DNA from: Gallionella sp.
GTDB lineage: Bacteria > Pseudomonadota > Gammaproteobacteria > Burkholderiales > Gallionellaceae
Length of the DNA stretch: 62,838 nt
Direction of reading: 5' to 3'
NCBI GenBank assembly: GCA_013044075.1
Contig: JABEVG010000041.1
Coordinates: 1 to 62,838, forward strand
This document shows positions 1 to 62,838 of this stretch, piece after piece (position 1 is the first letter of the stretch; every line of letters starts with the position of its first letter). Position numbers and translations under genes: made by a program. The notes beneath the pieces are model-generated. The model was given only the letters and a program-made list of their open reading frames with translations, ran no database searches and was not told the origin of the DNA.

Positions 1-2
1 AA

Positions 3-94
3 GTGTTCACGTTCGAGCAGAATCGGTGTTCACGTTCCTTCAGAATGACTGTTCACGTTCGCCCAGAATGGGTGTTCACGTTGCCCCAGAATAT
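3..94. repeat. Four tandem 23-bp repeats, probable IS21-family end
   Basis: Four copies of a 23-bp unit follow each other exactly at 3, 26, 49 and 72. Each begins with (g/c)tgttcacgtt and contains cagaat at the same offset, with only a few differing bases between. Multiple short direct repeats of this kind at a terminus are typical of IS21-family elements, where they bind the IstA transposase. The repeats end where the M15-peptidase-like frame is cut, so they probably mark an IS end whose body lies left of the window. The family assignment is inference; no transposase gene is visible. Confidence 0.55.
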
Positions 95-400
95 GCACCT
101 GTCTGCGCTCAAGCCATATTCAATCGCTTCCCGGCACTGATAGCCGAAGGTGATACTCAGATCGCCAAACTGGGCGATGATCGGCTCAAGGACTTTCTCG
201 CACAGGGCTTTGCCTGCACGGATGACCATCTCGTTATCTTCGGGGAGGTTGCTCAGGCCGAGTACGGCTGACTCGGTGGAAAACAGGAAGTCGCGGAGGA
301 TGAAGTGCTTCGATAAACGGGTGAGTGCGAGGTCGTCGTACTGGCGAAATTTCGCCCTGTAATTTTTGATGGGTTTGGGGAATAGACCCAACTGATTCAT
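53..400 (-). pseudogene. M15-peptidase-like protein, C-terminus cut by repeats
   Basis: The 115-residue frame begins normally, and residues about 30-90 (SKHFILRDFL, later VLEPIIAQFG and ITFGYQC) resemble the N-terminal half of peptidase_M15 (D-Ala-D-Ala carboxypeptidase-like) proteins, which often occur as phage or element cell-wall hydrolases. The zinc-binding His and Asp motifs expected further on are absent, because the last dozen residues are translated from the 23-bp tandem repeats. I read it as a gene truncated by an IS insertion or deletion and probably inactive. The start has no clear Shine-Dalgarno sequence. Confidence 0.5.
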
Positions 401-715
401 CGCTGTAAGTGCTTGTTTTTCATGTGTTAATTATAGCAGGTTTGGCGCGTTTGTCAAATATAATCAACGAGTTAGATGCTTCCAGCTGCACGTGTCTCGC
501 CGATCAATCAGAATGAATCTAGCAGTAATTCGGGTGCAATGAGTGCAGCGGAAACTGATTCTGTTACTCGCTGCACTACACTGTTTCTGGCTGTTGATAA
601 TTGAACATTATCGCTAGTTGTAGTCCTGCCTTTCATGCAAGCAGATCGGGTTATGGATCGCCGTCCGAAGGCTAAATACGGCGGCGCTAGGTGACACGAA
701 GAATCGACTGAGCCG
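401..715. other. Intergenic region, nothing recognised
   Basis: This 315-bp AT-rich stretch lies between the truncated M15 gene and the YiiX-like gene. I see no convincing open frame, tRNA, or hairpin followed by a T-run. It should contain the promoter of the truncated gene, but no clean -35/-10 pair stands out. Confidence 0.5.
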
Positions 716-1669
716 CTATGCCTTCGTCATTACGTCCCAGAAGGTGTGGTTCATGTTGCGTTCAATCTCCCGTAGCTGCGACGTAGCCTCCTTAGCTTGC
801 TCCTTGGTGATCTTCCTAGCCTTGGCGAGGATCTGAATCTCGGCAAGCCGCTTTGTCCTGTCCTTGAAGCGTTGCCGGTTCAGCTTGAGCCCTTTGATGA
901 AGAGCTTGGTGCTCATACGTACCAGTTCCGGGTAGTTCTGGCAAAACTCGATGGCAGGACGCACGGTGTCGGTGACATTCATCCATTCGGCGTGTTCGTC
1001 AGCCAACCGGTCGAAATGCGCTGGGGCAATGATGCTCTTGTTGGGGATGCCGGTGCTGGTCACGCCTACGTCCCGGTAAACCTTCCTCGCCAGCTCAGAG
1101 CAGTAGGCGAACTTCTTCCCTGACTTCGTGGACGGACAAATCAAGTAGGGCTGTGCCAAGTAGAAGGTGCATGCTCTCATGATGCTATCGGTGTTGGTCT
1201 TGCCAACCAACTTGTGCCGGATTACGCGCCATCCCGATTGAGCATCCGCAAGAACCTCTGAGATGATCCGGTTTGATACACCTTCTTTTGGAATCGCATC
1301 AATGCAGATGAAGTCTGCATGCACCAGAGCCACATGACTGGACTTCGCGTCTTTGTACAGGGCTCTCTGAATGTTTGCCAATGCTTGGTTGCTAGTCATC
1401 AGAATGACATCACCCGGCTGTAGCAACCCGTCCACTTGGCAGAGTCCTTGCGTGAACTCGTTGTCCTCGTTTCGAATCATGGCTCGATGAATATGCAGCT
1501 GTTGCTCAGGAACTCCATTCAGCCTCCCCATCACATTCAGGGCTTCGTCGGGCATTCTGCGCAACTCCTCGACGAACTTCTCCCCCTTGTCCTCGGAGGA
1601 CATTAGTCGAAACATATCAGATGCAGCCGCGTTTCGAGCGGCTTCCTTCAACATCAGAAGGTCGTTCAT
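716..1669 (-). CDS. YiiX-like permuted NlpC/P60 (papain-fold) hydrolase
   Basis: This 317-residue protein has the two signatures of circularly permuted NlpC/P60 enzymes of the YaeF/YiiX type. A GDVILMTS strand is followed by a histidine in SSHVAL (about H112), and a nucleophile cysteine lies in AYCSELARKVY (about C190). The family hydrolyses amide or thioester bonds, acting on peptidoglycan peptides or lipid and acyl substrates. No signal peptide or membrane segment is visible, so it is probably cytoplasmic. The last 70 residues are charged and helical (probable coiled coil). ATG at 1669 is preferred because GGAG lies at proper spacing before it; a GTG at 1684 overlaps that site. It sits among element cargo, so a host-interaction or defence role is possible but unproven. 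Confidence 0.65.
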   Translation of the reverse strand: MNDLLMLKEAARNAAASDMFRLMSSEDKGEKFVEELRRMPDEALNVMGRLNGVPEQQLHIHRAMIRNEDNEFTQGLCQVDGLLQPGDVILMTSNQALANIQRALYKDAKSSHVALVHADFICIDAIPKEGVSNRIISEVLADAQSGWRVIRHKLVGKTNTDSIMRACTFYLAQPYLICPSTKSGKKFAYCSELARKVYRDVGVTSTGIPNKSIIAPAHFDRLADEHAEWMNVTDTVRPAIEFCQNYPELVRMSTKLFIKGLKLNRQRFKDRTKRLAEIQILAKARKITKEQAKEATSQLREIERNMNHTFWDVMTKA

Positions 1670-1817
1670 TAGATTTTTCTCCACACCTTATCCGATAGCT
1701 GTCAACTATGATTTGAGCTGCCTTCGTTCATCCGATTCAATTTATAGCTATTGTCCACTTCCTGAGACAGCGTGAGCGGTCTGGCATACGACCGTGATAG
1801 TCACTTGGCTACCACTG

Positions 1818-1925
1818 TCATGCAATTCTGACTCACATCGCGTTGATATTTCAACAGAAACCCACGCTTAATTTTGTCATCTCAACTTTTAACGCTGTAC
1901 GCAGTTGCAGTGCAATTGATTGCAC
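1818..1925. repeat. 108-bp imperfect direct repeat, copy 1
   Basis: This segment aligns without gaps to 1963-2070, with roughly four of five bases identical. The best conserved blocks are the start (tcatgcaatt) and the end (acttttaacgctgtac, then cagttgcagtgcaat). It ends in the dyad tgcaattgattgca. The two copies are 145 bp apart, just 3' of umuC. I tested an integron attC reading and the core sites do not fit. Confidence 0.8.
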
Positions 1926-1962
1926 GTACCTCGTTGGGATGCTGACTGTGCCAATCCGACAC

Positions 1963-2070
1963 TCATGCAATTTAGACTGACATAACGTTGATAGTGCAGC
2001 AGAAAAACCTGCTGATACTTGTCATCGTAACTTTTAACGCTGTACACAGTTGCAGTGCAATCAATTGCAA
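1963..2070. repeat. 108-bp imperfect direct repeat, copy 2
   Basis: Second copy of the repeat at 1818-1925, ending 8 bp before the umuC stop codon region. It contains a perfect hairpin, gcagcag/ctgctg, that copy 1 lacks, and ends in tgcaatcaattgca. Because umuC is on the minus strand, this copy is at the start of its 3' UTR and could serve as a terminator or RNA-processing signal. Confidence 0.8.
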
Positions 2071-2078
2071 ACATGGTG

Positions 2079-3359
2079 CTACCGCACTATAGCCAGCTCA
2101 GCCCAACTCGTCGTATAGCATGGAGATCGTTTCTCCTGCCTCATGCGCCAGTTGTTCCCCATCAGTTCGGCGGCGGATCGGATAGTGTGCTTCCCGTACT
2201 TGAGATTGATGATGTCTAGTACAGGGTTTAGATTTTCCCGCCGCGTTGCTTCCTCCGGTTGGAACAGGTCAATTTGCCGGGTGGCTTTGTCTCTGATGTC
2301 AGATAGCATCACTCCGGCCTTTTTGTAATTGAGCCCATCTCGATAGATTGACTTCAAGCCAGCGTGAGCGGCTTCCTGCATGGTCAGGGTGTCATCAGTC
2401 GGTGGCGACAGAGGGATCAGGATTGAATTCGATAGCTGCTTGTCCTGTTCTCGGAAGGGGTTGGTGCGGATAAAGACGGTGATCCCCCCAGCGATGCAAT
2501 CCTGATGGCGCAATTTCTCCGAAGCCCGGCTCACATGCGTTGCGATGGATGCTTGCAAGTCTTCCATGTCAGTGACCAGTCCCGCGAAAGATCGACTCGA
2601 CACGATCTGCTGCTTGTTGGGAGCGACTTCCTCCATCTCGATACAGGACACCCCGTTGATTTCAGAGATGATTCTTTCCATCACTACCCCGAACTGCTCC
2701 CGCAAGCGGCGGACGGGCGCGGTGCGTAGGTCTTCCACAGTGTGAATGCGTAGCTGCTCCAGCTTGGCTGAGAGGCGAGAACCAACGCACCAGATTTCCC
2801 CCACGGGCAGCGATGCAAACAGTTGTACCTTATCCGGCTCGGATACCTCATTAAAATTGCATACCCCGGCAACGTGCCACGGCTTGATCCTCTTGGCACA
2901 GTGGTTTGCCAGTTTTGCTAACGTCTTGGTGGGGGCAATGCCTACGGCAACCGGAATGCCCGTGCGTTTGCGGATGTCTGCACGCAATATGCGAGCGTGT
3001 TCAGTGGGGGCGATCATCCCAGTCAGGTCTAAGAATGATTCGTCTATGCTGTAGATTTCCTGATTCGGACTGTACCGGGATAGTAGTCGCATCACTCGCC
3101 GCGACATATCGCCATACAAGGCATAGTTGCTGGAGAACACGGCTACACGGTGCTTGTTGATGTGCTGCTGCCATTCATGCAGTGGCGCGCCCATCGGAAT
3201 GCCCAATGCCTTGGCCTCATTCGACCGCGCCACGATGCACCCGTCATTATTAGACAGCACCACTATCGGCCTGCCTTCTAGCTTGGGGTTGAACACCCGT
3301 TCGCAGGAAGCATAGAAATTATTGCAATCCACCAGCGCGATGGAGCGAGGGGCGTTCAT
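2079..3359 (-). CDS. umuC: UmuC, DNA polymerase V catalytic subunit (Y family)
   Basis: The 426-residue protein has Y-family polymerase features in order: [14 protein letters not shown] with catalytic D11 and the steric-gate region, then YSIDESFLD with the second acidic pair, then helix-hairpin-helix and little-finger regions, and a C-terminal UmuC tail (DUF4113-like, containing RMRQ). With processed UmuD' it makes error-prone Pol V, which copies past DNA lesions. It starts 6 bp after umuD on the same strand, giving a normal umuDC operon. The location on an integrative element matches plasmid and ICE umuDC homologues (rulAB, mucAB), which raise mutation and UV survival of the host. Confidence 0.95.
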
Positions 3360-3365
3360 GGCGGA

Positions 3366-3950
3366 TCAGCTATGTGTGTGAACTGAATGGGTGACGATGC
3401 CCCACACCATTAGCTCCTGCCCATCTTTCAGTGTGATGGTCGGAAATTCTGGGTTGGCGGGAATCAGTGCAACTACCGTACCCGACAGTGACAGGCGTTT
3501 AACGGTTAGCTCCCCATCCAGCACGGCGATGACAATATCCCCATCCTTGGCTTCACGGGAGCGATCCACGATGAGCAAGTCGCCGGGGTGGATGTTGGCA
3601 TCACGCATGGACTCACCCTTCACCCGGACGAAGAAGGTGGATTCCTTTTCTGGCACCAGCAGATCGTTCAAGTCCAGCCACTTGTCCACGTAGTCATCAG
3701 CGGGAGATGGAAAACCTGCTGCGACCTTCGAGGAAAAAAGGGGGAGTTTGCAATTGGTTGCAATCGGCGAGAGCTGAAAAATGCCATGTTGGGCGAGAGC
3801 TGCCCCCAAGCCTGCGGAACCCGTCTGCTGATTGCGGGACTCAAGGTAAGCGCGGATGTCGGTCACAGCACCGACAGGCACACGGATCACCTGCGTGGCT
3901 TCTGCCATCGCCTTTCTTCCTGCGCCATTTCTTTTGCCACCGTGAGACAT
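3366..3950 (-). CDS. umuD: UmuD, self-cleaving Pol V accessory protein
   Basis: The 194-residue protein is longer than E. coli UmuD (139) because of an N-terminal extension of about 65 residues that starts with the basic GGKRNGAGRK motif, common in element-encoded DNA-binding proteins. The remainder is a canonical UmuD: LPLFSSKVAAGFPSP with the Ala78-Gly79 cleavage site, catalytic Ser114 in KGESM, and Lys151 in LTVKRL of the LexA/signal-peptidase fold. RecA-stimulated cleavage would release UmuD' for Pol V. The ATG lies just after an inverted repeat and a good sigma70-type promoter (separate entries). The extension may add DNA binding; that is inference. Confidence 0.93.
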   Translation of the reverse strand: MSHGGKRNGAGRKAMAEATQVIRVPVGAVTDIRAYLESRNQQTGSAGLGAALAQHGIFQLSPIATNCKLPLFSSKVAAGFPSPADDYVDKWLDLNDLLVPEKESTFFVRVKGESMRDANIHPGDLLIVDRSREAKDGDIVIAVLDGELTVKRLSLSGTVVALIPANPEFPTITLKDGQELMVWGIVTHSVHTHS

Positions 3951-3955
3951 ATAAC

Positions 3956-3979
3956 CGCCCTCTATTGATACCTAGGGCG
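3956..3979. promoter_or_regulatory. Inverted repeat over the umuD ribosome-binding site
   Basis: The arms cgccct (3956-3961) and agggcg (3974-3979) are separated by 12 bp. In the minus-strand mRNA the downstream arm contains the purine-rich GAGGGCGG that serves as the umuD Shine-Dalgarno sequence. The dyad could be a repressor operator or an RNA hairpin that masks the site. It does not match the usual CTGT-N8-ACAG LexA box. Confidence 0.55.
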
Positions 3980-4008
3980 ATTATCTTGATTATTGTTACT
4001 AAATTCAA
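3980..4008 (-). promoter_or_regulatory. Sigma70-type promoter of umuDC
   Basis: On the minus strand TTGAAT (4008-4003) and GATAAT (3985-3980) are spaced by exactly 17 bp, close to the consensus. The predicted start lies inside the inverted repeat upstream of umuD, so repressor binding there would block transcription. Confidence 0.6.
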
Positions 4009-4283
4009 GTAAAACCGAACTTATGTTGAAAAGTGTTGTTTTCCCGGTCTGTGTGAGCAATTGAAAATCAGTTGGTTATGATTCAACGTCCAGTCAGGCA
4101 TAGGAGTCATGGGAAGGAAGCAATCTATGTGGGACACGCATCAATTGAAATGCGAACACGCATTCTACCTCTGTATTCAGATACACCGACCTTATATGAA
4201 TTTTCCTATGACTCCCCTGACTACATGGACCACACCAATCAATACAATGGATTTATGCGTCAGGGGAGTTTCAAACACGTTGA
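4009..4283. other. Intergenic region between umuD and the primase gene
   Basis: Apart from the 11-bp inverted repeat listed separately, I see no supported feature. A 97-codon plus-strand frame at 4072-4365 runs antisense into the primase 3' end, has no recognisable domain and lacks a ribosome-binding site, so it is not called. Confidence 0.5.
4211..4269. repeat. 11-bp perfect inverted repeat 3' of the primase gene
   Basis: The sequence actcccctgac (4211-4221) is answered by gtcaggggagt (4259-4269) across 37 bp. It lies 15 bp past the stop codon of the minus-strand primase gene. There is no U-run after the stem, so it is not a classical terminator; it could be an RNA end structure or a protein-binding site of the element. 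Confidence 0.6.
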
Positions 4284-6512
4284 CTACAGACTCCATATTT
4301 CCGAGTCAGATTTGCATGACTTCTCGAACTCACTCCGGCATACGTCCAGATTGGGGAAAACGTAATGCCATACACGCTTTTCTGTCTCTCCGTGCGAGGA
4401 GACCATCATCCTGCTTTCGTCAACGCTGGGAAGTAACTTCTTGAGCCGCTTTCCAAAAACGGAAGCAGTATGCTTATGCTTCTTGCCGACACTCTCACAA
4501 CAGCTTATGTACTCCTGATGCAGAACTTTCTTTACGGTATAAATATCCCACGTGCTGCTGGATGCGTTCCTCAGGTATTCGTACATGAACTGATCTGCCG
4601 AATCCATTGATAGCAATTTCAGCTCGAAACTGTAGGGCGTCTGCGGTATCTTGCGAACATTAAAGCCGGTCAAGTCTCGATGCAGCAGTTCGTACATCAA
4701 CGCTTCTGATCCACCATTACGCATCTGCTGGTCAATTTGGGCAAAATACTCAGTGTCCTCTTTGTGAACGCTCCCTACATCTAGGATGAAGTATCGTCGA
4801 TCATCTTTCCCTACCGGCACAGCCCAGTCCTCGTTCGACGAGAACATAAGCCGCTTATAACTATCTACCCGAGTAACATCCTTGAACTTCTGCTCAACAG
4901 TTGCATGGGAATCAGTAATCATCGCCTTCAATTGACCCTCCGCAGATTTGTCCCCACCCCAAACCGCCTCGTTAACATAGACAAGCAGTTTGTCACTGAG
5001 ATGCCCATTGAATCTACCAATCAGGGGAGCCATGCTGGTAAATACGATGTAATGCCGACCAAACAGCTTTCCAAACTCCTCCGTTGCCACCCCCTTGCCC
5101 GTACCTTGCGATCCACGAAATACAATTGCAACTCCGGGCAATACGTTGGGGGACTGAATAGCGTGCGCCATCCAGTTCATCAGGTATTCATAGAACTCTT
5201 GATTCCCTCGACAGATGTTCTCTAATAAATGATTCAGATACAGGCTGCAATCCCCCTGCGCAGGTTTAACGGCAAAGCCATCAAACAGATTGTAATAGCC
5301 CGCCGGTGCGCCTTGCGGGGCAAAGACAATGCCTGAATATGTGCGGCGTGCTTGATGCTTCATCCAAACATCGGCAATGCAAACCTCCTGATCCTTTCCC
5401 TGCCAGTTCTGCATAATGATCCGTTGATTTGCATATCGGGTTTTGAGATGCGAGAACTCTCCAAACACGACCTCTTTCTCGTCCTTATGATTGACGCATT
5501 CAGTCATCACCAAGGTCTGTCCTCCGATATTTATGACCGCATGGTGGCAGTTCAATTGCGCCACGACCGAATCCACTTCAGTAGAGACAGGATTGTTTGG
5601 GGTGACTGGATCGGCAGAAACGGCCTGTCCATTTTTAAGAGCCTCCTGTAAATAGCTTGTGAGATCGAAATTCGGGTCTTCAGCTATTGCATCAGCGACA
5701 TCCCAGCCTTTCGGCTTTCCAACAGGGATTGCCAGAATAATGCACTCACTAGCACCTGATGCGAGTGCGGCTTGAGCTGCATTGCGCGCATAGTGCATTC
5801 CCGGATCGTCGTTGTCAGGCCAAATCCGAATGGATCTCCCTTTGAGGGGCGACCAATCCGTTTTTGATGTTGGGGCTTTCGCGCCCATCATTGAAGTCGT
5901 CGCGCTGAGTCCCATATCAATCAGAGCCTGCGCGCATTTTTCCCCTTCAACAAGAATCACACTGTCGGCATTCACAATTCCGGGCAAATTGAACAATGGG
6001 CGCGGATCAGGGGCAACTTCATACTTGCTAGATGCTTTGTTGAATGGCCGGATAGTCTTGTTGCCACTCGCGTCCTCGAATCGACGAACTGAGTAAAGGT
6101 ATTCTCCACACACTCCCAAATAATCCCACTCAGCCGCGAAGTGAGTGGGAGTGGGTAACACCGCATGAGCTGGTGAGTTCCCATCAGCCGACTGAAGATG
6201 CTGCTTTGCTTTGGTCAGAATTGCATCTACATTCAACATAGCCAAACCGAATCGAGCCGCAAGCAATTTGAGGATGCCGCCTGATTCACCAGTGGCATGG
6301 TCTATCCAGATACCGGCTTTTGGCCCTTGCAGGCAAATGCTTAGGCTACTGCCTGGATTCCCAGCAAGGTCTCCAATTCTGAACTCATTGGTTGACTTGG
6401 TTCCTGCCGGGTAGACTGCAAGAAGCAGTGCGGGCAGATTTTTCAGCACAAAATTTTCTGCATCGTTGATTAACTTATTCTTGTTGCTGCTATTTTTCGC
6501 ATTCTTTAACAT
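4284..6512 (-). CDS. Element replication protein: toprim domain plus DUF5906-type helicase
   Basis: The 742-residue protein joins an N-terminal region with GIWIDHATGESGG (primase zinc-ribbon/DUF927-like area), a toprim domain (VEGEKCAQALIDMG followed by IWPDNDDPG) and a C-terminal superfamily 3-like ATPase with Walker A GSQGTGKG and the FSSNEDWAVPV segment found in DUF5906 phage helicases. Such proteins start replication of P4-like satellites and integrative elements. The ATG at 6512 is chosen because AGGAAA precedes it at good spacing; an in-frame ATG at 6563 has no ribosome-binding site. Its position between small HTH regulators and cargo matches P4-type elements. Confidence 0.85.
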   Translation of the reverse strand: MLKNAKNSSNKNKLINDAENFVLKNLPALLLAVYPAGTKSTNEFRIGDLAGNPGSSLSICLQGPKAGIWIDHATGESGGILKLLAARFGLAMLNVDAILTKAKQHLQSADGNSPAHAVLPTPTHFAAEWDYLGVCGEYLYSVRRFEDASGNKTIRPFNKASSKYEVAPDPRPLFNLPGIVNADSVILVEGEKCAQALIDMGLSATTSMMGAKAPTSKTDWSPLKGRSIRIWPDNDDPGMHYARNAAQAALASGASECIILAIPVGKPKGWDVADAIAEDPNFDLTSYLQEALKNGQAVSADPVTPNNPVSTEVDSVVAQLNCHHAVINIGGQTLVMTECVNHKDEKEVVFGEFSHLKTRYANQRIIMQNWQGKDQEVCIADVWMKHQARRTYSGIVFAPQGAPAGYYNLFDGFAVKPAQGDCSLYLNHLLENICRGNQEFYEYLMNWMAHAIQSPNVLPGVAIVFRGSQGTGKGVATEEFGKLFGRHYIVFTSMAPLIGRFNGHLSDKLLVYVNEAVWGGDKSAEGQLKAMITDSHATVEQKFKDVTRVDSYKRLMFSSNEDWAVPVGKDDRRYFILDVGSVHKEDTEYFAQIDQQMRNGGSEALMYELLHRDLTGFNVRKIPQTPYSFELKLLSMDSADQFMYEYLRNASSSTWDIYTVKKVLHQEYISCCESVGKKHKHTASVFGKRLKKLLPSVDESRMMVSSHGETEKRVWHYVFPNLDVCRSEFEKSCKSDSEIWSL

Positions 6513-6618
6513 GGCATTTCCTAAATTTTGGGCAAAGCAATCCCGATCATGCAAAATTTGCATGGCATGATGCTTTACTGATTGTCTGGGGTTTGGTTTG
6601 AGACCGTTATTTCAGATG

Positions 6619-6966
6619 TCAGTGAGGAAGCCCCTGTATCAAGACATACTTGGCGATATTCCTGCGCCAAGTTCCCTTATGGTAGACCTTCACCAATACC
6701 GTCTTGATCTTGAAAGACTTTCTAAGTGTCGAAATACGTGCGGATGGAGACAGAATACCGTGACTTTCTCGTAGATCAATACTAGTCTTTGGCCCGGACT
6801 GTAGTGCATTGAGAGCTATTACATTCTGGTTTTGAGGTACAATCACGGTCGAAGTTTGTTTTGCCAAAGAGGTTGGAGTTGCCGCTCCAGCCTCTTTTAT
6901 TTTGTTCAGCCCATTAAACATTGGGCCTCCCTTCATGCTGATTTTTAGCAACTTTAGCGATTTCAT
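6619..6966 (-). CDS. Small helix-turn-helix protein
   Basis: This 115-residue protein has an N-terminal Ala/Thr/Gln-rich stretch and a C-terminal winged-helix-like region, residues about 55-113 (SGPKTSIDLRESHGILSPSA, then ISTLRKSFKIKTV), typical of the HTH_39-type domain found beside primases in prophages and islands. Its start overlaps the end of the AlpA-like gene by 4 bp (ATGA), so the two are translationally coupled. It probably regulates replication or excision of the element. Confidence 0.65.
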   Translation of the reverse strand: MKSLKLLKISMKGGPMFNGLNKIKEAGAATPTSLAKQTSTVIVPQNQNVIALNALQSGPKTSIDLRESHGILSPSARISTLRKSFKIKTVLVKVYHKGTWRRNIAKYVLIQGLPH

Positions 6967-7217
6967 TTGCTTGCTCCTATTTTCTTGTTGGACAGATACT
7001 CGGAAGTTGAGCTAACTATTCGTTGCTCCATGTAATCCTGAACATCAGAGAGGCGATATTTCACGGTGCGGCCCATTTTTGAAAATGGAATGCCGCCTCC
7101 GGTGATGCGCTTCTTGCGTAGCCACGCTAGTGACATATTGGTGATTTCTGCAACTCGATGCTCCCCCGCCCATAATTGCTCGGGCAGGGTTGTCATGTGG
7201 GGATTTTTATTGCTCAC
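6963..7217 (-). CDS. AlpA-like regulator / excisionase
   Basis: The 84-residue protein is a MerR-like HTH_17 (AlpA) domain: HRVAEITNMSLAWLRKKRIT gives the helix-turn-helix and IPFSKMGRTVKYRLSDVQDY the wing. AlpA-type proteins activate the integrase or act as recombination directionality factors in P4-like elements. A GTG start at 7217 is supported by AGGAG five bases upstream. A dyad lies in the upstream region at 7282-7306. It heads a run of minus-strand genes with the HTH protein and primase. Confidence 0.85.
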   Translation of the reverse strand: MSNKNPHMTTLPEQLWAGEHRVAEITNMSLAWLRKKRITGGGIPFSKMGRTVKYRLSDVQDYMEQRIVSSTSEYLSNKKIGASK

Positions 7218-7281
7218 GTTTACTCCTGTTTGCTGGTTAAGGAGGCGTGATTATTCTCGGGTGATATGAATTATGAAACGC

Positions 7282-7306
7282 AAATTAGCCGTATAACGCC
7301 TAATTT
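7282..7306. promoter_or_regulatory. Dyad upstream of the AlpA-like gene
   Basis: The arms aaattag and ctaattt (7 bp, perfect) are separated by 11 bp, in the 97-bp gap between the DUF6499 gene and the AlpA-like gene. The position fits an operator for an element regulator; the protein that binds is unknown. Confidence 0.4.
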
Positions 7307-7314
7307 TGGTTGAC

Positions 7315-8037
7315 TTACTTTTTCTCGCCCCCGCTATTTTCTTTAACCTCATCAATGTGATAAACCTCGGCATTTCGGAGGCATATTTTCCGATACGCTC
7401 CATCGCGCAACTTTTGAGCGGCCTTTAAGTGATTCTGGACCCTGACATTTCCCGCATATTTATCTGTATTGTCGTTATCTAGTTTTGGAAATAATGCTGT
7501 TGCGATCTCAAATTCTGTTGCCCCGACCTCAACGGCATCCAAGACCCGAAGGTAATGCACCAGATTCTGGAATGAGACTCGCTCTCTTTTCTCAGTCAAC
7601 GGTGGCAAATTTGAAAACAGTCGGGACTTGGATTTACTTTGCTCCTCAATTCGCAGGTGCAGAATTTCCTTTGCTTCTCGCAGTTGCGGGTCAAGAGGCA
7701 ATGATATGTCGAATGTGAGGCTGACTTTAAACGGCGCGTGCAGATCCTCCTCATGCACCGAAAACCGTGGATAGCGTACGAATATACAAGCACGAGGAAG
7801 TTGCCAAGCCGTAACAATGAGTGGGTCAAGCAACCCCACTGCCAGATCATACTGACGTGCAATTTGAGTAGATTGTCTCTGTCGTTCTGCAACATCTGAA
7901 ATTTCTTGAACCGCGATGTAATCCGCTTGATAAGATTTGTTTCGCCTAAGAAATTCCCATGCCCATTGGGTGTATGTCAGGTCATCTGGCTTTTCTGGGT
8001 ATTGCTCCTTATTACTCCAATCTGGGAATCCGTTCAA
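7315..8037 (-). CDS. DUF6499-type element regulator
   Basis: The 240-residue protein begins with PDWSNKEQYP and LTYTQWAWEFLRRN, the signature of the DUF6499 'transcriptional regulator' domain found beside integrases in proteobacterial integrative elements. The C-terminal half contains FQNLVHYLRVLDAVEVGATE and a basic, probably DNA-binding end. Molecular function is not established. It is 18 bp from the integrase gene on the same strand, so it is likely co-expressed with it. Confidence 0.7.
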   Translation of the reverse strand: MNGFPDWSNKEQYPEKPDDLTYTQWAWEFLRRNKSYQADYIAVQEISDVAERQRQSTQIARQYDLAVGLLDPLIVTAWQLPRACIFVRYPRFSVHEEDLHAPFKVSLTFDISLPLDPQLREAKEILHLRIEEQSKSKSRLFSNLPPLTEKRERVSFQNLVHYLRVLDAVEVGATEFEIATALFPKLDNDNTDKYAGNVRVQNHLKAAQKLRDGAYRKICLRNAEVYHIDEVKENSGGEKK

Positions 8038-8055
8038 TTATTCTCCAATCAATCC

Positions 8056-9339
8056 TTACGCGGCACGAGTTTCTAGTTGCACGACATCTGCACTTTTCCT
8101 CAATCCCGCCGATTTCAAAATATGGTCAGTGATCCGTTGCATGTGAACCCTGAGCCTTTCTACTTCGTTAATAATATAGCCGAAAGTAACGTCATTGCTA
8201 GACTTGTGATTGATGAGATGCTTCAACGCATAGGCCGGGGTATCTAAGCTGTCGGCAATAGTCGAAAAGGTTCTACGCAAGTCGTGAATGATAAATTCAA
8301 CGCCTGACTCTGCGGTAACACGTGCCATGATTTTCTTAGGCTCAACGATATAGCCCTTCTCACCACCTCCCGGAAAAACGTACTCGGATGTTCTGGTTTC
8401 AAATCGAGCTTTGAGCATGTCGTATAAATAATCGCTAAGCGGAAGTGTATGGTCTAAATGATTCTTCGTGTCACGGGCGGTAACCGTCTTCGCCTTTAGA
8501 TCAACATCCGACCACATTAGACTGGCAGCCTCTTCTCGACGGAATCCGGTGAATAGGAGCAGCAGTAGATAGTCCCGCGTAGTTTCACGGGATTGGTAAC
8601 TACCTTCATTCTTCAAATTCAATACCGCCTTCAACCACGGATCAATGTCATGCTGCTTGATGACAGTTTTTCTCCGATCAATTTTGTACCATGCACGGGT
8701 CTGGGTCAAACGAGTGACCGGGTTGGCCGGAATGAGTGGATTCCCTTTGCTGTCTTCATATTTTGCGATGGCAAAATTAAACAGCGACCGTAAAAGGCGC
8801 ATAGCTAAGTTTGCTTGGGCTTCACTTCGCTTGCCAATTAGCGCATGGCGTTTTCCCACCATGTCCTTCGAGATTTCCGTTAACGGCTTGTTATACCAGT
8901 CGGCAAATAGGATCGGCTTTTCTCTAACGTCCTTTCGCGGGGATTTTGCTTTCGGCAGGATTCCGAACATGCGCTTGTAGTCATAGACGGTACGCTCCTT
9001 GAGGTTTTTTCTCGCGGCCAGAAAATCAGTAAGCACCTCACCCAAAGTAATGGCTCGTAGTTTTTTCTCAGCCTTGATGTCGTTTGGATTTATCCCGCAG
9101 GCCATATTTGCCAAATGTTTCTTGGCCTCTTGTCGAGCCATCTCCGGGGTGAATGGGCCATGCTTCCCAATTGTTACCCGGCGGACTTTCCCGGAAACTT
9201 TTGTTTCGACCACATACGTTTTTGCAGTACGTCCAACGCGAAGGGCAAAACCCTTCAACTCCGTGTCTCGATGGAATTCCTGCCCATCTTCAAGAAGCGA
9301 AATTGAATCAACGTATGACTTGGTTAATTTGTGGTGCAT
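8056..9339 (-). CDS. int: Tyrosine integrase (P4/tRNA-targeting type)
   Basis: The 427-residue protein has an N-terminal DUF4102-like arm-binding domain (about 1-95), a SAM-like core-binding domain and a C-terminal catalytic domain with the complete set R267 (GFRREE), K292 (DTKNH), H352 and R355 (HDLRR), H378 and Tyr388 (FGYI). It should insert the element into the 3' end of tRNA-Asn, whose remaining half starts 160 bp upstream of the gene. Dyads at 9377-9397 and 9440-9456 lie in its promoter region. It appears intact. Confidence 0.95.
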   Translation of the reverse strand: MHHKLTKSYVDSISLLEDGQEFHRDTELKGFALRVGRTAKTYVVETKVSGKVRRVTIGKHGPFTPEMARQEAKKHLANMACGINPNDIKAEKKLRAITLGEVLTDFLAARKNLKERTVYDYKRMFGILPKAKSPRKDVREKPILFADWYNKPLTEISKDMVGKRHALIGKRSEAQANLAMRLLRSLFNFAIAKYEDSKGNPLIPANPVTRLTQTRAWYKIDRRKTVIKQHDIDPWLKAVLNLKNEGSYQSRETTRDYLLLLLFTGFRREEAASLMWSDVDLKAKTVTARDTKNHLDHTLPLSDYLYDMLKARFETRTSEYVFPGGGEKGYIVEPKKIMARVTAESGVEFIIHDLRRTFSTIADSLDTPAYALKHLINHKSSNDVTFGYIINEVERLRVHMQRITDHILKSAGLRKSADVVQLETRAA

Positions 9340-9376
9340 CTCAATACCCCCTAGTTAAAAAGTAGACCATTAGTAG

Positions 9377-9397
9377 ACCGAATAGGTCACATTCGGT
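9377..9397. promoter_or_regulatory. Inverted repeat upstream of integrase
   Basis: The arms accgaat and attcggt (7 bp, perfect) flank aggtcac, 38 bp upstream of the integrase start. Two gtagacc direct repeats precede it at 9362 and 9373. These are candidates for integrase arm-type sites or an AlpA-like operator. Confidence 0.45.
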
Positions 9398-9439
9398 AAA
9401 AATGAATAACAGGGGATATTATACCAACTACTTGATTTC

Positions 9440-9456
9440 ATTGATAATTTATCAAT
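9440..9456. promoter_or_regulatory. Near-perfect AT-rich palindrome between int and att
   Basis: attgataa and ttatcaat meet around a single T. It lies between the integrase gene and the tRNA fragment, where accessory recombination proteins usually bind. Confidence 0.35.
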
Positions 9457-9499
9457 ACATCGCAATCGGTAGCAACTGGTAATAAGGTATTATTTGAAA

Positions 9500-9544
9500 C
9501 TGTTAATCCGCAGGTCCCTGGTTCGAGTCCAGGTCGGGGAGCCA
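9500..9544 (+). other. attR: 3' half of tRNA-Asn (GUU)
   Basis: From the anticodon loop (ctgttaa, anticodon GTT) through the T-arm (ggttcgagtcc) to the terminal CCA, these 45 bp equal the 3' half of a tRNA-Asn. No 5' half precedes it; the upstream DNA is AT-rich element sequence. A rho-independent terminator follows at once, as expected for the native end of the tRNA gene. This is therefore the right attachment site, and the rebuilt complete tRNA-Asn should stand at the left end of the element, outside the window. Confidence 0.88.
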
Positions 9545-9552
9545 GATATATA

Positions 9553-9580
9553 AAGCCTTGCAGCGATGCGAGGCTTTTTT
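9553..9580 (+). terminator. Rho-independent terminator of the former tRNA-Asn gene
   Basis: Arms aagccttgc (9553-9561) and gcgaggctt (9568-9576) pair with one G-U, close a 6-base loop, and are followed by a T-run. It lies 8 bp after the tRNA CCA end. Confidence 0.85.
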
Positions 9581-9779
9581 ATTCTACCAAGTTCATTTGG
9601 CCGACAAATATCGATGTTGTCGCACATCTAAAAACAGTTAGACCTTGTGCGTGGGCTGACAACACGCATTGATGGACGAAAAGTATGCATTTGGAACAAG
9701 CCACGCAAGAAAAAGCTGCTGTCGCCGCTCAGGCCTGATACCCGTGTTGCGATTATAAAAATCGTGTGTGTATTGTTGT

Positions 9780-9871
9780 TGGTGCCCGGAACCGGAATCG
9801 AACCGGTACGCACGTTTTACGGTTGCGACGGATTTTAAGTCCGTTGTGTCTACCAATTTCACCACCCGGGC
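9780..9871 (-). tRNA. tRNA-Leu (UAA)
   Basis: The minus strand folds as a class II tRNA: acceptor GCCCGGG pairs with TCCGGGC before CCA, the anticodon loop is cttaaaa (anticodon TAA), a long variable arm follows, and the T-loop is GTTCGATTC. CCA is encoded at 9782-9780. It reads leucine UUA and UUG codons. Confidence 0.95.
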
Positions 9872-10168
9872 GAGTGATTTGAATGCAAAAAACAAGGTTT
9901 TTTGTGATGGATTTATAGCCTGTAAAGATGATTTTTTACCGGACTTATAAGCCGATTGATATTGGATAGGAATCGGCAATATTCCGCGCGATTGTCACTG
10001 CGTATTGTTATTTGTGTGCCCACCAAAACAGCGGCGCGGATTCTAGCACAGCTCGGTCGATTCATCTAAACGAAACCGCACAAACGAAACCGCGCAAAAC
10101 CAGCCAGCGATGGCAACGCGCTGCAGGTTCCTGATTACACCGTGATTACGCATGATGCTAGAGCTGGG
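9872..10168. other. Intergenic region upstream of tRNA-Leu
   Basis: This stretch of almost 300 bp should hold the tRNA-Leu promoter on the minus strand and the 3' end of the DUF4149 transcript. Short repeats (aaacgaaaccgc twice near 10069-10094) are visible but no gene is supported. Confidence 0.4.
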
Positions 10169-10660
10169 TTACAAAAAATCCGACTTGTCTGATGTTTGCT
10201 CGGGCTGGCTTTTGACTAACAGATACAAACCCAGCAGGCTTTCCATCAGGTACAAAATGCTCGATATGCCGTGCAGTATCTTGAATCTATCCGCGAACGC
10301 ACTGTGCATCACATCTAACGGCAGAGCCTGTATTTTTAGGTTCGCCATTACCGGTGACAAACCGAATTGGATAATCAGGCCGATTACCAGCATTGTGGTG
10401 ATGACCCAAAAGGTCTGTTCACGCCAGATTTTTTCTGGTTTTCCGCAGACAGTGCAAATTTTGTGTAGTAATAAAATCCCACCGCACGTCAGTCCTAGGT
10501 ATCCGACGGCTTTGAGCATTTCGCCCGCGAGCATGCCGGATAATTGTCTGTCGGGTTGCGCGTGGAATATCAATGGCACGGCGAGATAGCCGATAGACCA
10601 TAAGCCGCCGACCCAGGCGGTGAGGGCGATTGCGGGGAGGTGGAGGAATATTCTTTTCAT
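10169..10660 (-). CDS. DUF4149-type integral membrane protein
   Basis: The 163-residue protein has four predicted membrane helices: FLHLPAIALTAWVGGLWSIG, the AVGYLGLTCGGILLLHK segment, WVITTMLVIGLIIQFGL and ISSILYLMESLLGLYLLV. Length and the PVMANLKIQ segment fit DUF4149 (TMEM205-like) proteins, whose function is unknown. The start at 10660 is chosen because translation further upstream would overlap the selO 3' end; its ribosome-binding site is weak. Confidence 0.65.
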   Translation of the reverse strand: MKRIFLHLPAIALTAWVGGLWSIGYLAVPLIFHAQPDRQLSGMLAGEMLKAVGYLGLTCGGILLLHKICTVCGKPEKIWREQTFWVITTMLVIGLIIQFGLSPVMANLKIQALPLDVMHSAFADRFKILHGISSILYLMESLLGLYLLVKSQPEQTSDKSDFL

Positions 10661-10676
10661 GGGAAAGCGTAGCACA

Positions 10677-12140
10677 TCAGGAGGAACAACTGACCAGGAT
10701 GCCGCGCGCCGATTCAGGGGCTGGGGTCGCATAGCGTTGCATTTCGGGCTGTTCGTCATAGGGATTGCTTAGCAAGTCGAGCAGTCTGTCGATCTCGGAG
10801 AAGTCGCGTTGTTGTTCGGCTTGCTCGATGGCGATCTGCGCGAGGTGGTTACGCAAGATATATTTCGGATTGACTTCATCCATGCGCGCTTTGCGCACAG
10901 CGTCTGTGTTGCCATTCAGTCGGGTGCGATATTGAGCGGCCCATGCATCGAACGCTGCGCGGTCTGCAAACTGGTCGCGCAGTGCGTGATTGTCGGCACT
11001 TGCAGCGGAGTCGAAATTACCCAGGTCGCGAAATGAATTGGTGTAGTCGAGCCGATTGTTTTGCAACAACTTGAGCCAGCCGTCTATCAAGGAAAAATCT
11101 TCCAATGCGGGATCATATAGCCCCAATTTTCCACCCATCAAAGCCACGTAATGCTGGTAATAAGCCGGTGCGTAACTCTCCAGGATTTCATCGCTATCTG
11201 CCTTGCTAACCAATCCGGACAAGGCTTGCGCGAGACAGGATAGATTCCACAGTCCGACCTGCGGCTGTTGGTCGTAAGCGTAGCGACCTTGCGGGTCGGA
11301 GTGATTGCAGATGTGGCCGGGGTCGTAACGTTCCATGAAGCCGAACGGCCCGTAGTCCAGCGTCAGCCCCAATATCGACATGTTGTCCGTGTTCATCACG
11401 CCATGACAAAAGCCTACTGCTTGCCAGTGCGCCATCAGTTTGGCGGTGCGCGAGGTGACTTCCTTGAAAAGCAAACGGTACTTGTCATCAGCGTCTGAAA
11501 ACTCTGGATAGTGGTTGTCGATGACGTGATCGGCGAGTGCGGCGATGTGCTCATATTGGCCGCGATAGAAGAACACTTCGAACGAGCCGAAGCGCACATG
11601 AGAGGGAGCGAGGCGGGTGAGCACGGCTGCGGTCTAGGCAGTCTCGCGGTACACGGGTTCATCACTGCCCACGATGCACAAGGCGCGACTGGTCGGTATG
11701 CCCAGCGCGTGCATGGCTTCCGAACACAGGTATTCGCGGATGCTGGAACGCAGTACGGCACGGCCATCTCCACGGCGCGAATAGGGCGTGATGCCGGAGC
11801 CTTTGAGCTGCACTTCCCAATGCTCGTCTGCGTGATTGCGTATCTCGCCCAGCGTGATGGCGCGCCCATCGCCCAGTTGCGGGACAAACTGGCCGAACTG
11901 GTGTCCGGCATAGAGCATCGCCAGCGGCTCGGCGTTGGGCGGTAAACGGTTGCCGCTGAAGTGTTCGGCAAAATCGGCACGTTGTGCTTCGTCACTGTTG
12001 AGATCGATCAAACGCGCGGCACGTGTGTTGAAACTGACCAGGTAGGGCGAGGGCAACGGAGTCGGTTTGACGCGGCTGTAGAACTGCTCCGGTAAATGCG
12101 CGTAGCGGTTGGCAAAGTTCAACTGATGGAGTTTGTGCAT
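10677..12140 (-). pseudogene. selO: SelO (YdiU) AMPylase, interrupted by an in-frame amber codon
   Basis: Two same-frame pieces make one SelO: 12140-11637 (LYAGHQFGQFVPQLGDGRA, KGSGITPYSRRGDGRAVLRS) and 11633-10677 (SHVRFGSFEVF, GVMNTDNMSILGLTLDYGP). Between VYRETA and TAAVLTRL a TAG at 11636-11634 replaces a codon, almost certainly Glu (GAG to TAG). Nothing is missing and the frame does not shift; the restored length is about 487 residues, the family norm. SelO transfers AMP to Ser, Thr or Tyr of target proteins in redox stress. A GTG at 11624 could restart translation of the C-terminal piece but would separate the nucleotide-binding residues. Read error, nonsense mutation or readthrough are all possible. 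Confidence 0.85.
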
Positions 12141-12296
12141 GGTGGAGGGTAAGGCGATCAAGAGGTTGCATGCTAGATAGCTTGAGTGTATCGGTCAAGT
12201 AATGCCGCGCGCTCATACCGTGACTTTGTCTTGGTGAGGCGGATAGTCAAATCAACTCGACTCCGCTACGCTGGACTCGGCGGAGGATTGCTTGCC

Positions 12297-12665
12297 ATGA
12301 CTAAACCTTTCACCCCTGATCACGCACGGCTCGACCGCGTTGTCACCGAGGCGCGCCGGCAGCGCGAATTGCGCGAGACCGGCTATCGCGAACGGGCACT
12401 CAAGTTATTTCCCTGGATATGCGGCCGGTGCGGTCGCGAGTTTTCGGGAATGCGCGTGCGCGAATTGACCGTGCATCATAAAGATCACAACCACGATAAC
12501 AATCCAGGCGATGGCAGCAACTGGGAGTTGCTGTGCGTGTACTGTCACGACAACGAACATTCGCGTGCGCTGGACGAAGCGGCGAGAGGCAGGAGGGTGG
12601 AGGAACTGGCACCGGCAACCCACCACCCCTTCGCCGATTTGAAATTGCTGCTGAAGAAAAAATGA
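12297..12665 (+). CDS. yajD: YajD-like HNH nuclease
   Basis: This 122-residue protein has paired Cys motifs (CGRCGREF and CVYCHDNEH) around an HNH core (LTVHHKDHNHDNN), as in the YajD family of HNH nucleases. The metal-finger fold and HH-N-H residues appear intact. Function in cells is not well defined. The start at 12297 follows GGAGG at proper spacing. It is divergent from selO. Confidence 0.88.
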   Translation: MTKPFTPDHARLDRVVTEARRQRELRETGYRERALKLFPWICGRCGREFSGMRVRELTVHHKDHNHDNNPGDGSNWELLCVYCHDNEHSRALDEAARGRRVEELAPATHHPFADLKLLLKKK

Positions 12666-12780
12666 TCGGCTGGATGCGCGGTGCCGCATACGATGTTGTT
12701 TGCCCATGTACTGGTGCCCATGACTGTCTTGTCCGGAAAATGCTTTAGAATTCCGGCGGTCTGTGTACGGGTGGGATGCA

Positions 12781-13266
12781 ATGAAAAGAATCGGGGTGGT
12801 GTTTGTGTGCATGGGCAATATCTGCCGATCGCCCACTGCGGAAGCGGTGTTTCGCCAGTATGTGGAGCGCGCCGGTTTGGCGGGGCAGATAGTCATCGAT
12901 TCGGCTGGTACGCATGATTACCATGTCGGTTCGCCGCCCGACAGCCGCACGCAGCGGGCGGCGCAACAGCGCGGTTTTGACATGACCCAGTTACGCGGAC
13001 GACAAGTCGAGGCAGCGGATTTTTCGCGCTTCGATTATGTGCTGGCGATGGACAGCGCGAACCTGGCGATATTGAATCGACTCGCTCCCAAGGACAGTAC
13101 GGTACAAGCGCGCTTGTTCCTCGATTATGCGCATCACCACGTCGAGCGCGAAGTGCCCGATCCCTACTACGGTGGCATGGACGGTTTCGAGCGAGTGCTG
13201 GATATGGTGGAAGATGCGGCGGCGGGATTGTTGCAGCATCTCCGCGAGCGACATTTTCAGGACTGA
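12781..13266 (+). CDS. Low-molecular-weight protein tyrosine phosphatase
   Basis: The 161-residue protein has the P-loop VCMGNICRSPT with nucleophile Cys10 and Arg16, and the general-acid aspartate in VPDPYYGG (Asp127). It removes phosphate from phosphotyrosine; bacterial members often act on capsule or exopolysaccharide BY-kinases, though none is seen nearby. The start at 12781 follows GGGTGGG. The cysteine pair in the P-loop (C10 and C15) is the one that confers redox control in the family. Confidence 0.93.
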   Translation: MKRIGVVFVCMGNICRSPTAEAVFRQYVERAGLAGQIVIDSAGTHDYHVGSPPDSRTQRAAQQRGFDMTQLRGRQVEAADFSRFDYVLAMDSANLAILNRLAPKDSTVQARLFLDYAHHHVEREVPDPYYGGMDGFERVLDMVEDAAAGLLQHLRERHFQD

Positions 13267-13438
13267 CGTTTTTTATCCCGACTCTATCTCCATCGTGATG
13301 CATCGAAATCAGCAATGGAAATTGTGTTTCCCTTGTTATTGTGTGTGTTGAGTCCGCTGTATCGGTAAGGTGCAATGTCAACCCTTGGCAGGCTCTGGGC
13401 GAACGGTTTATTTTGATGAATTTATTGAAGGAAAGAAC

Positions 13439-14488
13439 ATGGGTTTAGGGCCGGTGATGCTGGATGTGGCGGGTACGCGGCTGACTGCCGAAGATGAGGC
13501 GCGCTTGCTTCATCCGCTGGTGGGCGGTGTGATCTTGTTCAGGCGCAATTATGAATCGCCCGCCCAGCTCACCGCGCTGACAGGTGCTATCCACGCGCTG
13601 CGCAGTCCGCCGTTGTTGATCGCCGTCGATCACGAGGGCGGTCGGGTGCAGCGTTTTCGCGAGGGATTTACCAATATCCCCGCGATGCGCGAGCTGGGCA
13701 AAATATGGGACGCGCATCCGCAGAAAGCTCGTCATCTCGCGCAACAAACGGGTTTCGTGTTGGCGTCTGAACTGCGCGGTTGTGGCGTGGATTTTAGTTT
13801 TACGCCGGTGCTGGACATGGACTACGGGCAGAGTTCGGTGATCGGTGATCGTGCGTTCCATAAGGATGCGCAAGCCATTGCCGAGCTGGCGCACAGTCTG
13901 TTGCAGGGACTCAAGCAGGGCGGTATGCACACGGTGGGCAAGCACTTTCCGGGACACGGTTTTGTTGCCGCTGATTCGCATCTGGATATTCCCGTCGATG
14001 AGCGCGAGTTCGTGGACATCGAACTGGCCGATCTGATTCCGTTCCGGCAGATGATCGGATATGGATTGACGGCGGTGATGCCCGCCCACGTCATTTACCC
14101 GAAAGTGGACAGTCGCCCGGCAGGTTTTTCGCCGGTGTGGTTGAAGAAAATCTTGCGCGAACAATTGGGTTTTGAAGGTGTGATCTTCAGCGACGATCTG
14201 AGCATGGAGGGGGCGACCGTGGCGGGCAATATCGTGCAACGCGCACAAGCCGCGCTGCAAGCCGGTTGCGACATGGTGCTGGTATGCAACAAGCCGGAAT
14301 CGGCGGATGAACTGTTGCGCGGTCTGCATTGGGAGATGCCGGTGACCAGCCGTGCGCGCCTGGTTCATATGCGCGGTGCGCCGCATCCGATCGAACTGGC
14401 AAAGCTGCATGAGCAGCCGCACTTCCTCAAGGCGTTGAGCGAGGTGGCCGGCATCGGTATGAGCAGTCCAGAATTGCCGTTGGCTTAG
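13439..14488 (+). CDS. nagZ: Beta-N-acetylhexosaminidase NagZ (peptidoglycan recycling)
   Basis: This 349-residue GH3 protein contains the NagZ signature [14 protein letters not shown] (residues 168-181) and the nucleophile Asp in [10 protein letters not shown] (about 252). It removes GlcNAc from imported anhydro-muropeptides in the cytoplasm, giving products that feed recycling and, in some species, AmpC induction. Length fits the family. The ATG at 13439 is preceded by AAGGAAAG; an upstream in-frame start would add unmatched residues. Confidence 0.95.
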
Positions 14489-14596
14489 GGATGTGCCAGC
14501 GCATTCGGATATGTCGTTCCCTTTGCTTTGCCATTTGCCACACCCCTTGCGATAATCCGCACCTGAACTTTCGCGCTGTGAATCGGGTATCCAGAT

Positions 14597-17709
<3,113 letters not shown>

Positions 17710-17899
17710 TTCTGGCTAGACCCAAATTGCCAATTTTTATGAATGGATTCAGCGGCATTGTTTTCGGATAGGTGGTCTTGTAATTCATGATGACTTCATT
17801 ACAATCCGCCCCCTCGGCTGTTCTGGTGGTGACATCGCAGACGGTCGGAGTGCAAGCTGGGAGCATAAAAAAATAACATCATGCCGATAGGGTCGATAA

Positions 17900-20149
17900 A
17901 TGAAAGCAAAAATGGTGGTGCGCCTGGGTTGCGCCGTACTGTGGTTCTGCGGGGTGTTGGCAAGTTCCTGGGCAAGCGCGTCCAATGGCGGCGGAGGCTG
18001 GGTGGCCCGCTCGGTTTCATTGCGTGATCTGGGGTTTGCCCAGTCCGCCACCCTCAATCAAAAAATTCGCGAACAGCATTTCTATTTCCCGATCGCACAA
18101 AATGCAACGATCAAAGAGGCTTACCTCGAGCTCGATGCCACGTATTTTCAGCAGTTCGCGAGTGCCGATGGCTTGACCGTTCTCATCAATGGCGTCCCCG
18201 TGCATACGCAGACGCTGGGGCAGCGTGCCCTGCCATCGTTCCTCAAAATGACCGGTGGGGATGGTCGGCCCCTGGATATTGGGACCCCGGCCGGTGAAGA
18301 AATCCACTTGTATTTTCCCCTGAAAAATCTCGACCCGACTGCGCGCTTTGTCGATGTCGCTTTGTTGTTAAACTCGCAAGTCGATGCGGAGCGGTGTACT
18401 GAAGTAATCGGGCGGGGAAACGAGTTGCGCCTCAATCCGCCCAGCCGTCTGCATTATCTGTACGCACCCGACAGCGTGCGCGATGTGCGTTCGTTCCTGA
18501 CCGTGTTACCCCGATCCCCACTGGTCCTGTTGCCCTCCCAGATAGACGAGGGCGGGTACAAGACAGCCTTGCGTTTGCTGATGGGTTTGCGCAGCCGGGG
18601 ACTGGAACCCCGGTTGTTGCGTCTGCCCGCGATAGGTGATGTGGTGAGGGTGGATGACCTGCGTCTGCCCAAGGATTTCGCCGGCATGCCGTTCTTCCAG
18701 CCACTGGTGGCTGCCGCGCAGCGCAAACAGACATGGCGTATCGCTAATGAGAACGATGCCGCAGTCTGGCTGGCGGCGCGGCTGCTGTCGGAGCAGGGAT
18801 TGGCTGATGTGGTAGTGGATGCATCCAGCCTGCGCGGCGCATTCGTTCAGGCGGAACGGGTCTGGCTCGGTCAGGGGCTGTTGCCGCGTCTGCCTGCGGC
18901 GGTAGCGCGGGCATTGGAGTGGGCAAAAACGCCGGCTTCCCCGCAGGTGAATATCCGTCTGATGAATTGGCCGGGGATGCAAATGCTGCTGCTGGATGCG
19001 CCGGGCAAAAATCCGTCGGCCTTGCTGGCGGCTTCCTTCTGGTCCGAGATCGCCAATGGCGATGCACTGGGCGTGGCGCAGATCAGCCCGTTGAAGGTCG
19101 ATGCGCACACCCACCGTCTGATGATCGCGCAAAACCTTCCGGTGCAATATTTGCAGGGGATGGTGCGCTGGGATGTTCCCTTCACCGCGAAGCATTTGCC
19201 CAACGGCGAGCGTCCGAATGCCTTGCAACTCAACATCGTCTCGGCACACCGCACCGGGGATACCCCCGCCGTGGTGTCGGTGTTCATGAATGACTTTTTG
19301 CTTACGGCAAAAGATCTGCGCGGCGATGGCGAGGTGACCGCCGTGAGTGCCTTCGTTCCCCTGTACACACTGAAAGCCAATAACGTGGTGCGTATCGAGG
19401 TGACCGACACCGCGCACAAGAATTGCGCGAACGTCCAATCGCTGCCTGTGCAGGTGTTGCCGTCCAGTTATCTGGGGTTGGGCGGCGCGAGCGATGTCAA
19501 CGAGTTCTTTTCTTTGCTGCCGCTGCTGGATGACGATACCCGCGTGATCATTCCAGCCGGATATTTGCGTCATGCCGAAGACAGTCTGATGACGGTGAGC
19601 CGGGTGTTGCAGGGTTTGGCGATGTTTGCCGACGGTTTTAAACTGGAAGTGTCCGCCGACAGGGAAAAGGCGATGCGCGGACCGTTCGTGAGTTTCGAGG
19701 TGCTGCCCGCAAAAGCCAACAGCCTGGTCGATGCTCAGTTGGACAAACTGGTGGTGCGCGATAAAAAACGCAACACGGTGTTTGACAGCAAAGGGTTGGG
19801 CGGCTTGGCGGTGGTGCAAGTGATTGACGGACAAGGTGTGCTGGTGAGCCGCGTGGGGAGCGACGCGCTGAATCTGCAAGTGCCGCTGGAGTTTTCCAAC
19901 GGTAATCTGGTGGTCCTGGACAGTCAGGGCGTGAAGCTGACGCTGAATACCAATGACCCGCAGGACGAGTTTGACCTGAACGAATCGGGTCGCGGCCTGT
20001 TCTTCCTGATCGAGCGTTACCACGTGCCGTTCGTGATCGCGGTGATCGTGTTGTTGATTGCGTTGACTTTGCTGGTGATCCGCTCGGTGTTGAAAGAACG
20101 GCACAGAAGATTGGCACGCAGGCGGGACGACCAGCACGGCAAACCGTGA
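17900..20149 (+). CDS. BcsB-like periplasmic subunit of a polysaccharide synthase
   Basis: The 749-residue protein has a signal peptide (cleavage near ASSWASA), a long beta-rich periplasmic body resembling cellulose-synthase regulatory subunit BcsB (repeated carbohydrate-binding-like and flavodoxin-like modules), and one C-terminal membrane anchor (VPFVIAVIVLLIALTLLVIR). BcsB proteins hold the synthase in the inner membrane and guide the nascent glycan through the periplasm. The gene is directly followed, 6 bp on, by the NfrB-like transferase, so a role with that enzyme is likely. No cellulose operon genes (bcsA, bcsC, bcsZ) are present. Confidence 0.75.
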   Translation: MKAKMVVRLGCAVLWFCGVLASSWASASNGGGGWVARSVSLRDLGFAQSATLNQKIREQHFYFPIAQNATIKEAYLELDATYFQQFASADGLTVLINGVPVHTQTLGQRALPSFLKMTGGDGRPLDIGTPAGEEIHLYFPLKNLDPTARFVDVALLLNSQVDAERCTEVIGRGNELRLNPPSRLHYLYAPDSVRDVRSFLTVLPRSPLVLLPSQIDEGGYKTALRLLMGLRSRGLEPRLLRLPAIGDVVRVDDLRLPKDFAGMPFFQPLVAAAQRKQTWRIANENDAAVWLAARLLSEQGLADVVVDASSLRGAFVQAERVWLGQGLLPRLPAAVARALEWAKTPASPQVNIRLMNWPGMQMLLLDAPGKNPSALLAASFWSEIANGDALGVAQISPLKVDAHTHRLMIAQNLPVQYLQGMVRWDVPFTAKHLPNGERPNALQLNIVSAHRTGDTPAVVSVFMNDFLLTAKDLRGDGEVTAVSAFVPLYTLKANNVVRIEVTDTAHKNCANVQSLPVQVLPSSYLGLGGASDVNEFFSLLPLLDDDTRVIIPAGYLRHAEDSLMTVSRVLQGLAMFADGFKLEVSADREKAMRGPFVSFEVLPAKANSLVDAQLDKLVVRDKKRNTVFDSKGLGGLAVVQVIDGQGVLVSRVGSDALNLQVPLEFSNGNLVVLDSQGVKLTLNTNDPQDEFDLNESGRGLFFLIERYHVPFVIAVIVLLIALTLLVIRSVLKERHRRLARRRDDQHGKP

Positions 20150-20155
20150 TTGCAG

Positions 20156-22066
20156 ATGAGCGATTATTTTTTCGCCAATTATTTTTATGTCCTCAATGTG
20201 ATGGGGGCATTCGTGGCGACACTGATGTTTGTGGGCGCGCTGGATGATTTGTTCATCGATGTGTATTTCTGGTGCTACGAGACTTACCGCAAAGTTTTTA
20301 TCCGCAGCAAATATCCGCGTTTGACGACAGCGCAATTGCTGGAAAAGCCGCAGTGCCACTTTGCCGTGATGGTGCCGGCCTGGAAGGAATACGATGTCAT
20401 CGCGGGCATGATAGAAAATACCCTGGCGACGATGAATTACGACAAGTTCGTGATCTTCGCCGGGGTCTATCAGAATGATGCCGAGACCACGGCGGAAGTC
20501 GATCGCATGGTGCGAAAGTATCCTGATCGGGTGTGCCGTGCCACCGTGTTGAACGACGGTCCGACCTGCAAGGCGGATTGCCTGAACTGGATCGCGCAGC
20601 GGATCTTCCAGTACGAGCAGGAGCAGCAGATCGAATTCTCCGGAATGATTCTGCACGACAGCGAGGATGTCATCCATCCACTCGAATTCCGCCTGTTCAA
20701 TTATTTGATCGGGAAAAAAGACCTGATCCAGCTCCCGGTGCTGTCGTTGCCGCGCAAATGGTATGAGCTCATAGGCGAAAGCTATGCCGATGATTTTTCC
20801 GAATGGTGCCAGAAGGAGATGGTGGTGCGCGAAAGTCTTACGGGTGTCGTGCCGGGATGCGGCGTGGCGACCTGCTACGCGCACCGTGCCGTCAAAGCCT
20901 TGTCGGAACACAACCGGGGGCTGCCGTTCAACACCAATACCCTGACCGAAGATTATGACCTGAGCTTCCGTTTGAATGCGCTGGGTTTCAGGAGGCAGAT
21001 TTTTGTGCGCTTCCCGGTGCTGGGAACAGTGCAGCGTAAAAACATCTGGACCGGCAAAGTTGAGACCACGCAGGTCAAAACGCTGATCGCGGTACACGAG
21101 TATTTTCCCAACGGTTTCCGTGCTGCATACCGGCAGCGCGCGCGCTGGGTCTTGGGCGTGGCCTTCCAGGGCTGGCAGCAACTGGGTTGGAAGGGCAGCT
21201 TCGCCAGAAGATATTTGTTTTTTCGCGACCGGAAATCGGTGGTGTCGGCTTTCGTCGGTTGGACGGCTTACCTGCTGGTGTTGAACGTCCTGATCTTGTA
21301 TCTGATCAAATGGGTGGGCGCGGATTTTGTGCGCTTTCCCGAACTTGCCCTGCCGGAAAGCTGGATCTACGAGATTGTGGTGATCAACTTCTGGTTGTTT
21401 GTGAACCGCATCGCGCACCGCATGTTTTTTGTCTGGCGGCTTCAGGGTGTGATGGGCGCGATCCGGGTGGTGCCGCATATGGTGGTCGGCAACATCATCA
21501 ATTTTTTCGCGATCAGCCGGGCCTGGAAATTGTTCGTCATCCATCTGGTCACCGGAAAGAAAATCGGCTGGGACAAGACCGCGCACAGATTTCTGGAGGG
21601 TGCTCATGAACCGCACAAACCGCTCGGCGAAATGTTGAACCTGTCCGCCGCACAGATCGAGCTGGCGTTGCAATTGCAGGCACAAAGCGGACACAAATTC
21701 GGCCGGGTGTGTCTGGAGCGGGGCTGGATCGATACCGATCAATTGGCAGACGCGCTGGCCGAACAGGCTCACTATTTGCGCGGTGAACTGGCACTGCAAG
21801 CGGTGCGCGATTTTGCGCAGACCCTGCCTGTCGAGATCGTCCGGAAACATCGCGTCATCCCGTTCGCGCTGGGGCAAACCGGCGCGCTGCATCTGGCGGT
21901 GACGCAGTTGTGCAGTGCGGAAACCTTGCAAGCCGTGCAGCAGAATGTGCGACATGAAGTGTTGTATTTTGTGTTGCCGGACCACCAATTCGCCAGCGCG
22001 CTAAACACGCTGGAGACGCTGCAGGAGCACCGCGCAACACCAAGTTTACAGTTGGGAGCAGCATGA
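20156..22066 (+). CDS. nfrB: NfrB-like membrane glycosyltransferase with C-terminal MshEN domain
   Basis: This 636-residue protein is a processive family 2 glycosyltransferase. It has an N-terminal membrane helix, nucleotide-binding acid residues in HDSED (167-171), catalytic TED (264-266), Q327-xx-RW for chain binding, and further membrane segments around residues 355-470. From about residue 490 a MshEN-type c-di-GMP-binding module follows (LGEMLNLSAAQIELALQLQ, then FGRVCLERGWIDTDQLADAL). E. coli NfrB has the same plan and makes the phage N4 receptor glycan when c-di-GMP is high. The true start is the ATG at 20156; a TTG lies two codons upstream. Confidence 0.85.
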   Translation: MSDYFFANYFYVLNVMGAFVATLMFVGALDDLFIDVYFWCYETYRKVFIRSKYPRLTTAQLLEKPQCHFAVMVPAWKEYDVIAGMIENTLATMNYDKFVIFAGVYQNDAETTAEVDRMVRKYPDRVCRATVLNDGPTCKADCLNWIAQRIFQYEQEQQIEFSGMILHDSEDVIHPLEFRLFNYLIGKKDLIQLPVLSLPRKWYELIGESYADDFSEWCQKEMVVRESLTGVVPGCGVATCYAHRAVKALSEHNRGLPFNTNTLTEDYDLSFRLNALGFRRQIFVRFPVLGTVQRKNIWTGKVETTQVKTLIAVHEYFPNGFRAAYRQRARWVLGVAFQGWQQLGWKGSFARRYLFFRDRKSVVSAFVGWTAYLLVLNVLILYLIKWVGADFVRFPELALPESWIYEIVVINFWLFVNRIAHRMFFVWRLQGVMGAIRVVPHMVVGNIINFFAISRAWKLFVIHLVTGKKIGWDKTAHRFLEGAHEPHKPLGEMLNLSAAQIELALQLQAQSGHKFGRVCLERGWIDTDQLADALAEQAHYLRGELALQAVRDFAQTLPVEIVRKHRVIPFALGQTGALHLAVTQLCSAETLQAVQQNVRHEVLYFVLPDHQFASALNTLETLQEHRATPSLQLGAA

Positions 22067-23541
22067 AAAGATTTGCTTATCTATCCGTTCTGTCGCTGCT
22101 GTATAGCGCGGCTTGTCATGCCGATCTCGATCGCGCGGCATTATCCGGCGCGGCGTATCAGTTGACCGATCAGGCGTATCAGGCGATGGCGCGACACGAT
22201 GATGCGGCGGCGGAAACGCTGGTGGTGCAAGCGCGCCAGCTACAGCCCGACTCCTACCAGTTGGCGATGCTGTTGCTGGATATTGAAATGCGTCGCGGCG
22301 AATGGAACGAGGCGGAGCAATTGTCCGCAGCGTTGTTGCCGCAATTGCCGGATGACGGGCTGCTGCTGGCGAACAGCGGATTCATCGCGGCTCAAAAAAA
22401 TCGCGGCGCAGACGCGCGCAGGTACTTTGCCGCGGCATTGCGCGCGCCAGGCTTGGACGCAGTGCAGCAGGAAAACGTGCGTCGCGCGCTGGACAGTATC
22501 CCGGATGTTCCCGTCCAATCACCTACAGCACCGTCACCCGTGGTTATCACAGAAGCCCCGCTGGATGCCGCTTACCGCTTTTTGCGCGAACACGATGACG
22601 TGCAAGCCTTGGCCATGTTCCAAAAGGGTTTTGCGGCGCAACCGGGTACGCCTAACCAGTATGCCGATGCCGCCTATGCCGCCCATCGCCTGCATCAGAA
22701 TCAACTGTCGATCAGCTTGTTCAAGCAGGCCCTGGATGCGAATCAGGCTTTGCCGGCGGGTTTGCAGCCTTTCGACGCGCAACAGGTGTTTAATTATCGC
22801 AACGAGATTCAACAAATCAACCGCAGTTGGGGTGCGGTGGCGAGTTTGGCCTATCAGAACAGCGCGCTGAGCAGCACCAGCGTGAACCCGTTAAACACCT
22901 TGCAGGGCAGTGTGGAGGCGTATTGGCAGCCGGATGATTTTGCGGGCAACCAGGACGGTCATCTGTTTCAACTTTTTGCGGGTGACACCGAGACCTTGTT
23001 TGACGCGCATGGTGGTGTGACCGGGAATTCCACCGCGCAAGGCACGCTGGGCATGCGTTACAAACCGTTCGCCGACATGGGCATGATGCTGACCGCACAG
23101 CGTCTGGTCGCGCTGGGTAACGCCAGTTTTACCGATACCCTGTTGCGCGTGGCCTATTCCAACGCGGCGGGCGCGGAGTTGGATGTAAAACAGACCGATT
23201 GGCGCGCCTGGCAGTTTTATACCGAAGCCGCTTATTTTGTGAACGCGCGCCGTTCCATCGATACCTTTGAAGGCAGCTATGGGCAGGCTTTCCATCTGCT
23301 GGACACGAATAGCCGGGTGATTGTTTATCCGCACGTCGTGCTGGCCGCCGAATACGACAGTGCCGCACTCAATGGTTCTGCGGTGGCGGCGGGCCCCGGG
23401 GTCAAGTTGCGATATTGGTTGCGCGAAGATGCCTACAACGCACCCGCCAGCTGGCTGGATCTGACCCTTCAATATCGTTGGGAGCCGACCCACACCAACC
23501 TGCTGGGTGGCTGGGTGGTGCGCACCATTTTCTGGTATTGA
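22063..23541 (+). CDS. nfrA: NfrA-like outer-membrane protein (TPR plus barrel)
   Basis: The 492-residue protein has a signal peptide (cleavage after ACHA), TPR-like helices over residues about 20-260, and a C-terminal beta-barrel portion rich in alternating aromatic strands ([20 protein letters not shown]). This equals the C-terminal region of phage N4 adsorption protein A, but the protein is about half the length of E. coli NfrA, which has more TPR repeats. It should export the glycan through the outer membrane. It overlaps nfrB by 4 bp (ATGA). Confidence 0.75.
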
Positions 23542-23555
23542 TCGTGGATAAACCT

Positions 23556-24692
23556 ATGCGCAGAAAAATTCTGGTCGTCATCGGCACGCGCCCCGAAGCC
23601 ATCAAGATGGCACCGCTGGTCCATGCCTTGCTGGCCGAACCAACCTTCAAAACGGTGGTGTGCCTGACCGCGCAACATCGCCAGATGCTCGATCAGGTGC
23701 TGGAGATTTTCGGCATCACGGCGGACATCGATCTGAATCTGATGAAGCAGGGGCAGCAATTGGCGGAGCTGACGGCGCATGTGCTGACCGGTATCGATGC
23801 AGTACTGCAAGTGCAGCGGCCCGATTGTGTGCTGGTGCACGGTGACACCACCACTGCGATGGCGGCGGGCTTGGCGGCGTTCTACCGGCACATACCGGTC
23901 GGTCATGTCGAGGCGGGGTTGCGCACTTACGACATGCACCATCCCTGGCCGGAGGAAATGAACCGTCGCGTGATCGACGTCCTGGCGGATTTTTATTACG
24001 CGCCGACCGGGCTGTCGCGCGCCAATCTGCTGGCAGAAAAGATTGCCGCCGAAAAAATATTCGTGACCGGGAATACCGTCATCGACGCGCTGCTGATGAC
24101 GGTGGCGCGCATCCAGAACGATGCGCAACTGCACGAAAAATTGGCCGGCGTGTTTCCTTATCTGCACCGCAACAAAAAATTGATCCTGGTCACCGGACAC
24201 CGCCGCGAGAACCATGGCGACGGATTGACGAAGGTCTGTCGCGCGCTGGCGGAACTGGCGCGGCGCGATGACGTGCAAATCGTGTATCCGGTGCATCTCA
24301 ACCCGAACGTGCGCGAGGTGGTGATGTCGTCCTTGGCGGAGCGGGACAACATCTATCTGATCGAGCCGCTGGATTATCTGCATTTCGTGTATCTGATGAG
24401 CCGCGCCCATCTGATTTTGACCGACTCCGGCGGTATCCAGGAAGAAGCCCCGTCGCTGGGCAAGCCCGTGCTGGTGCTGCGCGAGGTGACCGAACGTCCC
24501 GAAGCGGTGGAGGCGGGCACGGTGCAACTGGTCGGGACGGACACGCAAAGGATAGTCGCCGCCTGCGCGCGCCTGCTGGATGATGAAAATTACTACCGGC
24601 AGTTCTCGCAGCGTGCCAATCCTTACGGTGACGGAACGGCCAGCCAACAGATTGTGGCGAGCCTGTTGGCGCAATTTGCATCGGAAAAATGA
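23556..24692 (+). CDS. wecB: UDP-N-acetylglucosamine 2-epimerase (non-hydrolysing)
   Basis: The 378-residue protein has the WecB family signatures [12 protein letters not shown] at the N-terminus, [28 protein letters not shown] and [16 protein letters not shown]. It interconverts UDP-GlcNAc and UDP-ManNAc. In E. coli the NfrB pathway needs WecB from the ECA locus; here the gene stands in the operon 14 bp after nfrA. An in-frame GTG at 23544 is an alternative start; ATG at 23556 gives the canonical N-terminus. Confidence 0.95.
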
Positions 24693-24783
24693 CTTCAATG
24701 CTGCAAATGTGGGTCAAACACGGCTAGAATTCGCGACTGCCCCGGAGGTTTCGGGCGTTATTTAACAAAGGTGTGTCGAGTCA

Positions 24784-25650
24784 ATGAAAAAAATCACAAA
24801 AGCCGTATTTCCGGTTGCCGGTATGGGTAGTCGTTTTTTGCCGGCCACCAAAGCCAGTCCCAAAGAAATGATGGCAGTAGTCGACAAGCCCCTGATCCAA
24901 TATGCGGTGGAAGAAGCCGTGGCGGCGGGTATCACCGACATGGTGTTCATTACCGGGCGTAACAAGCGCGCTATCGAGGATCATTTCGACAAAGCCTACG
25001 AGCTGGAAGCCGAGCTGGCGATGCGCGGCAAAGACGAGTTGCTGCGCATCGTGCGCGAAGTGATCCCCCCTCACATCAACTGTATCTACATCCGCCAGAC
25101 CGACCCCCTGGGCTTGGGACATGCGGTGTTGTGCGCGCAGCCGGTGTTGCAGGACGAACCGTTCGCGGTGATTCTGGCGGACGATCTGTGCGACGGCGAG
25201 CCGCCTATCGTCAAGCAGATGGTGGATGTGTTCGCCCAACACCAGTGTTCTGTTCTGGGCGTAAAAAATGTGCCGCGCGACCAGACCCGTCAATACGGTA
25301 TCGTGAGCAGCACCAAACTTAGCGACGATTTGGAATGGGTGAACGGCATCGTCGAGAAACCCAAGCCGGAAGCCGCTCCCTCGACACTCGCGGTGGTGGG
25401 CCGCTATATTCTCACCCCGCGCATCTTCCACCATCTGCAGAACGTCAAGCCGGGTGCCGGCGGCGAGATCCAATTGACCGACGGCATCGCCGCACTGCTC
25501 GCCGAAGAAAAGATGTTGGCCTATCGTTTCAAGGGTATCCGCTATGACTGCGGTTCCAAGCTCGGTTATCTCAAGGCCAGCGTGGCATTGGCTTTGAAGC
25601 ATCCTGAAGTGCGCGATGAATTCGCCGCGTATCTGCAAAGTCTGAAATAA
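24784..25650 (+). CDS. galU: UTP-glucose-1-phosphate uridylyltransferase GalU
   Basis: The 288-residue protein begins with the nucleotidyltransferase motif [16 protein letters not shown] and contains [14 protein letters not shown] and GGEIQLTD. It makes UDP-glucose for glycans. It lies 91 bp after wecB on the same strand and could belong to the exopolysaccharide operon, although galU is also needed elsewhere. Length and motifs are complete. Confidence 0.96.
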
Positions 25651-25655
25651 CGACC

Positions 25656-26213
25656 ATGACGGGTATTACCCCGCAACGCGCGCACGAGATCTTGCATCAT
25701 GCGGAGTTGTTGTATTCCGCCGAACAGGTGCAGGCCGCTTTGCACGATGTGGCCTGGCAGATCAACAGGGCATTGTCCGGGCAACATCCGCTGGTGTTGT
25801 CGGTGATGGGCGGTGCGGTGATCTTCAGCGGGCAGTTGTTGCCGTTGCTGGAATTTCCGTTGGACTTCGACTATGTGCATGTGTCGCGTTACGGCGATGC
25901 GCGGCACGGCGGGGCGATGAAGTGGAAGGTGGCACCGGGCGAGAATGTGCGCGGTCGCGTGGTGCTGCTGCTGGACGATATACTCGACGAGGGTCACACC
26001 CTGGCGGCCTTGCATGAGCGTGTGCTGGCACTGGGTGCGACGCGCTGCTTGAGCGCGGTGTTCGCCGATAAACAGCATGGTCGCAGCAAGCCGGTACAGG
26101 CCGATTTTGTGGGGATGAACGTGCCGGATCGTTTCGTGTTCGGCTACGGGATGGATATTCAGGGTGCGTGGCGTAATTTGCCCGCGATCTATGCGGTAAG
26201 AAAGCAGGATTGA
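25656..26213 (+). CDS. Hypoxanthine-guanine phosphoribosyltransferase
   Basis: This 185-residue protein has the PRPP-binding loop VVLLLDDILDEGHTL and the N-terminal MGGAVIFSG segment typical of HGPRT of the betaproteobacterial type. It converts hypoxanthine or guanine with PRPP to IMP or GMP. It starts 5 bp after galU, and the thioinosine/nucleoside phosphorylase gene follows, which makes a purine salvage pair. Confidence 0.88.
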   Translation: MTGITPQRAHEILHHAELLYSAEQVQAALHDVAWQINRALSGQHPLVLSVMGGAVIFSGQLLPLLEFPLDFDYVHVSRYGDARHGGAMKWKVAPGENVRGRVVLLLDDILDEGHTLAALHERVLALGATRCLSAVFADKQHGRSKPVQADFVGMNVPDRFVFGYGMDIQGAWRNLPAIYAVRKQD

Positions 26214-26220
26214 GGAGCCG

Positions 26221-26287
26221 GGATTCAGGATTCAGGATTCAGCTAAGTGCGGTGCATCGGTTTTTCTGAATCCCGAATCCTGAATCC
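26221..26287. repeat. Palindromic ggattcag repeat
   Basis: The left arm (26221-26242) is three tandem ggattca units and the right arm (26266-26287) is its near-perfect complement with one mismatch, around a 23-bp spacer. The stem would form in the transcript between the phosphoribosyltransferase and phosphorylase genes. Such imperfect triplicated palindromes are common dispersed repeats of betaproteobacteria and could protect or end transcripts. Confidence 0.85.
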
Positions 26288-26304
26288 TAGAAAAGGAGTT
26301 TTAC

Positions 26305-27057
26305 ATGCTGGCAATCATAGGCGGGAGAGGGCTCTCCCAGTTAGCCAATCTGAAGATCACCCACCGGCAAGTGATGCGCACGCCTTATGGCGAGCCGTCC
26401 GGCGCGTTCCTGTTCGGCACGATAGACCGGCACGAGGTGATCTTTCTGGCGCGCCACGGTTACGGACACACCATCCCGCCGCATCTGGTGAACTACCGTG
26501 CCAACTTGTGGGCCTTGCGCGAGCAGGGCGTGCAGGACATCGTGTCGGTGGCCACGGTGGGCGGCATACGCACGGATCTCAAGCCCGGTGTGATTGTCGT
26601 CCCCGATCAGATCATCGACTACACCCACGGTCGCGACGCGACCTTTTTCGAGGTGCGAGACAAGACCTTCAGCAACGCTGATTTCACTTTTCCCTATAGC
26701 AGCGACTTGCGTACGCGCATCCTGCGCAGCGCGCGACTTGCGGGCCAGACGTTCGCGGATGGTGGCGTGTATGCCGCCACCCAGGGGCCGCGTCTGGACA
26801 GTATCGCCGAGATCAACCGTTATGAACGCGACGGTGCGGACATGGTGGGCATGACCGGCATGCCGGAGACCGCACTGGCCAAGGAACTGGAGCTGCACTA
26901 CGCGACCATCGCGGTGGTGGCGAATTACGCGGCGGGTCGCGGCGACAGCGCGACCGGCATCAACATGGAAAGTGTGAACGCTACCGCCGATGCGGCGATG
27001 GAGCGGGTGCGCAATGTGATCGAGTGCATCGTCAATTATGGCGAAGAGGCAGCATGA
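26305..27057 (+). CDS. mtnP: S-methyl-5'-thioinosine / purine nucleoside phosphorylase
   Basis: The 250-residue protein is a PNP/MTAP-family member: [11 protein letters not shown] near the start, [18 protein letters not shown] for phosphate and base, [13 protein letters not shown], and [20 protein letters not shown]. It splits methylthio-nucleosides with phosphate. The TGMPE substitution pattern fits the MTI phosphorylase branch, but MTA or general PNP activity is possible. A good AAAAGGAG precedes the ATG. Confidence 0.85.
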
Positions 27058-27635
27058 CCGTACGAACCGTATTGCGCATGGGCGATGCGCGCCTGTGGGA
27101 AGTGTCCAAACCCGTTGAGAACTTCGCCACGGCGCAATTGCGCGAGTTGTTGCAGGATATGCGCGACACCATGCACGCCATGGACGGCGCGGGCCTGGCG
27201 GCTCCGCAGATCGGCGTGGCACTGCGCGTCGTGATCTTCGGGGTGCAGGCCGCTTCGACAAGCTCAGGACAGGCCGCCGCGACAGGCTCGGGACAAACCA
27301 GTGCGCGTTATCCCGATGCGGACAGTGTGCCGGAGACGGTGCTCATCAATCCGGTCATCACGCCGATCAACGATCAAACCGAGCCGGGGTGGGAAGGCTG
27401 TCTGAGTGTGCCGGGTCTGCGCGGCGAGGTGGAACGACACAGCCATATCCGCTATCAGGGCTACGATGAAAATGGCGCGCTGATCGATCGCGTCGTGAGC
27501 GGATTCCATGCCCGCGTCGTGCAGCACGAGTGCGATCATCTCGACGGCATCCTGTATCCGATGCGCATCAAAGACCTGACCCGGTTCGGCTATACGGCGG
27601 AGTTGTTCCCCGGCCGCGACCTGCCCGACGAATGA
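27054..27635 (+). CDS. def: Peptide deformylase with an in-frame repeat insertion
   Basis: The 193-residue enzyme carries all active-site motifs: [18 protein letters not shown] (Cys116) and QHECDH (His158, Glu159, His162), so it should remove N-formyl groups from new proteins. Between IFGV and VPETVLINP, residues about 65-84 are low-complexity ([16 protein letters not shown]) and are encoded by two tandem copies of the dispersed 'tcgacaagctcagg' repeat. The insertion is in a surface loop, so activity should persist. Start overlaps the previous stop (ATGA). Confidence 0.93.
27254..27298. repeat. Dispersed repeat inserted in def
   Basis: Two adjoining near-copies, cgacaagctcaggacaggc and cgacaggctcgggacaaac, add about 15 codons without changing frame. 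The same family appears in scpB at 42909-42947. Confidence 0.75.
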
Positions 27636-28672
27636 GCAAACTCACTGAAGTCACGCGCTCGCACGCCTTCGTCAACATGGCCTGGGGCGCGGGGGTGATG
27701 TCTTGCGTCATGCTGGTGGGTACGCTGGGATACCGTGTCATCGGCGGTTCCGGCTACAGTTGGCTGGACTGTTTTTACATGACATTCATCACGGTTGCGA
27801 CGATAGGCTTCAGTGAGGTCATCGACATCTCGCACAACCCCGCTGGCCGGGTGTTCACCATCTTGATCGCGACGGCGGGCATCGGTACCCTGACCTTCAT
27901 GCTTTCTGCGGTGACGGCGTTCATCCTCGAAGGCGACCTGAATCAAAAATGGCGGAGAAAGAAAATGCAAAAGACGATAGACGCGCTGCAAGACCACTAC
28001 ATCATCTGCGGGGTTGGACGGGTGGGGGGCAACGTGGCGCACGAACTGGCGATGACAGGACGACCTTTCGTGTTGATCGATGCACAGCAACAGAACATCG
28101 ACAGGTATCTCGCCAAGTATCCGGACCAGTTATATCTGGAGGGAGATGCGAGCGACAACGATACATTGTTGGCGGCCGGAGTGGCGCGTGCGCGCGGGAT
28201 ATTCGCCGTGGCGCATGACGACACGCTGAATCTGGTGATCAGCCTGAGCGCGCGCCAACTCAATCCGGCGTTGCGTATCGTCGCGCGCTGCCACGACATG
28301 AAGAACGCGGAGAAGACGCGCCGCGCCGGGGCGGACGAGATCGTCTCGCCGGACTTCACCGGCGGCCTGCGTCTGGTCTCGGCGATGGTGCGTCCGCATG
28401 TGGTGTCGTTCCTGGACGAGATGCTCAAGTCGGATGATAACCTGCGCATGGAAGAGATTGTCGTGCCGGAAAGTTTTGCTGGAAAACCGCTGGGTGTGCT
28501 GCGCTCCGGCAGCGACTATGTGCTATTGGCAACGCGCCATCCGCACGGCAAGTGGCTGTTCAATCCGCAAGCGCAGCATGTCGTGCAGCAGGGTGATGTG
28601 CTGATGGTGATGACCACACCTGCGGGTCGCGCACACCTGGAACAGTGGATACAGGCCGGTCAAAACGTGTAA
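27632..28672 (+). CDS. TrkA-N/RCK-linked potassium channel
   Basis: This 346-residue protein has two membrane helices around a pore loop, with filter sequence TVATIGFSE replacing the usual TVGYGD, then an RCK Rossmann domain ([16 protein letters not shown]) and a C-terminal RCK_C domain ([20 protein letters not shown]). It is a MthK-like K+ channel gated through its cytoplasmic ring. The ATG overlaps the def stop by 4 bp, so the genes are coupled. The GFSE filter is seen in some bacterial channel families. Confidence 0.88.
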
Positions 28673-29475
28673 TTGGCCTGCGCGTAAACGGAGTCGTGCG
28701 AGTTGCTGGTGGTCATCGGCGCGGACGTGACCGCGCTGCCCAGTCGTCCCAAATCCACACCCGTGACCATGGCCCAGTTGCGGTCGAACTTGTAGGTGTG
28801 GCTGACGGTCAGGTCGACCTCGCGGATCCCCGCTCCCGGTGTGTACAGCGCGTATTTGCTGGTCGCGGCTTGAGCCGCATTGACGCCGAAATAGCTTTGC
28901 ATGTAATTGCTGTTTGCGTAGGTGGTGACGATACCGAAGGTGAGGAACTGGTTTTCATTCAACGGGCGCAGGTAACGAAATCCCATGTCCAGCAGTGCGC
29001 CCTGGCTGTCGTTTCCCGAACCGTAGCGTATCGAGGTGTTCAGCTTCAATCTCTCCGTCAGGGAATAACTCAAAAACTCACCCAGTTCGGGACGTATGCC
29101 TATCGTACCCAGACCTTTCAACGCGGCAGAGGCGGATTGTTTTCGCCCCATGTCGGCGGTGACGCGCAAGCCGTATTCGATGCGCGGGTCATCCGAGAAG
29201 TTGTAACCGATACCGCGCGGAAAACCGGCAAACCAGCCATTCCCCCAGGTCGATTGGAGCGTCGGGATAAACAGGTCGCGCCGCTGGTTGGAGCCGACGT
29301 AAAGCGTGGTGTTCGCCAGACCCGCACCCAGTGTCAGATGGGGTGCCCCGGTGCTCAACGCGCTGCTGGGCACGGTCTGCTCGACGATGTTGTCGTTGGT
29401 GTCCGCATAGACCGATGATGCGAACCAGCCAGTACCGATCAGCGCGCCGCGCAGCAAGTGTTTGTGAAGGGTCAT
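28660..29475 (-). CDS. MipA/OmpV family outer-membrane protein
   Basis: The 271-residue protein has a signal peptide (MTLHKHLLRG to SSVYA) and a beta-barrel pattern that ends in aromatic Phe (YAQANYTF), typical of MipA/OmpV proteins. In E. coli MipA scaffolds MltA and PBP1B; OmpV-like members are adhesins or porins. The start at 29475 follows GGAAACGAC. Its end overlaps the K+ channel gene end convergently by 13 bp. Confidence 0.85.
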   Translation of the reverse strand: MTLHKHLLRGALIGTGWFASSVYADTNDNIVEQTVPSSALSTGAPHLTLGAGLANTTLYVGSNQRRDLFIPTLQSTWGNGWFAGFPRGIGYNFSDDPRIEYGLRVTADMGRKQSASAALKGLGTIGIRPELGEFLSYSLTERLKLNTSIRYGSGNDSQGALLDMGFRYLRPLNENQFLTFGIVTTYANSNYMQSYFGVNAAQAATSKYALYTPGAGIREVDLTVSHTYKFDRNWAMVTGVDLGRLGSAVTSAPMTTSNSHDSVYAQANYTF

Positions 29476-29584
29476 GTCGTTTCCAAAATTAAAAATCCGG
29501 TAGCCTGTCACCAAGCCACCGGAACAAAAGTTCGTGTCCGACCGGAGAACAAAAGATTAGTTCAACGCGCGCTTCCCATGCCTC

Positions 29585-30982
29585 TCATCGCTCCGCCTTC
29601 GGGTGGGTCATCCGCGTTGCCTGCACCCAATCGTCGAATTCGGCACCGGTGACATACCCCAGTGCCAGTGCGGCCTGTTTGAGCGTGCTGCCGTCGCGGT
29701 GCGCGCGCTTGGCGATCTCGGCGGCGCGGTCGTAGCCGATGTGCGGGGTCAGCGCGGTGACCAGCAGCAGCGAGCGTTCTAGGGGTTCCGCGATGCGTCC
29801 GCGATTCACCGTGATGCCGCGCACGCAGTGTTCCTCGAAGCTGGTCATGCCGTCGCCGAGCAGGCGCACGCTTTGCGCGAAGTTGTGCGCGATGAGCGGC
29901 TTGAACACGTTCAACTCGAAGTTGCCCGAGGCACCCCCCATGGTGAGCGCGACATCGTTGCCGAACACCTGGCAGCACAGCATGGTCAGTGCCTCGCACT
30001 GGGTGGGGTTGACCTTGCCCGGCATGATGGAGCTGCCCGGTTCGTTTTCCGGGATGCTGATTTCGCCCAGGCCGGAGCGCGGGCCGGAGGCCAGCCAGCG
30101 CAGGTCGTTGGCGATCTTCATCAGCGCGACCGCCAGCGTCTTGAGCGCGCCGTGGGCGGACACCAGCGCGTCATGCGCGGCCAGCGCGGCGAACTTGTTG
30201 GCGGCACTCACGAACGGCAGGCCGGTGCTGCGCGCCAGCTCCGCCGCGACGCGCGCGCCGAATTCGGCATGGGTGTTCAGTCCGGTGCCGACCGCAGTGC
30301 CGCCCGCCGCCAGCGGGTATAGCGACGTGAGCGCGGCGCGCAATAATGATGCCGCGAGATCCAGTTGCGCGACGTAGCCGGAGAATTCCTGGCCCAGCGT
30401 CAGCGGGGTCGCGTCCTGCAAATGGGTGCGACCGATTTTCACAATGTCGGCGAATGACTCGGATTTTTTTTGCAGCGACGCGCGCAACGTGTTCAGCGCG
30501 GGCAACAGTTTTTGCGCGATGCCGGTGACGGCGGCGACGTGCATCGCGGTGGGGAAGATATCGTTGGATGACTGGCCGAGATTGACGTCGTCATTCGCAT
30601 GTATTTTGCGTGCTGCCCCGCGCATTCCACCCAACAGTTCCGAAGCGCGGTTGGCGAGCACTTCGTTGATATTCATGTTGCTCTGCGTACCCGACCCGGT
30701 TTGCCAGACCGACAGCGGAAACTCATCTCGGTGGAGACCGTTCAGCACTTCGTCCGATGCCTGCATGATGGCGGCTGCCTTGTCTTGATCCAGCAGGCCC
30801 AGATCGCGGTTGACCAGCGCGCAGGCACGTTTGACTGTGGCGAGTGCCATGATGATCTCGTCAGGCATGCGCTCGGACGAGATGTGAAAATGTACCAGCG
30901 AACGCTGCGTCTGCGCACCCCACAGCCGGTCGGCGGAAACCTCGATGTCGCCGAACGAGTCGCGTTCTGTTCTGCTGGTCAT
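29585..30982 (-). CDS. fumC: Class II fumarate hydratase FumC
   Basis: This 465-residue protein contains the fumarase/aspartase signature [16 protein letters not shown] and the active-site regions [12 protein letters not shown] and [16 protein letters not shown]. It interconverts fumarate and malate without an iron-sulfur cluster. It lies downstream of acnA on the same strand, separated by a hairpin at 31016-31053, so the two TCA-cycle genes are probably co-transcribed. Confidence 0.96.
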
Positions 30983-31015
30983 GGTGTTTCTCCTATCCGG
31001 GAGCAGTCATCATTC

Positions 31016-31051
31016 AACAACCTCATTCCTGAGAAGGCGGGAATGAGGTTG

Positions 31052-31053
<2 letters not shown>
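31016..31053. terminator. Perfect 14-bp hairpin between acnA and fumC
   Basis: Arms aacaacctcattcc (31016-31029) and ggaatgaggttgtt (31040-31053) pair completely. The structure includes the acnA stop codon and has no U-run after it. It may stop most read-through or protect the upstream mRNA 3' end. Confidence 0.6.
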
Positions 31054-33895
<2,842 letters not shown>

Positions 33896-34004
33896 GGCAG
33901 GGACTCCGAAGTGGCGAAGAGAAGAAATGAAAGGCGCGATTATAGACGCAAGCGGAACGCTGATGTGCATGAGGCGATGCGGCTTCGGATGCCTCATGGC
34001 GCAC

Positions 34005-35102
<1,098 letters not shown>

Positions 35103-35103
35103 G

Positions 35104-35655
35104 TCAGCCTCCTTCGTGCCATTTCTGCACCGTGTAACGCGACAACTTGACCTCGTCCGACCAGAAGTTTCCCGGCAGTCCGGCCTTCTCCTTAAGATGA
35201 TTGAGGAACATCTGCGGCTGCTGCAATTGCGCCCACACTTGCGGCAAATAAGTGGCGCGGTGCCGACCGAATTCCAGTATTACCCCGTCTATGCCCGGAC
35301 GCAGTTGCGCCAGCGCGTCTTGTTCACTGGTGAATCGGATCGCTTCCGGCTTGCCGAGCAGCGACACATCTACCTGCACCTCGGCGAACTCTTCTTTGCC
35401 GAGTGGATCGAAGCGCGAATCCTGGAAGGCCGCTGCCCGTGCGTTGTGGCGCACATCGTCTATGAGCGGGCGGTAGGCTTCCAGACTGCCGATGCAGCCG
35501 CGCAACCGGTCGTGCAGGGTCAGTGTGACGAAGGTCGCGCCGGGTTCTTCCAGCCAGTCAGTTCGCGGCAGATCGTGCGCGACTAAGCCGAGTTCTCCGG
35601 CGATGGCGGCACGCGCCAGTTGCACCAGCGTTTTGCCTTGCTTAGCGTCCAGCAT
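35104..35655 (-). CDS. amrA: AMMECR1-domain protein AmrA
   Basis: The 183-residue protein contains the AMMECR1 hallmark LRGCIGSLEAYRPL and the FLNHLKEKAGLPGNFWSDEVKL tail. Function is not known. It overlaps amrB by 14 bp and ends 1 bp before the amrS start, which implies translational coupling. The start at 35655 is chosen because it gives the conserved N-terminus. Confidence 0.93.
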   Translation of the reverse strand: MLDAKQGKTLVQLARAAIAGELGLVAHDLPRTDWLEEPGATFVTLTLHDRLRGCIGSLEAYRPLIDDVRHNARAAAFQDSRFDPLGKEEFAEVQVDVSLLGKPEAIRFTSEQDALAQLRPGIDGVILEFGRHRATYLPQVWAQLQQPQMFLNHLKEKAGLPGNFWSDEVKLSRYTVQKWHEGG

Positions 35656-36532
35656 GATCGTTCTCACAGGTAAAAGCGAAGGCCGCGTAACCCACCACTT
35701 GGTCGCGTGTCCCGGCGGTGTCGCCAGAGTTGCGCAAGTCGAGCAGATGCGGTGTGAGGTGATGTTTGCGCGCCGCCAGGATGAGCCCGTTGATCGGCGT
35801 GCCGCCGCAGGCTTGCTCATGTGAGATGGGCTGCTTGAGATGCAAGATGGCATCGGCAGTCAGTGCGTCCACCTGCTGTGCGGTGTTGTAGGGCAGGTAG
35901 TGCGAGAGGTCGGAGCTGACCACGATCAGTGTCTCGTTGCCGCTCCAAAGCAATTCCAGCACCTCGGCGACTTCCTCGGTGGTCGCCATTCCCACCGCCA
36001 GCGGCAGCAGGGTGAAATCGCCCAGCACGCTTTGTAAAAAAGGCAGTTGCACCTCCAGCGCATGTTCCTGCGCATGAACCTCGCGACTGATGACGACTTG
36101 CGGTAGAGCTGCAATGGCGCGCATCGCTTCGGTATCCAGCCTCACCCGACCCAGCGGTGTGTCGAATGCTTCGGCATCCGGTACAGCCAAGCCGCGTACC
36201 GCGACGCGATGCGTAGGGCCGAGCAGCACCACACGGCGGATGCGCGGGGCAAGGGCTTGCAGCATGACGTAGGCACTGGCGGCGATCGCGCCGGAATAGA
36301 TATACCCGGCATGCGGCACGATCAAAGCTTTAATGTGCAGCTCGCGCAGCGATTCGTTCGCTCCCTCTCCCGCTTGCGGGAGAGGGTTGGGGGGAAGGAA
36401 ACGGGCATGCCCGTTGGGAATCAGGTCAGCTGGACGCGCCTCAGTCAGGAACGTCTGCACTTCATGCGCGAGCTGACCAGGGTCGGCGGGATAGAACAGG
36501 CCTGCGACGGCGGGTGGACGGACGGTGGGCAT
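35642..36532 (-). CDS. amrB: Memo-like protein AmrB with repeat insertion
   Basis: This 296-residue Memo-family protein has conserved His residues in VPHAGYIYSGA and in the SSDLSHYLPYN segment, which form the metal site in the dioxygenase-like fold. Near residues 44-60 the sequence FLPPNPLPQAGEGANES is encoded by the palindromic ccctctcccgc repeat, an in-frame insertion in a loop before the first conserved strand. The remainder is normal in length and motif. Memo proteins bind iron; the role in bacteria is unresolved. Confidence 0.9.
   Translation of the reverse strand: MPTVRPPAVAGLFYPADPGQLAHEVQTFLTEARPADLIPNGHARFLPPNPLPQAGEGANESLRELHIKALIVPHAGYIYSGAIAASAYVMLQALAPRIRRVVLLGPTHRVAVRGLAVPDAEAFDTPLGRVRLDTEAMRAIAALPQVVISREVHAQEHALEVQLPFLQSVLGDFTLLPLAVGMATTEEVAEVLELLWSGNETLIVVSSDLSHYLPYNTAQQVDALTADAILHLKQPISHEQACGGTPINGLILAARKHHLTPHLLDLRNSGDTAGTRDQVVGYAAFAFTCENDHAGR
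36363..36386. repeat. Palindromic repeat inside amrB
   Basis: The perfect palindrome has arms ccctctcccgc and gcgggagaggg around tt. Its translation on the minus strand gives PLPQAGEG. This is one of the most common small dispersed repeats of proteobacteria and here it is part of a coding frame. Confidence 0.85.
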
Positions 36533-36613
36533 AAAACCTCCCGATAACTATGCCAACGATGTGAGGGCGTGTCAGAAAAGAATCAAGGGTGTTCTGGTAA
36601 TTTCCTAAGGCAC

Positions 36614-37126
36614 TCATTCGCCCAGATCGAGTTGCCGGACGTAGTGGCAGGTATAGCCGTGGGGATGTTTGACCAGATAGCGTTGGTGGTAACTCTCAGC
36701 GCGGAAGAATGCCTGAAATGGCACGACTTCGGTGACGATCTCCGCTTTCCACTCACGCGACGAATCTGCGCTGGTGATGACGTGTTCGGCTAAGCGTCGC
36801 TGCTCCTCGTCCACGAAGAATATCGCGGAGCGGTATTGCGAACCGATGTCGTTACCCTGCCGGTTGGGTGTGGTCGGATTGTGCATGCGAAAGAACTCGA
36901 ACAGCAGATGGGAGTAACTCAAGCGCGACGCATCGAATACCACTTTTAAGGATTCGGCATGACCGCTCGTGCCGGTCTTGACGTGTTCATAGGTTGCCTT
37001 CTCCGCATTGCCGCCGCAGTAACCCACTTCGGTCGCGATCACCCCCGGAATCTGGCGCACCAGTTCTTCCATACCCCAAAAACAGCCGCCTGCGAGATAG
37101 GCAGTTTGATGATTTGCAACTGGCAT
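36614..37126 (-). CDS. msrA: Peptide methionine sulfoxide reductase MsrA
   Basis: The 170-residue protein has the catalytic GGCFWGMEE motif (Cys15) and typical downstream segments (YCGGNAEKATYEHV, GTSGHAESLKVVFD, NRQGNDIGSQYRSAIF). It reduces S-methionine sulfoxide in proteins, using thioredoxin. No MsrB is fused. It is a single gene flanked by a repeat-rich gap upstream. Confidence 0.95.
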   Translation of the reverse strand: MPVANHQTAYLAGGCFWGMEELVRQIPGVIATEVGYCGGNAEKATYEHVKTGTSGHAESLKVVFDASRLSYSHLLFEFFRMHNPTTPNRQGNDIGSQYRSAIFFVDEEQRRLAEHVITSADSSREWKAEIVTEVVPFQAFFRAESYHQRYLVKHPHGYTCHYVRQLDLGE

Positions 37127-37150
37127 GTAAATTCCTTTCAGATTTTCGGC

Positions 37151-37224
37151 GTAGTGGCGCGACCCATCGCGTCCTGATGCGTTTCGTTCATTCTGGAAAA
37201 TGGCGCGATGAACCGCGCCACTAC
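37151..37224. repeat. Inverted repeat gtagtggcgcg/cgcgccactac
   Basis: Two perfect 11-bp arms (37151-37161 and 37214-37224) are separated by 52 bp in the gap upstream of msrA. This is likely a dispersed REP-type sequence. Confidence 0.7.
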
Positions 37225-37249
37225 GGTTGTTTTCAACGCGCGGGATATT

Positions 37250-37306
37250 TTAGTAACGCGCTTCTTTCATTGCCCGTGCGGCTTCATGTTTAGCATCTCT
37301 GTCCTT
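37250..37306 (-). pseudogene. Displaced smpB 3'-end remnant
   Basis: On the minus strand this segment encodes KDRDAKHEAARAMKEARY followed by TAA, which matches the end of the intact SmpB 90 bp away ([21 protein letters not shown]). About 41 of 57 bases agree. No open frame continues upstream; a stop codon precedes it. It is a divergent second copy of the smpB tail, probably left by insertion and loss of an element that targeted the gene end. Confidence 0.75.
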
Positions 37307-37319
37307 TTATGAGGTGCTT

Positions 37320-37392
37320 GTGGCTATGGCCGCTCGCGATGCGAGCTTAACATTCGCGACGCTCATGTTAGCCTGCGCCGCAAGATAGCCAC
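37320..37392. repeat. Structured hairpin region between the two smpB tails
   Basis: Outer arms gtggctat (37320-37327) and atagccac (37385-37392) enclose a perfect hairpin gctcgc-gat-gcgagc (37332-37346) and a further partial stem (ttaacat/atgtta). It fills most of the space between the remnant and the live smpB end, and could be a small RNA, a terminator, or a recombination site. Confidence 0.55.
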
Positions 37393-37396
37393 TGAT

Positions 37397-37846
37397 TTAG
37401 TACCTGGCCTTTTTCATGGCCTGAGCTACCTCGTGCTTCGCATCACGTTCTTTTTCGGTGGCTCTCTTGTCATGCTGTTTCTTGCCTTTGGCGAGGCCGA
37501 TGGTGAGTTTGACGCGACCGTTTTTGAAATGCATGTCCAGCGGCATGACGGTGTAACCGGCGCGCTTTACCTTGGTTAGAATCTTGTCGATTTCCAGACG
37601 ATTCAGCAGCAGCTTTCTGGTGCGCGTGGCATCGGGGTGGACGTGCGTGGAGGTGCTGATCAGCGGACTGATGTGCGAGCCGAATAAAAATAATTCGTTG
37701 TTTTTGATGGTGACGTAGGCTTCTTTGAGTTGTGCCCGTCCGGCGCGTATGGCTTTGACTTCCCAGCCTTCGAGCATGATGCCGGCTTCGTATTTATCTT
37801 CGACAAAGTAATCGTGAAAGGCTTGTTTGTTCTGAATTATGCTCAT
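37397..37846 (-). CDS. smpB: SsrA-binding protein SmpB
   Basis: The 149-residue protein has the SmpB motifs [37 protein letters not shown], and a basic C-terminal tail ([20 protein letters not shown]) that reaches the ribosome decoding centre. It works with tmRNA to release stalled ribosomes. The start at 37846 is divergent from ratA with 67 bp between them, the usual proteobacterial arrangement. Confidence 0.97.
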
Positions 37847-37913
37847 TGCGGATGAATCGGATGGATTTTCGGCTATTCTACCAGCCTTTGATTTTCTGGC
37901 AGAGTTTGCGGCA

Positions 37914-38351
37914 ATGGCTTTAGTGGAAAAAACGGTACTGGTCGCCCACAGCGCGGAGCAGATGTTCAACCTGGTCGACAGGGTGGAAGACTACCCGAAG
38001 TTCCTGCCCTGGTGCGGTGGCGCGAGCATCGCCGAACAAAGCACCGACACGATACATGCCACGGTGCATATCGATTATCACCATCTCAAACAGCATTTCA
38101 CCACCGAGAATGTGCGCACGCCGCCGCATCAGATAGAGATGACTTTGCAGGACGGTCCCTTCAAACATCTGGACGGGAGCTGGCGTTTCATCTCTTTAAG
38201 CGAGACAGCCTGTAAAATAGAATTCCGTTTGCATTACGAGTTCTCCAACAAGTTGCTGGAGAAATTGGTCGGGCCGGTGTTCCATTACATCGCCGACAGC
38301 TTTGTGGATGCGTTCATTCACCGCGCAGAGAAGGTTTATACGAGTACATGA
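37914..38351 (+). CDS. ratA: RatA-like START/Coq10 domain protein
   Basis: The 145-residue protein matches the polyketide cyclase/START family ([21 protein letters not shown], then [13 protein letters not shown]). In E. coli RatA was described as inhibiting 70S formation; Coq10-type relatives bind ubiquinone. It forms an operon with the RnfH-like gene through a 4-bp overlap. Start at 37914 gives the conserved N-terminus. Confidence 0.9.
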
Positions 38352-38659
38352 GCGACAAAATCACCATCGAAGTCGTCTACGCATTGACGCACGAGCAGAC
38401 TTTGCTCAAACAACAATTGCCGCCCGGCGCGACCGTGGCGGATGCGGTCAATGCCTGCGGCATTCTGGCGAAACACCCCGAGATTGATTTGAGCAAAAAC
38501 AAATTCGGCATCTTCGGCAAGCTGACCAAGACCGATGCGGTGTTGCGCGATAAAGACCGCGTCGAGATTTATCGTCCGCTGATCGCCGACCCGAAAGAGG
38601 TTCGCCGTCAGCGCGCCGAAGAGGGCAAGGCGATGAAAAAAGGCGGCGGTGACCTCTGA
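38348..38659 (+). CDS. RnfH family protein (RatB)
   Basis: This 103-residue protein with a ubiquitin-like fold has the family segments ITIEVVYALTHEQTLLKQ and GIFGKLTKTDAVLRDKDRVE. RnfH occurs either near rnf genes or beside ratA, as here. Function unknown. It overlaps ratA by 4 bp and its stop shares a base with the next start. Confidence 0.9.
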   Translation: MSDKITIEVVYALTHEQTLLKQQLPPGATVADAVNACGILAKHPEIDLSKNKFGIFGKLTKTDAVLRDKDRVEIYRPLIADPKEVRRQRAEEGKAMKKGGGDL

Positions 38660-39513
38660 TGCTTGATTACGATTTTCACTGCCACTCCAACATCTCCGAT
38701 GGCACGTTGACCCCGACCGAACTGGTGCAGCGCGCGGCGGGGCGCGGCGTCAAAGTGCTGGCCTTGACCGATCACGATGATGTGGACGGTTTGAGCGAGG
38801 CGCGTGCGGCGGCGGAAGGGCTCGGCATGGTCTTTATCAACGGCGTGGAAGTTTCCGTGACCTGGCGCAGCCATACGCTGCACATCGTGGGCTTGGGGAT
38901 AGACCCCGACTATCCGCCTCTGGTGGAAGGTCTGCATGCTGTGCGCAGCGGGCGCGGTGCGCGCGCGCAAAAGATGTCGGATGAACTGGCCAAGGCCGGA
39001 GTGGGCGGCGTATTGGCGGGCGCGTATCACTATGCGAACAATCCCAACATGATAGGCCGCACGCACTTTGCGCGTTACCTGGTCGAGTCGGGCCATTGCA
39101 AAGATGTGAAGAGCGTGTTCAACCGTTATCTGGTGAAAGGCAAGCCGGGCTATGTGCCGCATCAATGGGCGAGTTTGGGCGATGCCATCGGTTGGATCGT
39201 GGGTGCGGGCGGGGTGGCGGTGTTGGCGCATCCCGGGCGTTATATGGTGGGTAGACATTCGATGGGCAAGAAGACCATGCAGGAGTTGCTGGCCGAGTTT
39301 GTCGAGTTGGGCGGTCAGGCCGTGGAAGTGGTGACGGGCAGCCACACGCAGGAGCAATACGCGGAGTTCGCGCGTTATGCCGAGCAGTTCAACCTGCTGG
39401 CTTCCTGCGGTTCTGACTTTCACGGGCCGAATGAAAGTTATCGCGATCTGGGGCGGTTGCCTGATCTGCCAATAATCTGCCGCCCGGTATGGCAGTCACT
39501 CGGTGTGCAATAG
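38659..39513 (+). CDS. rnm: PHP-domain phosphoesterase (YciV/RNase AM type)
   Basis: The 284-residue protein has metal-binding PHP motifs DFHCHSNISDG, LTDHDDVDG, VLAHPGRY and GSDFHGPN. E. coli homologue removes 3',5'-bisphosphate and trims 5' ends of rRNAs. It is the first of the classical chain with yciO and trpS-scpAB in betaproteobacteria. Confidence 0.9.
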   Translation: MLDYDFHCHSNISDGTLTPTELVQRAAGRGVKVLALTDHDDVDGLSEARAAAEGLGMVFINGVEVSVTWRSHTLHIVGLGIDPDYPPLVEGLHAVRSGRGARAQKMSDELAKAGVGGVLAGAYHYANNPNMIGRTHFARYLVESGHCKDVKSVFNRYLVKGKPGYVPHQWASLGDAIGWIVGAGGVAVLAHPGRYMVGRHSMGKKTMQELLAEFVELGGQAVEVVTGSHTQEQYAEFARYAEQFNLLASCGSDFHGPNESYRDLGRLPDLPIICRPVWQSLGVQ

Positions 39514-39516
39514 GTT

Positions 39517-40140
39517 ATGTCGCAGTTCTTCACGATTTATCCCACTAACATCAATCTGCGCCTGATACGCCAAGCCGTGGAAATCCTGCGCGGGGGCGGC
39601 ATCGTGGTGTATCCCACCGATTCCTGTTACGCACTGGGTTGCCACCTGGATGACAAAGAGGCGGTGACGCGCATCCGCAAGATCCGCCAGCTGGATGAAC
39701 AACATCACCTCACGCTGATGTGTCGCGACCTGTCCGAGATCGCCAAATATGCGCGCGTCGACAACCAAAAGTTCCGCTTGCTGAAGAGCAACACGCCGGG
39801 CGGTTACACCTTCATTCTGGATGCGACCAAAGAAGTGCCCAAGCGCGTCCAGCATCCCAAACGCAGCACGGTAGGCATACGTGTGCCGGATCATCCGGTG
39901 GCATTGGCGTTGCTGGAAGAGTTGGGCGAGCCGATGCTGAGTTCGACCCTGATTCTGCCAGATGAGGAATGGCCGCTGAACGATGCCGAGCGCATCCGCG
40001 AGCTGCTCGAAACGCAAGTGGATGCCGTGATCGACGGTGGAACGGCAGGGGTGGATTTCACCACGGTGATCGATCTGACCGGCGAAGTGCCGGTGTTGTT
40101 GCGGCAAGGGGTGGGCGATGTGACCCCATTTGGCATTTAG
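39517..40140 (+). CDS. yciO: YciO/TsaC family (Sua5-YciO-YrdC) protein
   Basis: The 207-residue protein has the YrdC fold signature GGIVVYPTDSCYALGC, KSNTPGGYTFILDATKEVPK and GIRVPDHPVA. TsaC/Sua5 members make threonylcarbamoyl-AMP for tRNA t6A; YciO members lack part of this activity in vivo. The neighbourhood next to rnm fits YciO. It starts 3 bp after the preceding gene. Confidence 0.88.
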   Translation: MSQFFTIYPTNINLRLIRQAVEILRGGGIVVYPTDSCYALGCHLDDKEAVTRIRKIRQLDEQHHLTLMCRDLSEIAKYARVDNQKFRLLKSNTPGGYTFILDATKEVPKRVQHPKRSTVGIRVPDHPVALALLEELGEPMLSSTLILPDEEWPLNDAERIRELLETQVDAVIDGGTAGVDFTTVIDLTGEVPVLLRQGVGDVTPFGI

Positions 40141-40202
40141 GTGTTGCCTCACAACCCAACAATCGTCCGGTTCATACCCGACCTAAGGAAATTAAAAATC
40201 AA

Positions 40203-40850
40203 ATGCAGTTAGATCAACTTATACAAACCGTAGCCATCGCGGCTCTCCCTATTTTGTTCGCGATCACCCTGCATGAGGCCGCGCACGGCTATGTGGCGCG
40301 CTACTTTGGCGACATGACCGCGTATCAGCAGGGGCGCATCAGCTTGAATCCGCTGCGCCACATCGATCCGTTCGGCACGATAGTCTTGCCGTTGTTGTCG
40401 CTGGCGTTGGGCGGGATTTTGTTCGGGTGGGCAAAGCCCGTGCCGGTGAATTTCGGCGCGTTGCGCAATCCCAAAAAAGACATGCTCTGGGTCGCGCTGG
40501 CCGGGCCCGCATCGAATCTGCTGATGGCTCTCGCCTGGGCCTTGTTTTACAAGTTTGCCCAGATGAATCCGGATAGCTATTTTGCCAATCCTTTGATGGA
40601 GATGTCCCAGGTGGGTATCAATATCAACGCCGTGCTGATGGTGCTGAATCTGTTGCCCTTGCCGCCTCTGGATGGCGGTCGCGTGGCGGTCAGTCTGTTG
40701 CCGCCGCGCCAGGCGATTCAGTTGTCCAGGATAGAGCCTTACGGGATGTTCATTCTGATCTTTCTGGCATTCACCCCGGTTCTCGGTTGGATACTCACGC
40801 CGTTGCTCGGCGTGGTGTATAAAATGATTTCTTTATTGTTTGGAATTTAA
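40203..40850 (+). CDS. Site-2-protease-like M50 family membrane metalloprotease
   Basis: The 215-residue protein has the zinc motif HEAAH in membrane helix 1 (FAITLHEAAHGYVARYFGD) and the third ligand motif NLLPLPPLDGGRVA. Rhomboid-like S2P family members cut transmembrane substrates; the short form next to trpS has unknown substrates. ATG at 40203 follows AAGGAAATT. Confidence 0.9.
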   Translation: MQLDQLIQTVAIAALPILFAITLHEAAHGYVARYFGDMTAYQQGRISLNPLRHIDPFGTIVLPLLSLALGGILFGWAKPVPVNFGALRNPKKDMLWVALAGPASNLLMALAWALFYKFAQMNPDSYFANPLMEMSQVGININAVLMVLNLLPLPPLDGGRVAVSLLPPRQAIQLSRIEPYGMFILIFLAFTPVLGWILTPLLGVVYKMISLLFGI

Positions 40851-40852
40851 GT

Positions 40853-42055
40853 ATGTTTGCTGATCGCGTTTTATCCGGGATGCGTCCCACTGGCAGTCTG
40901 CATCTGGGCCATTACCATGGCGTGCTGAAAAACTGGGTCAAGATGCAGCACGAGATGGAATGCCTGTTTTTCGTCGCCGACTGGCACGCGCTGACCACTC
41001 ACTACGACACGCCGCAGGTTATCGAACAAAGCGTCTGGGACATGGTGGTGGACTGGCTGGCGGCGGGGGTCGATCCGGCACATGCGACCTTGTTCATCCA
41101 AAGTCGAGTGCCGGAACATGCCGAGCTGCATCTGCTGCTGTCCATGATCACGCCGCTGGGCTGGCTGGAACGCATGCCGACCTACAAAGACCAGCAGGAA
41201 AAATTATCGGGTAAAGATCTTTCCACTTATGGTTTCCTCGGCTATCCCCTGCTGCAAAGCGCGGATATTCTGATCTATCGCGCCACCCAGGTGCCGGTCG
41301 GCGAAGACCAGGTGCCGCACATCGAATTCACCCGCGAGATCGCGCGTCGCTTCAACCACATCTACGGACGCGAAGCGGGCTTTGAGGAAAAAGCCGAGGC
41401 CGCCGTGAAGAAGCTGGGCGGCAAAAAAGCCAAGCTGTATGCCGAGTTGCGCGTGCGGTATCAGGAGCAGGGCGACGATGAGGCTTTGGAAGCGGCGAAA
41501 GCCTTGCTCGATGAGCAACATAGCCTGAGCCACGGCGACCGCGAACGTCTGTTCGGCTATCTGGAAGGCGGTGGCAAGATGATCTTGTCCGAGCCGCAAG
41601 CCATGCTCACGGCGGCGTCCAAGATGCCGGGACTGGACGGCCAGAAGATGTCCAAGTCCTACAACAACACCATTTCGCTGCGTGAAGACGAAGCCAGTGT
41701 GACCCGGAAGATACGCACCATGCCCACCGATCCGGCGCGTATCCGCCGTACCGATGTGGGTGATCCGGACAAGTGTCCGGTATGGCAGCTGCACCAGGTG
41801 TATAGCAACGAAGCCACCAAGGCATGGGCGATGCAGGGCTGCAAGAGTGCGGGCATAGGCTGCATCGAATGCAAACAGCCGGTGATCGAGGCGGTGCTGG
41901 ATGAGCAATGCCCGATGCGCGAACGCGCGCAACTGTATCTGGACGACCCGACACTGGTGCGCAACATCATCGCCGACGGCTGCGAAAAGGCGCGCGCACT
42001 GGCGCGTGACACCATGCGCGATGTGCGCGAGGCGATGGGCTTGAGTTACTCCTGA
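40853..42055 (+). CDS. trpS: Tryptophanyl-tRNA synthetase TrpS
   Basis: This 400-residue class I synthetase has the HIGH-like motif GSLHLGHYHG and KMSKSYNN. It is longer than the 330-residue form because of an insertion (GREAGFEEKAEAAVKKLGGK onward) that is common in betaproteobacteria. It follows the M50 gene by 2 bp and precedes scpA by 2 bp. Confidence 0.97.
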   Translation: MFADRVLSGMRPTGSLHLGHYHGVLKNWVKMQHEMECLFFVADWHALTTHYDTPQVIEQSVWDMVVDWLAAGVDPAHATLFIQSRVPEHAELHLLLSMITPLGWLERMPTYKDQQEKLSGKDLSTYGFLGYPLLQSADILIYRATQVPVGEDQVPHIEFTREIARRFNHIYGREAGFEEKAEAAVKKLGGKKAKLYAELRVRYQEQGDDEALEAAKALLDEQHSLSHGDRERLFGYLEGGGKMILSEPQAMLTAASKMPGLDGQKMSKSYNNTISLREDEASVTRKIRTMPTDPARIRRTDVGDPDKCPVWQLHQVYSNEATKAWAMQGCKSAGIGCIECKQPVIEAVLDEQCPMRERAQLYLDDPTLVRNIIADGCEKARALARDTMRDVREAMGLSYS

Positions 42056-42057
42056 CG

Positions 42058-42864
42058 ATGAGCGAAAGCCAACTCCAACTGATTCCGTTTGCGCGTATCC
42101 ACGGCGAACCCCTGCTGGAGTTGCCGCAGGATCTGTACATCCCGCCGGACGCGCTGGAGCTGGTGCTGGAGAACTTCCAGGGGCCGCTGGATCTGTTGCT
42201 GTATCTGATCCGCAGACATAACCTCGATGTGCTGGACATCCCGATGGCGGAGCTGACCCGCCAGTACATGGGTTATATCGAACTCATGCAAAGCAACCGC
42301 ATGGAACTGGCGGCGGAATATCTGCTCATGGCGGCGGTGCTGATCGAGATCAAGTCGCGCATGTTGTTGCCCAAAATCGCCAAGGTCAGCGACGACGGTA
42401 TCGAGGATCCGCGTGCCGAACTGATGCGCCGTCTGCTGGAATACGAGCAGATGAAACTGGCAGCGCAGCAGTTGAACGAGCTGCCGCAAGCCGGACGCGA
42501 TTTCGAGATCGTGCGAGTGCTGATCGAGAACACCGTGGCGGAACGCTTACCGCAAATCGGTGTGGACGATCTCAAGCAGGCCTGGCTGGGATTGCTGACC
42601 CGTGCCAAGGTCAACAAGCATCACACCATACGCCGCGAGCAACTGTCGGTGCGCGAGCAGATGACGCATGTGTTGCGTTGCCTGAAGAGCGGCGACTATG
42701 TCGCGTTCGAGAGCTTGTTCGATCTGGAGGGGGGCTTGCCCAAGCTGGTCGTCACCTTCATCGCGGTGCTTGAACTGGCCAAGGAATATCTGGTCGAGAT
42801 CCAACAAACCGAAACCTTTGGGAGCATCTATGTCCGGACCAATCGAGCCATCAACGACGAGTAA
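42058..42864 (+). CDS. scpA: Segregation and condensation protein ScpA
   Basis: The 268-residue kleisin has the ScpA N-terminal motif [24 protein letters not shown]. With ScpB and SMC it forms the bacterial condensin that compacts and separates chromosomes. No smc gene is in the window. It overlaps scpB by 35 bp. Confidence 0.94.
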
Positions 42865-43543
42865 TGCAAACATTGCCGAGCATGCTGCCTCCCTGGAAGC
42901 CGTTCATGCTGAGCCTTTCGACGTCGCTCAAGACAGGCCGGTCGAAGCAGCCACGTCGGCGGCAGGCACGCAGATCAGCACCGACCTGTTCGACGGCAAG
43001 ATGAACACCGCGCAATTCAAACTGGTGCTGGAAGCCGCGCTGCTTACCTCTGCCGAGCCGCTGCCCTTGTCTGAATTGAAGAAACTCAGCGACGTGTCGC
43101 TGGACAACGCCCAGCTCGAAACCCTGCTGGATGAATTGGCGCAAGACTGGCGCGGGCGCGGCGTGGAATTGACCCGTGTCGCGAGCGGCTGGCGTTTCCG
43201 CGCCAAGCCGCACATGCAAACCTATCTGGACAGATTGAATCCGCAAAAACCGCCGCGCTATTCGCGCGCCGTGATGGAGACGCTCGCCATCATCGCCTAC
43301 CACCAGCCTGTCACGCGCGGCGACATCGAAGAGATACGCGGCGTGGCCGTGTCGGCGCAGATACTCAAGACGCTGGAAGCGCGCGGCTGGGTAGACGTGA
43401 TCGGCACGCGTGACGTACCCGGTAAACCCGAGTTGTTCGCGACCACGAAACAACTGCTGGATGATTTGAATTTACGCGGCCTGAATGAACTGCCCGCGCT
43501 GCAAGAAATCAGCGCGCTGCTGGAGCCACAGGCCGCCATGTGA
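42830..43543 (+). CDS. scpB: Segregation and condensation protein ScpB, repeat in its N-terminus
   Basis: The 237-residue protein has a normal winged-helix body from residue about 57 ([20 protein letters not shown]) through [20 protein letters not shown] and [17 protein letters not shown]. Residues about 27-41 ([14 protein letters not shown]) come from a dispersed repeat copy in the non-conserved N-terminal extension. The ATG at 42830 follows GGGAG inside scpA. The last 86 bp of homology recur at 50832-50916. Confidence 0.9.
42909..42947. repeat. Dispersed repeat in scpB
   Basis: The segment ctgagcctttcgacgtcgct, then caagacaggccggtcgaag, has the common 'gagcctttcgac...ggtcgaag' form with partly complementary ends. 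It is translated in scpB. A relative stands in def (27254-27298). Confidence 0.7.
43428..43513 (+). repeat. scpB 3'-end segment, left copy
   Basis: This stretch in the live scpB gene is repeated, at about three-quarters identity and with one single-base gap, at 50832-50916. The core at 43460-43480 is identical over 21 bases. The offset between the copies is 7404 bp. Confidence 0.8.
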
Positions 43544-43620
43544 ACCCCGCAAGCAGTGTCGTGAAGGTCGCGCGCAGTTCCAGTCGGTTTTTCCAATTTC
43601 AATGGTGAAGAGGAGTCGTC

Positions 43621-44427
43621 ATGCGTAACGTCATCAGCCAATACCTGATCGAAAAAGAGCCCTACTACCGCGACGTATCGGATGAGGTGACCGTGTTTGA
43701 AGCGGCCTATTCCGCGCGTATGCCGATGATGCTAAAGGGGCCGACAGGTTGCGGAAAAACCCGCTTCATCGAATACATGGCGTGGAAACTCCAGCGGCCT
43801 TTGATTACTGTTGCATGCAACGAAGACATGACCGCGTCCGATCTGGTGGGACGTTTTCTGCTCGATGCCAATGGCACGCGCTGGCAGGACGGGCCGCTTG
43901 CCATCGCGGCCCGTTTCGGTGCGATCTGTTATCTCGATGAGATCGTGGAGGCACGCCAGGATACGACCGTGGTCATCCATCCGCTCACCGATAACCGCCG
44001 GGTGCTTCCCTTGGAGAAGACCAGCGAACTGGTGCAGGCGCATCCCGATTTCCAGCTGGTGATTTCCTACAATCCCGGCTATCAAAGCGTGATGAAAGAT
44101 CTTAAACAATCGACCAAGCAGCGTTTCGGCGCGCTCGATTTCCAATATCCCGAACCGGCGATCGAAGAAGAAATCGTCGCCCATGAAACGGGTGTTTCCG
44201 GTGAAATCGCCAAGAAGCTGGTCTCGATCGCGAAAATGGCGCGGAATCTCAAAGGCCACGGCCTGGACGAGGGGATATCCACCCGGATGCTGATTTACGC
44301 GGGCAGCCTTATCGTCAAGGGTGTCGTGGCAAAGAAGGCTTGCCGTGTCGCTCTGGTGTCACCCATCACCGACGATCTGGATATGCGTGACGCGCTGGAT
44401 GCGGCGGTGGAGACTTTTTTTGGCTAG
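43621..44427 (+). CDS. CbbQ/NorQ-type MoxR AAA+ ATPase
   Basis: The 268-residue protein has Walker A GPTGCGKT (residues 40-47), Walker B YLDEI and the CbbQ/NirQ/NorQ segments [13 protein letters not shown] and [10 protein letters not shown]. Family members remodel metal enzymes (Rubisco activation by CbbQO, nitric oxide reductase by NorQD) together with a VWA-domain partner, which follows here. No Rubisco or norCB gene is in the window, so the client is unknown. GAAGAGGAG gives a strong ribosome-binding site. Confidence 0.9.
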
Positions 44428-44490
44428 CATGGGGATGAGCCCAATGCAAGATAGAGCCGGTGTGAGTGACGGGAGTGGCAGGGTTGCCCT

Positions 44491-46329
44491 GTGCGGTTCG
44501 TTTTGCCTGCCACCGTGCCGGACCGTGACATCGCCATGAAGCACAGTTTCGGACGTGTCGCGCGCGAGCTGCATAATTATCTCGGCAAGACGGGCAAGGA
44601 TGCCTTGCCCGTCTTGCGCCAAGAATACAAGCGCACCCGGTTGATCGATGTCCAACGCCGTATCCTGATCTATCTGCACGCCTTATGGGGTTGCGATTTC
44701 GTCATCAAGTCCATCACGGGGGAGGACGATGATCACGGGAGGCCCAAGCCTTTCGTCAGCAAGGGTTGCATCCATTTGCCGGATTTTTATTACGGTTTCA
44801 CCACTGAAGCAGTCGCGCATGTCACGGGTCTGGAAACCTATCGTGCGGCTGCCGCTCATGCTGCGGCACACGTCATCTACACGAAGACCCACTACACCGC
44901 AAAGTCCTTCGACAAATGGCAACGCGCGGTCATCGCCACGATAGAAGATGCGCGGGTGGAGGCGTTGTCGATGCGCAGATTCCCCGGGCTGAAACAACTC
45001 TGGGTCAGGCAGCATACTGCCACCCCCGCGCACCATGAGACCGCTGGCGACTATCTCACTCGCCTCGCCCGCGCGTTGCTGGACGAGTGCTATCTGGACG
45101 ACGACCCCTGGATCGTACAGGGACGGGAACTGTTCAACGCGACGAGCGATCTGGAGAGCGATGATGTTTCACGGAGCATAGGCTTGACGCTGGCGCGCGC
45201 GTTCGAGAAAAAGAGAATCAAGTTCAAGGTCCGCACGGATAGCCCCGGTGCGTTCTATCGTGACGACAACCGCTATTTATGGGAGTCGGCGAGACTGGGT
45301 CCCGACCAGGAGCGGGAATTACCCAGCTATTTTTTTAGGTTCAAATTGCTCTTGACCAGCAACGAGGTGTCGAGCACCGACAAGGAAGTCAAGCAATCCC
45401 TGACAAGAGACCCGGTACAGGAAGTGTCGGCTTCGGCAACCTATATTTACCCGGAATGGGATTACCGCAGCCAGATCGAGACCCCTTCCTGGGTGACCCT
45501 GCGGGAACTCACTCCCGCGACCGGCGAGATTAAGGTCATTGATGACATCATCGCCAGCAACAGCCCGCTCATTTCGCGCATGAAGAATCTGCTCCTGGCC
45601 ATCCGGGATAAAGGGGTGCGCCGTATCAGGAAACTCGAGGAAGGTGACGAGATAGACATCAATGCCGCCATCCGCGCCCAGATCGATCTCAGGATGGATG
45701 TGCAGCCCGACACCCGAATCATGATGCGCTCGATCCGCAAGACACGGGACATCTCGGTGTTGGTGCTGCTGGACCTTTCCAGCTCGGCGAATCAAAAGGT
45801 TCACGGGCAAGACCACACCGTGCTACAGCTGACCCAGCAGGTTTGCGTGCTATTCGCCGAAGCCATTGAAACCGTCGGTGACCCACTCGCCATCCACGGT
45901 TTCTGCTCCAAAGGTCGGCACGATGTCGAGTATTTCCGGTTTAAGGATTTCGACCAGTGCTACGACGATGTTCCGAAAGCCAAGCTTGCCGGCATGACCG
46001 GACAGCGTTTCACCCGCATGGGGGCGGCGATACGTCATGCCACGCATCAGCTCAACCAGCAGAAGTCCAGAAAGAAGCTGTTGATGATCATTACTGACGG
46101 TGAGCCGGCGGACATCGACGTGCACGACCGGCAATACCTGCGCTACGACACCAAGCAGGCGGTCAATGATGCCGGACGCGGTGGCATCCATACCTATTGC
46201 ATCGGCCTCGACCCCAAAGCCGATGAATACGTCTCGCGCATATTCGGCGCGAGAAACTACATGGTGGTCGACCACATTAAAAGTTTGCCGGAAAAAATGC
46301 TCCTGATCTATGCGGCACTGACCCTTTAG
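44491..46329 (+). CDS. CbbO/NorD-type VWA protein
   Basis: The 612-residue protein ends in a VWA domain with MIDAS motif DLSSSANQK (about residue 427), T-containing FTRMGAAIRHAT and ITDGEPADID. The N-terminal half is the helical CbbO/NorD region. It is the adaptor for the upstream AAA+ ring. Its length is nearer to NorD (about 600) than to long CbbO (about 770). The start is a GTG at 44491; ATG at 44536 (MKHSFGRVARELHN) is a good alternative. The intergenic gap to cbbQ is 63 bp. Confidence 0.85.
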   Translation: MRFVLPATVPDRDIAMKHSFGRVARELHNYLGKTGKDALPVLRQEYKRTRLIDVQRRILIYLHALWGCDFVIKSITGEDDDHGRPKPFVSKGCIHLPDFYYGFTTEAVAHVTGLETYRAAAAHAAAHVIYTKTHYTAKSFDKWQRAVIATIEDARVEALSMRRFPGLKQLWVRQHTATPAHHETAGDYLTRLARALLDECYLDDDPWIVQGRELFNATSDLESDDVSRSIGLTLARAFEKKRIKFKVRTDSPGAFYRDDNRYLWESARLGPDQERELPSYFFRFKLLLTSNEVSSTDKEVKQSLTRDPVQEVSASATYIYPEWDYRSQIETPSWVTLRELTPATGEIKVIDDIIASNSPLISRMKNLLLAIRDKGVRRIRKLEEGDEIDINAAIRAQIDLRMDVQPDTRIMMRSIRKTRDISVLVLLDLSSSANQKVHGQDHTVLQLTQQVCVLFAEAIETVGDPLAIHGFCSKGRHDVEYFRFKDFDQCYDDVPKAKLAGMTGQRFTRMGAAIRHATHQLNQQKSRKKLLMIITDGEPADIDVHDRQYLRYDTKQAVNDAGRGGIHTYCIGLDPKADEYVSRIFGARNYMVVDHIKSLPEKMLLIYAALTL

Positions 46330-46360
46330 CAACGCTCTTTAGTTTTGCGGGCTGTATCGG

Positions 46361-47578
46361 TCAGGGATGGCCTGTGGAGCGGTTGGCCGTCTTGTTATGC
46401 TCGATCGCCGCAAGTGCCAGATTCCTTTCGGTACATTGCTTCCATTCATCGCGGGCCGCGTTGGCCGGATCGTTCTGTAAGGTGCATGCGCACCGGCAAG
46501 CCGCCGCGCGGTAACAGCCTTCGATACTGTGCTGCTTGCAGGCAGATTGCTGCTGCACACATTGCGCGTTGCAGATTCGTGCCACATCGCGTGCTTTCTG
46601 TTGTACGGCCGGCGGTATCTTGGGCAACTCTTTGGGTTGCGTCACGATGCCCCACACCGTCATCGCGATTCCCGCCGACAAGAGCGCGATCAACAGCCGG
46701 TTTTTCTTCAGCAACAGGCTGATTCTGTTCTGCTGCCGGGTGGTGTTCGCCGAGGTTGAGCTCAACTCGAAAGTCAACAGACCCGGCACAGCGGATTTTT
46801 TATGCAGTCGGTCGCACGCGTCTATACATTCGCCGCAGTTGATGCAGATATCATCGGGCTTGATGTGGGTCGGCTGAATGTTGGTGATACAGACCGTCGC
46901 GCAATAATTGCACTTGGTGCAATCCGGCGAGCGTGTCGCATCATAGGTCACATGCAAGGCATCATGCGTTTTGAATATTCTTTGCCCCATGCGGTAAAAG
47001 CAAACGTAGTCGCACACGAAATAGCGCAACACCGCGATGTCGATGAAAACCAAAAACACCATGATCAGATAGACGATGAGCGGTGATAGCTTCTCGGGAT
47101 GACGGTAAGTCACCATTTCCCAGACTGCTGTCGGCGTATAAAAAAACAGGAACGGAATCAGTGCCAGAAATAGTGAGGCGACCAAAAAGCTGGTGCCGAG
47201 TATGGCCCAATTCAACAATTTGTTTTTTGCTGCGGCAACTTTTAGCCCTTCACTTCCGACCTCCACGCTGGCGCGTTTTCCGAGTAAGCGATGAGTCAGA
47301 TTGTTCGCCCATTCCGCAAGCAGGTTTTGCGGGCAGGCCCATCCGCACCAGACGGTACCGACGGTCATATAGGTGAGTATCGGGGCGGTCGCCAGAATCA
47401 GCGCGAGACCGAACACCAGGGTGAAACTGGACCACCAGATTTGATGGCCGAGGATGAAGAAACTCGCGGTCGTGAGATCGATACGCAACAATCCGGTGGC
47501 TGGAACCAGCGCGATCAGTATCAGCGTGGAAAGCTGAACCAGTCTTCTTTTCCGGCGATAGGGTGAGGTGTCTGTCAT
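46361..47578 (-). CDS. CcoG/FixG-like polyferredoxin with Cys-rich tail
   Basis: The 405-residue protein follows the CcoG (RdxA/FixG) plan to residue about 260: four to five membrane helices, CGWACPQ and CDYVCFYRMGQ motifs, and two 4Fe-4S motifs, CTKCNYCATVC and CINCGECIDAC. CcoG reduces Cu(II) for cytochrome cbb3 assembly. After the last helix (LLIALLSAGIAMTVWG) the usual Ig-like domain is missing; instead there is a short tail with eight cysteines (ICNAQC, SACK, GCY, ACRCAC, QC), expected in the periplasm. No ccoNOP genes are near. Confidence 0.8.
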   Translation of the reverse strand: MTDTSPYRRKRRLVQLSTLILIALVPATGLLRIDLTTASFFILGHQIWWSSFTLVFGLALILATAPILTYMTVGTVWCGWACPQNLLAEWANNLTHRLLGKRASVEVGSEGLKVAAAKNKLLNWAILGTSFLVASLFLALIPFLFFYTPTAVWEMVTYRHPEKLSPLIVYLIMVFLVFIDIAVLRYFVCDYVCFYRMGQRIFKTHDALHVTYDATRSPDCTKCNYCATVCITNIQPTHIKPDDICINCGECIDACDRLHKKSAVPGLLTFELSSTSANTTRQQNRISLLLKKNRLLIALLSAGIAMTVWGIVTQPKELPKIPPAVQQKARDVARICNAQCVQQQSACKQHSIEGCYRAAACRCACTLQNDPANAARDEWKQCTERNLALAAIEHNKTANRSTGHP

Positions 47579-47688
47579 GCGGATAGCTTACGTGTGATGG
47601 AGTGACTACATACCGGACAAAATCAACCGGTTGCCGGAGGTGTCGCGCGACGATAAGGAATCATACCCGTCGGCTCGACAGTACGCAC

Positions 47689-48933
47689 TCATGCGTGCTC
47701 TTTGACCAGGGTTTCACTCATCCGCACGGCTGCGATTACACCGGACAGCAAGGTCAGTCCCGCCACCAGCCAGATCGCCGCCGACAGGCCGAAAAGGTCG
47801 GCAGTGATCCCCGCCAGCAACGCACCGACTGCGTAGCCCAGGTCGCGCCACAGGCGGTAGACACCGACGGCAGACGCGCGCCAGACAGGGTGAGCCACGT
47901 CTCCGATCGCGGCCAGCAGAGTGGGATAGACCATGGCGGTACCGAGCCCCAACAATACTGCGCCGACACTGAACAGCATGAACCCGGCTGCAAGCGCGGT
48001 GATGGCAATGCCCACCGCCTGTAGCCACATACCCCATACGATCAGCCATTTTCGGCCCACCCTGTCCGACAATGCGCCGGTGAATATTTGCGACGCGCCC
48101 CAGACAGCCGGATAGATCGCGGCGAGGATGCCGATTTGCGCGAGCGTCATGCCGGCTGCGGCGAATACCAGTGGAAACAAGCCCCAAGCCATGCCGTCGT
48201 TCAGATTGTTGACCAGCCCTGCCTGGCTGACGCTGGAAAGATTGGGGTCGGTCAGCGAGGTGCGACGAAAAATCTCGACCTGAGTAAGATTTCCTGTGCC
48301 GTTTGCCGGGTGGTGCGTGCGCAGCTCGTGGGTGACATGGTGTCGTGTCTCACGAACGGTCAGCACGGACAGCAGCAGTCCGGCCACCACATAGACTACG
48401 CCCAGATAAAACGGTTGCGGACGAAGCCCGTAATGCGCGGCTATCCAGCCCGTTGCAAGTGCACTGGCGGCCACGGCGAAATAACCGGAAAACTCGTTGA
48501 GTCCCATCGCCAGGCCGCGTTGCTTCGGGCCGACCAGATCGATCTTCATGATCACCGTGGTGGACCAGGTCAAGCCTTGGCTGACACCCAGCAACACATT
48601 GGCCATCACCACCCAGTTCCAGCTGGGTGCCCACATCAGGATAAACGGCACCGGAATGGCAACCATCCATCCCGCCACCAACACCTGCTTGCGTCCAAAG
48701 CGGTCGGAAAAACGCCCCGCAAAATAATTGGTCAGTGCCTTGGTGATGCCGAACACCACGATGAAGGAAAGGATCGCCGTCCGCGCCACGATGTGAAATT
48801 CGTGTTCTGCGATGGCGGGCAGAATGCTGCGCTCGAGACCCACCATCGCGCCGACAAAGGCATTGACGAGTACCAGCAACGAGAATTGGCCGAGGTTCTC
48901 GCGCAGCCCGAGCCGGATGGTGGCGTGCTGCAT
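47689..48933 (-). CDS. MFS transporter
   Basis: The 414-residue protein has twelve membrane helices and the MFS motif A GRFSDRFGRKQVL between helices 2 and 3, with a second copy GALSDRVGRKWLI in the second half. Substrate unknown; it is 3 bp after the MBL hydrolase and the DsrE gene in the same direction, which points to a sulfur-compound cargo (for instance thiosulfate or sulfite), an inference from context. Confidence 0.85.
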   Translation of the reverse strand: MQHATIRLGLRENLGQFSLLVLVNAFVGAMVGLERSILPAIAEHEFHIVARTAILSFIVVFGITKALTNYFAGRFSDRFGRKQVLVAGWMVAIPVPFILMWAPSWNWVVMANVLLGVSQGLTWSTTVIMKIDLVGPKQRGLAMGLNEFSGYFAVAASALATGWIAAHYGLRPQPFYLGVVYVVAGLLLSVLTVRETRHHVTHELRTHHPANGTGNLTQVEIFRRTSLTDPNLSSVSQAGLVNNLNDGMAWGLFPLVFAAAGMTLAQIGILAAIYPAVWGASQIFTGALSDRVGRKWLIVWGMWLQAVGIAITALAAGFMLFSVGAVLLGLGTAMVYPTLLAAIGDVAHPVWRASAVGVYRLWRDLGYAVGALLAGITADLFGLSAAIWLVAGLTLLSGVIAAVRMSETLVKEHA

Positions 48934-48936
48934 ACC

Positions 48937-49674
48937 TCAAGCTGCCTGGCCGAGATTGAAACGCATCATGGCTTCCATTTCGGGCGGGCGAGGCGGGATC
49001 TCGTGGGTCAGATATTCGACGAAAGCGGCTTTGTTCATAGCCAGTCCGGGATTCCAGTGCTTCTCAAACCCCAGAGTCGATGACGGCTTGCCCGACAAGC
49101 CTGCACCGCAGAGGCTACCCGCCTGATGCCCCGGATAGATTTCGAGTGTGTCAGGTAACGGCAGGAGCTTGGTATGCAAAGTGTCGTAAAGCACACCGGC
49201 CATTTCCGCCTCACGTCCCGCCAGGTCGGGTCGACCGATCGCACCCACGAACAACGTGTCGCCGGTGATGATGAACCACGGCAAGTTCCCGCGACGCATA
49301 TCGGTCACCAGCAGGCAGATGCTGTCCGGTGTGTGGCCGGGTGTATGCAGCACGGTGACCTTGACGTTGCCGATGTCGAGCGATTGGCCGTCGCGCAAGT
49401 GCTCGAACTCGAATCTGCCCCGGCCTTCATTCGATTCGTGCAGGCAGTAGGGCGCGCCCACCAGTTGCGCGAGCTTCCTGCCGCCGGAGTAATGGTCGGC
49501 ATGGACGTGGGTGTCGATGACGTAATCGATACTGACGTTGGCTTTTTTCGCCTCTTCGACGAACCATGCTTCATCGCCCGCGACCACATCCACCGCGACC
49601 GACTTGCCCTTGCCGCCGCAGCCGAAAAAATACGACAGGGTGGATTCCTTGGTTGCCAGTTGTTTGAAAAACAT
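48937..49674 (-). CDS. MBL-fold hydrolase, persulfide dioxygenase (ETHE1/Blh) type
   Basis: The 245-residue protein has the metallo-beta-lactamase motif HVHADH (His56, His58, Asp60, His61), HTPGHTPDS and GDTLFVGAIGRPDL, closest to ETHE1/Blh persulfide dioxygenases and glyoxalase II relatives. Such enzymes oxidise glutathione persulfide to sulfite with iron. GGAGAAGG precedes the ATG at 49674. Neighbouring DsrE and ArsR-rhodanese genes support the sulfur role. Confidence 0.85.
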   Translation of the reverse strand: MFFKQLATKESTLSYFFGCGGKGKSVAVDVVAGDEAWFVEEAKKANVSIDYVIDTHVHADHYSGGRKLAQLVGAPYCLHESNEGRGRFEFEHLRDGQSLDIGNVKVTVLHTPGHTPDSICLLVTDMRRGNLPWFIITGDTLFVGAIGRPDLAGREAEMAGVLYDTLHTKLLPLPDTLEIYPGHQAGSLCGAGLSGKPSSTLGFEKHWNPGLAMNKAAFVEYLTHEIPPRPPEMEAMMRFNLGQAA

Positions 49675-49717
49675 GTTGCCTTCTCCCAAGACTCAACAAG
49701 CGGGATACCCAGTGTTT

Positions 49718-50068
49718 TCAAAACACCAAGACTTTGTCCGCCCACGCCGTCCATTCACCCAGCTCCGCGAGGGTGCTGCGGTGTGTACCTTCCAGGATCT
49801 CGCCGTCACCCATGCCGCGCGCATCCATGCAAGTGCCGCAGATGCCGACCTCTCCACCATGACGGATCACGTTACCCAGCATGTCTGCGATGTTATAAAA
49901 ACCTTGCGGCACTTTCTGCTTGCCGTGTGCGGATGAGGCCGCGTCGCCGATCAGAAAGATCCGCACCGTATTGCTTTCCAGTTTGGCAAGATGCCCCGCC
50001 AGTCGCAGTCCGTTGTAGGTGCGTTCGCTGCCATAGGGAGGGTCGTTGAGAATGAACAGGGTTTTCAT
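49718..50068 (-). CDS. DsrE family sulfur-carrier protein
   Basis: The 116-residue protein matches the DsrE/F-like fold: MKTLFILNDPPYGSERTYNG, then ICGTCMDARG with Cys77 and Cys80. DsrE-like proteins pass persulfide sulfur between enzymes such as rhodaneses. It is first in the operon with the MBL hydrolase and MFS genes, divergent from the ArsR-type regulator. Confidence 0.88.
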   Translation of the reverse strand: MKTLFILNDPPYGSERTYNGLRLAGHLAKLESNTVRIFLIGDAASSAHGKQKVPQGFYNIADMLGNVIRHGGEVGICGTCMDARGMGDGEILEGTHRSTLAELGEWTAWADKVLVF

Positions 50069-50090
50069 GATGGGCTCCTTGGTTGCTTAC

Positions 50091-50107
50091 GTTCTAATTA
50101 TTACTGG
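50091..50107. promoter_or_regulatory. Candidate operator half, dsrE side
   Basis: gttctaattattactgg here matches gttctaacacttaatgg at 50166-50182 in 13 of 17 bases, same orientation. It is 22 bp upstream of the dsrE start and probably binds the divergent ArsR-type protein. Confidence 0.45.
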
Positions 50108-50165
50108 AATGATTTAACCATCTGTTGTGTATGTATGTCAATGTGGTTTATAGTCACGAGCATAT

Positions 50166-50182
50166 GTTCTAACACTTAATGG
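50166..50182. promoter_or_regulatory. Candidate operator half, arsR side
   Basis: Second copy of the 17-bp direct repeat, 8 bp before the regulator start, where binding would block its translation start region or promoter, in line with autoregulation. Confidence 0.45.
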
Positions 50183-50190
50183 ATTGAAAG

Positions 50191-50868
50191 ATGAAAGGCT
50201 CACGCCAGATCAAAGACCTGCTGTACGAGCAGGTAGCGCGGATAGGCAAGGTGTTTTCCAGTCCCAAGCGACTGGAGCTGATCGAATTGCTGTGCCAGGG
50301 TGAAAAGACCGTGGAGTCGCTGGCGCGCGAAGCTTCCATCAGTGTGAAGCTGACCAGCGCGCACTTGCGCGAATTGCGCGGGGCGCGTCTGGTCGAGACC
50401 GAGCGGCAGGGCAAGAACATCTGCTACCGGCTCGCCGATAAGGCGGTAGCCGACCTGTGGGTGCAAGTCCATATGCTGGCCGAAGAGCGTTTGATCGAAT
50501 TGCAAATGGCGGTGCAGAAGATCGCCGCGCAGCCGGACGATTTGATCGCCAACGACCGCGACAGTCTGTTGAAGGCCGCGCGTAAAGGCGAGGTGGTGGT
50601 GCTGGATGTGCGACCGGCAGAAGAATACCTGACCGCGCATCTTCCTTTCGCGAGGTCGATACCGCTGGGCGAGTTGCGGCAACGGTTGGCGGAACTGCCC
50701 AAAGACCGTTTTATCGTCGCCTACTGCCGGGGGCCGTATTGCCTGATGGCGAATGATGCGGTCGAGTTGCTCAAGCGGGAGGGATACGCGGCCATCCATC
50801 TGCGCGACGGGGTCGCCGAATGGGGTGCAACCGGAGTTATTCGCGATAACAAAACAATTGCTCGATGA
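50191..50868 (+). CDS. ArsR-type repressor fused to a rhodanese domain
   Basis: The 225-residue protein has an N-terminal ArsR winged helix (residues about 8-95; SISVKLTSAHLRELRGA is the recognition region) and a C-terminal rhodanese domain with active-site Cys179 in AYCRGPYC. Cys35 and Cys78 in the HTH part could sense persulfide, as in SqrR/BigR. It likely controls the divergent dsrE-MBL-MFS operon. The last ten residues and stop are encoded by the displaced scpB tail, so the C-terminus is recombinant. Confidence 0.88.
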   Translation: MKGSRQIKDLLYEQVARIGKVFSSPKRLELIELLCQGEKTVESLAREASISVKLTSAHLRELRGARLVETERQGKNICYRLADKAVADLWVQVHMLAEERLIELQMAVQKIAAQPDDLIANDRDSLLKAARKGEVVVLDVRPAEEYLTAHLPFARSIPLGELRQRLAELPKDRFIVAYCRGPYCLMANDAVELLKREGYAAIHLRDGVAEWGATGVIRDNKTIAR

Positions 50869-50916
50869 TTTGAATTTACGCGGCTAGAACGAGTTGTTCG
50901 CGTTGCAAAAAACAGC
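50832..50916 (+). pseudogene. Displaced scpB 3'-end remnant
   Basis: Read in the scpB frame this gives [12 protein letters not shown], stop, NELFALQKTA, against [24 protein letters not shown] of live ScpB. Upstream bases also match (gagttattcgcga against gagttgttcgcga). A premature TAG and one missing base show decay. It overlaps the 3' end of the ArsR-rhodanese gene, in a different frame. Confidence 0.8.
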
Positions 50917-50978
50917 TCACGTGCTTGGGTCAATGATAAGCCGGTGCGTTGAGTTGATATTTAATCGGCGAATACAAC

Positions 50979-51365
50979 TCAGTTATTTTTGGCTCCTTGT
51001 TTCACCCATTTTTTCAGGATTTCAATTTTATCCTTGGCTAGACCTCCTTCTAATCCGTATGGCATCTTGAGTGAAGGGTGAGCACGCCCTTCGACCAACT
51101 GAATCAAGACGCTTGTATAGCTGTCACCTGGGTTGATCACTGCCCCGAAGTTGGTACCCTTCATCAGGCTCTGGTAAGTGCGCATATCTAGCCCGCTTTT
51201 TTCATAACCCTTGCCACCAGGTTCGTGACAATTCAAACAATAGTCATGAATGATCGGCTTTACATCATTTGTGTAGCTGACATCTCCAAGAGCCAGCGCG
51301 GGAAACGCCGTAACCAGAAATGATGCGGCCAGAACAAAACCGCCCAGCAAATTATGGTTTTTCAT
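50979..51365 (-). CDS. Small monoheme cytochrome c-like protein
   Basis: The 128-residue protein has a signal peptide (to FPALALG) and one heme motif, CLNCH, followed by GGKGYEKSGLDMRTYQSLMKGT, as in planctomycete-type cytochrome c (PSCyt1) domains. It is expected in the periplasm. The start at 51365 follows GAGGTG. It is part of a run of three cytochrome genes on the minus strand. Confidence 0.8.
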   Translation of the reverse strand: MKNHNLLGGFVLAASFLVTAFPALALGDVSYTNDVKPIIHDYCLNCHEPGGKGYEKSGLDMRTYQSLMKGTNFGAVINPGDSYTSVLIQLVEGRAHPSLKMPYGLEGGLAKDKIEILKKWVKQGAKNN

Positions 51366-51464
51366 ATAGCACCTCATAAAGTAAGTTTCCTGCATCAAAA
51401 CAAAAATTCTTCGAGTTCTCCAGGTTCTCATCACACAGCGGAGTGATAAGAACCTGAGAAAATC

Positions 51465-51785
51465 TTATTTTGCCAGGCCAGCTATATATTCCGACATCAA
51501 TTTGATATCAGCGTCACTTGCCCCCATGCCTTTTGGCGGCATCGTTCCAATTTTCCAGCCAAACGAACCGCCTTGGGTAGTGCTGGCAGCAATTTTACTG
51601 GCAGCGTCTTTATCATTCTTGTATTTCGCGGATATATCCATGTATGACGGACCAACGGATTTTTTGTCGACAGCATGGCATACGCCGCACTTGGCTTTGC
51701 CGGCAGCAGGCATATCTGCTGCCAGTGCGGTTCCTGCGACAATCAGACTTGCTATTGTGATCATGCCCCAAATACTAGATTTCAT
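51465..51785 (-). CDS. Class I cytochrome c (c-551/c-552 type)
   Basis: This 106-residue protein has a signal peptide (cleavage after ALA), heme motif CGVCH (about Cys33) and a distal Met in IGTMPPKG. It is a soluble periplasmic electron carrier. The ribosome-binding site AAGGAG lies just upstream. It probably links the membrane cytochrome gene upstream to a terminal reductase. Confidence 0.92.
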   Translation of the reverse strand: MKSSIWGMITIASLIVAGTALAADMPAAGKAKCGVCHAVDKKSVGPSYMDISAKYKNDKDAASKIAASTTQGGSFGWKIGTMPPKGMGASDADIKLMSEYIAGLAK

Positions 51786-51854
51786 TTTTTTCTCCTTAAG
51801 TTGGTGGTTGAATGGAAATGATACTCGTGCCTCATGTTTTGTTTCATGGTACTT

Positions 51855-52016
51855 CTAAGCTAATTTACGAACATCAAACGTTTTGTTTTCAGGCTCTGTC
51901 TTTTCATACCATGGTAGCAACGGTTTTGTCACGAGCCACAGCATGACGTAAGGGCAGATGAAAATAATCAGTGCAGCGAACAAACTTTCACATCCGAACA
52001 GCTTACGACGAAAGGT
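51855..52016 (-). pseudogene. C-terminal fragment of a membrane protein
   Basis: The open stretch after a stop at 52019 encodes LFAALIIFICPYVMLWLVTK, a membrane helix, then PLLPWYEKTEPENKT and a stop. There is no start codon in a plausible place and the upstream end abuts the cytochrome gene 3' end. It looks like the remaining tail of a deleted membrane subunit; the parent family is not recognised. Confidence 0.35.
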
Positions 52017-52062
52017 CTACATTTGCGCGATAAATACGCCGCAACAGACTTGGAGTGCCATC

Positions 52063-52788
52063 TCACCCAGCAACAGGCCGTTTCAGAAACCAGATTTGAT
52101 ACAGCGATATTAAAATTTGTGCCGCCATTGAAAACCCCAACACTGCACCGGCAATCACCACCACCAACGCGTATTGCGAATCCCATTTGGTGAGAAACCA
52201 CGACAGCACGTCCACGAACACCGCGACCATCGGCGACAACACCAGGAAGCGTTTGAAGTACACGTTGATCTCGCTTTGAATGAAGATGTAGCCCAGCACG
52301 AACAGCAACATACTGATGCCGAACAGATGGATGTGCGACAGCCTGAGCAAGCTGGTTATCGACATGCCGGTGTCCACTTCGGCAAATTTGTGCAACCCCT
52401 CATATGTGCTGAAATCGGGCAGATTCATGCCGGAACTGGCGACATGACAGTTCAAACAAGTCTTCTGCAATATTGGTTTGATGTCCTTGTCGAAATGTTC
52501 CTGCTGCGCACCATCTTTCAACCATGCCACCATCACGTTGCGGTCAGTATCTGTAATCTGATTTGACATCGGCCCGCGTATCGCGGCTTCCAGCCGTGTA
52601 CCGCTACGGTTGCCGTAGTAACTGTATGCCACATCCTCGACGGATAACCCGGGCTTGCCGTCGAGCCCTTCATGGGTCACGTAAAGATATGCGTTGGCCA
52701 TCAAATAACTCAAGCCGACCAGCAGCAGGAAAGAGGTGTAAAGCAACTTTTCGCTAACAGTGCGATCGTAAAAACGCGGTGCGTCCAT
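52063..52788 (-). CDS. Membrane-bound monoheme cytochrome c
   Basis: The 241-residue protein has an N-terminal membrane helix (LLYTSFLLLVGLSYLMANAY), a periplasmic heme domain with CLNCH (about residue 111), then three helices (SHIHLFGISMLLFVLGYIFI and two more). Histidines in SHIHLFG are conserved-looking. The layout suggests a quinol- or cytochrome-linked electron-transfer subunit. It heads the cytochrome gene run; a dyad lies about 100 bp upstream. Confidence 0.75.
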   Translation of the reverse strand: MDAPRFYDRTVSEKLLYTSFLLLVGLSYLMANAYLYVTHEGLDGKPGLSVEDVAYSYYGNRSGTRLEAAIRGPMSNQITDTDRNVMVAWLKDGAQQEHFDKDIKPILQKTCLNCHVASSGMNLPDFSTYEGLHKFAEVDTGMSITSLLRLSHIHLFGISMLLFVLGYIFIQSEINVYFKRFLVLSPMVAVFVDVLSWFLTKWDSQYALVVVIAGAVLGFSMAAQILISLYQIWFLKRPVAG

Positions 52789-52891
52789 AGTATTTCCTTC
52801 CGTTAAATTTCAATGCCTTCACTAAAACCGCAGCCGTGAGCTGCAATAAATGTCCTTGCTTTAACAATCAGCGAAAGAGTACCAGAATTTA

Positions 52892-52910
52892 AGTCACACG
52901 AGATGTGACT
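52892..52910. promoter_or_regulatory. Dyad upstream of the membrane cytochrome gene
   Basis: agtcaca and tgtgact (7 bp, perfect) surround cgaga, 104 bp upstream of the start. The half-sites resemble those of the CRP/FNR family but in the reverse order, so the binding protein is uncertain. Confidence 0.35.
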
Positions 52911-52994
52911 GTGAGTATCACGTAGTATTTATACGCGGCAGCGAACATCGTTATTTGCCGCACGATTAAATCGTCCAATTTTTTGTGTCCGATC

Positions 52995-53456
52995 TTACAA
53001 AAACCGATCCAGTAATTTGCGGCTGTGCCTGTCGAGCCGGTCGACATCGTCTATCAGGAACGAGATGCCCTGGCTGTCGGTGATGAGCAGGGTGGTGAGA
53101 CCCAGGCGGCGGATGTGGTCTTCGGCTTTGAGGATGAGCTCGGTCTCGCCCCGGTCGGTCGCCACTGTCCAGGTGCTGGGCGTGGCATAGCTGCTGACGG
53201 CTGCGATGCGGGAGATTTTGGGCATGAACTCGCGTCTGGCGAGTTCGCCGGAGACCAGGTTGAGATTGTTTGCCGAAAGGTCGCGCAAGTCGGCTATCCA
53301 GACCAGTTCGTGACCGTCTTCGCCGATCAAAGACACGCCTTCGTCGGGTGCGGAGATCGGATAGGCGCGCACCACCAGAATATTTTCATGCCGCTTGCCG
53401 TCTGGGTCGGTGTACGCGAGTTGTCCCGCAGCATCCAGGCTCAAAATCAAGTTCAT
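52995..53456 (-). CDS. DUF1854 protein of the cyanophycin locus
   Basis: The 153-residue protein belongs to DUF1854, a family found next to the cyanophycin-associated ABC transporter. Visible pieces: ILVVRAYPISAPDEGVSLIG, LVWIADLRDLS and EFMPKISRI. Its function is unknown. It overlaps the ABC gene stop by 4 bp, so it is coupled to it. Confidence 0.85.
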   Translation of the reverse strand: MNLILSLDAAGQLAYTDPDGKRHENILVVRAYPISAPDEGVSLIGEDGHELVWIADLRDLSANNLNLVSGELARREFMPKISRIAAVSSYATPSTWTVATDRGETELILKAEDHIRRLGLTTLLITDSQGISFLIDDVDRLDRHSRKLLDRFL

Positions 53457-55747
53457 GCCTCGTCCTCGCCGGTTTGGGTTGGGTTATCGTCCAGATCGGC
53501 ATCGACGTTGCGCGCTTGCGCCAGGTACAGGCGGTAGTACGCGCCCTGCTTGGCCATGAGTTCATCATGGTTGCCGATTTCCACGACTACGCCCCGGTCC
53601 AGTACCACCAGCCGATGAGCCTTGTGCAAGGTCGACAGACGGTGCGCGATGGCGATGGTGGTGCGGCCATGCACGAGGTTGTCCAGGGCTTTCTGGATCT
53701 CCTTTTCGGTCTCGGTGTCCACCGATGCGGTGGCTTCGTCGAGGATCAGAATGCGCGGGTCGATGAGCAGGGCGCGCGCGATGGAGATGCGCTGGCGTTC
53801 GCCGCCGGACAAGCCGTGACCGCGTTCTCCGACCAGTGAATCGTAACCGTGCGGCAGGCGCAGGATGAACTCATGCGCGTGGGCGGCGCGTGCCGCCGCG
53901 ATGATCTCGGCGCGGGTCGCGGCGGGTTTGCCGTAGGCGATATTCTCGGCGATGGAGCCGAAGAACAGGAACGGCTCTTGCAGCACCAGGCCGATGTTGC
54001 TGCGATATTCCGCGATGGGCAGCTGGCGGATGTTCACGCCGTCTATGCTGATCGATCCCTCGGAGACATCGTAAAAGCGGCACATCAGATTCACCAGCGT
54101 GCTCTTGCCCGAGCCGCTGTGCCCCACCAGCCCGATCATCTCGCCCGGCTCGATGTCGAGGTTCAAGCCTTTGATGACGCTGCGGTTGCCATAGCGAAAT
54201 CCCGCGTCGCGCAGGGTGATGCGACCGGAGATGTTTTCCAGATGCACCGGATGCGCAGGCTCGGGCACGCTGGAGACGTGGTCCAAAATATCGAAGATGC
54301 GCTTCGCGCCCGATGCGGCTTTTTGCGTGACCGACACGATACGGCTCATCGAATCCAGACGCGTGTAGAAACGGCTGATGTATGCGAGGAAAGCCGTCAG
54401 CACACCGACCGTGATTTCATCGCGCGACACCAGCCAGATGCCGAATGCCCATACCACCAGCAGACCGATCTCGGTGAGTAGCGTGACGCTGGGTGAGAAC
54501 AGCGACCAGATCTTGTTGATGTGATCGTTGACCAAAAGATTATGCGCATTGGCTGCGCGGAAGCGGCTCGCCTCGCGGTCTTCCTGCGCGAAGGCTTTGA
54601 CCACGCGGATGCCGGGGATGGTGTCGGCCAGCACGTTGCTGACTTGCGACCAGACCCGGTCGATTTTCTCGAAGCCGGTGCGCAGCTTGTCGCGCACGAT
54701 ATGGATCATCCAGGCGATGACGGGCAGCGGCAGCAGTGTGACGACCGCCAGCCAGGGGTTGATGGAGACAAGAATCGCGGCGGTCATCAAAATCATCAGC
54801 ACGTCGGTGGCGAAATCCAGCAGGTGCAAAGACAGGAACACGCAGATGCGATCCGATTCCGATCCGATGCGCGACATCAGATCGCCGGTGCGCTTGCCGC
54901 CGAAATATTCCAGCGAAAGTTTGAGCAGATGCTCATAGGTCACGGTGCGCAAGTCCGCGCCGATGCGCTCGGAAACCAGCGCGAGGATGTAAGTCTTCGC
55001 CCAACCCAGGCCCCACGCCAATAACGCCGATGCGAACAGGCCGCCCAGCAACCAGCTTACCGTGACCGTGTCGATAGGCGCGCCGTTCTGGTACGGGATC
55101 AGCACCTTGTCCATCAGCGGCATGGTGAGATAAGGCGGGACTAGGGTGGCGGCGGTGGAGGCCAGCATCAACATGAATCCCGACAGCAATTGCCAGCGAT
55201 AAGGTTTGGCAAAACGCCACAGACGCAGCAGCGTCCAGGTAGAGGGCGGAGCTTCTTCATCGGCGTCGCACTGGGGGCATTGGTCCAGCACCAATGCAGA
55301 GCCGCATTTGTTGCAGGCTTCGGTTGTGTCGGTGACGACGGGCCCGCCGCTGAGAAAGCTGTCGAGTTGCCGCACGAATTGTTTGATGAAGCGGAGTGTC
55401 GCGGCATCGAGGGCCAGGGTGTAACGCCATTGCGCCAACCGTGACTCCCCCTCCGTCAGCGTCAGACTGCCCACGCCGGCGTGGTCATGTTGTTCCAGTT
55501 TGAGCCTGGCGCGGTAGGGGAATTCCAGGCAGGATCGCGCACCCGCAGCAGGCTCCCGGTCAAACGAAGCAAAATACAGCAGGCGATTTTCGGTCGCGAG
55601 CAGCAGGCTTTTTTTGAAGTGCAGACGTTCGTCCAGATTGGTTTCCAGCCACGCATGTATCTGCTCATTACCCTGTAAGTGCGGACGGACAGTGGTTTGC
55701 CAGACATCGGGAAAAGACGGGGGGGCAGGTGTAGAGGTGTTGTTCAC
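53453..55747 (-). CDS. Cyanophycin-associated ABC exporter (half transporter with N-terminal domain)
   Basis: The 764-residue protein has an N-terminal soluble region (1-140), a CxxC zinc-ribbon (CNKCG, then CPQC at about 141-160), a type IV ABC membrane domain (about 180-460; six helices) and an ABC ATPase with Walker A GHSGSGKST, signature LSGGERQR and Walker B ILILDEAT. It is divergent from cphA' with 130 bp between, the standard cyanophycin arrangement. Substrate unknown; peptide or amino acid export are possible. Confidence 0.9.
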   Translation of the reverse strand: MNNTSTPAPPSFPDVWQTTVRPHLQGNEQIHAWLETNLDERLHFKKSLLLATENRLLYFASFDREPAAGARSCLEFPYRARLKLEQHDHAGVGSLTLTEGESRLAQWRYTLALDAATLRFIKQFVRQLDSFLSGGPVVTDTTEACNKCGSALVLDQCPQCDADEEAPPSTWTLLRLWRFAKPYRWQLLSGFMLMLASTAATLVPPYLTMPLMDKVLIPYQNGAPIDTVTVSWLLGGLFASALLAWGLGWAKTYILALVSERIGADLRTVTYEHLLKLSLEYFGGKRTGDLMSRIGSESDRICVFLSLHLLDFATDVLMILMTAAILVSINPWLAVVTLLPLPVIAWMIHIVRDKLRTGFEKIDRVWSQVSNVLADTIPGIRVVKAFAQEDREASRFRAANAHNLLVNDHINKIWSLFSPSVTLLTEIGLLVVWAFGIWLVSRDEITVGVLTAFLAYISRFYTRLDSMSRIVSVTQKAASGAKRIFDILDHVSSVPEPAHPVHLENISGRITLRDAGFRYGNRSVIKGLNLDIEPGEMIGLVGHSGSGKSTLVNLMCRFYDVSEGSISIDGVNIRQLPIAEYRSNIGLVLQEPFLFFGSIAENIAYGKPAATRAEIIAAARAAHAHEFILRLPHGYDSLVGERGHGLSGGERQRISIARALLIDPRILILDEATASVDTETEKEIQKALDNLVHGRTTIAIAHRLSTLHKAHRLVVLDRGVVVEIGNHDELMAKQGAYYRLYLAQARNVDADLDDNPTQTGEDEA

Positions 55748-55877
55748 TTTGATCGAGTTTTGCCGGAATCGCCCGATTTTACATTGCCCTCTGGTAAACT
55801 AAAATGGCTACTTGTGCGTTATGCCGGTTCATGGCTGGTTTATTAATACAATCTCACTTACTCATCTGGACGGATTG

Positions 55878-58040
55878 ATGGAGTTTCTCAACATACTGCC
55901 GCTGCGCGGCCCGAACGTCTGGACTTACCGCCCGGTACTGGAAGTTTGGCTGGACATCGGCGATCTGGAAGACTCTCCTTCCAATACCATTCCCGGTTTT
56001 TACGAACGTCTCACCGCATGGCTGCCCGAGTTGATCGAGCATCGCTGTGGCGTGGGCGAACGCGGCGGGTTCCTGATGCGCTTGAAAGAAGGCACCTGGC
56101 CGGGACATATCCTCGAACACGTCACCATCGAGCTGCAAAATCTGGCGGGCATGCAAAGCGGTTTTGGCAAAGCCCGCAGCACCGGTGTGCGCGGCGTATA
56201 TAAAGTAGTGGTGCGTTCGCGCAACGAGCAGGTCAGCCGTGCTGCGCTGCATGCCGCGCGTGATCTGGTGTTGGCGGCGATGCAGGACCGCAGTTTCGAC
56301 GTGGCGGCGACCATCGCCACGTTGCGCGATATGGTCGATGCGCTGTGTCTGGGGCCTTCCACGGCGTGCATCGTCGATGCGGCGACCGAGCGTGGCATCC
56401 CTTCCATACGCCTGAATGAGGGCAATCTGGTGCAACTCGGTCACGGTGCGCGCCAGCATCGCATCTGGACGGCGGAGACCGATCAGACCAGTGCTATCGC
56501 CGAGACCATTTCGCGCGACAAAGATCTGACCAAGAGTCTGCTGGGTGCGTGCGGTGTGCCCGTGCCTGAAGGCCGTGTCGTGGACAGTCCCTCCGACGCG
56601 TGGGATGCGGCGGAGGACATCGGCGTGCCGGTGGTGGTGAAACCCAGCGATGGCAATCACGGACGCGGCGTGTCCACCGAATTGATGACGCGTGCCGAAA
56701 TCGAGGCGGCATACCACTTGGCCGATGCCGAAGGCAGCGAGGTCATCGTCGAACGTTATGTGCGCGGCAACGAACATCGCTTGCTGGTGGTGGGTGGTCG
56801 GCTGGCCGCAGCCGCCAAGGGTGAGCAGGCGTGGGTCACGGGAGACGGTCGTTCGACCATCGGTGCATTGATCGACATGCAACTGAACTCCGATCCGCGC
56901 CGGGGCGAGGCGGAAGAATTCCCGCTGGATGTGGTGAGTTTGGCAGGCAATGCCGTGACGCGCATGGAAGTCGAGCGGCAAGGTTATACCGCCGACTCGA
57001 TACCGCCCGCAGGCAAAAAGGTTTTAATTGTGCGCAACGGCAACGTGGCAATCGATGTGACCGATGAAGTTCATCCCGAGATCGCCGGGATGGCAGCACT
57101 CGCGGCGCGCATCATCGGACTGGATATCGCGGGAGTGGATATGGTCGCCGAGGATATTTCGCGTCCGTTGAGCGTGCAGGATGCAGCCATCGTTGAGATC
57201 AACGCCGGCCCGGGTCTGCTCATGCATCTCAAGCCGGCCGAAGGACAACCGCGCCCGGTCGGCAAGGCGATCGTGGATAGCCTGTTTGATACCGGTGACA
57301 ACGGGCGCATCCCCATTGTGGGCATTTGCGGCACGACCGGCAAAACCCAGGTCGCGCAGCTGGTGGCGAATCTGTTGCGGTTGTCCGGTAAACACACAGG
57401 CCTGGCGTGCAGCGCGGGCCTTTCTTTCGATGGTCGCGTGCAGGACGCGCGCGATTGCGCGAACTGGGCTGCTGCGCAGAAAGTGTTGTTGAACCGCAAC
57501 GTCGAGGCCGCCGTGATTGAAAACAGCATCGCCACGATTCTGAACGAGGGCTTGGGCTACGACCGGTGTCAGGTGGGGGTGGTCACCAATCTGGATGTTT
57601 CGCGGCATTTTGGCGAGTGTTACATCGAAGAGCCGGATCAAGTGTGCAATGTGTTGCGCACCCAGGTTGACGTGGTGCTGGATAACGGCGTGGCGGTGCT
57701 TAACGCAGCTGACCCACTGGTGGCGCAGCTGGCCGGCTATTGCGATGGCGAGGTGATGTTTTTCGCCAGTGATATCGGAGTGCTCGCGGCGCATCGCCAG
57801 CAAGGAGGCCGCTGTGTGTCGCTGCGTGACGGACACGTGGTGCTGTGTACCGCTGAAGTCGAACACGTGCTGGTCAAACTGGCGGGCATCCCCGCAATTG
57901 GCACGCATCAAGACCCGCATCAGATCGAGAATATGCTGGCCGCCATCGCGGCAGTATGGGCGTTGGACGTTACGCCGGAGCTGATGCGTGCCGGGCTGAA
58001 AACTTTTGTCGCTCATACGGTTGCGGCTCAAACAATATAA
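55878..58040 (+). CDS. cphA': CphA' (short cyanophycin synthetase-like protein)
   Basis: The 720-residue protein has the cyanophycin synthetase N domain (LNILPLRGPNVWTYRP), the ATP-grasp domain (VVVKPSDGNHGRGVS, VEINAGPGLLMHL) and a Mur-ligase-like ATP site GTTGKT in place of the usual GTNGKT. The final Mur-ligase C-terminal domain present in CphA (residues about 700-850 there) is missing. Paired short and long cphA genes are known in betaproteobacteria; the short one may have a limited or altered activity. ATG at 55878 is preferred over upstream frames. Confidence 0.9.
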   Translation: MEFLNILPLRGPNVWTYRPVLEVWLDIGDLEDSPSNTIPGFYERLTAWLPELIEHRCGVGERGGFLMRLKEGTWPGHILEHVTIELQNLAGMQSGFGKARSTGVRGVYKVVVRSRNEQVSRAALHAARDLVLAAMQDRSFDVAATIATLRDMVDALCLGPSTACIVDAATERGIPSIRLNEGNLVQLGHGARQHRIWTAETDQTSAIAETISRDKDLTKSLLGACGVPVPEGRVVDSPSDAWDAAEDIGVPVVVKPSDGNHGRGVSTELMTRAEIEAAYHLADAEGSEVIVERYVRGNEHRLLVVGGRLAAAAKGEQAWVTGDGRSTIGALIDMQLNSDPRRGEAEEFPLDVVSLAGNAVTRMEVERQGYTADSIPPAGKKVLIVRNGNVAIDVTDEVHPEIAGMAALAARIIGLDIAGVDMVAEDISRPLSVQDAAIVEINAGPGLLMHLKPAEGQPRPVGKAIVDSLFDTGDNGRIPIVGICGTTGKTQVAQLVANLLRLSGKHTGLACSAGLSFDGRVQDARDCANWAAAQKVLLNRNVEAAVIENSIATILNEGLGYDRCQVGVVTNLDVSRHFGECYIEEPDQVCNVLRTQVDVVLDNGVAVLNAADPLVAQLAGYCDGEVMFFASDIGVLAAHRQQGGRCVSLRDGHVVLCTAEVEHVLVKLAGIPAIGTHQDPHQIENMLAAIAAVWALDVTPELMRAGLKTFVAHTVAAQTI

Positions 58041-58050
58041 GGAATTTGGT

Positions 58051-60621
58051 ATGGATGTATCACGCGTACGCGCGCTGCGCGGCCCGAATTTGTGGAGTCG
58101 CCACACTTCCATAGAAGCCATCGTCACCTGCGCACCGGACGAATGTAATATTGCCGGCATCGACGGTTTCGAGGCGCGCTTGCGCGAGCGTTTTCCGCAG
58201 ATCGGTTTGTTGCAATTGACCGGGCATGCCGACTCCGTGACGATGGCGCATGTCCTGGAACTGGCCGCGTTGGGGCTGCAAGCGCAAGCCGGTTGCACGG
58301 TGACGTTCAGCCGCACTTCGGCAACGCAACAGGCCGGTGTGTTTCAGGTGGTGATCGAGTACAGCGAGGAAGACGTGGGGCGACGCGCTTTCGATCTGGC
58401 GTTGACGCTGTGCCGGGCCGCAGCGGACGACACACCGTTCGATCTGGCCGCAGCCTTGGCCGAACTCAAAGAACTGGACGAGGATGTACGGTTGGGGCCG
58501 AGCACCGGCGCGATTGTGAATGCTGCCCTGGCGCGCGACATTCCGTACCGGCGTTTGACCCGGGGTAGCTTGGTGCAATTCGGTTGGGGCAGTCGGCAGC
58601 GGCGTATCCAGGCCGCCGAGACGGATCGCAGCGGGGCGATAGGCGAGGCCATCGCACAGGATAAGGAGCTCACCAAGAAACTGCTGGATGCGGCGGGAGT
58701 TCCCGTGCCGTTTGGCCGCCCGGTAGTCAATGCGGATGATGCATGGGCGGCGATGTCCGAGATCGGTGCGCCCGTGGTGGTCAAGCCCGTGGATGGCAAT
58801 CAGGGCAAGGGTGTCACGGTCAACATCAAGACCCGTGCGCAACTCGACAGGGCTTATGCGGTCGCGGTGCAGTTCAGCGATGAAGTGTTGGTGGAACGAT
58901 ACATACCGGGAAGTGATTTCCGTTTTCTGGTGGTGGGGAATCATCTGGTGGCGGCGGCGCGTCGCGACCCGCCTATCGTGATCGGCGACGGGGTGCATAG
59001 CGTGCGTCAGCTGGTGGCAAACGTGAACAGTGATCCGCGTCGCGGTTCCGGGCATGCCACCAGCCTCACCAAGATCCGGTTGGATGACATCGCGCTGGCG
59101 AGTCTGAACGCGCAAAAATACACGGCCGATGCGGTGCCCGGAAAAGGCGCGCGGGTGGTGTTGCGCAACAACGCCAACTTGAGCACGGGCGGGACAGCGA
59201 CCGATGTGACCGATGACGTGCATCCCGAAATGGCCGCCTGTGCGGTGGCCGCCGCCCAAATGATAGGTCTGGATGTTTGCGGGGTGGACGTGGTGTGCGA
59301 CAGCGTGTTGATGCCGCTGGACAAACAGGGTGGCGGCATCGTCGAAGTGAATGCCGCGCCCGGTCTGCGTATGCATTTGCAACCCTCATTCGGCAAAGGG
59401 CGTCCGGTGGGGGAAGCGATCATCTCCGGCATGTTCGGCAAACAGGAGAATGGGCGCATCCCCCTGGTCACGGTGGCGGGTACCAACGGCAAGACCACCA
59501 CGGTGCGGCTGATCGCGCACATCCTGACAGTGCAAGGCAAGCGCGTGGGCATGACCAATTCGGATGGTGTCTATATCCAGGGCAAGCGCATCGATACCGG
59601 CGATTGCAGCGGGCCGAAGAGCGCGCGCAATGTGTTGCTCCATCCCGATGTGGATGCAGCCGTGTTCGAGACGGCGCGCGGCGGGGTGTTGCGCGAGGGG
59701 CTGGCGTTCGACCGTTGCGATGTCGCGGTGGTGACCAATATCGGCATGGGCGACCATCTCGGGCTCAACTACATCAGTACCGTTGAAGACTTGGCCGTGG
59801 TCAAGCGCGTGGTAGTACAGAACGTCGCGCCGGGCGGCGTGGCAGTGCTCAACGCCGCCGATCCGATGTGCGTCAGGATGCGCGATGCCTGTCCCGGCTC
59901 GGTGATATTTTTTGCCTGTGACAAATACCATCCGGTCATGGCGACCCACCGCGCGCAAGGCTATCGGGTGGTGTATGTCGATGGCGGCGACATCGTCGCG
60001 GGAACAGGCAATCAGGAACTGCGCGTGCCGCTCGCGGACATCCCGCTCACGCGCAACGGCACGATAGGTTTTCAGATCGAAAATGCGATGGCCGCGATTG
60101 CGGCGGCGTGGGGTTTGAATGTCGCGTGGGACACGATATGCCAGGGCGTATCGGGCTTTGTCAACGATGTCCAGACCGCGCCGGGTCGGTTCAACTTTTT
60201 CGATTATCGCGGTGCCGCCGTAATCGCCGACTACGGCCATAATCCCGACGCTATCCTGGCACTTGTTCCCGCCATCGAAACCATGCCCGCGCGCAAGCGT
60301 GTGGTGGTGATCAGCGGCGCGGGTGACCGGCGCGACGAGGACATCCGCCGCCAGACCGAGATACTCGGCGATGTGTTCGACGAGATGATCCTGTATCAGG
60401 ATCAATGCCAGCGCGGACGCCAGGCAGGTGAAGTCCTGGCGTTGTTGCAACAGGGGCTGCGCAATGCCAAGCGCGCCAAAAAAGTCGTCGAGATCACCGG
60501 CGAATTCAAGGCGATTGATGCGGCCCTGGCGTGCCTGCAAGCGGGTGATGTCTGTCTGGTGTTGATCGATCAGGTTGACGAGGCTCTCGCGCATATCGCG
60601 CAACGTGTCGCTGAAAAATGA
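58051..60621 (+). CDS. cphA: Cyanophycin synthetase CphA
   Basis: This 856-residue protein is full length: N domain (RALRGPNLWSRHTSIEAIV), ATP-grasp domain (VVVKPVDGNQGKGVTVNIK) that adds aspartate, and a Mur-ligase domain with GTNGKTTT and C-terminal FFDYRGAAVIADYGHNPDA that adds arginine. It makes the insoluble Asp-Arg polymer used as nitrogen store. AAGGAATTT precedes the ATG, 10 bp after cphA'. No cyanophycinase gene is in the window. Confidence 0.96.
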   Translation: MDVSRVRALRGPNLWSRHTSIEAIVTCAPDECNIAGIDGFEARLRERFPQIGLLQLTGHADSVTMAHVLELAALGLQAQAGCTVTFSRTSATQQAGVFQVVIEYSEEDVGRRAFDLALTLCRAAADDTPFDLAAALAELKELDEDVRLGPSTGAIVNAALARDIPYRRLTRGSLVQFGWGSRQRRIQAAETDRSGAIGEAIAQDKELTKKLLDAAGVPVPFGRPVVNADDAWAAMSEIGAPVVVKPVDGNQGKGVTVNIKTRAQLDRAYAVAVQFSDEVLVERYIPGSDFRFLVVGNHLVAAARRDPPIVIGDGVHSVRQLVANVNSDPRRGSGHATSLTKIRLDDIALASLNAQKYTADAVPGKGARVVLRNNANLSTGGTATDVTDDVHPEMAACAVAAAQMIGLDVCGVDVVCDSVLMPLDKQGGGIVEVNAAPGLRMHLQPSFGKGRPVGEAIISGMFGKQENGRIPLVTVAGTNGKTTTVRLIAHILTVQGKRVGMTNSDGVYIQGKRIDTGDCSGPKSARNVLLHPDVDAAVFETARGGVLREGLAFDRCDVAVVTNIGMGDHLGLNYISTVEDLAVVKRVVVQNVAPGGVAVLNAADPMCVRMRDACPGSVIFFACDKYHPVMATHRAQGYRVVYVDGGDIVAGTGNQELRVPLADIPLTRNGTIGFQIENAMAAIAAAWGLNVAWDTICQGVSGFVNDVQTAPGRFNFFDYRGAAVIADYGHNPDAILALVPAIETMPARKRVVVISGAGDRRDEDIRRQTEILGDVFDEMILYQDQCQRGRQAGEVLALLQQGLRNAKRAKKVVEITGEFKAIDAALACLQAGDVCLVLIDQVDEALAHIAQRVAEK

Positions 60622-61397
60622 AGTGGATAGCATCCCGCGATAACCCGTTCTTCAAAGCATTAGCGAAGCTGGCCGACTCGGCCAGACAACGCCATAAAAC
60701 CGCGCAGACCTTGCTGGACGGCACGCACCTGCTGGCGGCGTATCTCGACAGCGGGCAAGTGCCCCAGCATGTTGTGTTGAACCGGGCAGCATCGTGCGAT
60801 GCAGGGGTCGCCGCGTTGCTGGACCGGATCGCGCAGGTGCCGGTCACACAACTGGACGACAGGCTATTCGCCGAACTCAGCGACCTGAAAACCCCCACCG
60901 GCATACTCGCGCTCATCGCCATTCCGCAAACCGCGCGGTTGCCGGGACACTTCGCGCTGTTGCTGGAAGATATACAAGACCCCGGCAACCTCGGCTCGAT
61001 ATTGCGTTCGGCCGCCGCCGCCGGGTGTGATGCGGTATTCCTGTCCCCCGCTTGCGCGGATGCGTGGTCACCCAAAGTGCTGCGCGCCGCGATGGGCGGA
61101 CACTTCGCGTTGCGCATCCACGAGCAACAGGATCTGCCGGGCGTGGCGCAATCATTTTCCGGTGCGCTGTTCGCTACCAGTTTACAGGCCGAACGCAGCC
61201 TGTATGACTGCGAGTTGCGCGGTGAGATCGCGTTTATGGTGGGTAACGAAGGAGCGGGTTTGTCGGGCGTGCTACGGGCTCTCGCCACACACAGCATCAC
61301 CATTCCCATGCCCGGAAAAGTCGAATCGCTTAACGCCGCAGCGGCCACGGCGGTCTGTCTGTTTGAAGCCGTGCGCCAGCGTGCCGGTGGCAGATGA
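60618..61397 (+). CDS. TrmH/SpoU family RNA 2'-O-methyltransferase
   Basis: The 259-residue protein has the SpoU knot motifs ALLLEDIQDPGNLGSILRSA, FMVGNEGAGLS and ITIPMPGKVESLNAAAATAVCLFE, plus an N-terminal substrate-binding domain. It methylates a ribose in tRNA or rRNA. Its ATG overlaps the cphA stop (4 bp), so it may be carried on the same message. The exact RNA is not deducible. Confidence 0.92.
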   Translation: MKWIASRDNPFFKALAKLADSARQRHKTAQTLLDGTHLLAAYLDSGQVPQHVVLNRAASCDAGVAALLDRIAQVPVTQLDDRLFAELSDLKTPTGILALIAIPQTARLPGHFALLLEDIQDPGNLGSILRSAAAAGCDAVFLSPACADAWSPKVLRAAMGGHFALRIHEQQDLPGVAQSFSGALFATSLQAERSLYDCELRGEIAFMVGNEGAGLSGVLRALATHSITIPMPGKVESLNAAAATAVCLFEAVRQRAGGR

Positions 61398-61490
61398 CGG
61401 TCTCCCTATTTCCTGTGCACTGAAGAGCATTCCCCGGTGGTGACGCAAAGCGTAAGCTGGATGCGCTGGCGAAGCGTGGTCATGTCCGGT

Positions 61491-61940
61491 TCAACGCCGT
61501 TTGCGCAGATCGGCAAACTGGGCTTCGTAGGTCTTTCCGACGATACTGACCAATACCCCGGTTGACCAGCCGAAAGCGAATAGACCAGACATGGCAATAA
61601 ACAATGCCAGCTGTCGCCATCCCTGCGGGAGCAGAACATCGCCATATCCCAGCGTGGTGTAAGTCTCACCGGTGAAGTAAAACGCCGTGCGAAACTCGGG
61701 AAAGGCATGCAGCCAAAACAGAATGACCGCGATAAACAATACTTCGACAAGGTGGGTGAACAGCATCAGCATGAGCAGACGGCCAAGATAAAACTGGCGG
61801 CGAAACTCGTTTTTCGCGTGCAGGTAATTCGGCCAGTTCAGCTCGAATCTATGCATGACCAGATACATGCCGATGCCATGAATCATCAGCGTGAGGGTGG
61901 TGAGCATCAGGCCCAGCAGAATTTCGTATAGTGGACGCAT
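61491..61940 (-). CDS. Two-TM potassium-channel-like protein
   Basis: The 149-residue protein has an N-terminal helix (YEILLGLMLTTLTLMIHGIG), a second (MLMLFTHLVEVLFIAVILFW), the pore motif TYTTLGYGDVLLP that matches the K+ filter, and a final helix (LALFIAMSGLFAFGWSTGVL). It has no RCK domain. Such Ion_trans_2 proteins could be voltage- or stretch-independent K+ channels. Confidence 0.85.
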   Translation of the reverse strand: MRPLYEILLGLMLTTLTLMIHGIGMYLVMHRFELNWPNYLHAKNEFRRQFYLGRLLMLMLFTHLVEVLFIAVILFWLHAFPEFRTAFYFTGETYTTLGYGDVLLPQGWRQLALFIAMSGLFAFGWSTGVLVSIVGKTYEAQFADLRKRR

Positions 61941-61964
61941 CTCGAGTCAGGCGGCCGTGCGTGC

Positions 61965-62423
61965 TTAACCGCGCCCGGAGGCGGTTCGCCCCATCAGCCA
62001 ATACACGATACCCAGCGACAGCAGCGACAGGGCCAGAGCGGCCAGCGTGAAAGGCGAGATGGCTTCCACTTCGGACACGATGAACTGCCGCGCCACGGCA
62101 AGTATTGAAACCAGCACCACCGTTTTGACCATCATTTCGCGCCCGTTTTCGATATACGCATGCATGATCGTGTGGTTGAACTCCAGGGCGATCAGTATCG
62201 TCATGACCATACCGAAAGCCGACTGAAAGGCCTTGTGCTCCAGCGTGTCGAACGCACCGTGATGGACAAGGTTATAGGTTTCAACGATCAGCCCCCAGAA
62301 CCCGGCGATGATCATGATCGAAATCAGAATGACCACGCCTGTTGTGATGAAGGACTCAAAGCGGTGGTACGTTTTTGAGATGAAGGCCTTTGCGACCGCC
62401 TCGTTTTGATTAGTGTGGTTCAT
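61965..62423 (-). CDS. PsiE-like membrane protein
   Basis: The 152-residue protein has four helices (TTGVVILISIMIIAGFWGLI, FQSAFGMVMTILIALEF, VKTVVLVSILAVARQFIV and LAALALSLLSLGIVYWL) and conserved EFNHTIMHAY, as in phosphate-starvation-inducible PsiE family proteins. Function unknown. It is 24 bp upstream of the two-TM channel gene on the same strand. Confidence 0.85.
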   Translation of the reverse strand: MNHTNQNEAVAKAFISKTYHRFESFITTGVVILISIMIIAGFWGLIVETYNLVHHGAFDTLEHKAFQSAFGMVMTILIALEFNHTIMHAYIENGREMMVKTVVLVSILAVARQFIVSEVEAISPFTLAALALSLLSLGIVYWLMGRTASGRG

Positions 62424-62678
62424 TGTGTATCCAATAGAGTGTTGCGCATCGACAGGCCGGCCGATGTTGCCGACAGGGCATAACTATACATTTGTATCAA
62501 TTACGATTGAGAGCTTATGAAACATAAAACATGTTACAAAATAATTCGGCGGGAATGCGCGGCCCTGTGCTGCATATCACGGTCGCGTTGCCTCAAATGC
62601 AAGGTTACCGCAGTGGGTGAATCGCCCTCCCGCCTTTGGTAATACTGACCTTTGGGCAATGCCAAATGCGGAATCGCA
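62424..62678. other. Intergenic region before the rpsF promoter
   Basis: This stretch holds the PsiE promoter side and AT-rich DNA. No additional gene or strong hairpin is supported. Confidence 0.4.
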
Positions 62679-62706
62679 TTGACGCGCCGGTCTCTTCCGG
62701 TATAAT
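62679..62706 (+). promoter_or_regulatory. Near-consensus sigma70 promoter of rpsF
   Basis: TTGACG (62679-62684) and TATAAT (62701-62706) with 16 bp between, upstream of the ribosomal protein S6 gene. It is the strongest promoter-like sequence I see in the window. Confidence 0.85.
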
Positions 62707-62712
62707 CCGCGC

Positions 62713-62791
62713 CCCTGTGAGCCGATGGTCGGCTTGCACCCTTGCTCCACCGCACCGCAAGCGGGGGGCTTTATAACCACAAGGAGATGTA
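62713..62791 (+). promoter_or_regulatory. rpsF leader RNA, possible S6:S18-binding motif
   Basis: The leader has a perfect hairpin agccga-tgg-tcggct (62720-62734) and a second stem cttgc/gcaag (62741-62745 with 62757-62761) with loop tccaccgcacc, which contains CCG. Known rpsF leaders bind the S6:S18 complex through a CCG-containing loop to regulate the operon. The match is by feature only. Confidence 0.4.
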
Positions 62792-62838
62792 ATGCGACAT
62801 TACGAAATCGTGTTTATCGTGCATCCCGATCAAAGCGA
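62792..62838 (+). CDS. rpsF: 30S ribosomal protein S6 (start only)
   Basis: AAGGAG lies seven bases upstream of the ATG, and the first 15 residues, MRHYEIVFIVHPDQS, equal the N-terminus of ribosomal protein S6. The rest is beyond the window. Confidence 0.95.
   Translation, partial: MRHYEIVFIVHPDQS

Follow-up and report, generated by a model that had tools for sequence, protein, structure and literature searches.

Why does the end of scpB, a housekeeping gene, occur twice in a stretch of Gallionella DNA, once in an intact gene and again in decayed form about 7.4 kb further on, and how did the DNA between the copies come to lie there? We studied this in a window of 62,838 nucleotides, which is the whole stretch of DNA analysed (Gallionella sp., assembly GCA_013044075.1, contig JABEVG010000041.1). 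The original prediction took 43428-50916 as a unit inserted at the 3' end of scpB by an element that supplied a new functional gene tail and left the old one on its far side, with entry of a donor segment by homologous recombination as the alternative. The repeat is defined by three features.

42830-43543, plus strand: scpB, live copy, by a domain match to SMC_ScpB (PF04079)
43425-43513, plus strand: the repeated 3' part of live scpB, by alignment
50829-50916, plus strand: decayed duplicate of the scpB 3' end, here called the patch, with an in-frame stop, one base lost and a GC of 0.42

Positions 43425-43508 and 50829-50912 are identical at 68 of 84 ungapped positions, and the gapped alignment over the full extents listed above has 80.9% identity, the right copy being one base short. 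The local score of the tail repeat was 91, far above chance considering that simulating the right-hand DNA 60 times with a first-order Markov model gave 34 at most. When the scpB tail was searched in its own genome (G000; 92.99% complete, 124 contigs), it was found at two places at E ≤ 0.001, the second copy with E = 1e-16. The two tails share an identical core of 21 nt (43460-43480 and 50864-50884), directly after which the patch, read in the frame of scpB, has a TAG stop at 50885-50887. As such, the predicted repeat with its 21-base core, in-frame stop and lost base was confirmed. A gene scpB was found in 67 of the 76 genomes of the genus that were searched, the other 9 having no match; none of the 66 other scpB-bearing genomes has a second match limited to the tail (G020 gave two matches, both long and each on its own contig), and no second tail was found in the DNA examined at 85 scpB loci.

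The edges of the inserted DNA are set by comparison with relatives, for which the following features are needed.

43544-52994, no strand: the whole inserted region of 9.45 kb (9451 nt), by comparison with the empty site of the relative G087
52995-53456, minus strand: DUF1854 protein associated with cyanophycin metabolism, the right edge of the slot, by domain match
53453-55747, minus strand: ABC transporter of the cyanophycin cluster, by domain match
55812-58040, plus strand: cyanophycin synthetase-type protein, by domain match
60618-61382, plus strand: SpoU-family RNA methyltransferase, by domain match

In G087 the site is empty: scpB and the convergent DUF1854 gene end in stop codons 4 nt apart. 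Since this empty site sets the edges, the insertion is 43544-52994, cytochrome genes included, and not the 7.4-kb unit that had been claimed. The expectation that a relative would lack the insert was borne out by G087, but scpB there adjoins DUF1854, which places the cytochrome block inside the insertion. Two further relatives have other contents in the same slot: that of G019, a genome of the window's genus, is about 1.15 kb long with a DUF3034 gene, and that of G089 is about 5.6 kb long with a DUF294/CBS protein and a sodium:solute symporter. Neither holds a second scpB tail. The slot is thus seen in four genomes, empty in G087 and with three unlike fills in G019, G089 and the genome of the window, between common core flanks (L163 was taken as G019 and L164 as G089, each counted once; many of the G-numbered genomes are fragmented). 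The empty and differently filled sites support the view that DNA behind scpB was gained or moved.

In the same four genomes the cyanophycin cluster (DUF1854, ABC transporter and cyanophycin synthetase) stands between scpB and the SpoU-type methyltransferase. Among 64 named loci, left from 65 examined because L227 lacks scpB, this methyltransferase follows scpB at a distance of up to 200 nt in 37, lies farther away in 8 and outside the DNA examined in 13, and the contig is too short in 6. No DUF1854 gene was found within 12.6 kb at scpB of G092, where the neighbourhood differs; behind scpB there (L289 1-12640) are two LexA/UmuD-like genes, a TonB-receptor-like gene and LolDE-like genes, labelled by eye from their translations.

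The slot holds the following genes besides an ArsR-rhodanese regulator that is described further below.

43621-44427, plus strand: CbbQ/NorQ-type AAA ATPase (Pfam CbbQ_C and AAA_5)
44491-46329, plus strand: VWA protein of CbbO/NorD type, 612 aa (Pfam gives VWA; the CbbO/NorD name comes from its partner and size)
46361-47578, minus strand: CcoG-like ferredoxin-type membrane protein (Pfam Fer4_5/Fer4_18)
47689-48933, minus strand: MFS transporter (Pfam)
48937-49677, minus strand: MBL-fold hydrolase (Pfam; persulfide-dioxygenase-like from context only)
49718-50068, minus strand: DsrE/F-family protein (Pfam DsrE)
50979-51434, minus strand: cytochrome c-type protein (PSCyt1), by domain match
51465-51785, minus strand: small cytochrome c, by domain match
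52063-52788, minus strand: CxxCH-motif membrane protein, unmatched in Pfam and NCBIfam

At the level of domains, the gene labels given earlier hold for all of CbbQ_C with AAA_5, VWA, Fer4_5/Fer4_18, MFS, MBL, DsrE and HTH_5 with rhodanese. With NCBIfam, the ArsR/SmtB subfamily was above its cut-off, and the BigR, CcoG and sulfur transferase/dioxygenase models were all below theirs (99.6 of 316.7 bits for the CcoG-like protein). Because the BigR and sulfur transferase/dioxygenase models fall under the cut-off, it is the combination of genes on which the persulfide reading depends. The GC of the two parts of 43544-50824 is 0.560 and 0.590, codon use being judged as GC by codon position, and that of the flanks is 0.565 to 0.600; the segment originally proposed is therefore not distinct in composition, and GC was dropped as a mark of foreign origin for 43544-50824 since the flank values overlap. 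The cytochrome block (50917-52994) has a GC of 0.468 and stands apart from the flanks.

Comparing the genes one by one, the cbbO-ccoG pair is found in the convergent order of the window, with 75% DNA identity, in G061 and G080. The ccoG gene of G019 (L158 3088-4281), also at 75% DNA identity, is reversed relative to cbbO, and since the orientation is opposite in this sister, a one-gene inversion or exchange would have taken place beside the VWA gene. The orthologue of the slot VWA gene adjoins ccoG in G019 and G061, with no cbbQ match in the DNA examined there. The window's own genome has three CbbQ/VWA-type pairs (in the slot, in G000:C35 and in G000:C20); the open frames of the VWA proteins in the other two are longer than that in the slot, at 780 and 772 aa.

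The MFS, MBL, DsrE and ArsR genes occur together in 12 of 15 other ArsR loci. Since the MFS protein of the window is only 40-42% identical in amino acids to those of genus relatives at the same cluster position, this gene seems to have been exchanged inside an otherwise kept sulfur cluster. The closest MFS proteins among the best 120 listed are 96% and 89% identical, and the named matches among these 120 include those from Rugosibacter (88%) and Cupriavidus (86%). In G019, G087, G089 and G092 no orthologue-like match was found for ArsR-rhodanese (best 30-43%, mostly to the rhodanese part) or for DsrE (a single match, of 31%, in G019). Because both lack an orthologue in these four clade relatives, the ArsR block would have been gained.

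The right-hand end of this block meets the patch inside a gene.

50191-50868, plus strand: ArsR-rhodanese regulator (HTH_5 and rhodanese), residues 1-212 native and the last 13 from the join and the patch
50824-50829, no strand: right-hand join, from the end of ArsR-rhodanese homology to the start of the patch, by DNA alignments

The ArsR-rhodanese frame enters the patch in a frame other than that of scpB and ends at a TGA (50866-50868). The claim that the second scpB tail supplies the C-terminus of this regulator was borne out in that the join and the patch together encode its last 13 residues. DNA similarity to relatives stops at 50824-50827 in 14 of 15 and at 50759 in one, the patch begins at 50829, and the 3' ends of the relatives are unlike the patch by eye, so that the junction has no homology. 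P0001, a protein without a listed source, is identical to the regulator of the window at 210 of 212 residues; after the shared residues it ends LLASR, whereas the window reads ATGVIRDNKTIAR. The entry of P0001 has '-' in place of a source, which is the mark for a protein of the window, although its letters differ from those of the window, and this counts against the explanation favoured below. Because P0001 ends differently, the join would have removed the native end of ArsR-rhodanese a few bases from the patch. Considering that the rhodanese domain match stops at residue 213, the regulator is probably still functional.

A misassembled contig at this join could also produce such a fusion, and the 124 contigs of the genome and the different end of P0001 would agree with it; the patch itself is decayed, however, and by eye there appears to be no long stretch common to the ArsR 3' ends of relatives and the patch at which an assembler might have crossed, so we consider an assembly error very improbable. 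Coverage of the fused protein does not exceed 97% in any of the best 120 protein matches, which is neutral on the join. ArsR-rhodanese hardly differs from P0001, whereas the patch is worn; the present join is therefore probably an illegitimate junction younger than most of the decay of the patch, a moderately firm conclusion from an argument that sets protein (ArsR-rhodanese against P0001) against DNA (the patch).

For the origin of the two tails, a tree of 66 tails was built on 84 columns, with both L164 and G089 among its rows. The live and decayed tails are sisters (99/80) within the clade of G019, G087, G089 and G092, in a tree whose bootstrap was not settled and in which the remnant was marked as a long branch whose position is uncertain. 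The branches measure 0.026 changes per site for the live tail and 0.36 for the remnant, and P0241 and P0242, the closest scpB proteins among the best 120 listed, end at the protein level just as the live copy does, with P0244 nearly so. As judged from these comparisons, the live tail looks native, which goes against the idea that an element had provided a new functional one. Since the tails are sisters and the closest scpB proteins share the live tail, the copy would have arisen in this lineage or come from a near-identical strain, and then decayed. Compared with G019 in 120-nt windows, live scpA-scpB has an identity that ranges from 0.72, at 42838-42898, to 0.94 and is 0.78 in the final window.

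Parsimony on the 16 differences between the tails assigned 9 to the remnant and 1 to the live copy, with 5 ambiguous and 1 neither. Eleven of the 16 mismatches are synonymous, an excess with P = 0.0003-0.006 against plain neutral change and P = 0.017-0.111 if the live copy changes silently only. When the remnant branch was polarised by hand, which is looser than the scripted parsimony, 6 of 11 changes were synonymous and 5 were not (P = 0.032-0.128). The excess as proof of a foreign tail was dropped, since the outcome hinges on the null. Because 11 of 16 mismatches are synonymous, the remnant may nevertheless derive from a functional allele of a near relative, or have served as one for some time, which counts against the explanation that we favour below.

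Integrative elements can insert in the 3' end of a gene and restore it, as e14 does in icd, and the corresponding islands have an identical core with homology on the restoring side only. The original prediction proposed such an event here, in which an integrase-driven element in the 3' end of scpB gave a new tail and has since lost its integrase. The direct repeats with an identical 21-nt core, the location at the end of a gene and, as in e14-type elements, the enclosure of extra DNA by a gene-tail repeat are in line with it. Unlike in e14-type elements, however, no integrase could be found here, the two tails are similar on either side of the core, and a clean outer end is missing. The ten open reading frames scanned in the slot have no recombinase domain, as had been foreseen for the segment, and a lost integrase would escape detection. 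Outside the slot, where the search covered PF00589, the genome has matches at 9 places, one of them in this contig (8188-8589); it belongs to the sole PF00589 gene of the contig, at 8059-9354, which lies 34 kb left of the slot. That gene is a minus-strand open frame of 432 residues with Phage_integrase and arm DNA-binding domains.

Insertion at an attachment core in the 3' end is further weakened by the similarity that continues beyond the core at 28 of 35 positions on the left and 19 of 28 on the right, and by the length of the core, which is unremarkable given that a run of at least 21 appeared in 9.75% of permutations (P = 0.0975). The right edge also falls inside the ArsR-rhodanese gene, the live tail is native at the protein level on its short branch, and the other 66 genomes and the 85 loci have no second tail. 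The 21-nt repeat as an attachment core is accordingly disfavoured, considering the lack of a nearby recombinase, the flanking similarity, the usual core length and the native live tail, and we give the integrase-driven origin hardly any credence.

Homologous recombination, the other option of the original prediction, comes nearer to the data than an integrase does, but among the scpB loci examined there is no donor in which scpB is followed by this cargo; this absence also counts against our preferred explanation. Of the slot genes, none was found near scpB in the 65 named loci besides one VWA gene in L218, which is on the strand opposite to scpB and has no CbbQ. This gene (10709-11575, minus strand) is a distant one, with 34% amino-acid identity, and immediately follows scpB in a betaproteobacterial MAG outside the genus core. 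In one form of the idea, a circle bearing the cargo together with an scpB tail of its own, derived from a same-lineage strain, would have integrated by a single crossover of the Campbell type, leaving both tails hybrid. It would account for direct repeats around one block, for similarity to either side of the core, which an ordinary homologous crossover would give, and for the sister relation of the tails. The shared sequence is shorter than 90 nt, however, the right edge cuts ArsR-rhodanese, and the 85 scpB loci have neither the block nor a second tail in the DNA examined, so that we find this course distinctly unlikely.

Alternatively, template switching or an intrachromosomal move may have copied the scpB tail, with some slot genes coming from elsewhere in the same genome. 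The sister tails agree with this, as does the CxxCH-motif gene at 52063-52788, which is kept at 74-83% in 14 of 75 other genus genomes searched and whose orthologue in G087 and G089 has other neighbours, PriA being one in G089, while the genome of the window has the slot copy only. The lack of orthologue-like matches for ArsR-rhodanese and DsrE in the four clade relatives, however, points to a gain from outside for that block, and the MFS is of a lineage other than the genus type; we therefore see this course as unlikely. Parts of the 9.45 kb may nevertheless have come by moves within the genome instead of from outside, which also weighs against the reading preferred below.

The reading that we prefer, to which we give a probability of roughly 60%, is a small cargo hotspot filled in steps, in which an insertion of additive, one-sided or illegitimate kind left the patch as a duplicate scpB tail. 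In this Gallionella clade the hotspot would be the gap across which the 3' ends of scpB and of the cyanophycin cluster (DUF1854, ABC transporter and synthetase) face each other, and here it would have been filled in more than one step. One block would be the low-GC cytochrome genes at 50917-52994, and another would run from the CbbQ/VWA/CcoG-like genes through MFS, MBL and DsrE to ArsR-rhodanese. Stepwise filling is supported because the blocks occur apart in relatives and their GC differs (0.560-0.590 against 0.468). The order in which the cytochrome and ArsR blocks arrived, tried from gene order alone, was not datable. The patch at 50829-50916 would be an scpB tail of this lineage that was duplicated long ago, when DNA was added at scpB through homology on one side and an illegitimate join on the other, or through template switching. 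It would have decayed afterwards, and the ArsR block would now abut it through an illegitimate junction.

Events of this kind are known. On orphan immunity genes, a paper on Vibrio T6SS clusters (PMC5361080) sets out a model of homology-facilitated illegitimate recombination (HFIR) that leaves displaced gene ends, and orphaned Rhs 3' regions are mentioned there as well. In line with that model, the scpB locus retains the old gene end beyond the new DNA, here as the patch, and has one junction without homology. Unlike the Vibrio orphans described there, the retained piece is the tail of a housekeeping gene without a use of its own, and the left homology anchor is one that we infer. Oliveira et al. 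2017 (PMC5635113) describe hotspots between core genes that lack mobile elements and have recombination at the flanking core genes. The scpB slot resembles these in its constant flanks, the differing contents in sister species and the absence of a recognisable mobile element here, and differs from the hotspots described there in that it is known from four genomes of one clade. Among literature titles on scpB as an integration site or on Gallionella genomic islands, none was on this site.

Taken as a whole, the locus is a genuine scar with clear limits inside a small cargo hotspot, left by a known kind of event of which we infer the pathway, the order of steps and the donor. The empty site and the three fills show that metabolic genes can accumulate in a short gap between convergent genes where no mobile element is visible, and such uptake can be recorded by a worn gene tail. 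A direct repeat of a gene tail is by itself no proof of an integrase-type island. A wider and rather doubtful idea is that the scpB 3' end serves this clade as an integrase-free capture site, where one-sided recombination recurs and tail scars are sometimes recruited. If this were true, the join and the patch scar would have given a sulfur-sensing ArsR-rhodanese regulator its new 13-residue end.
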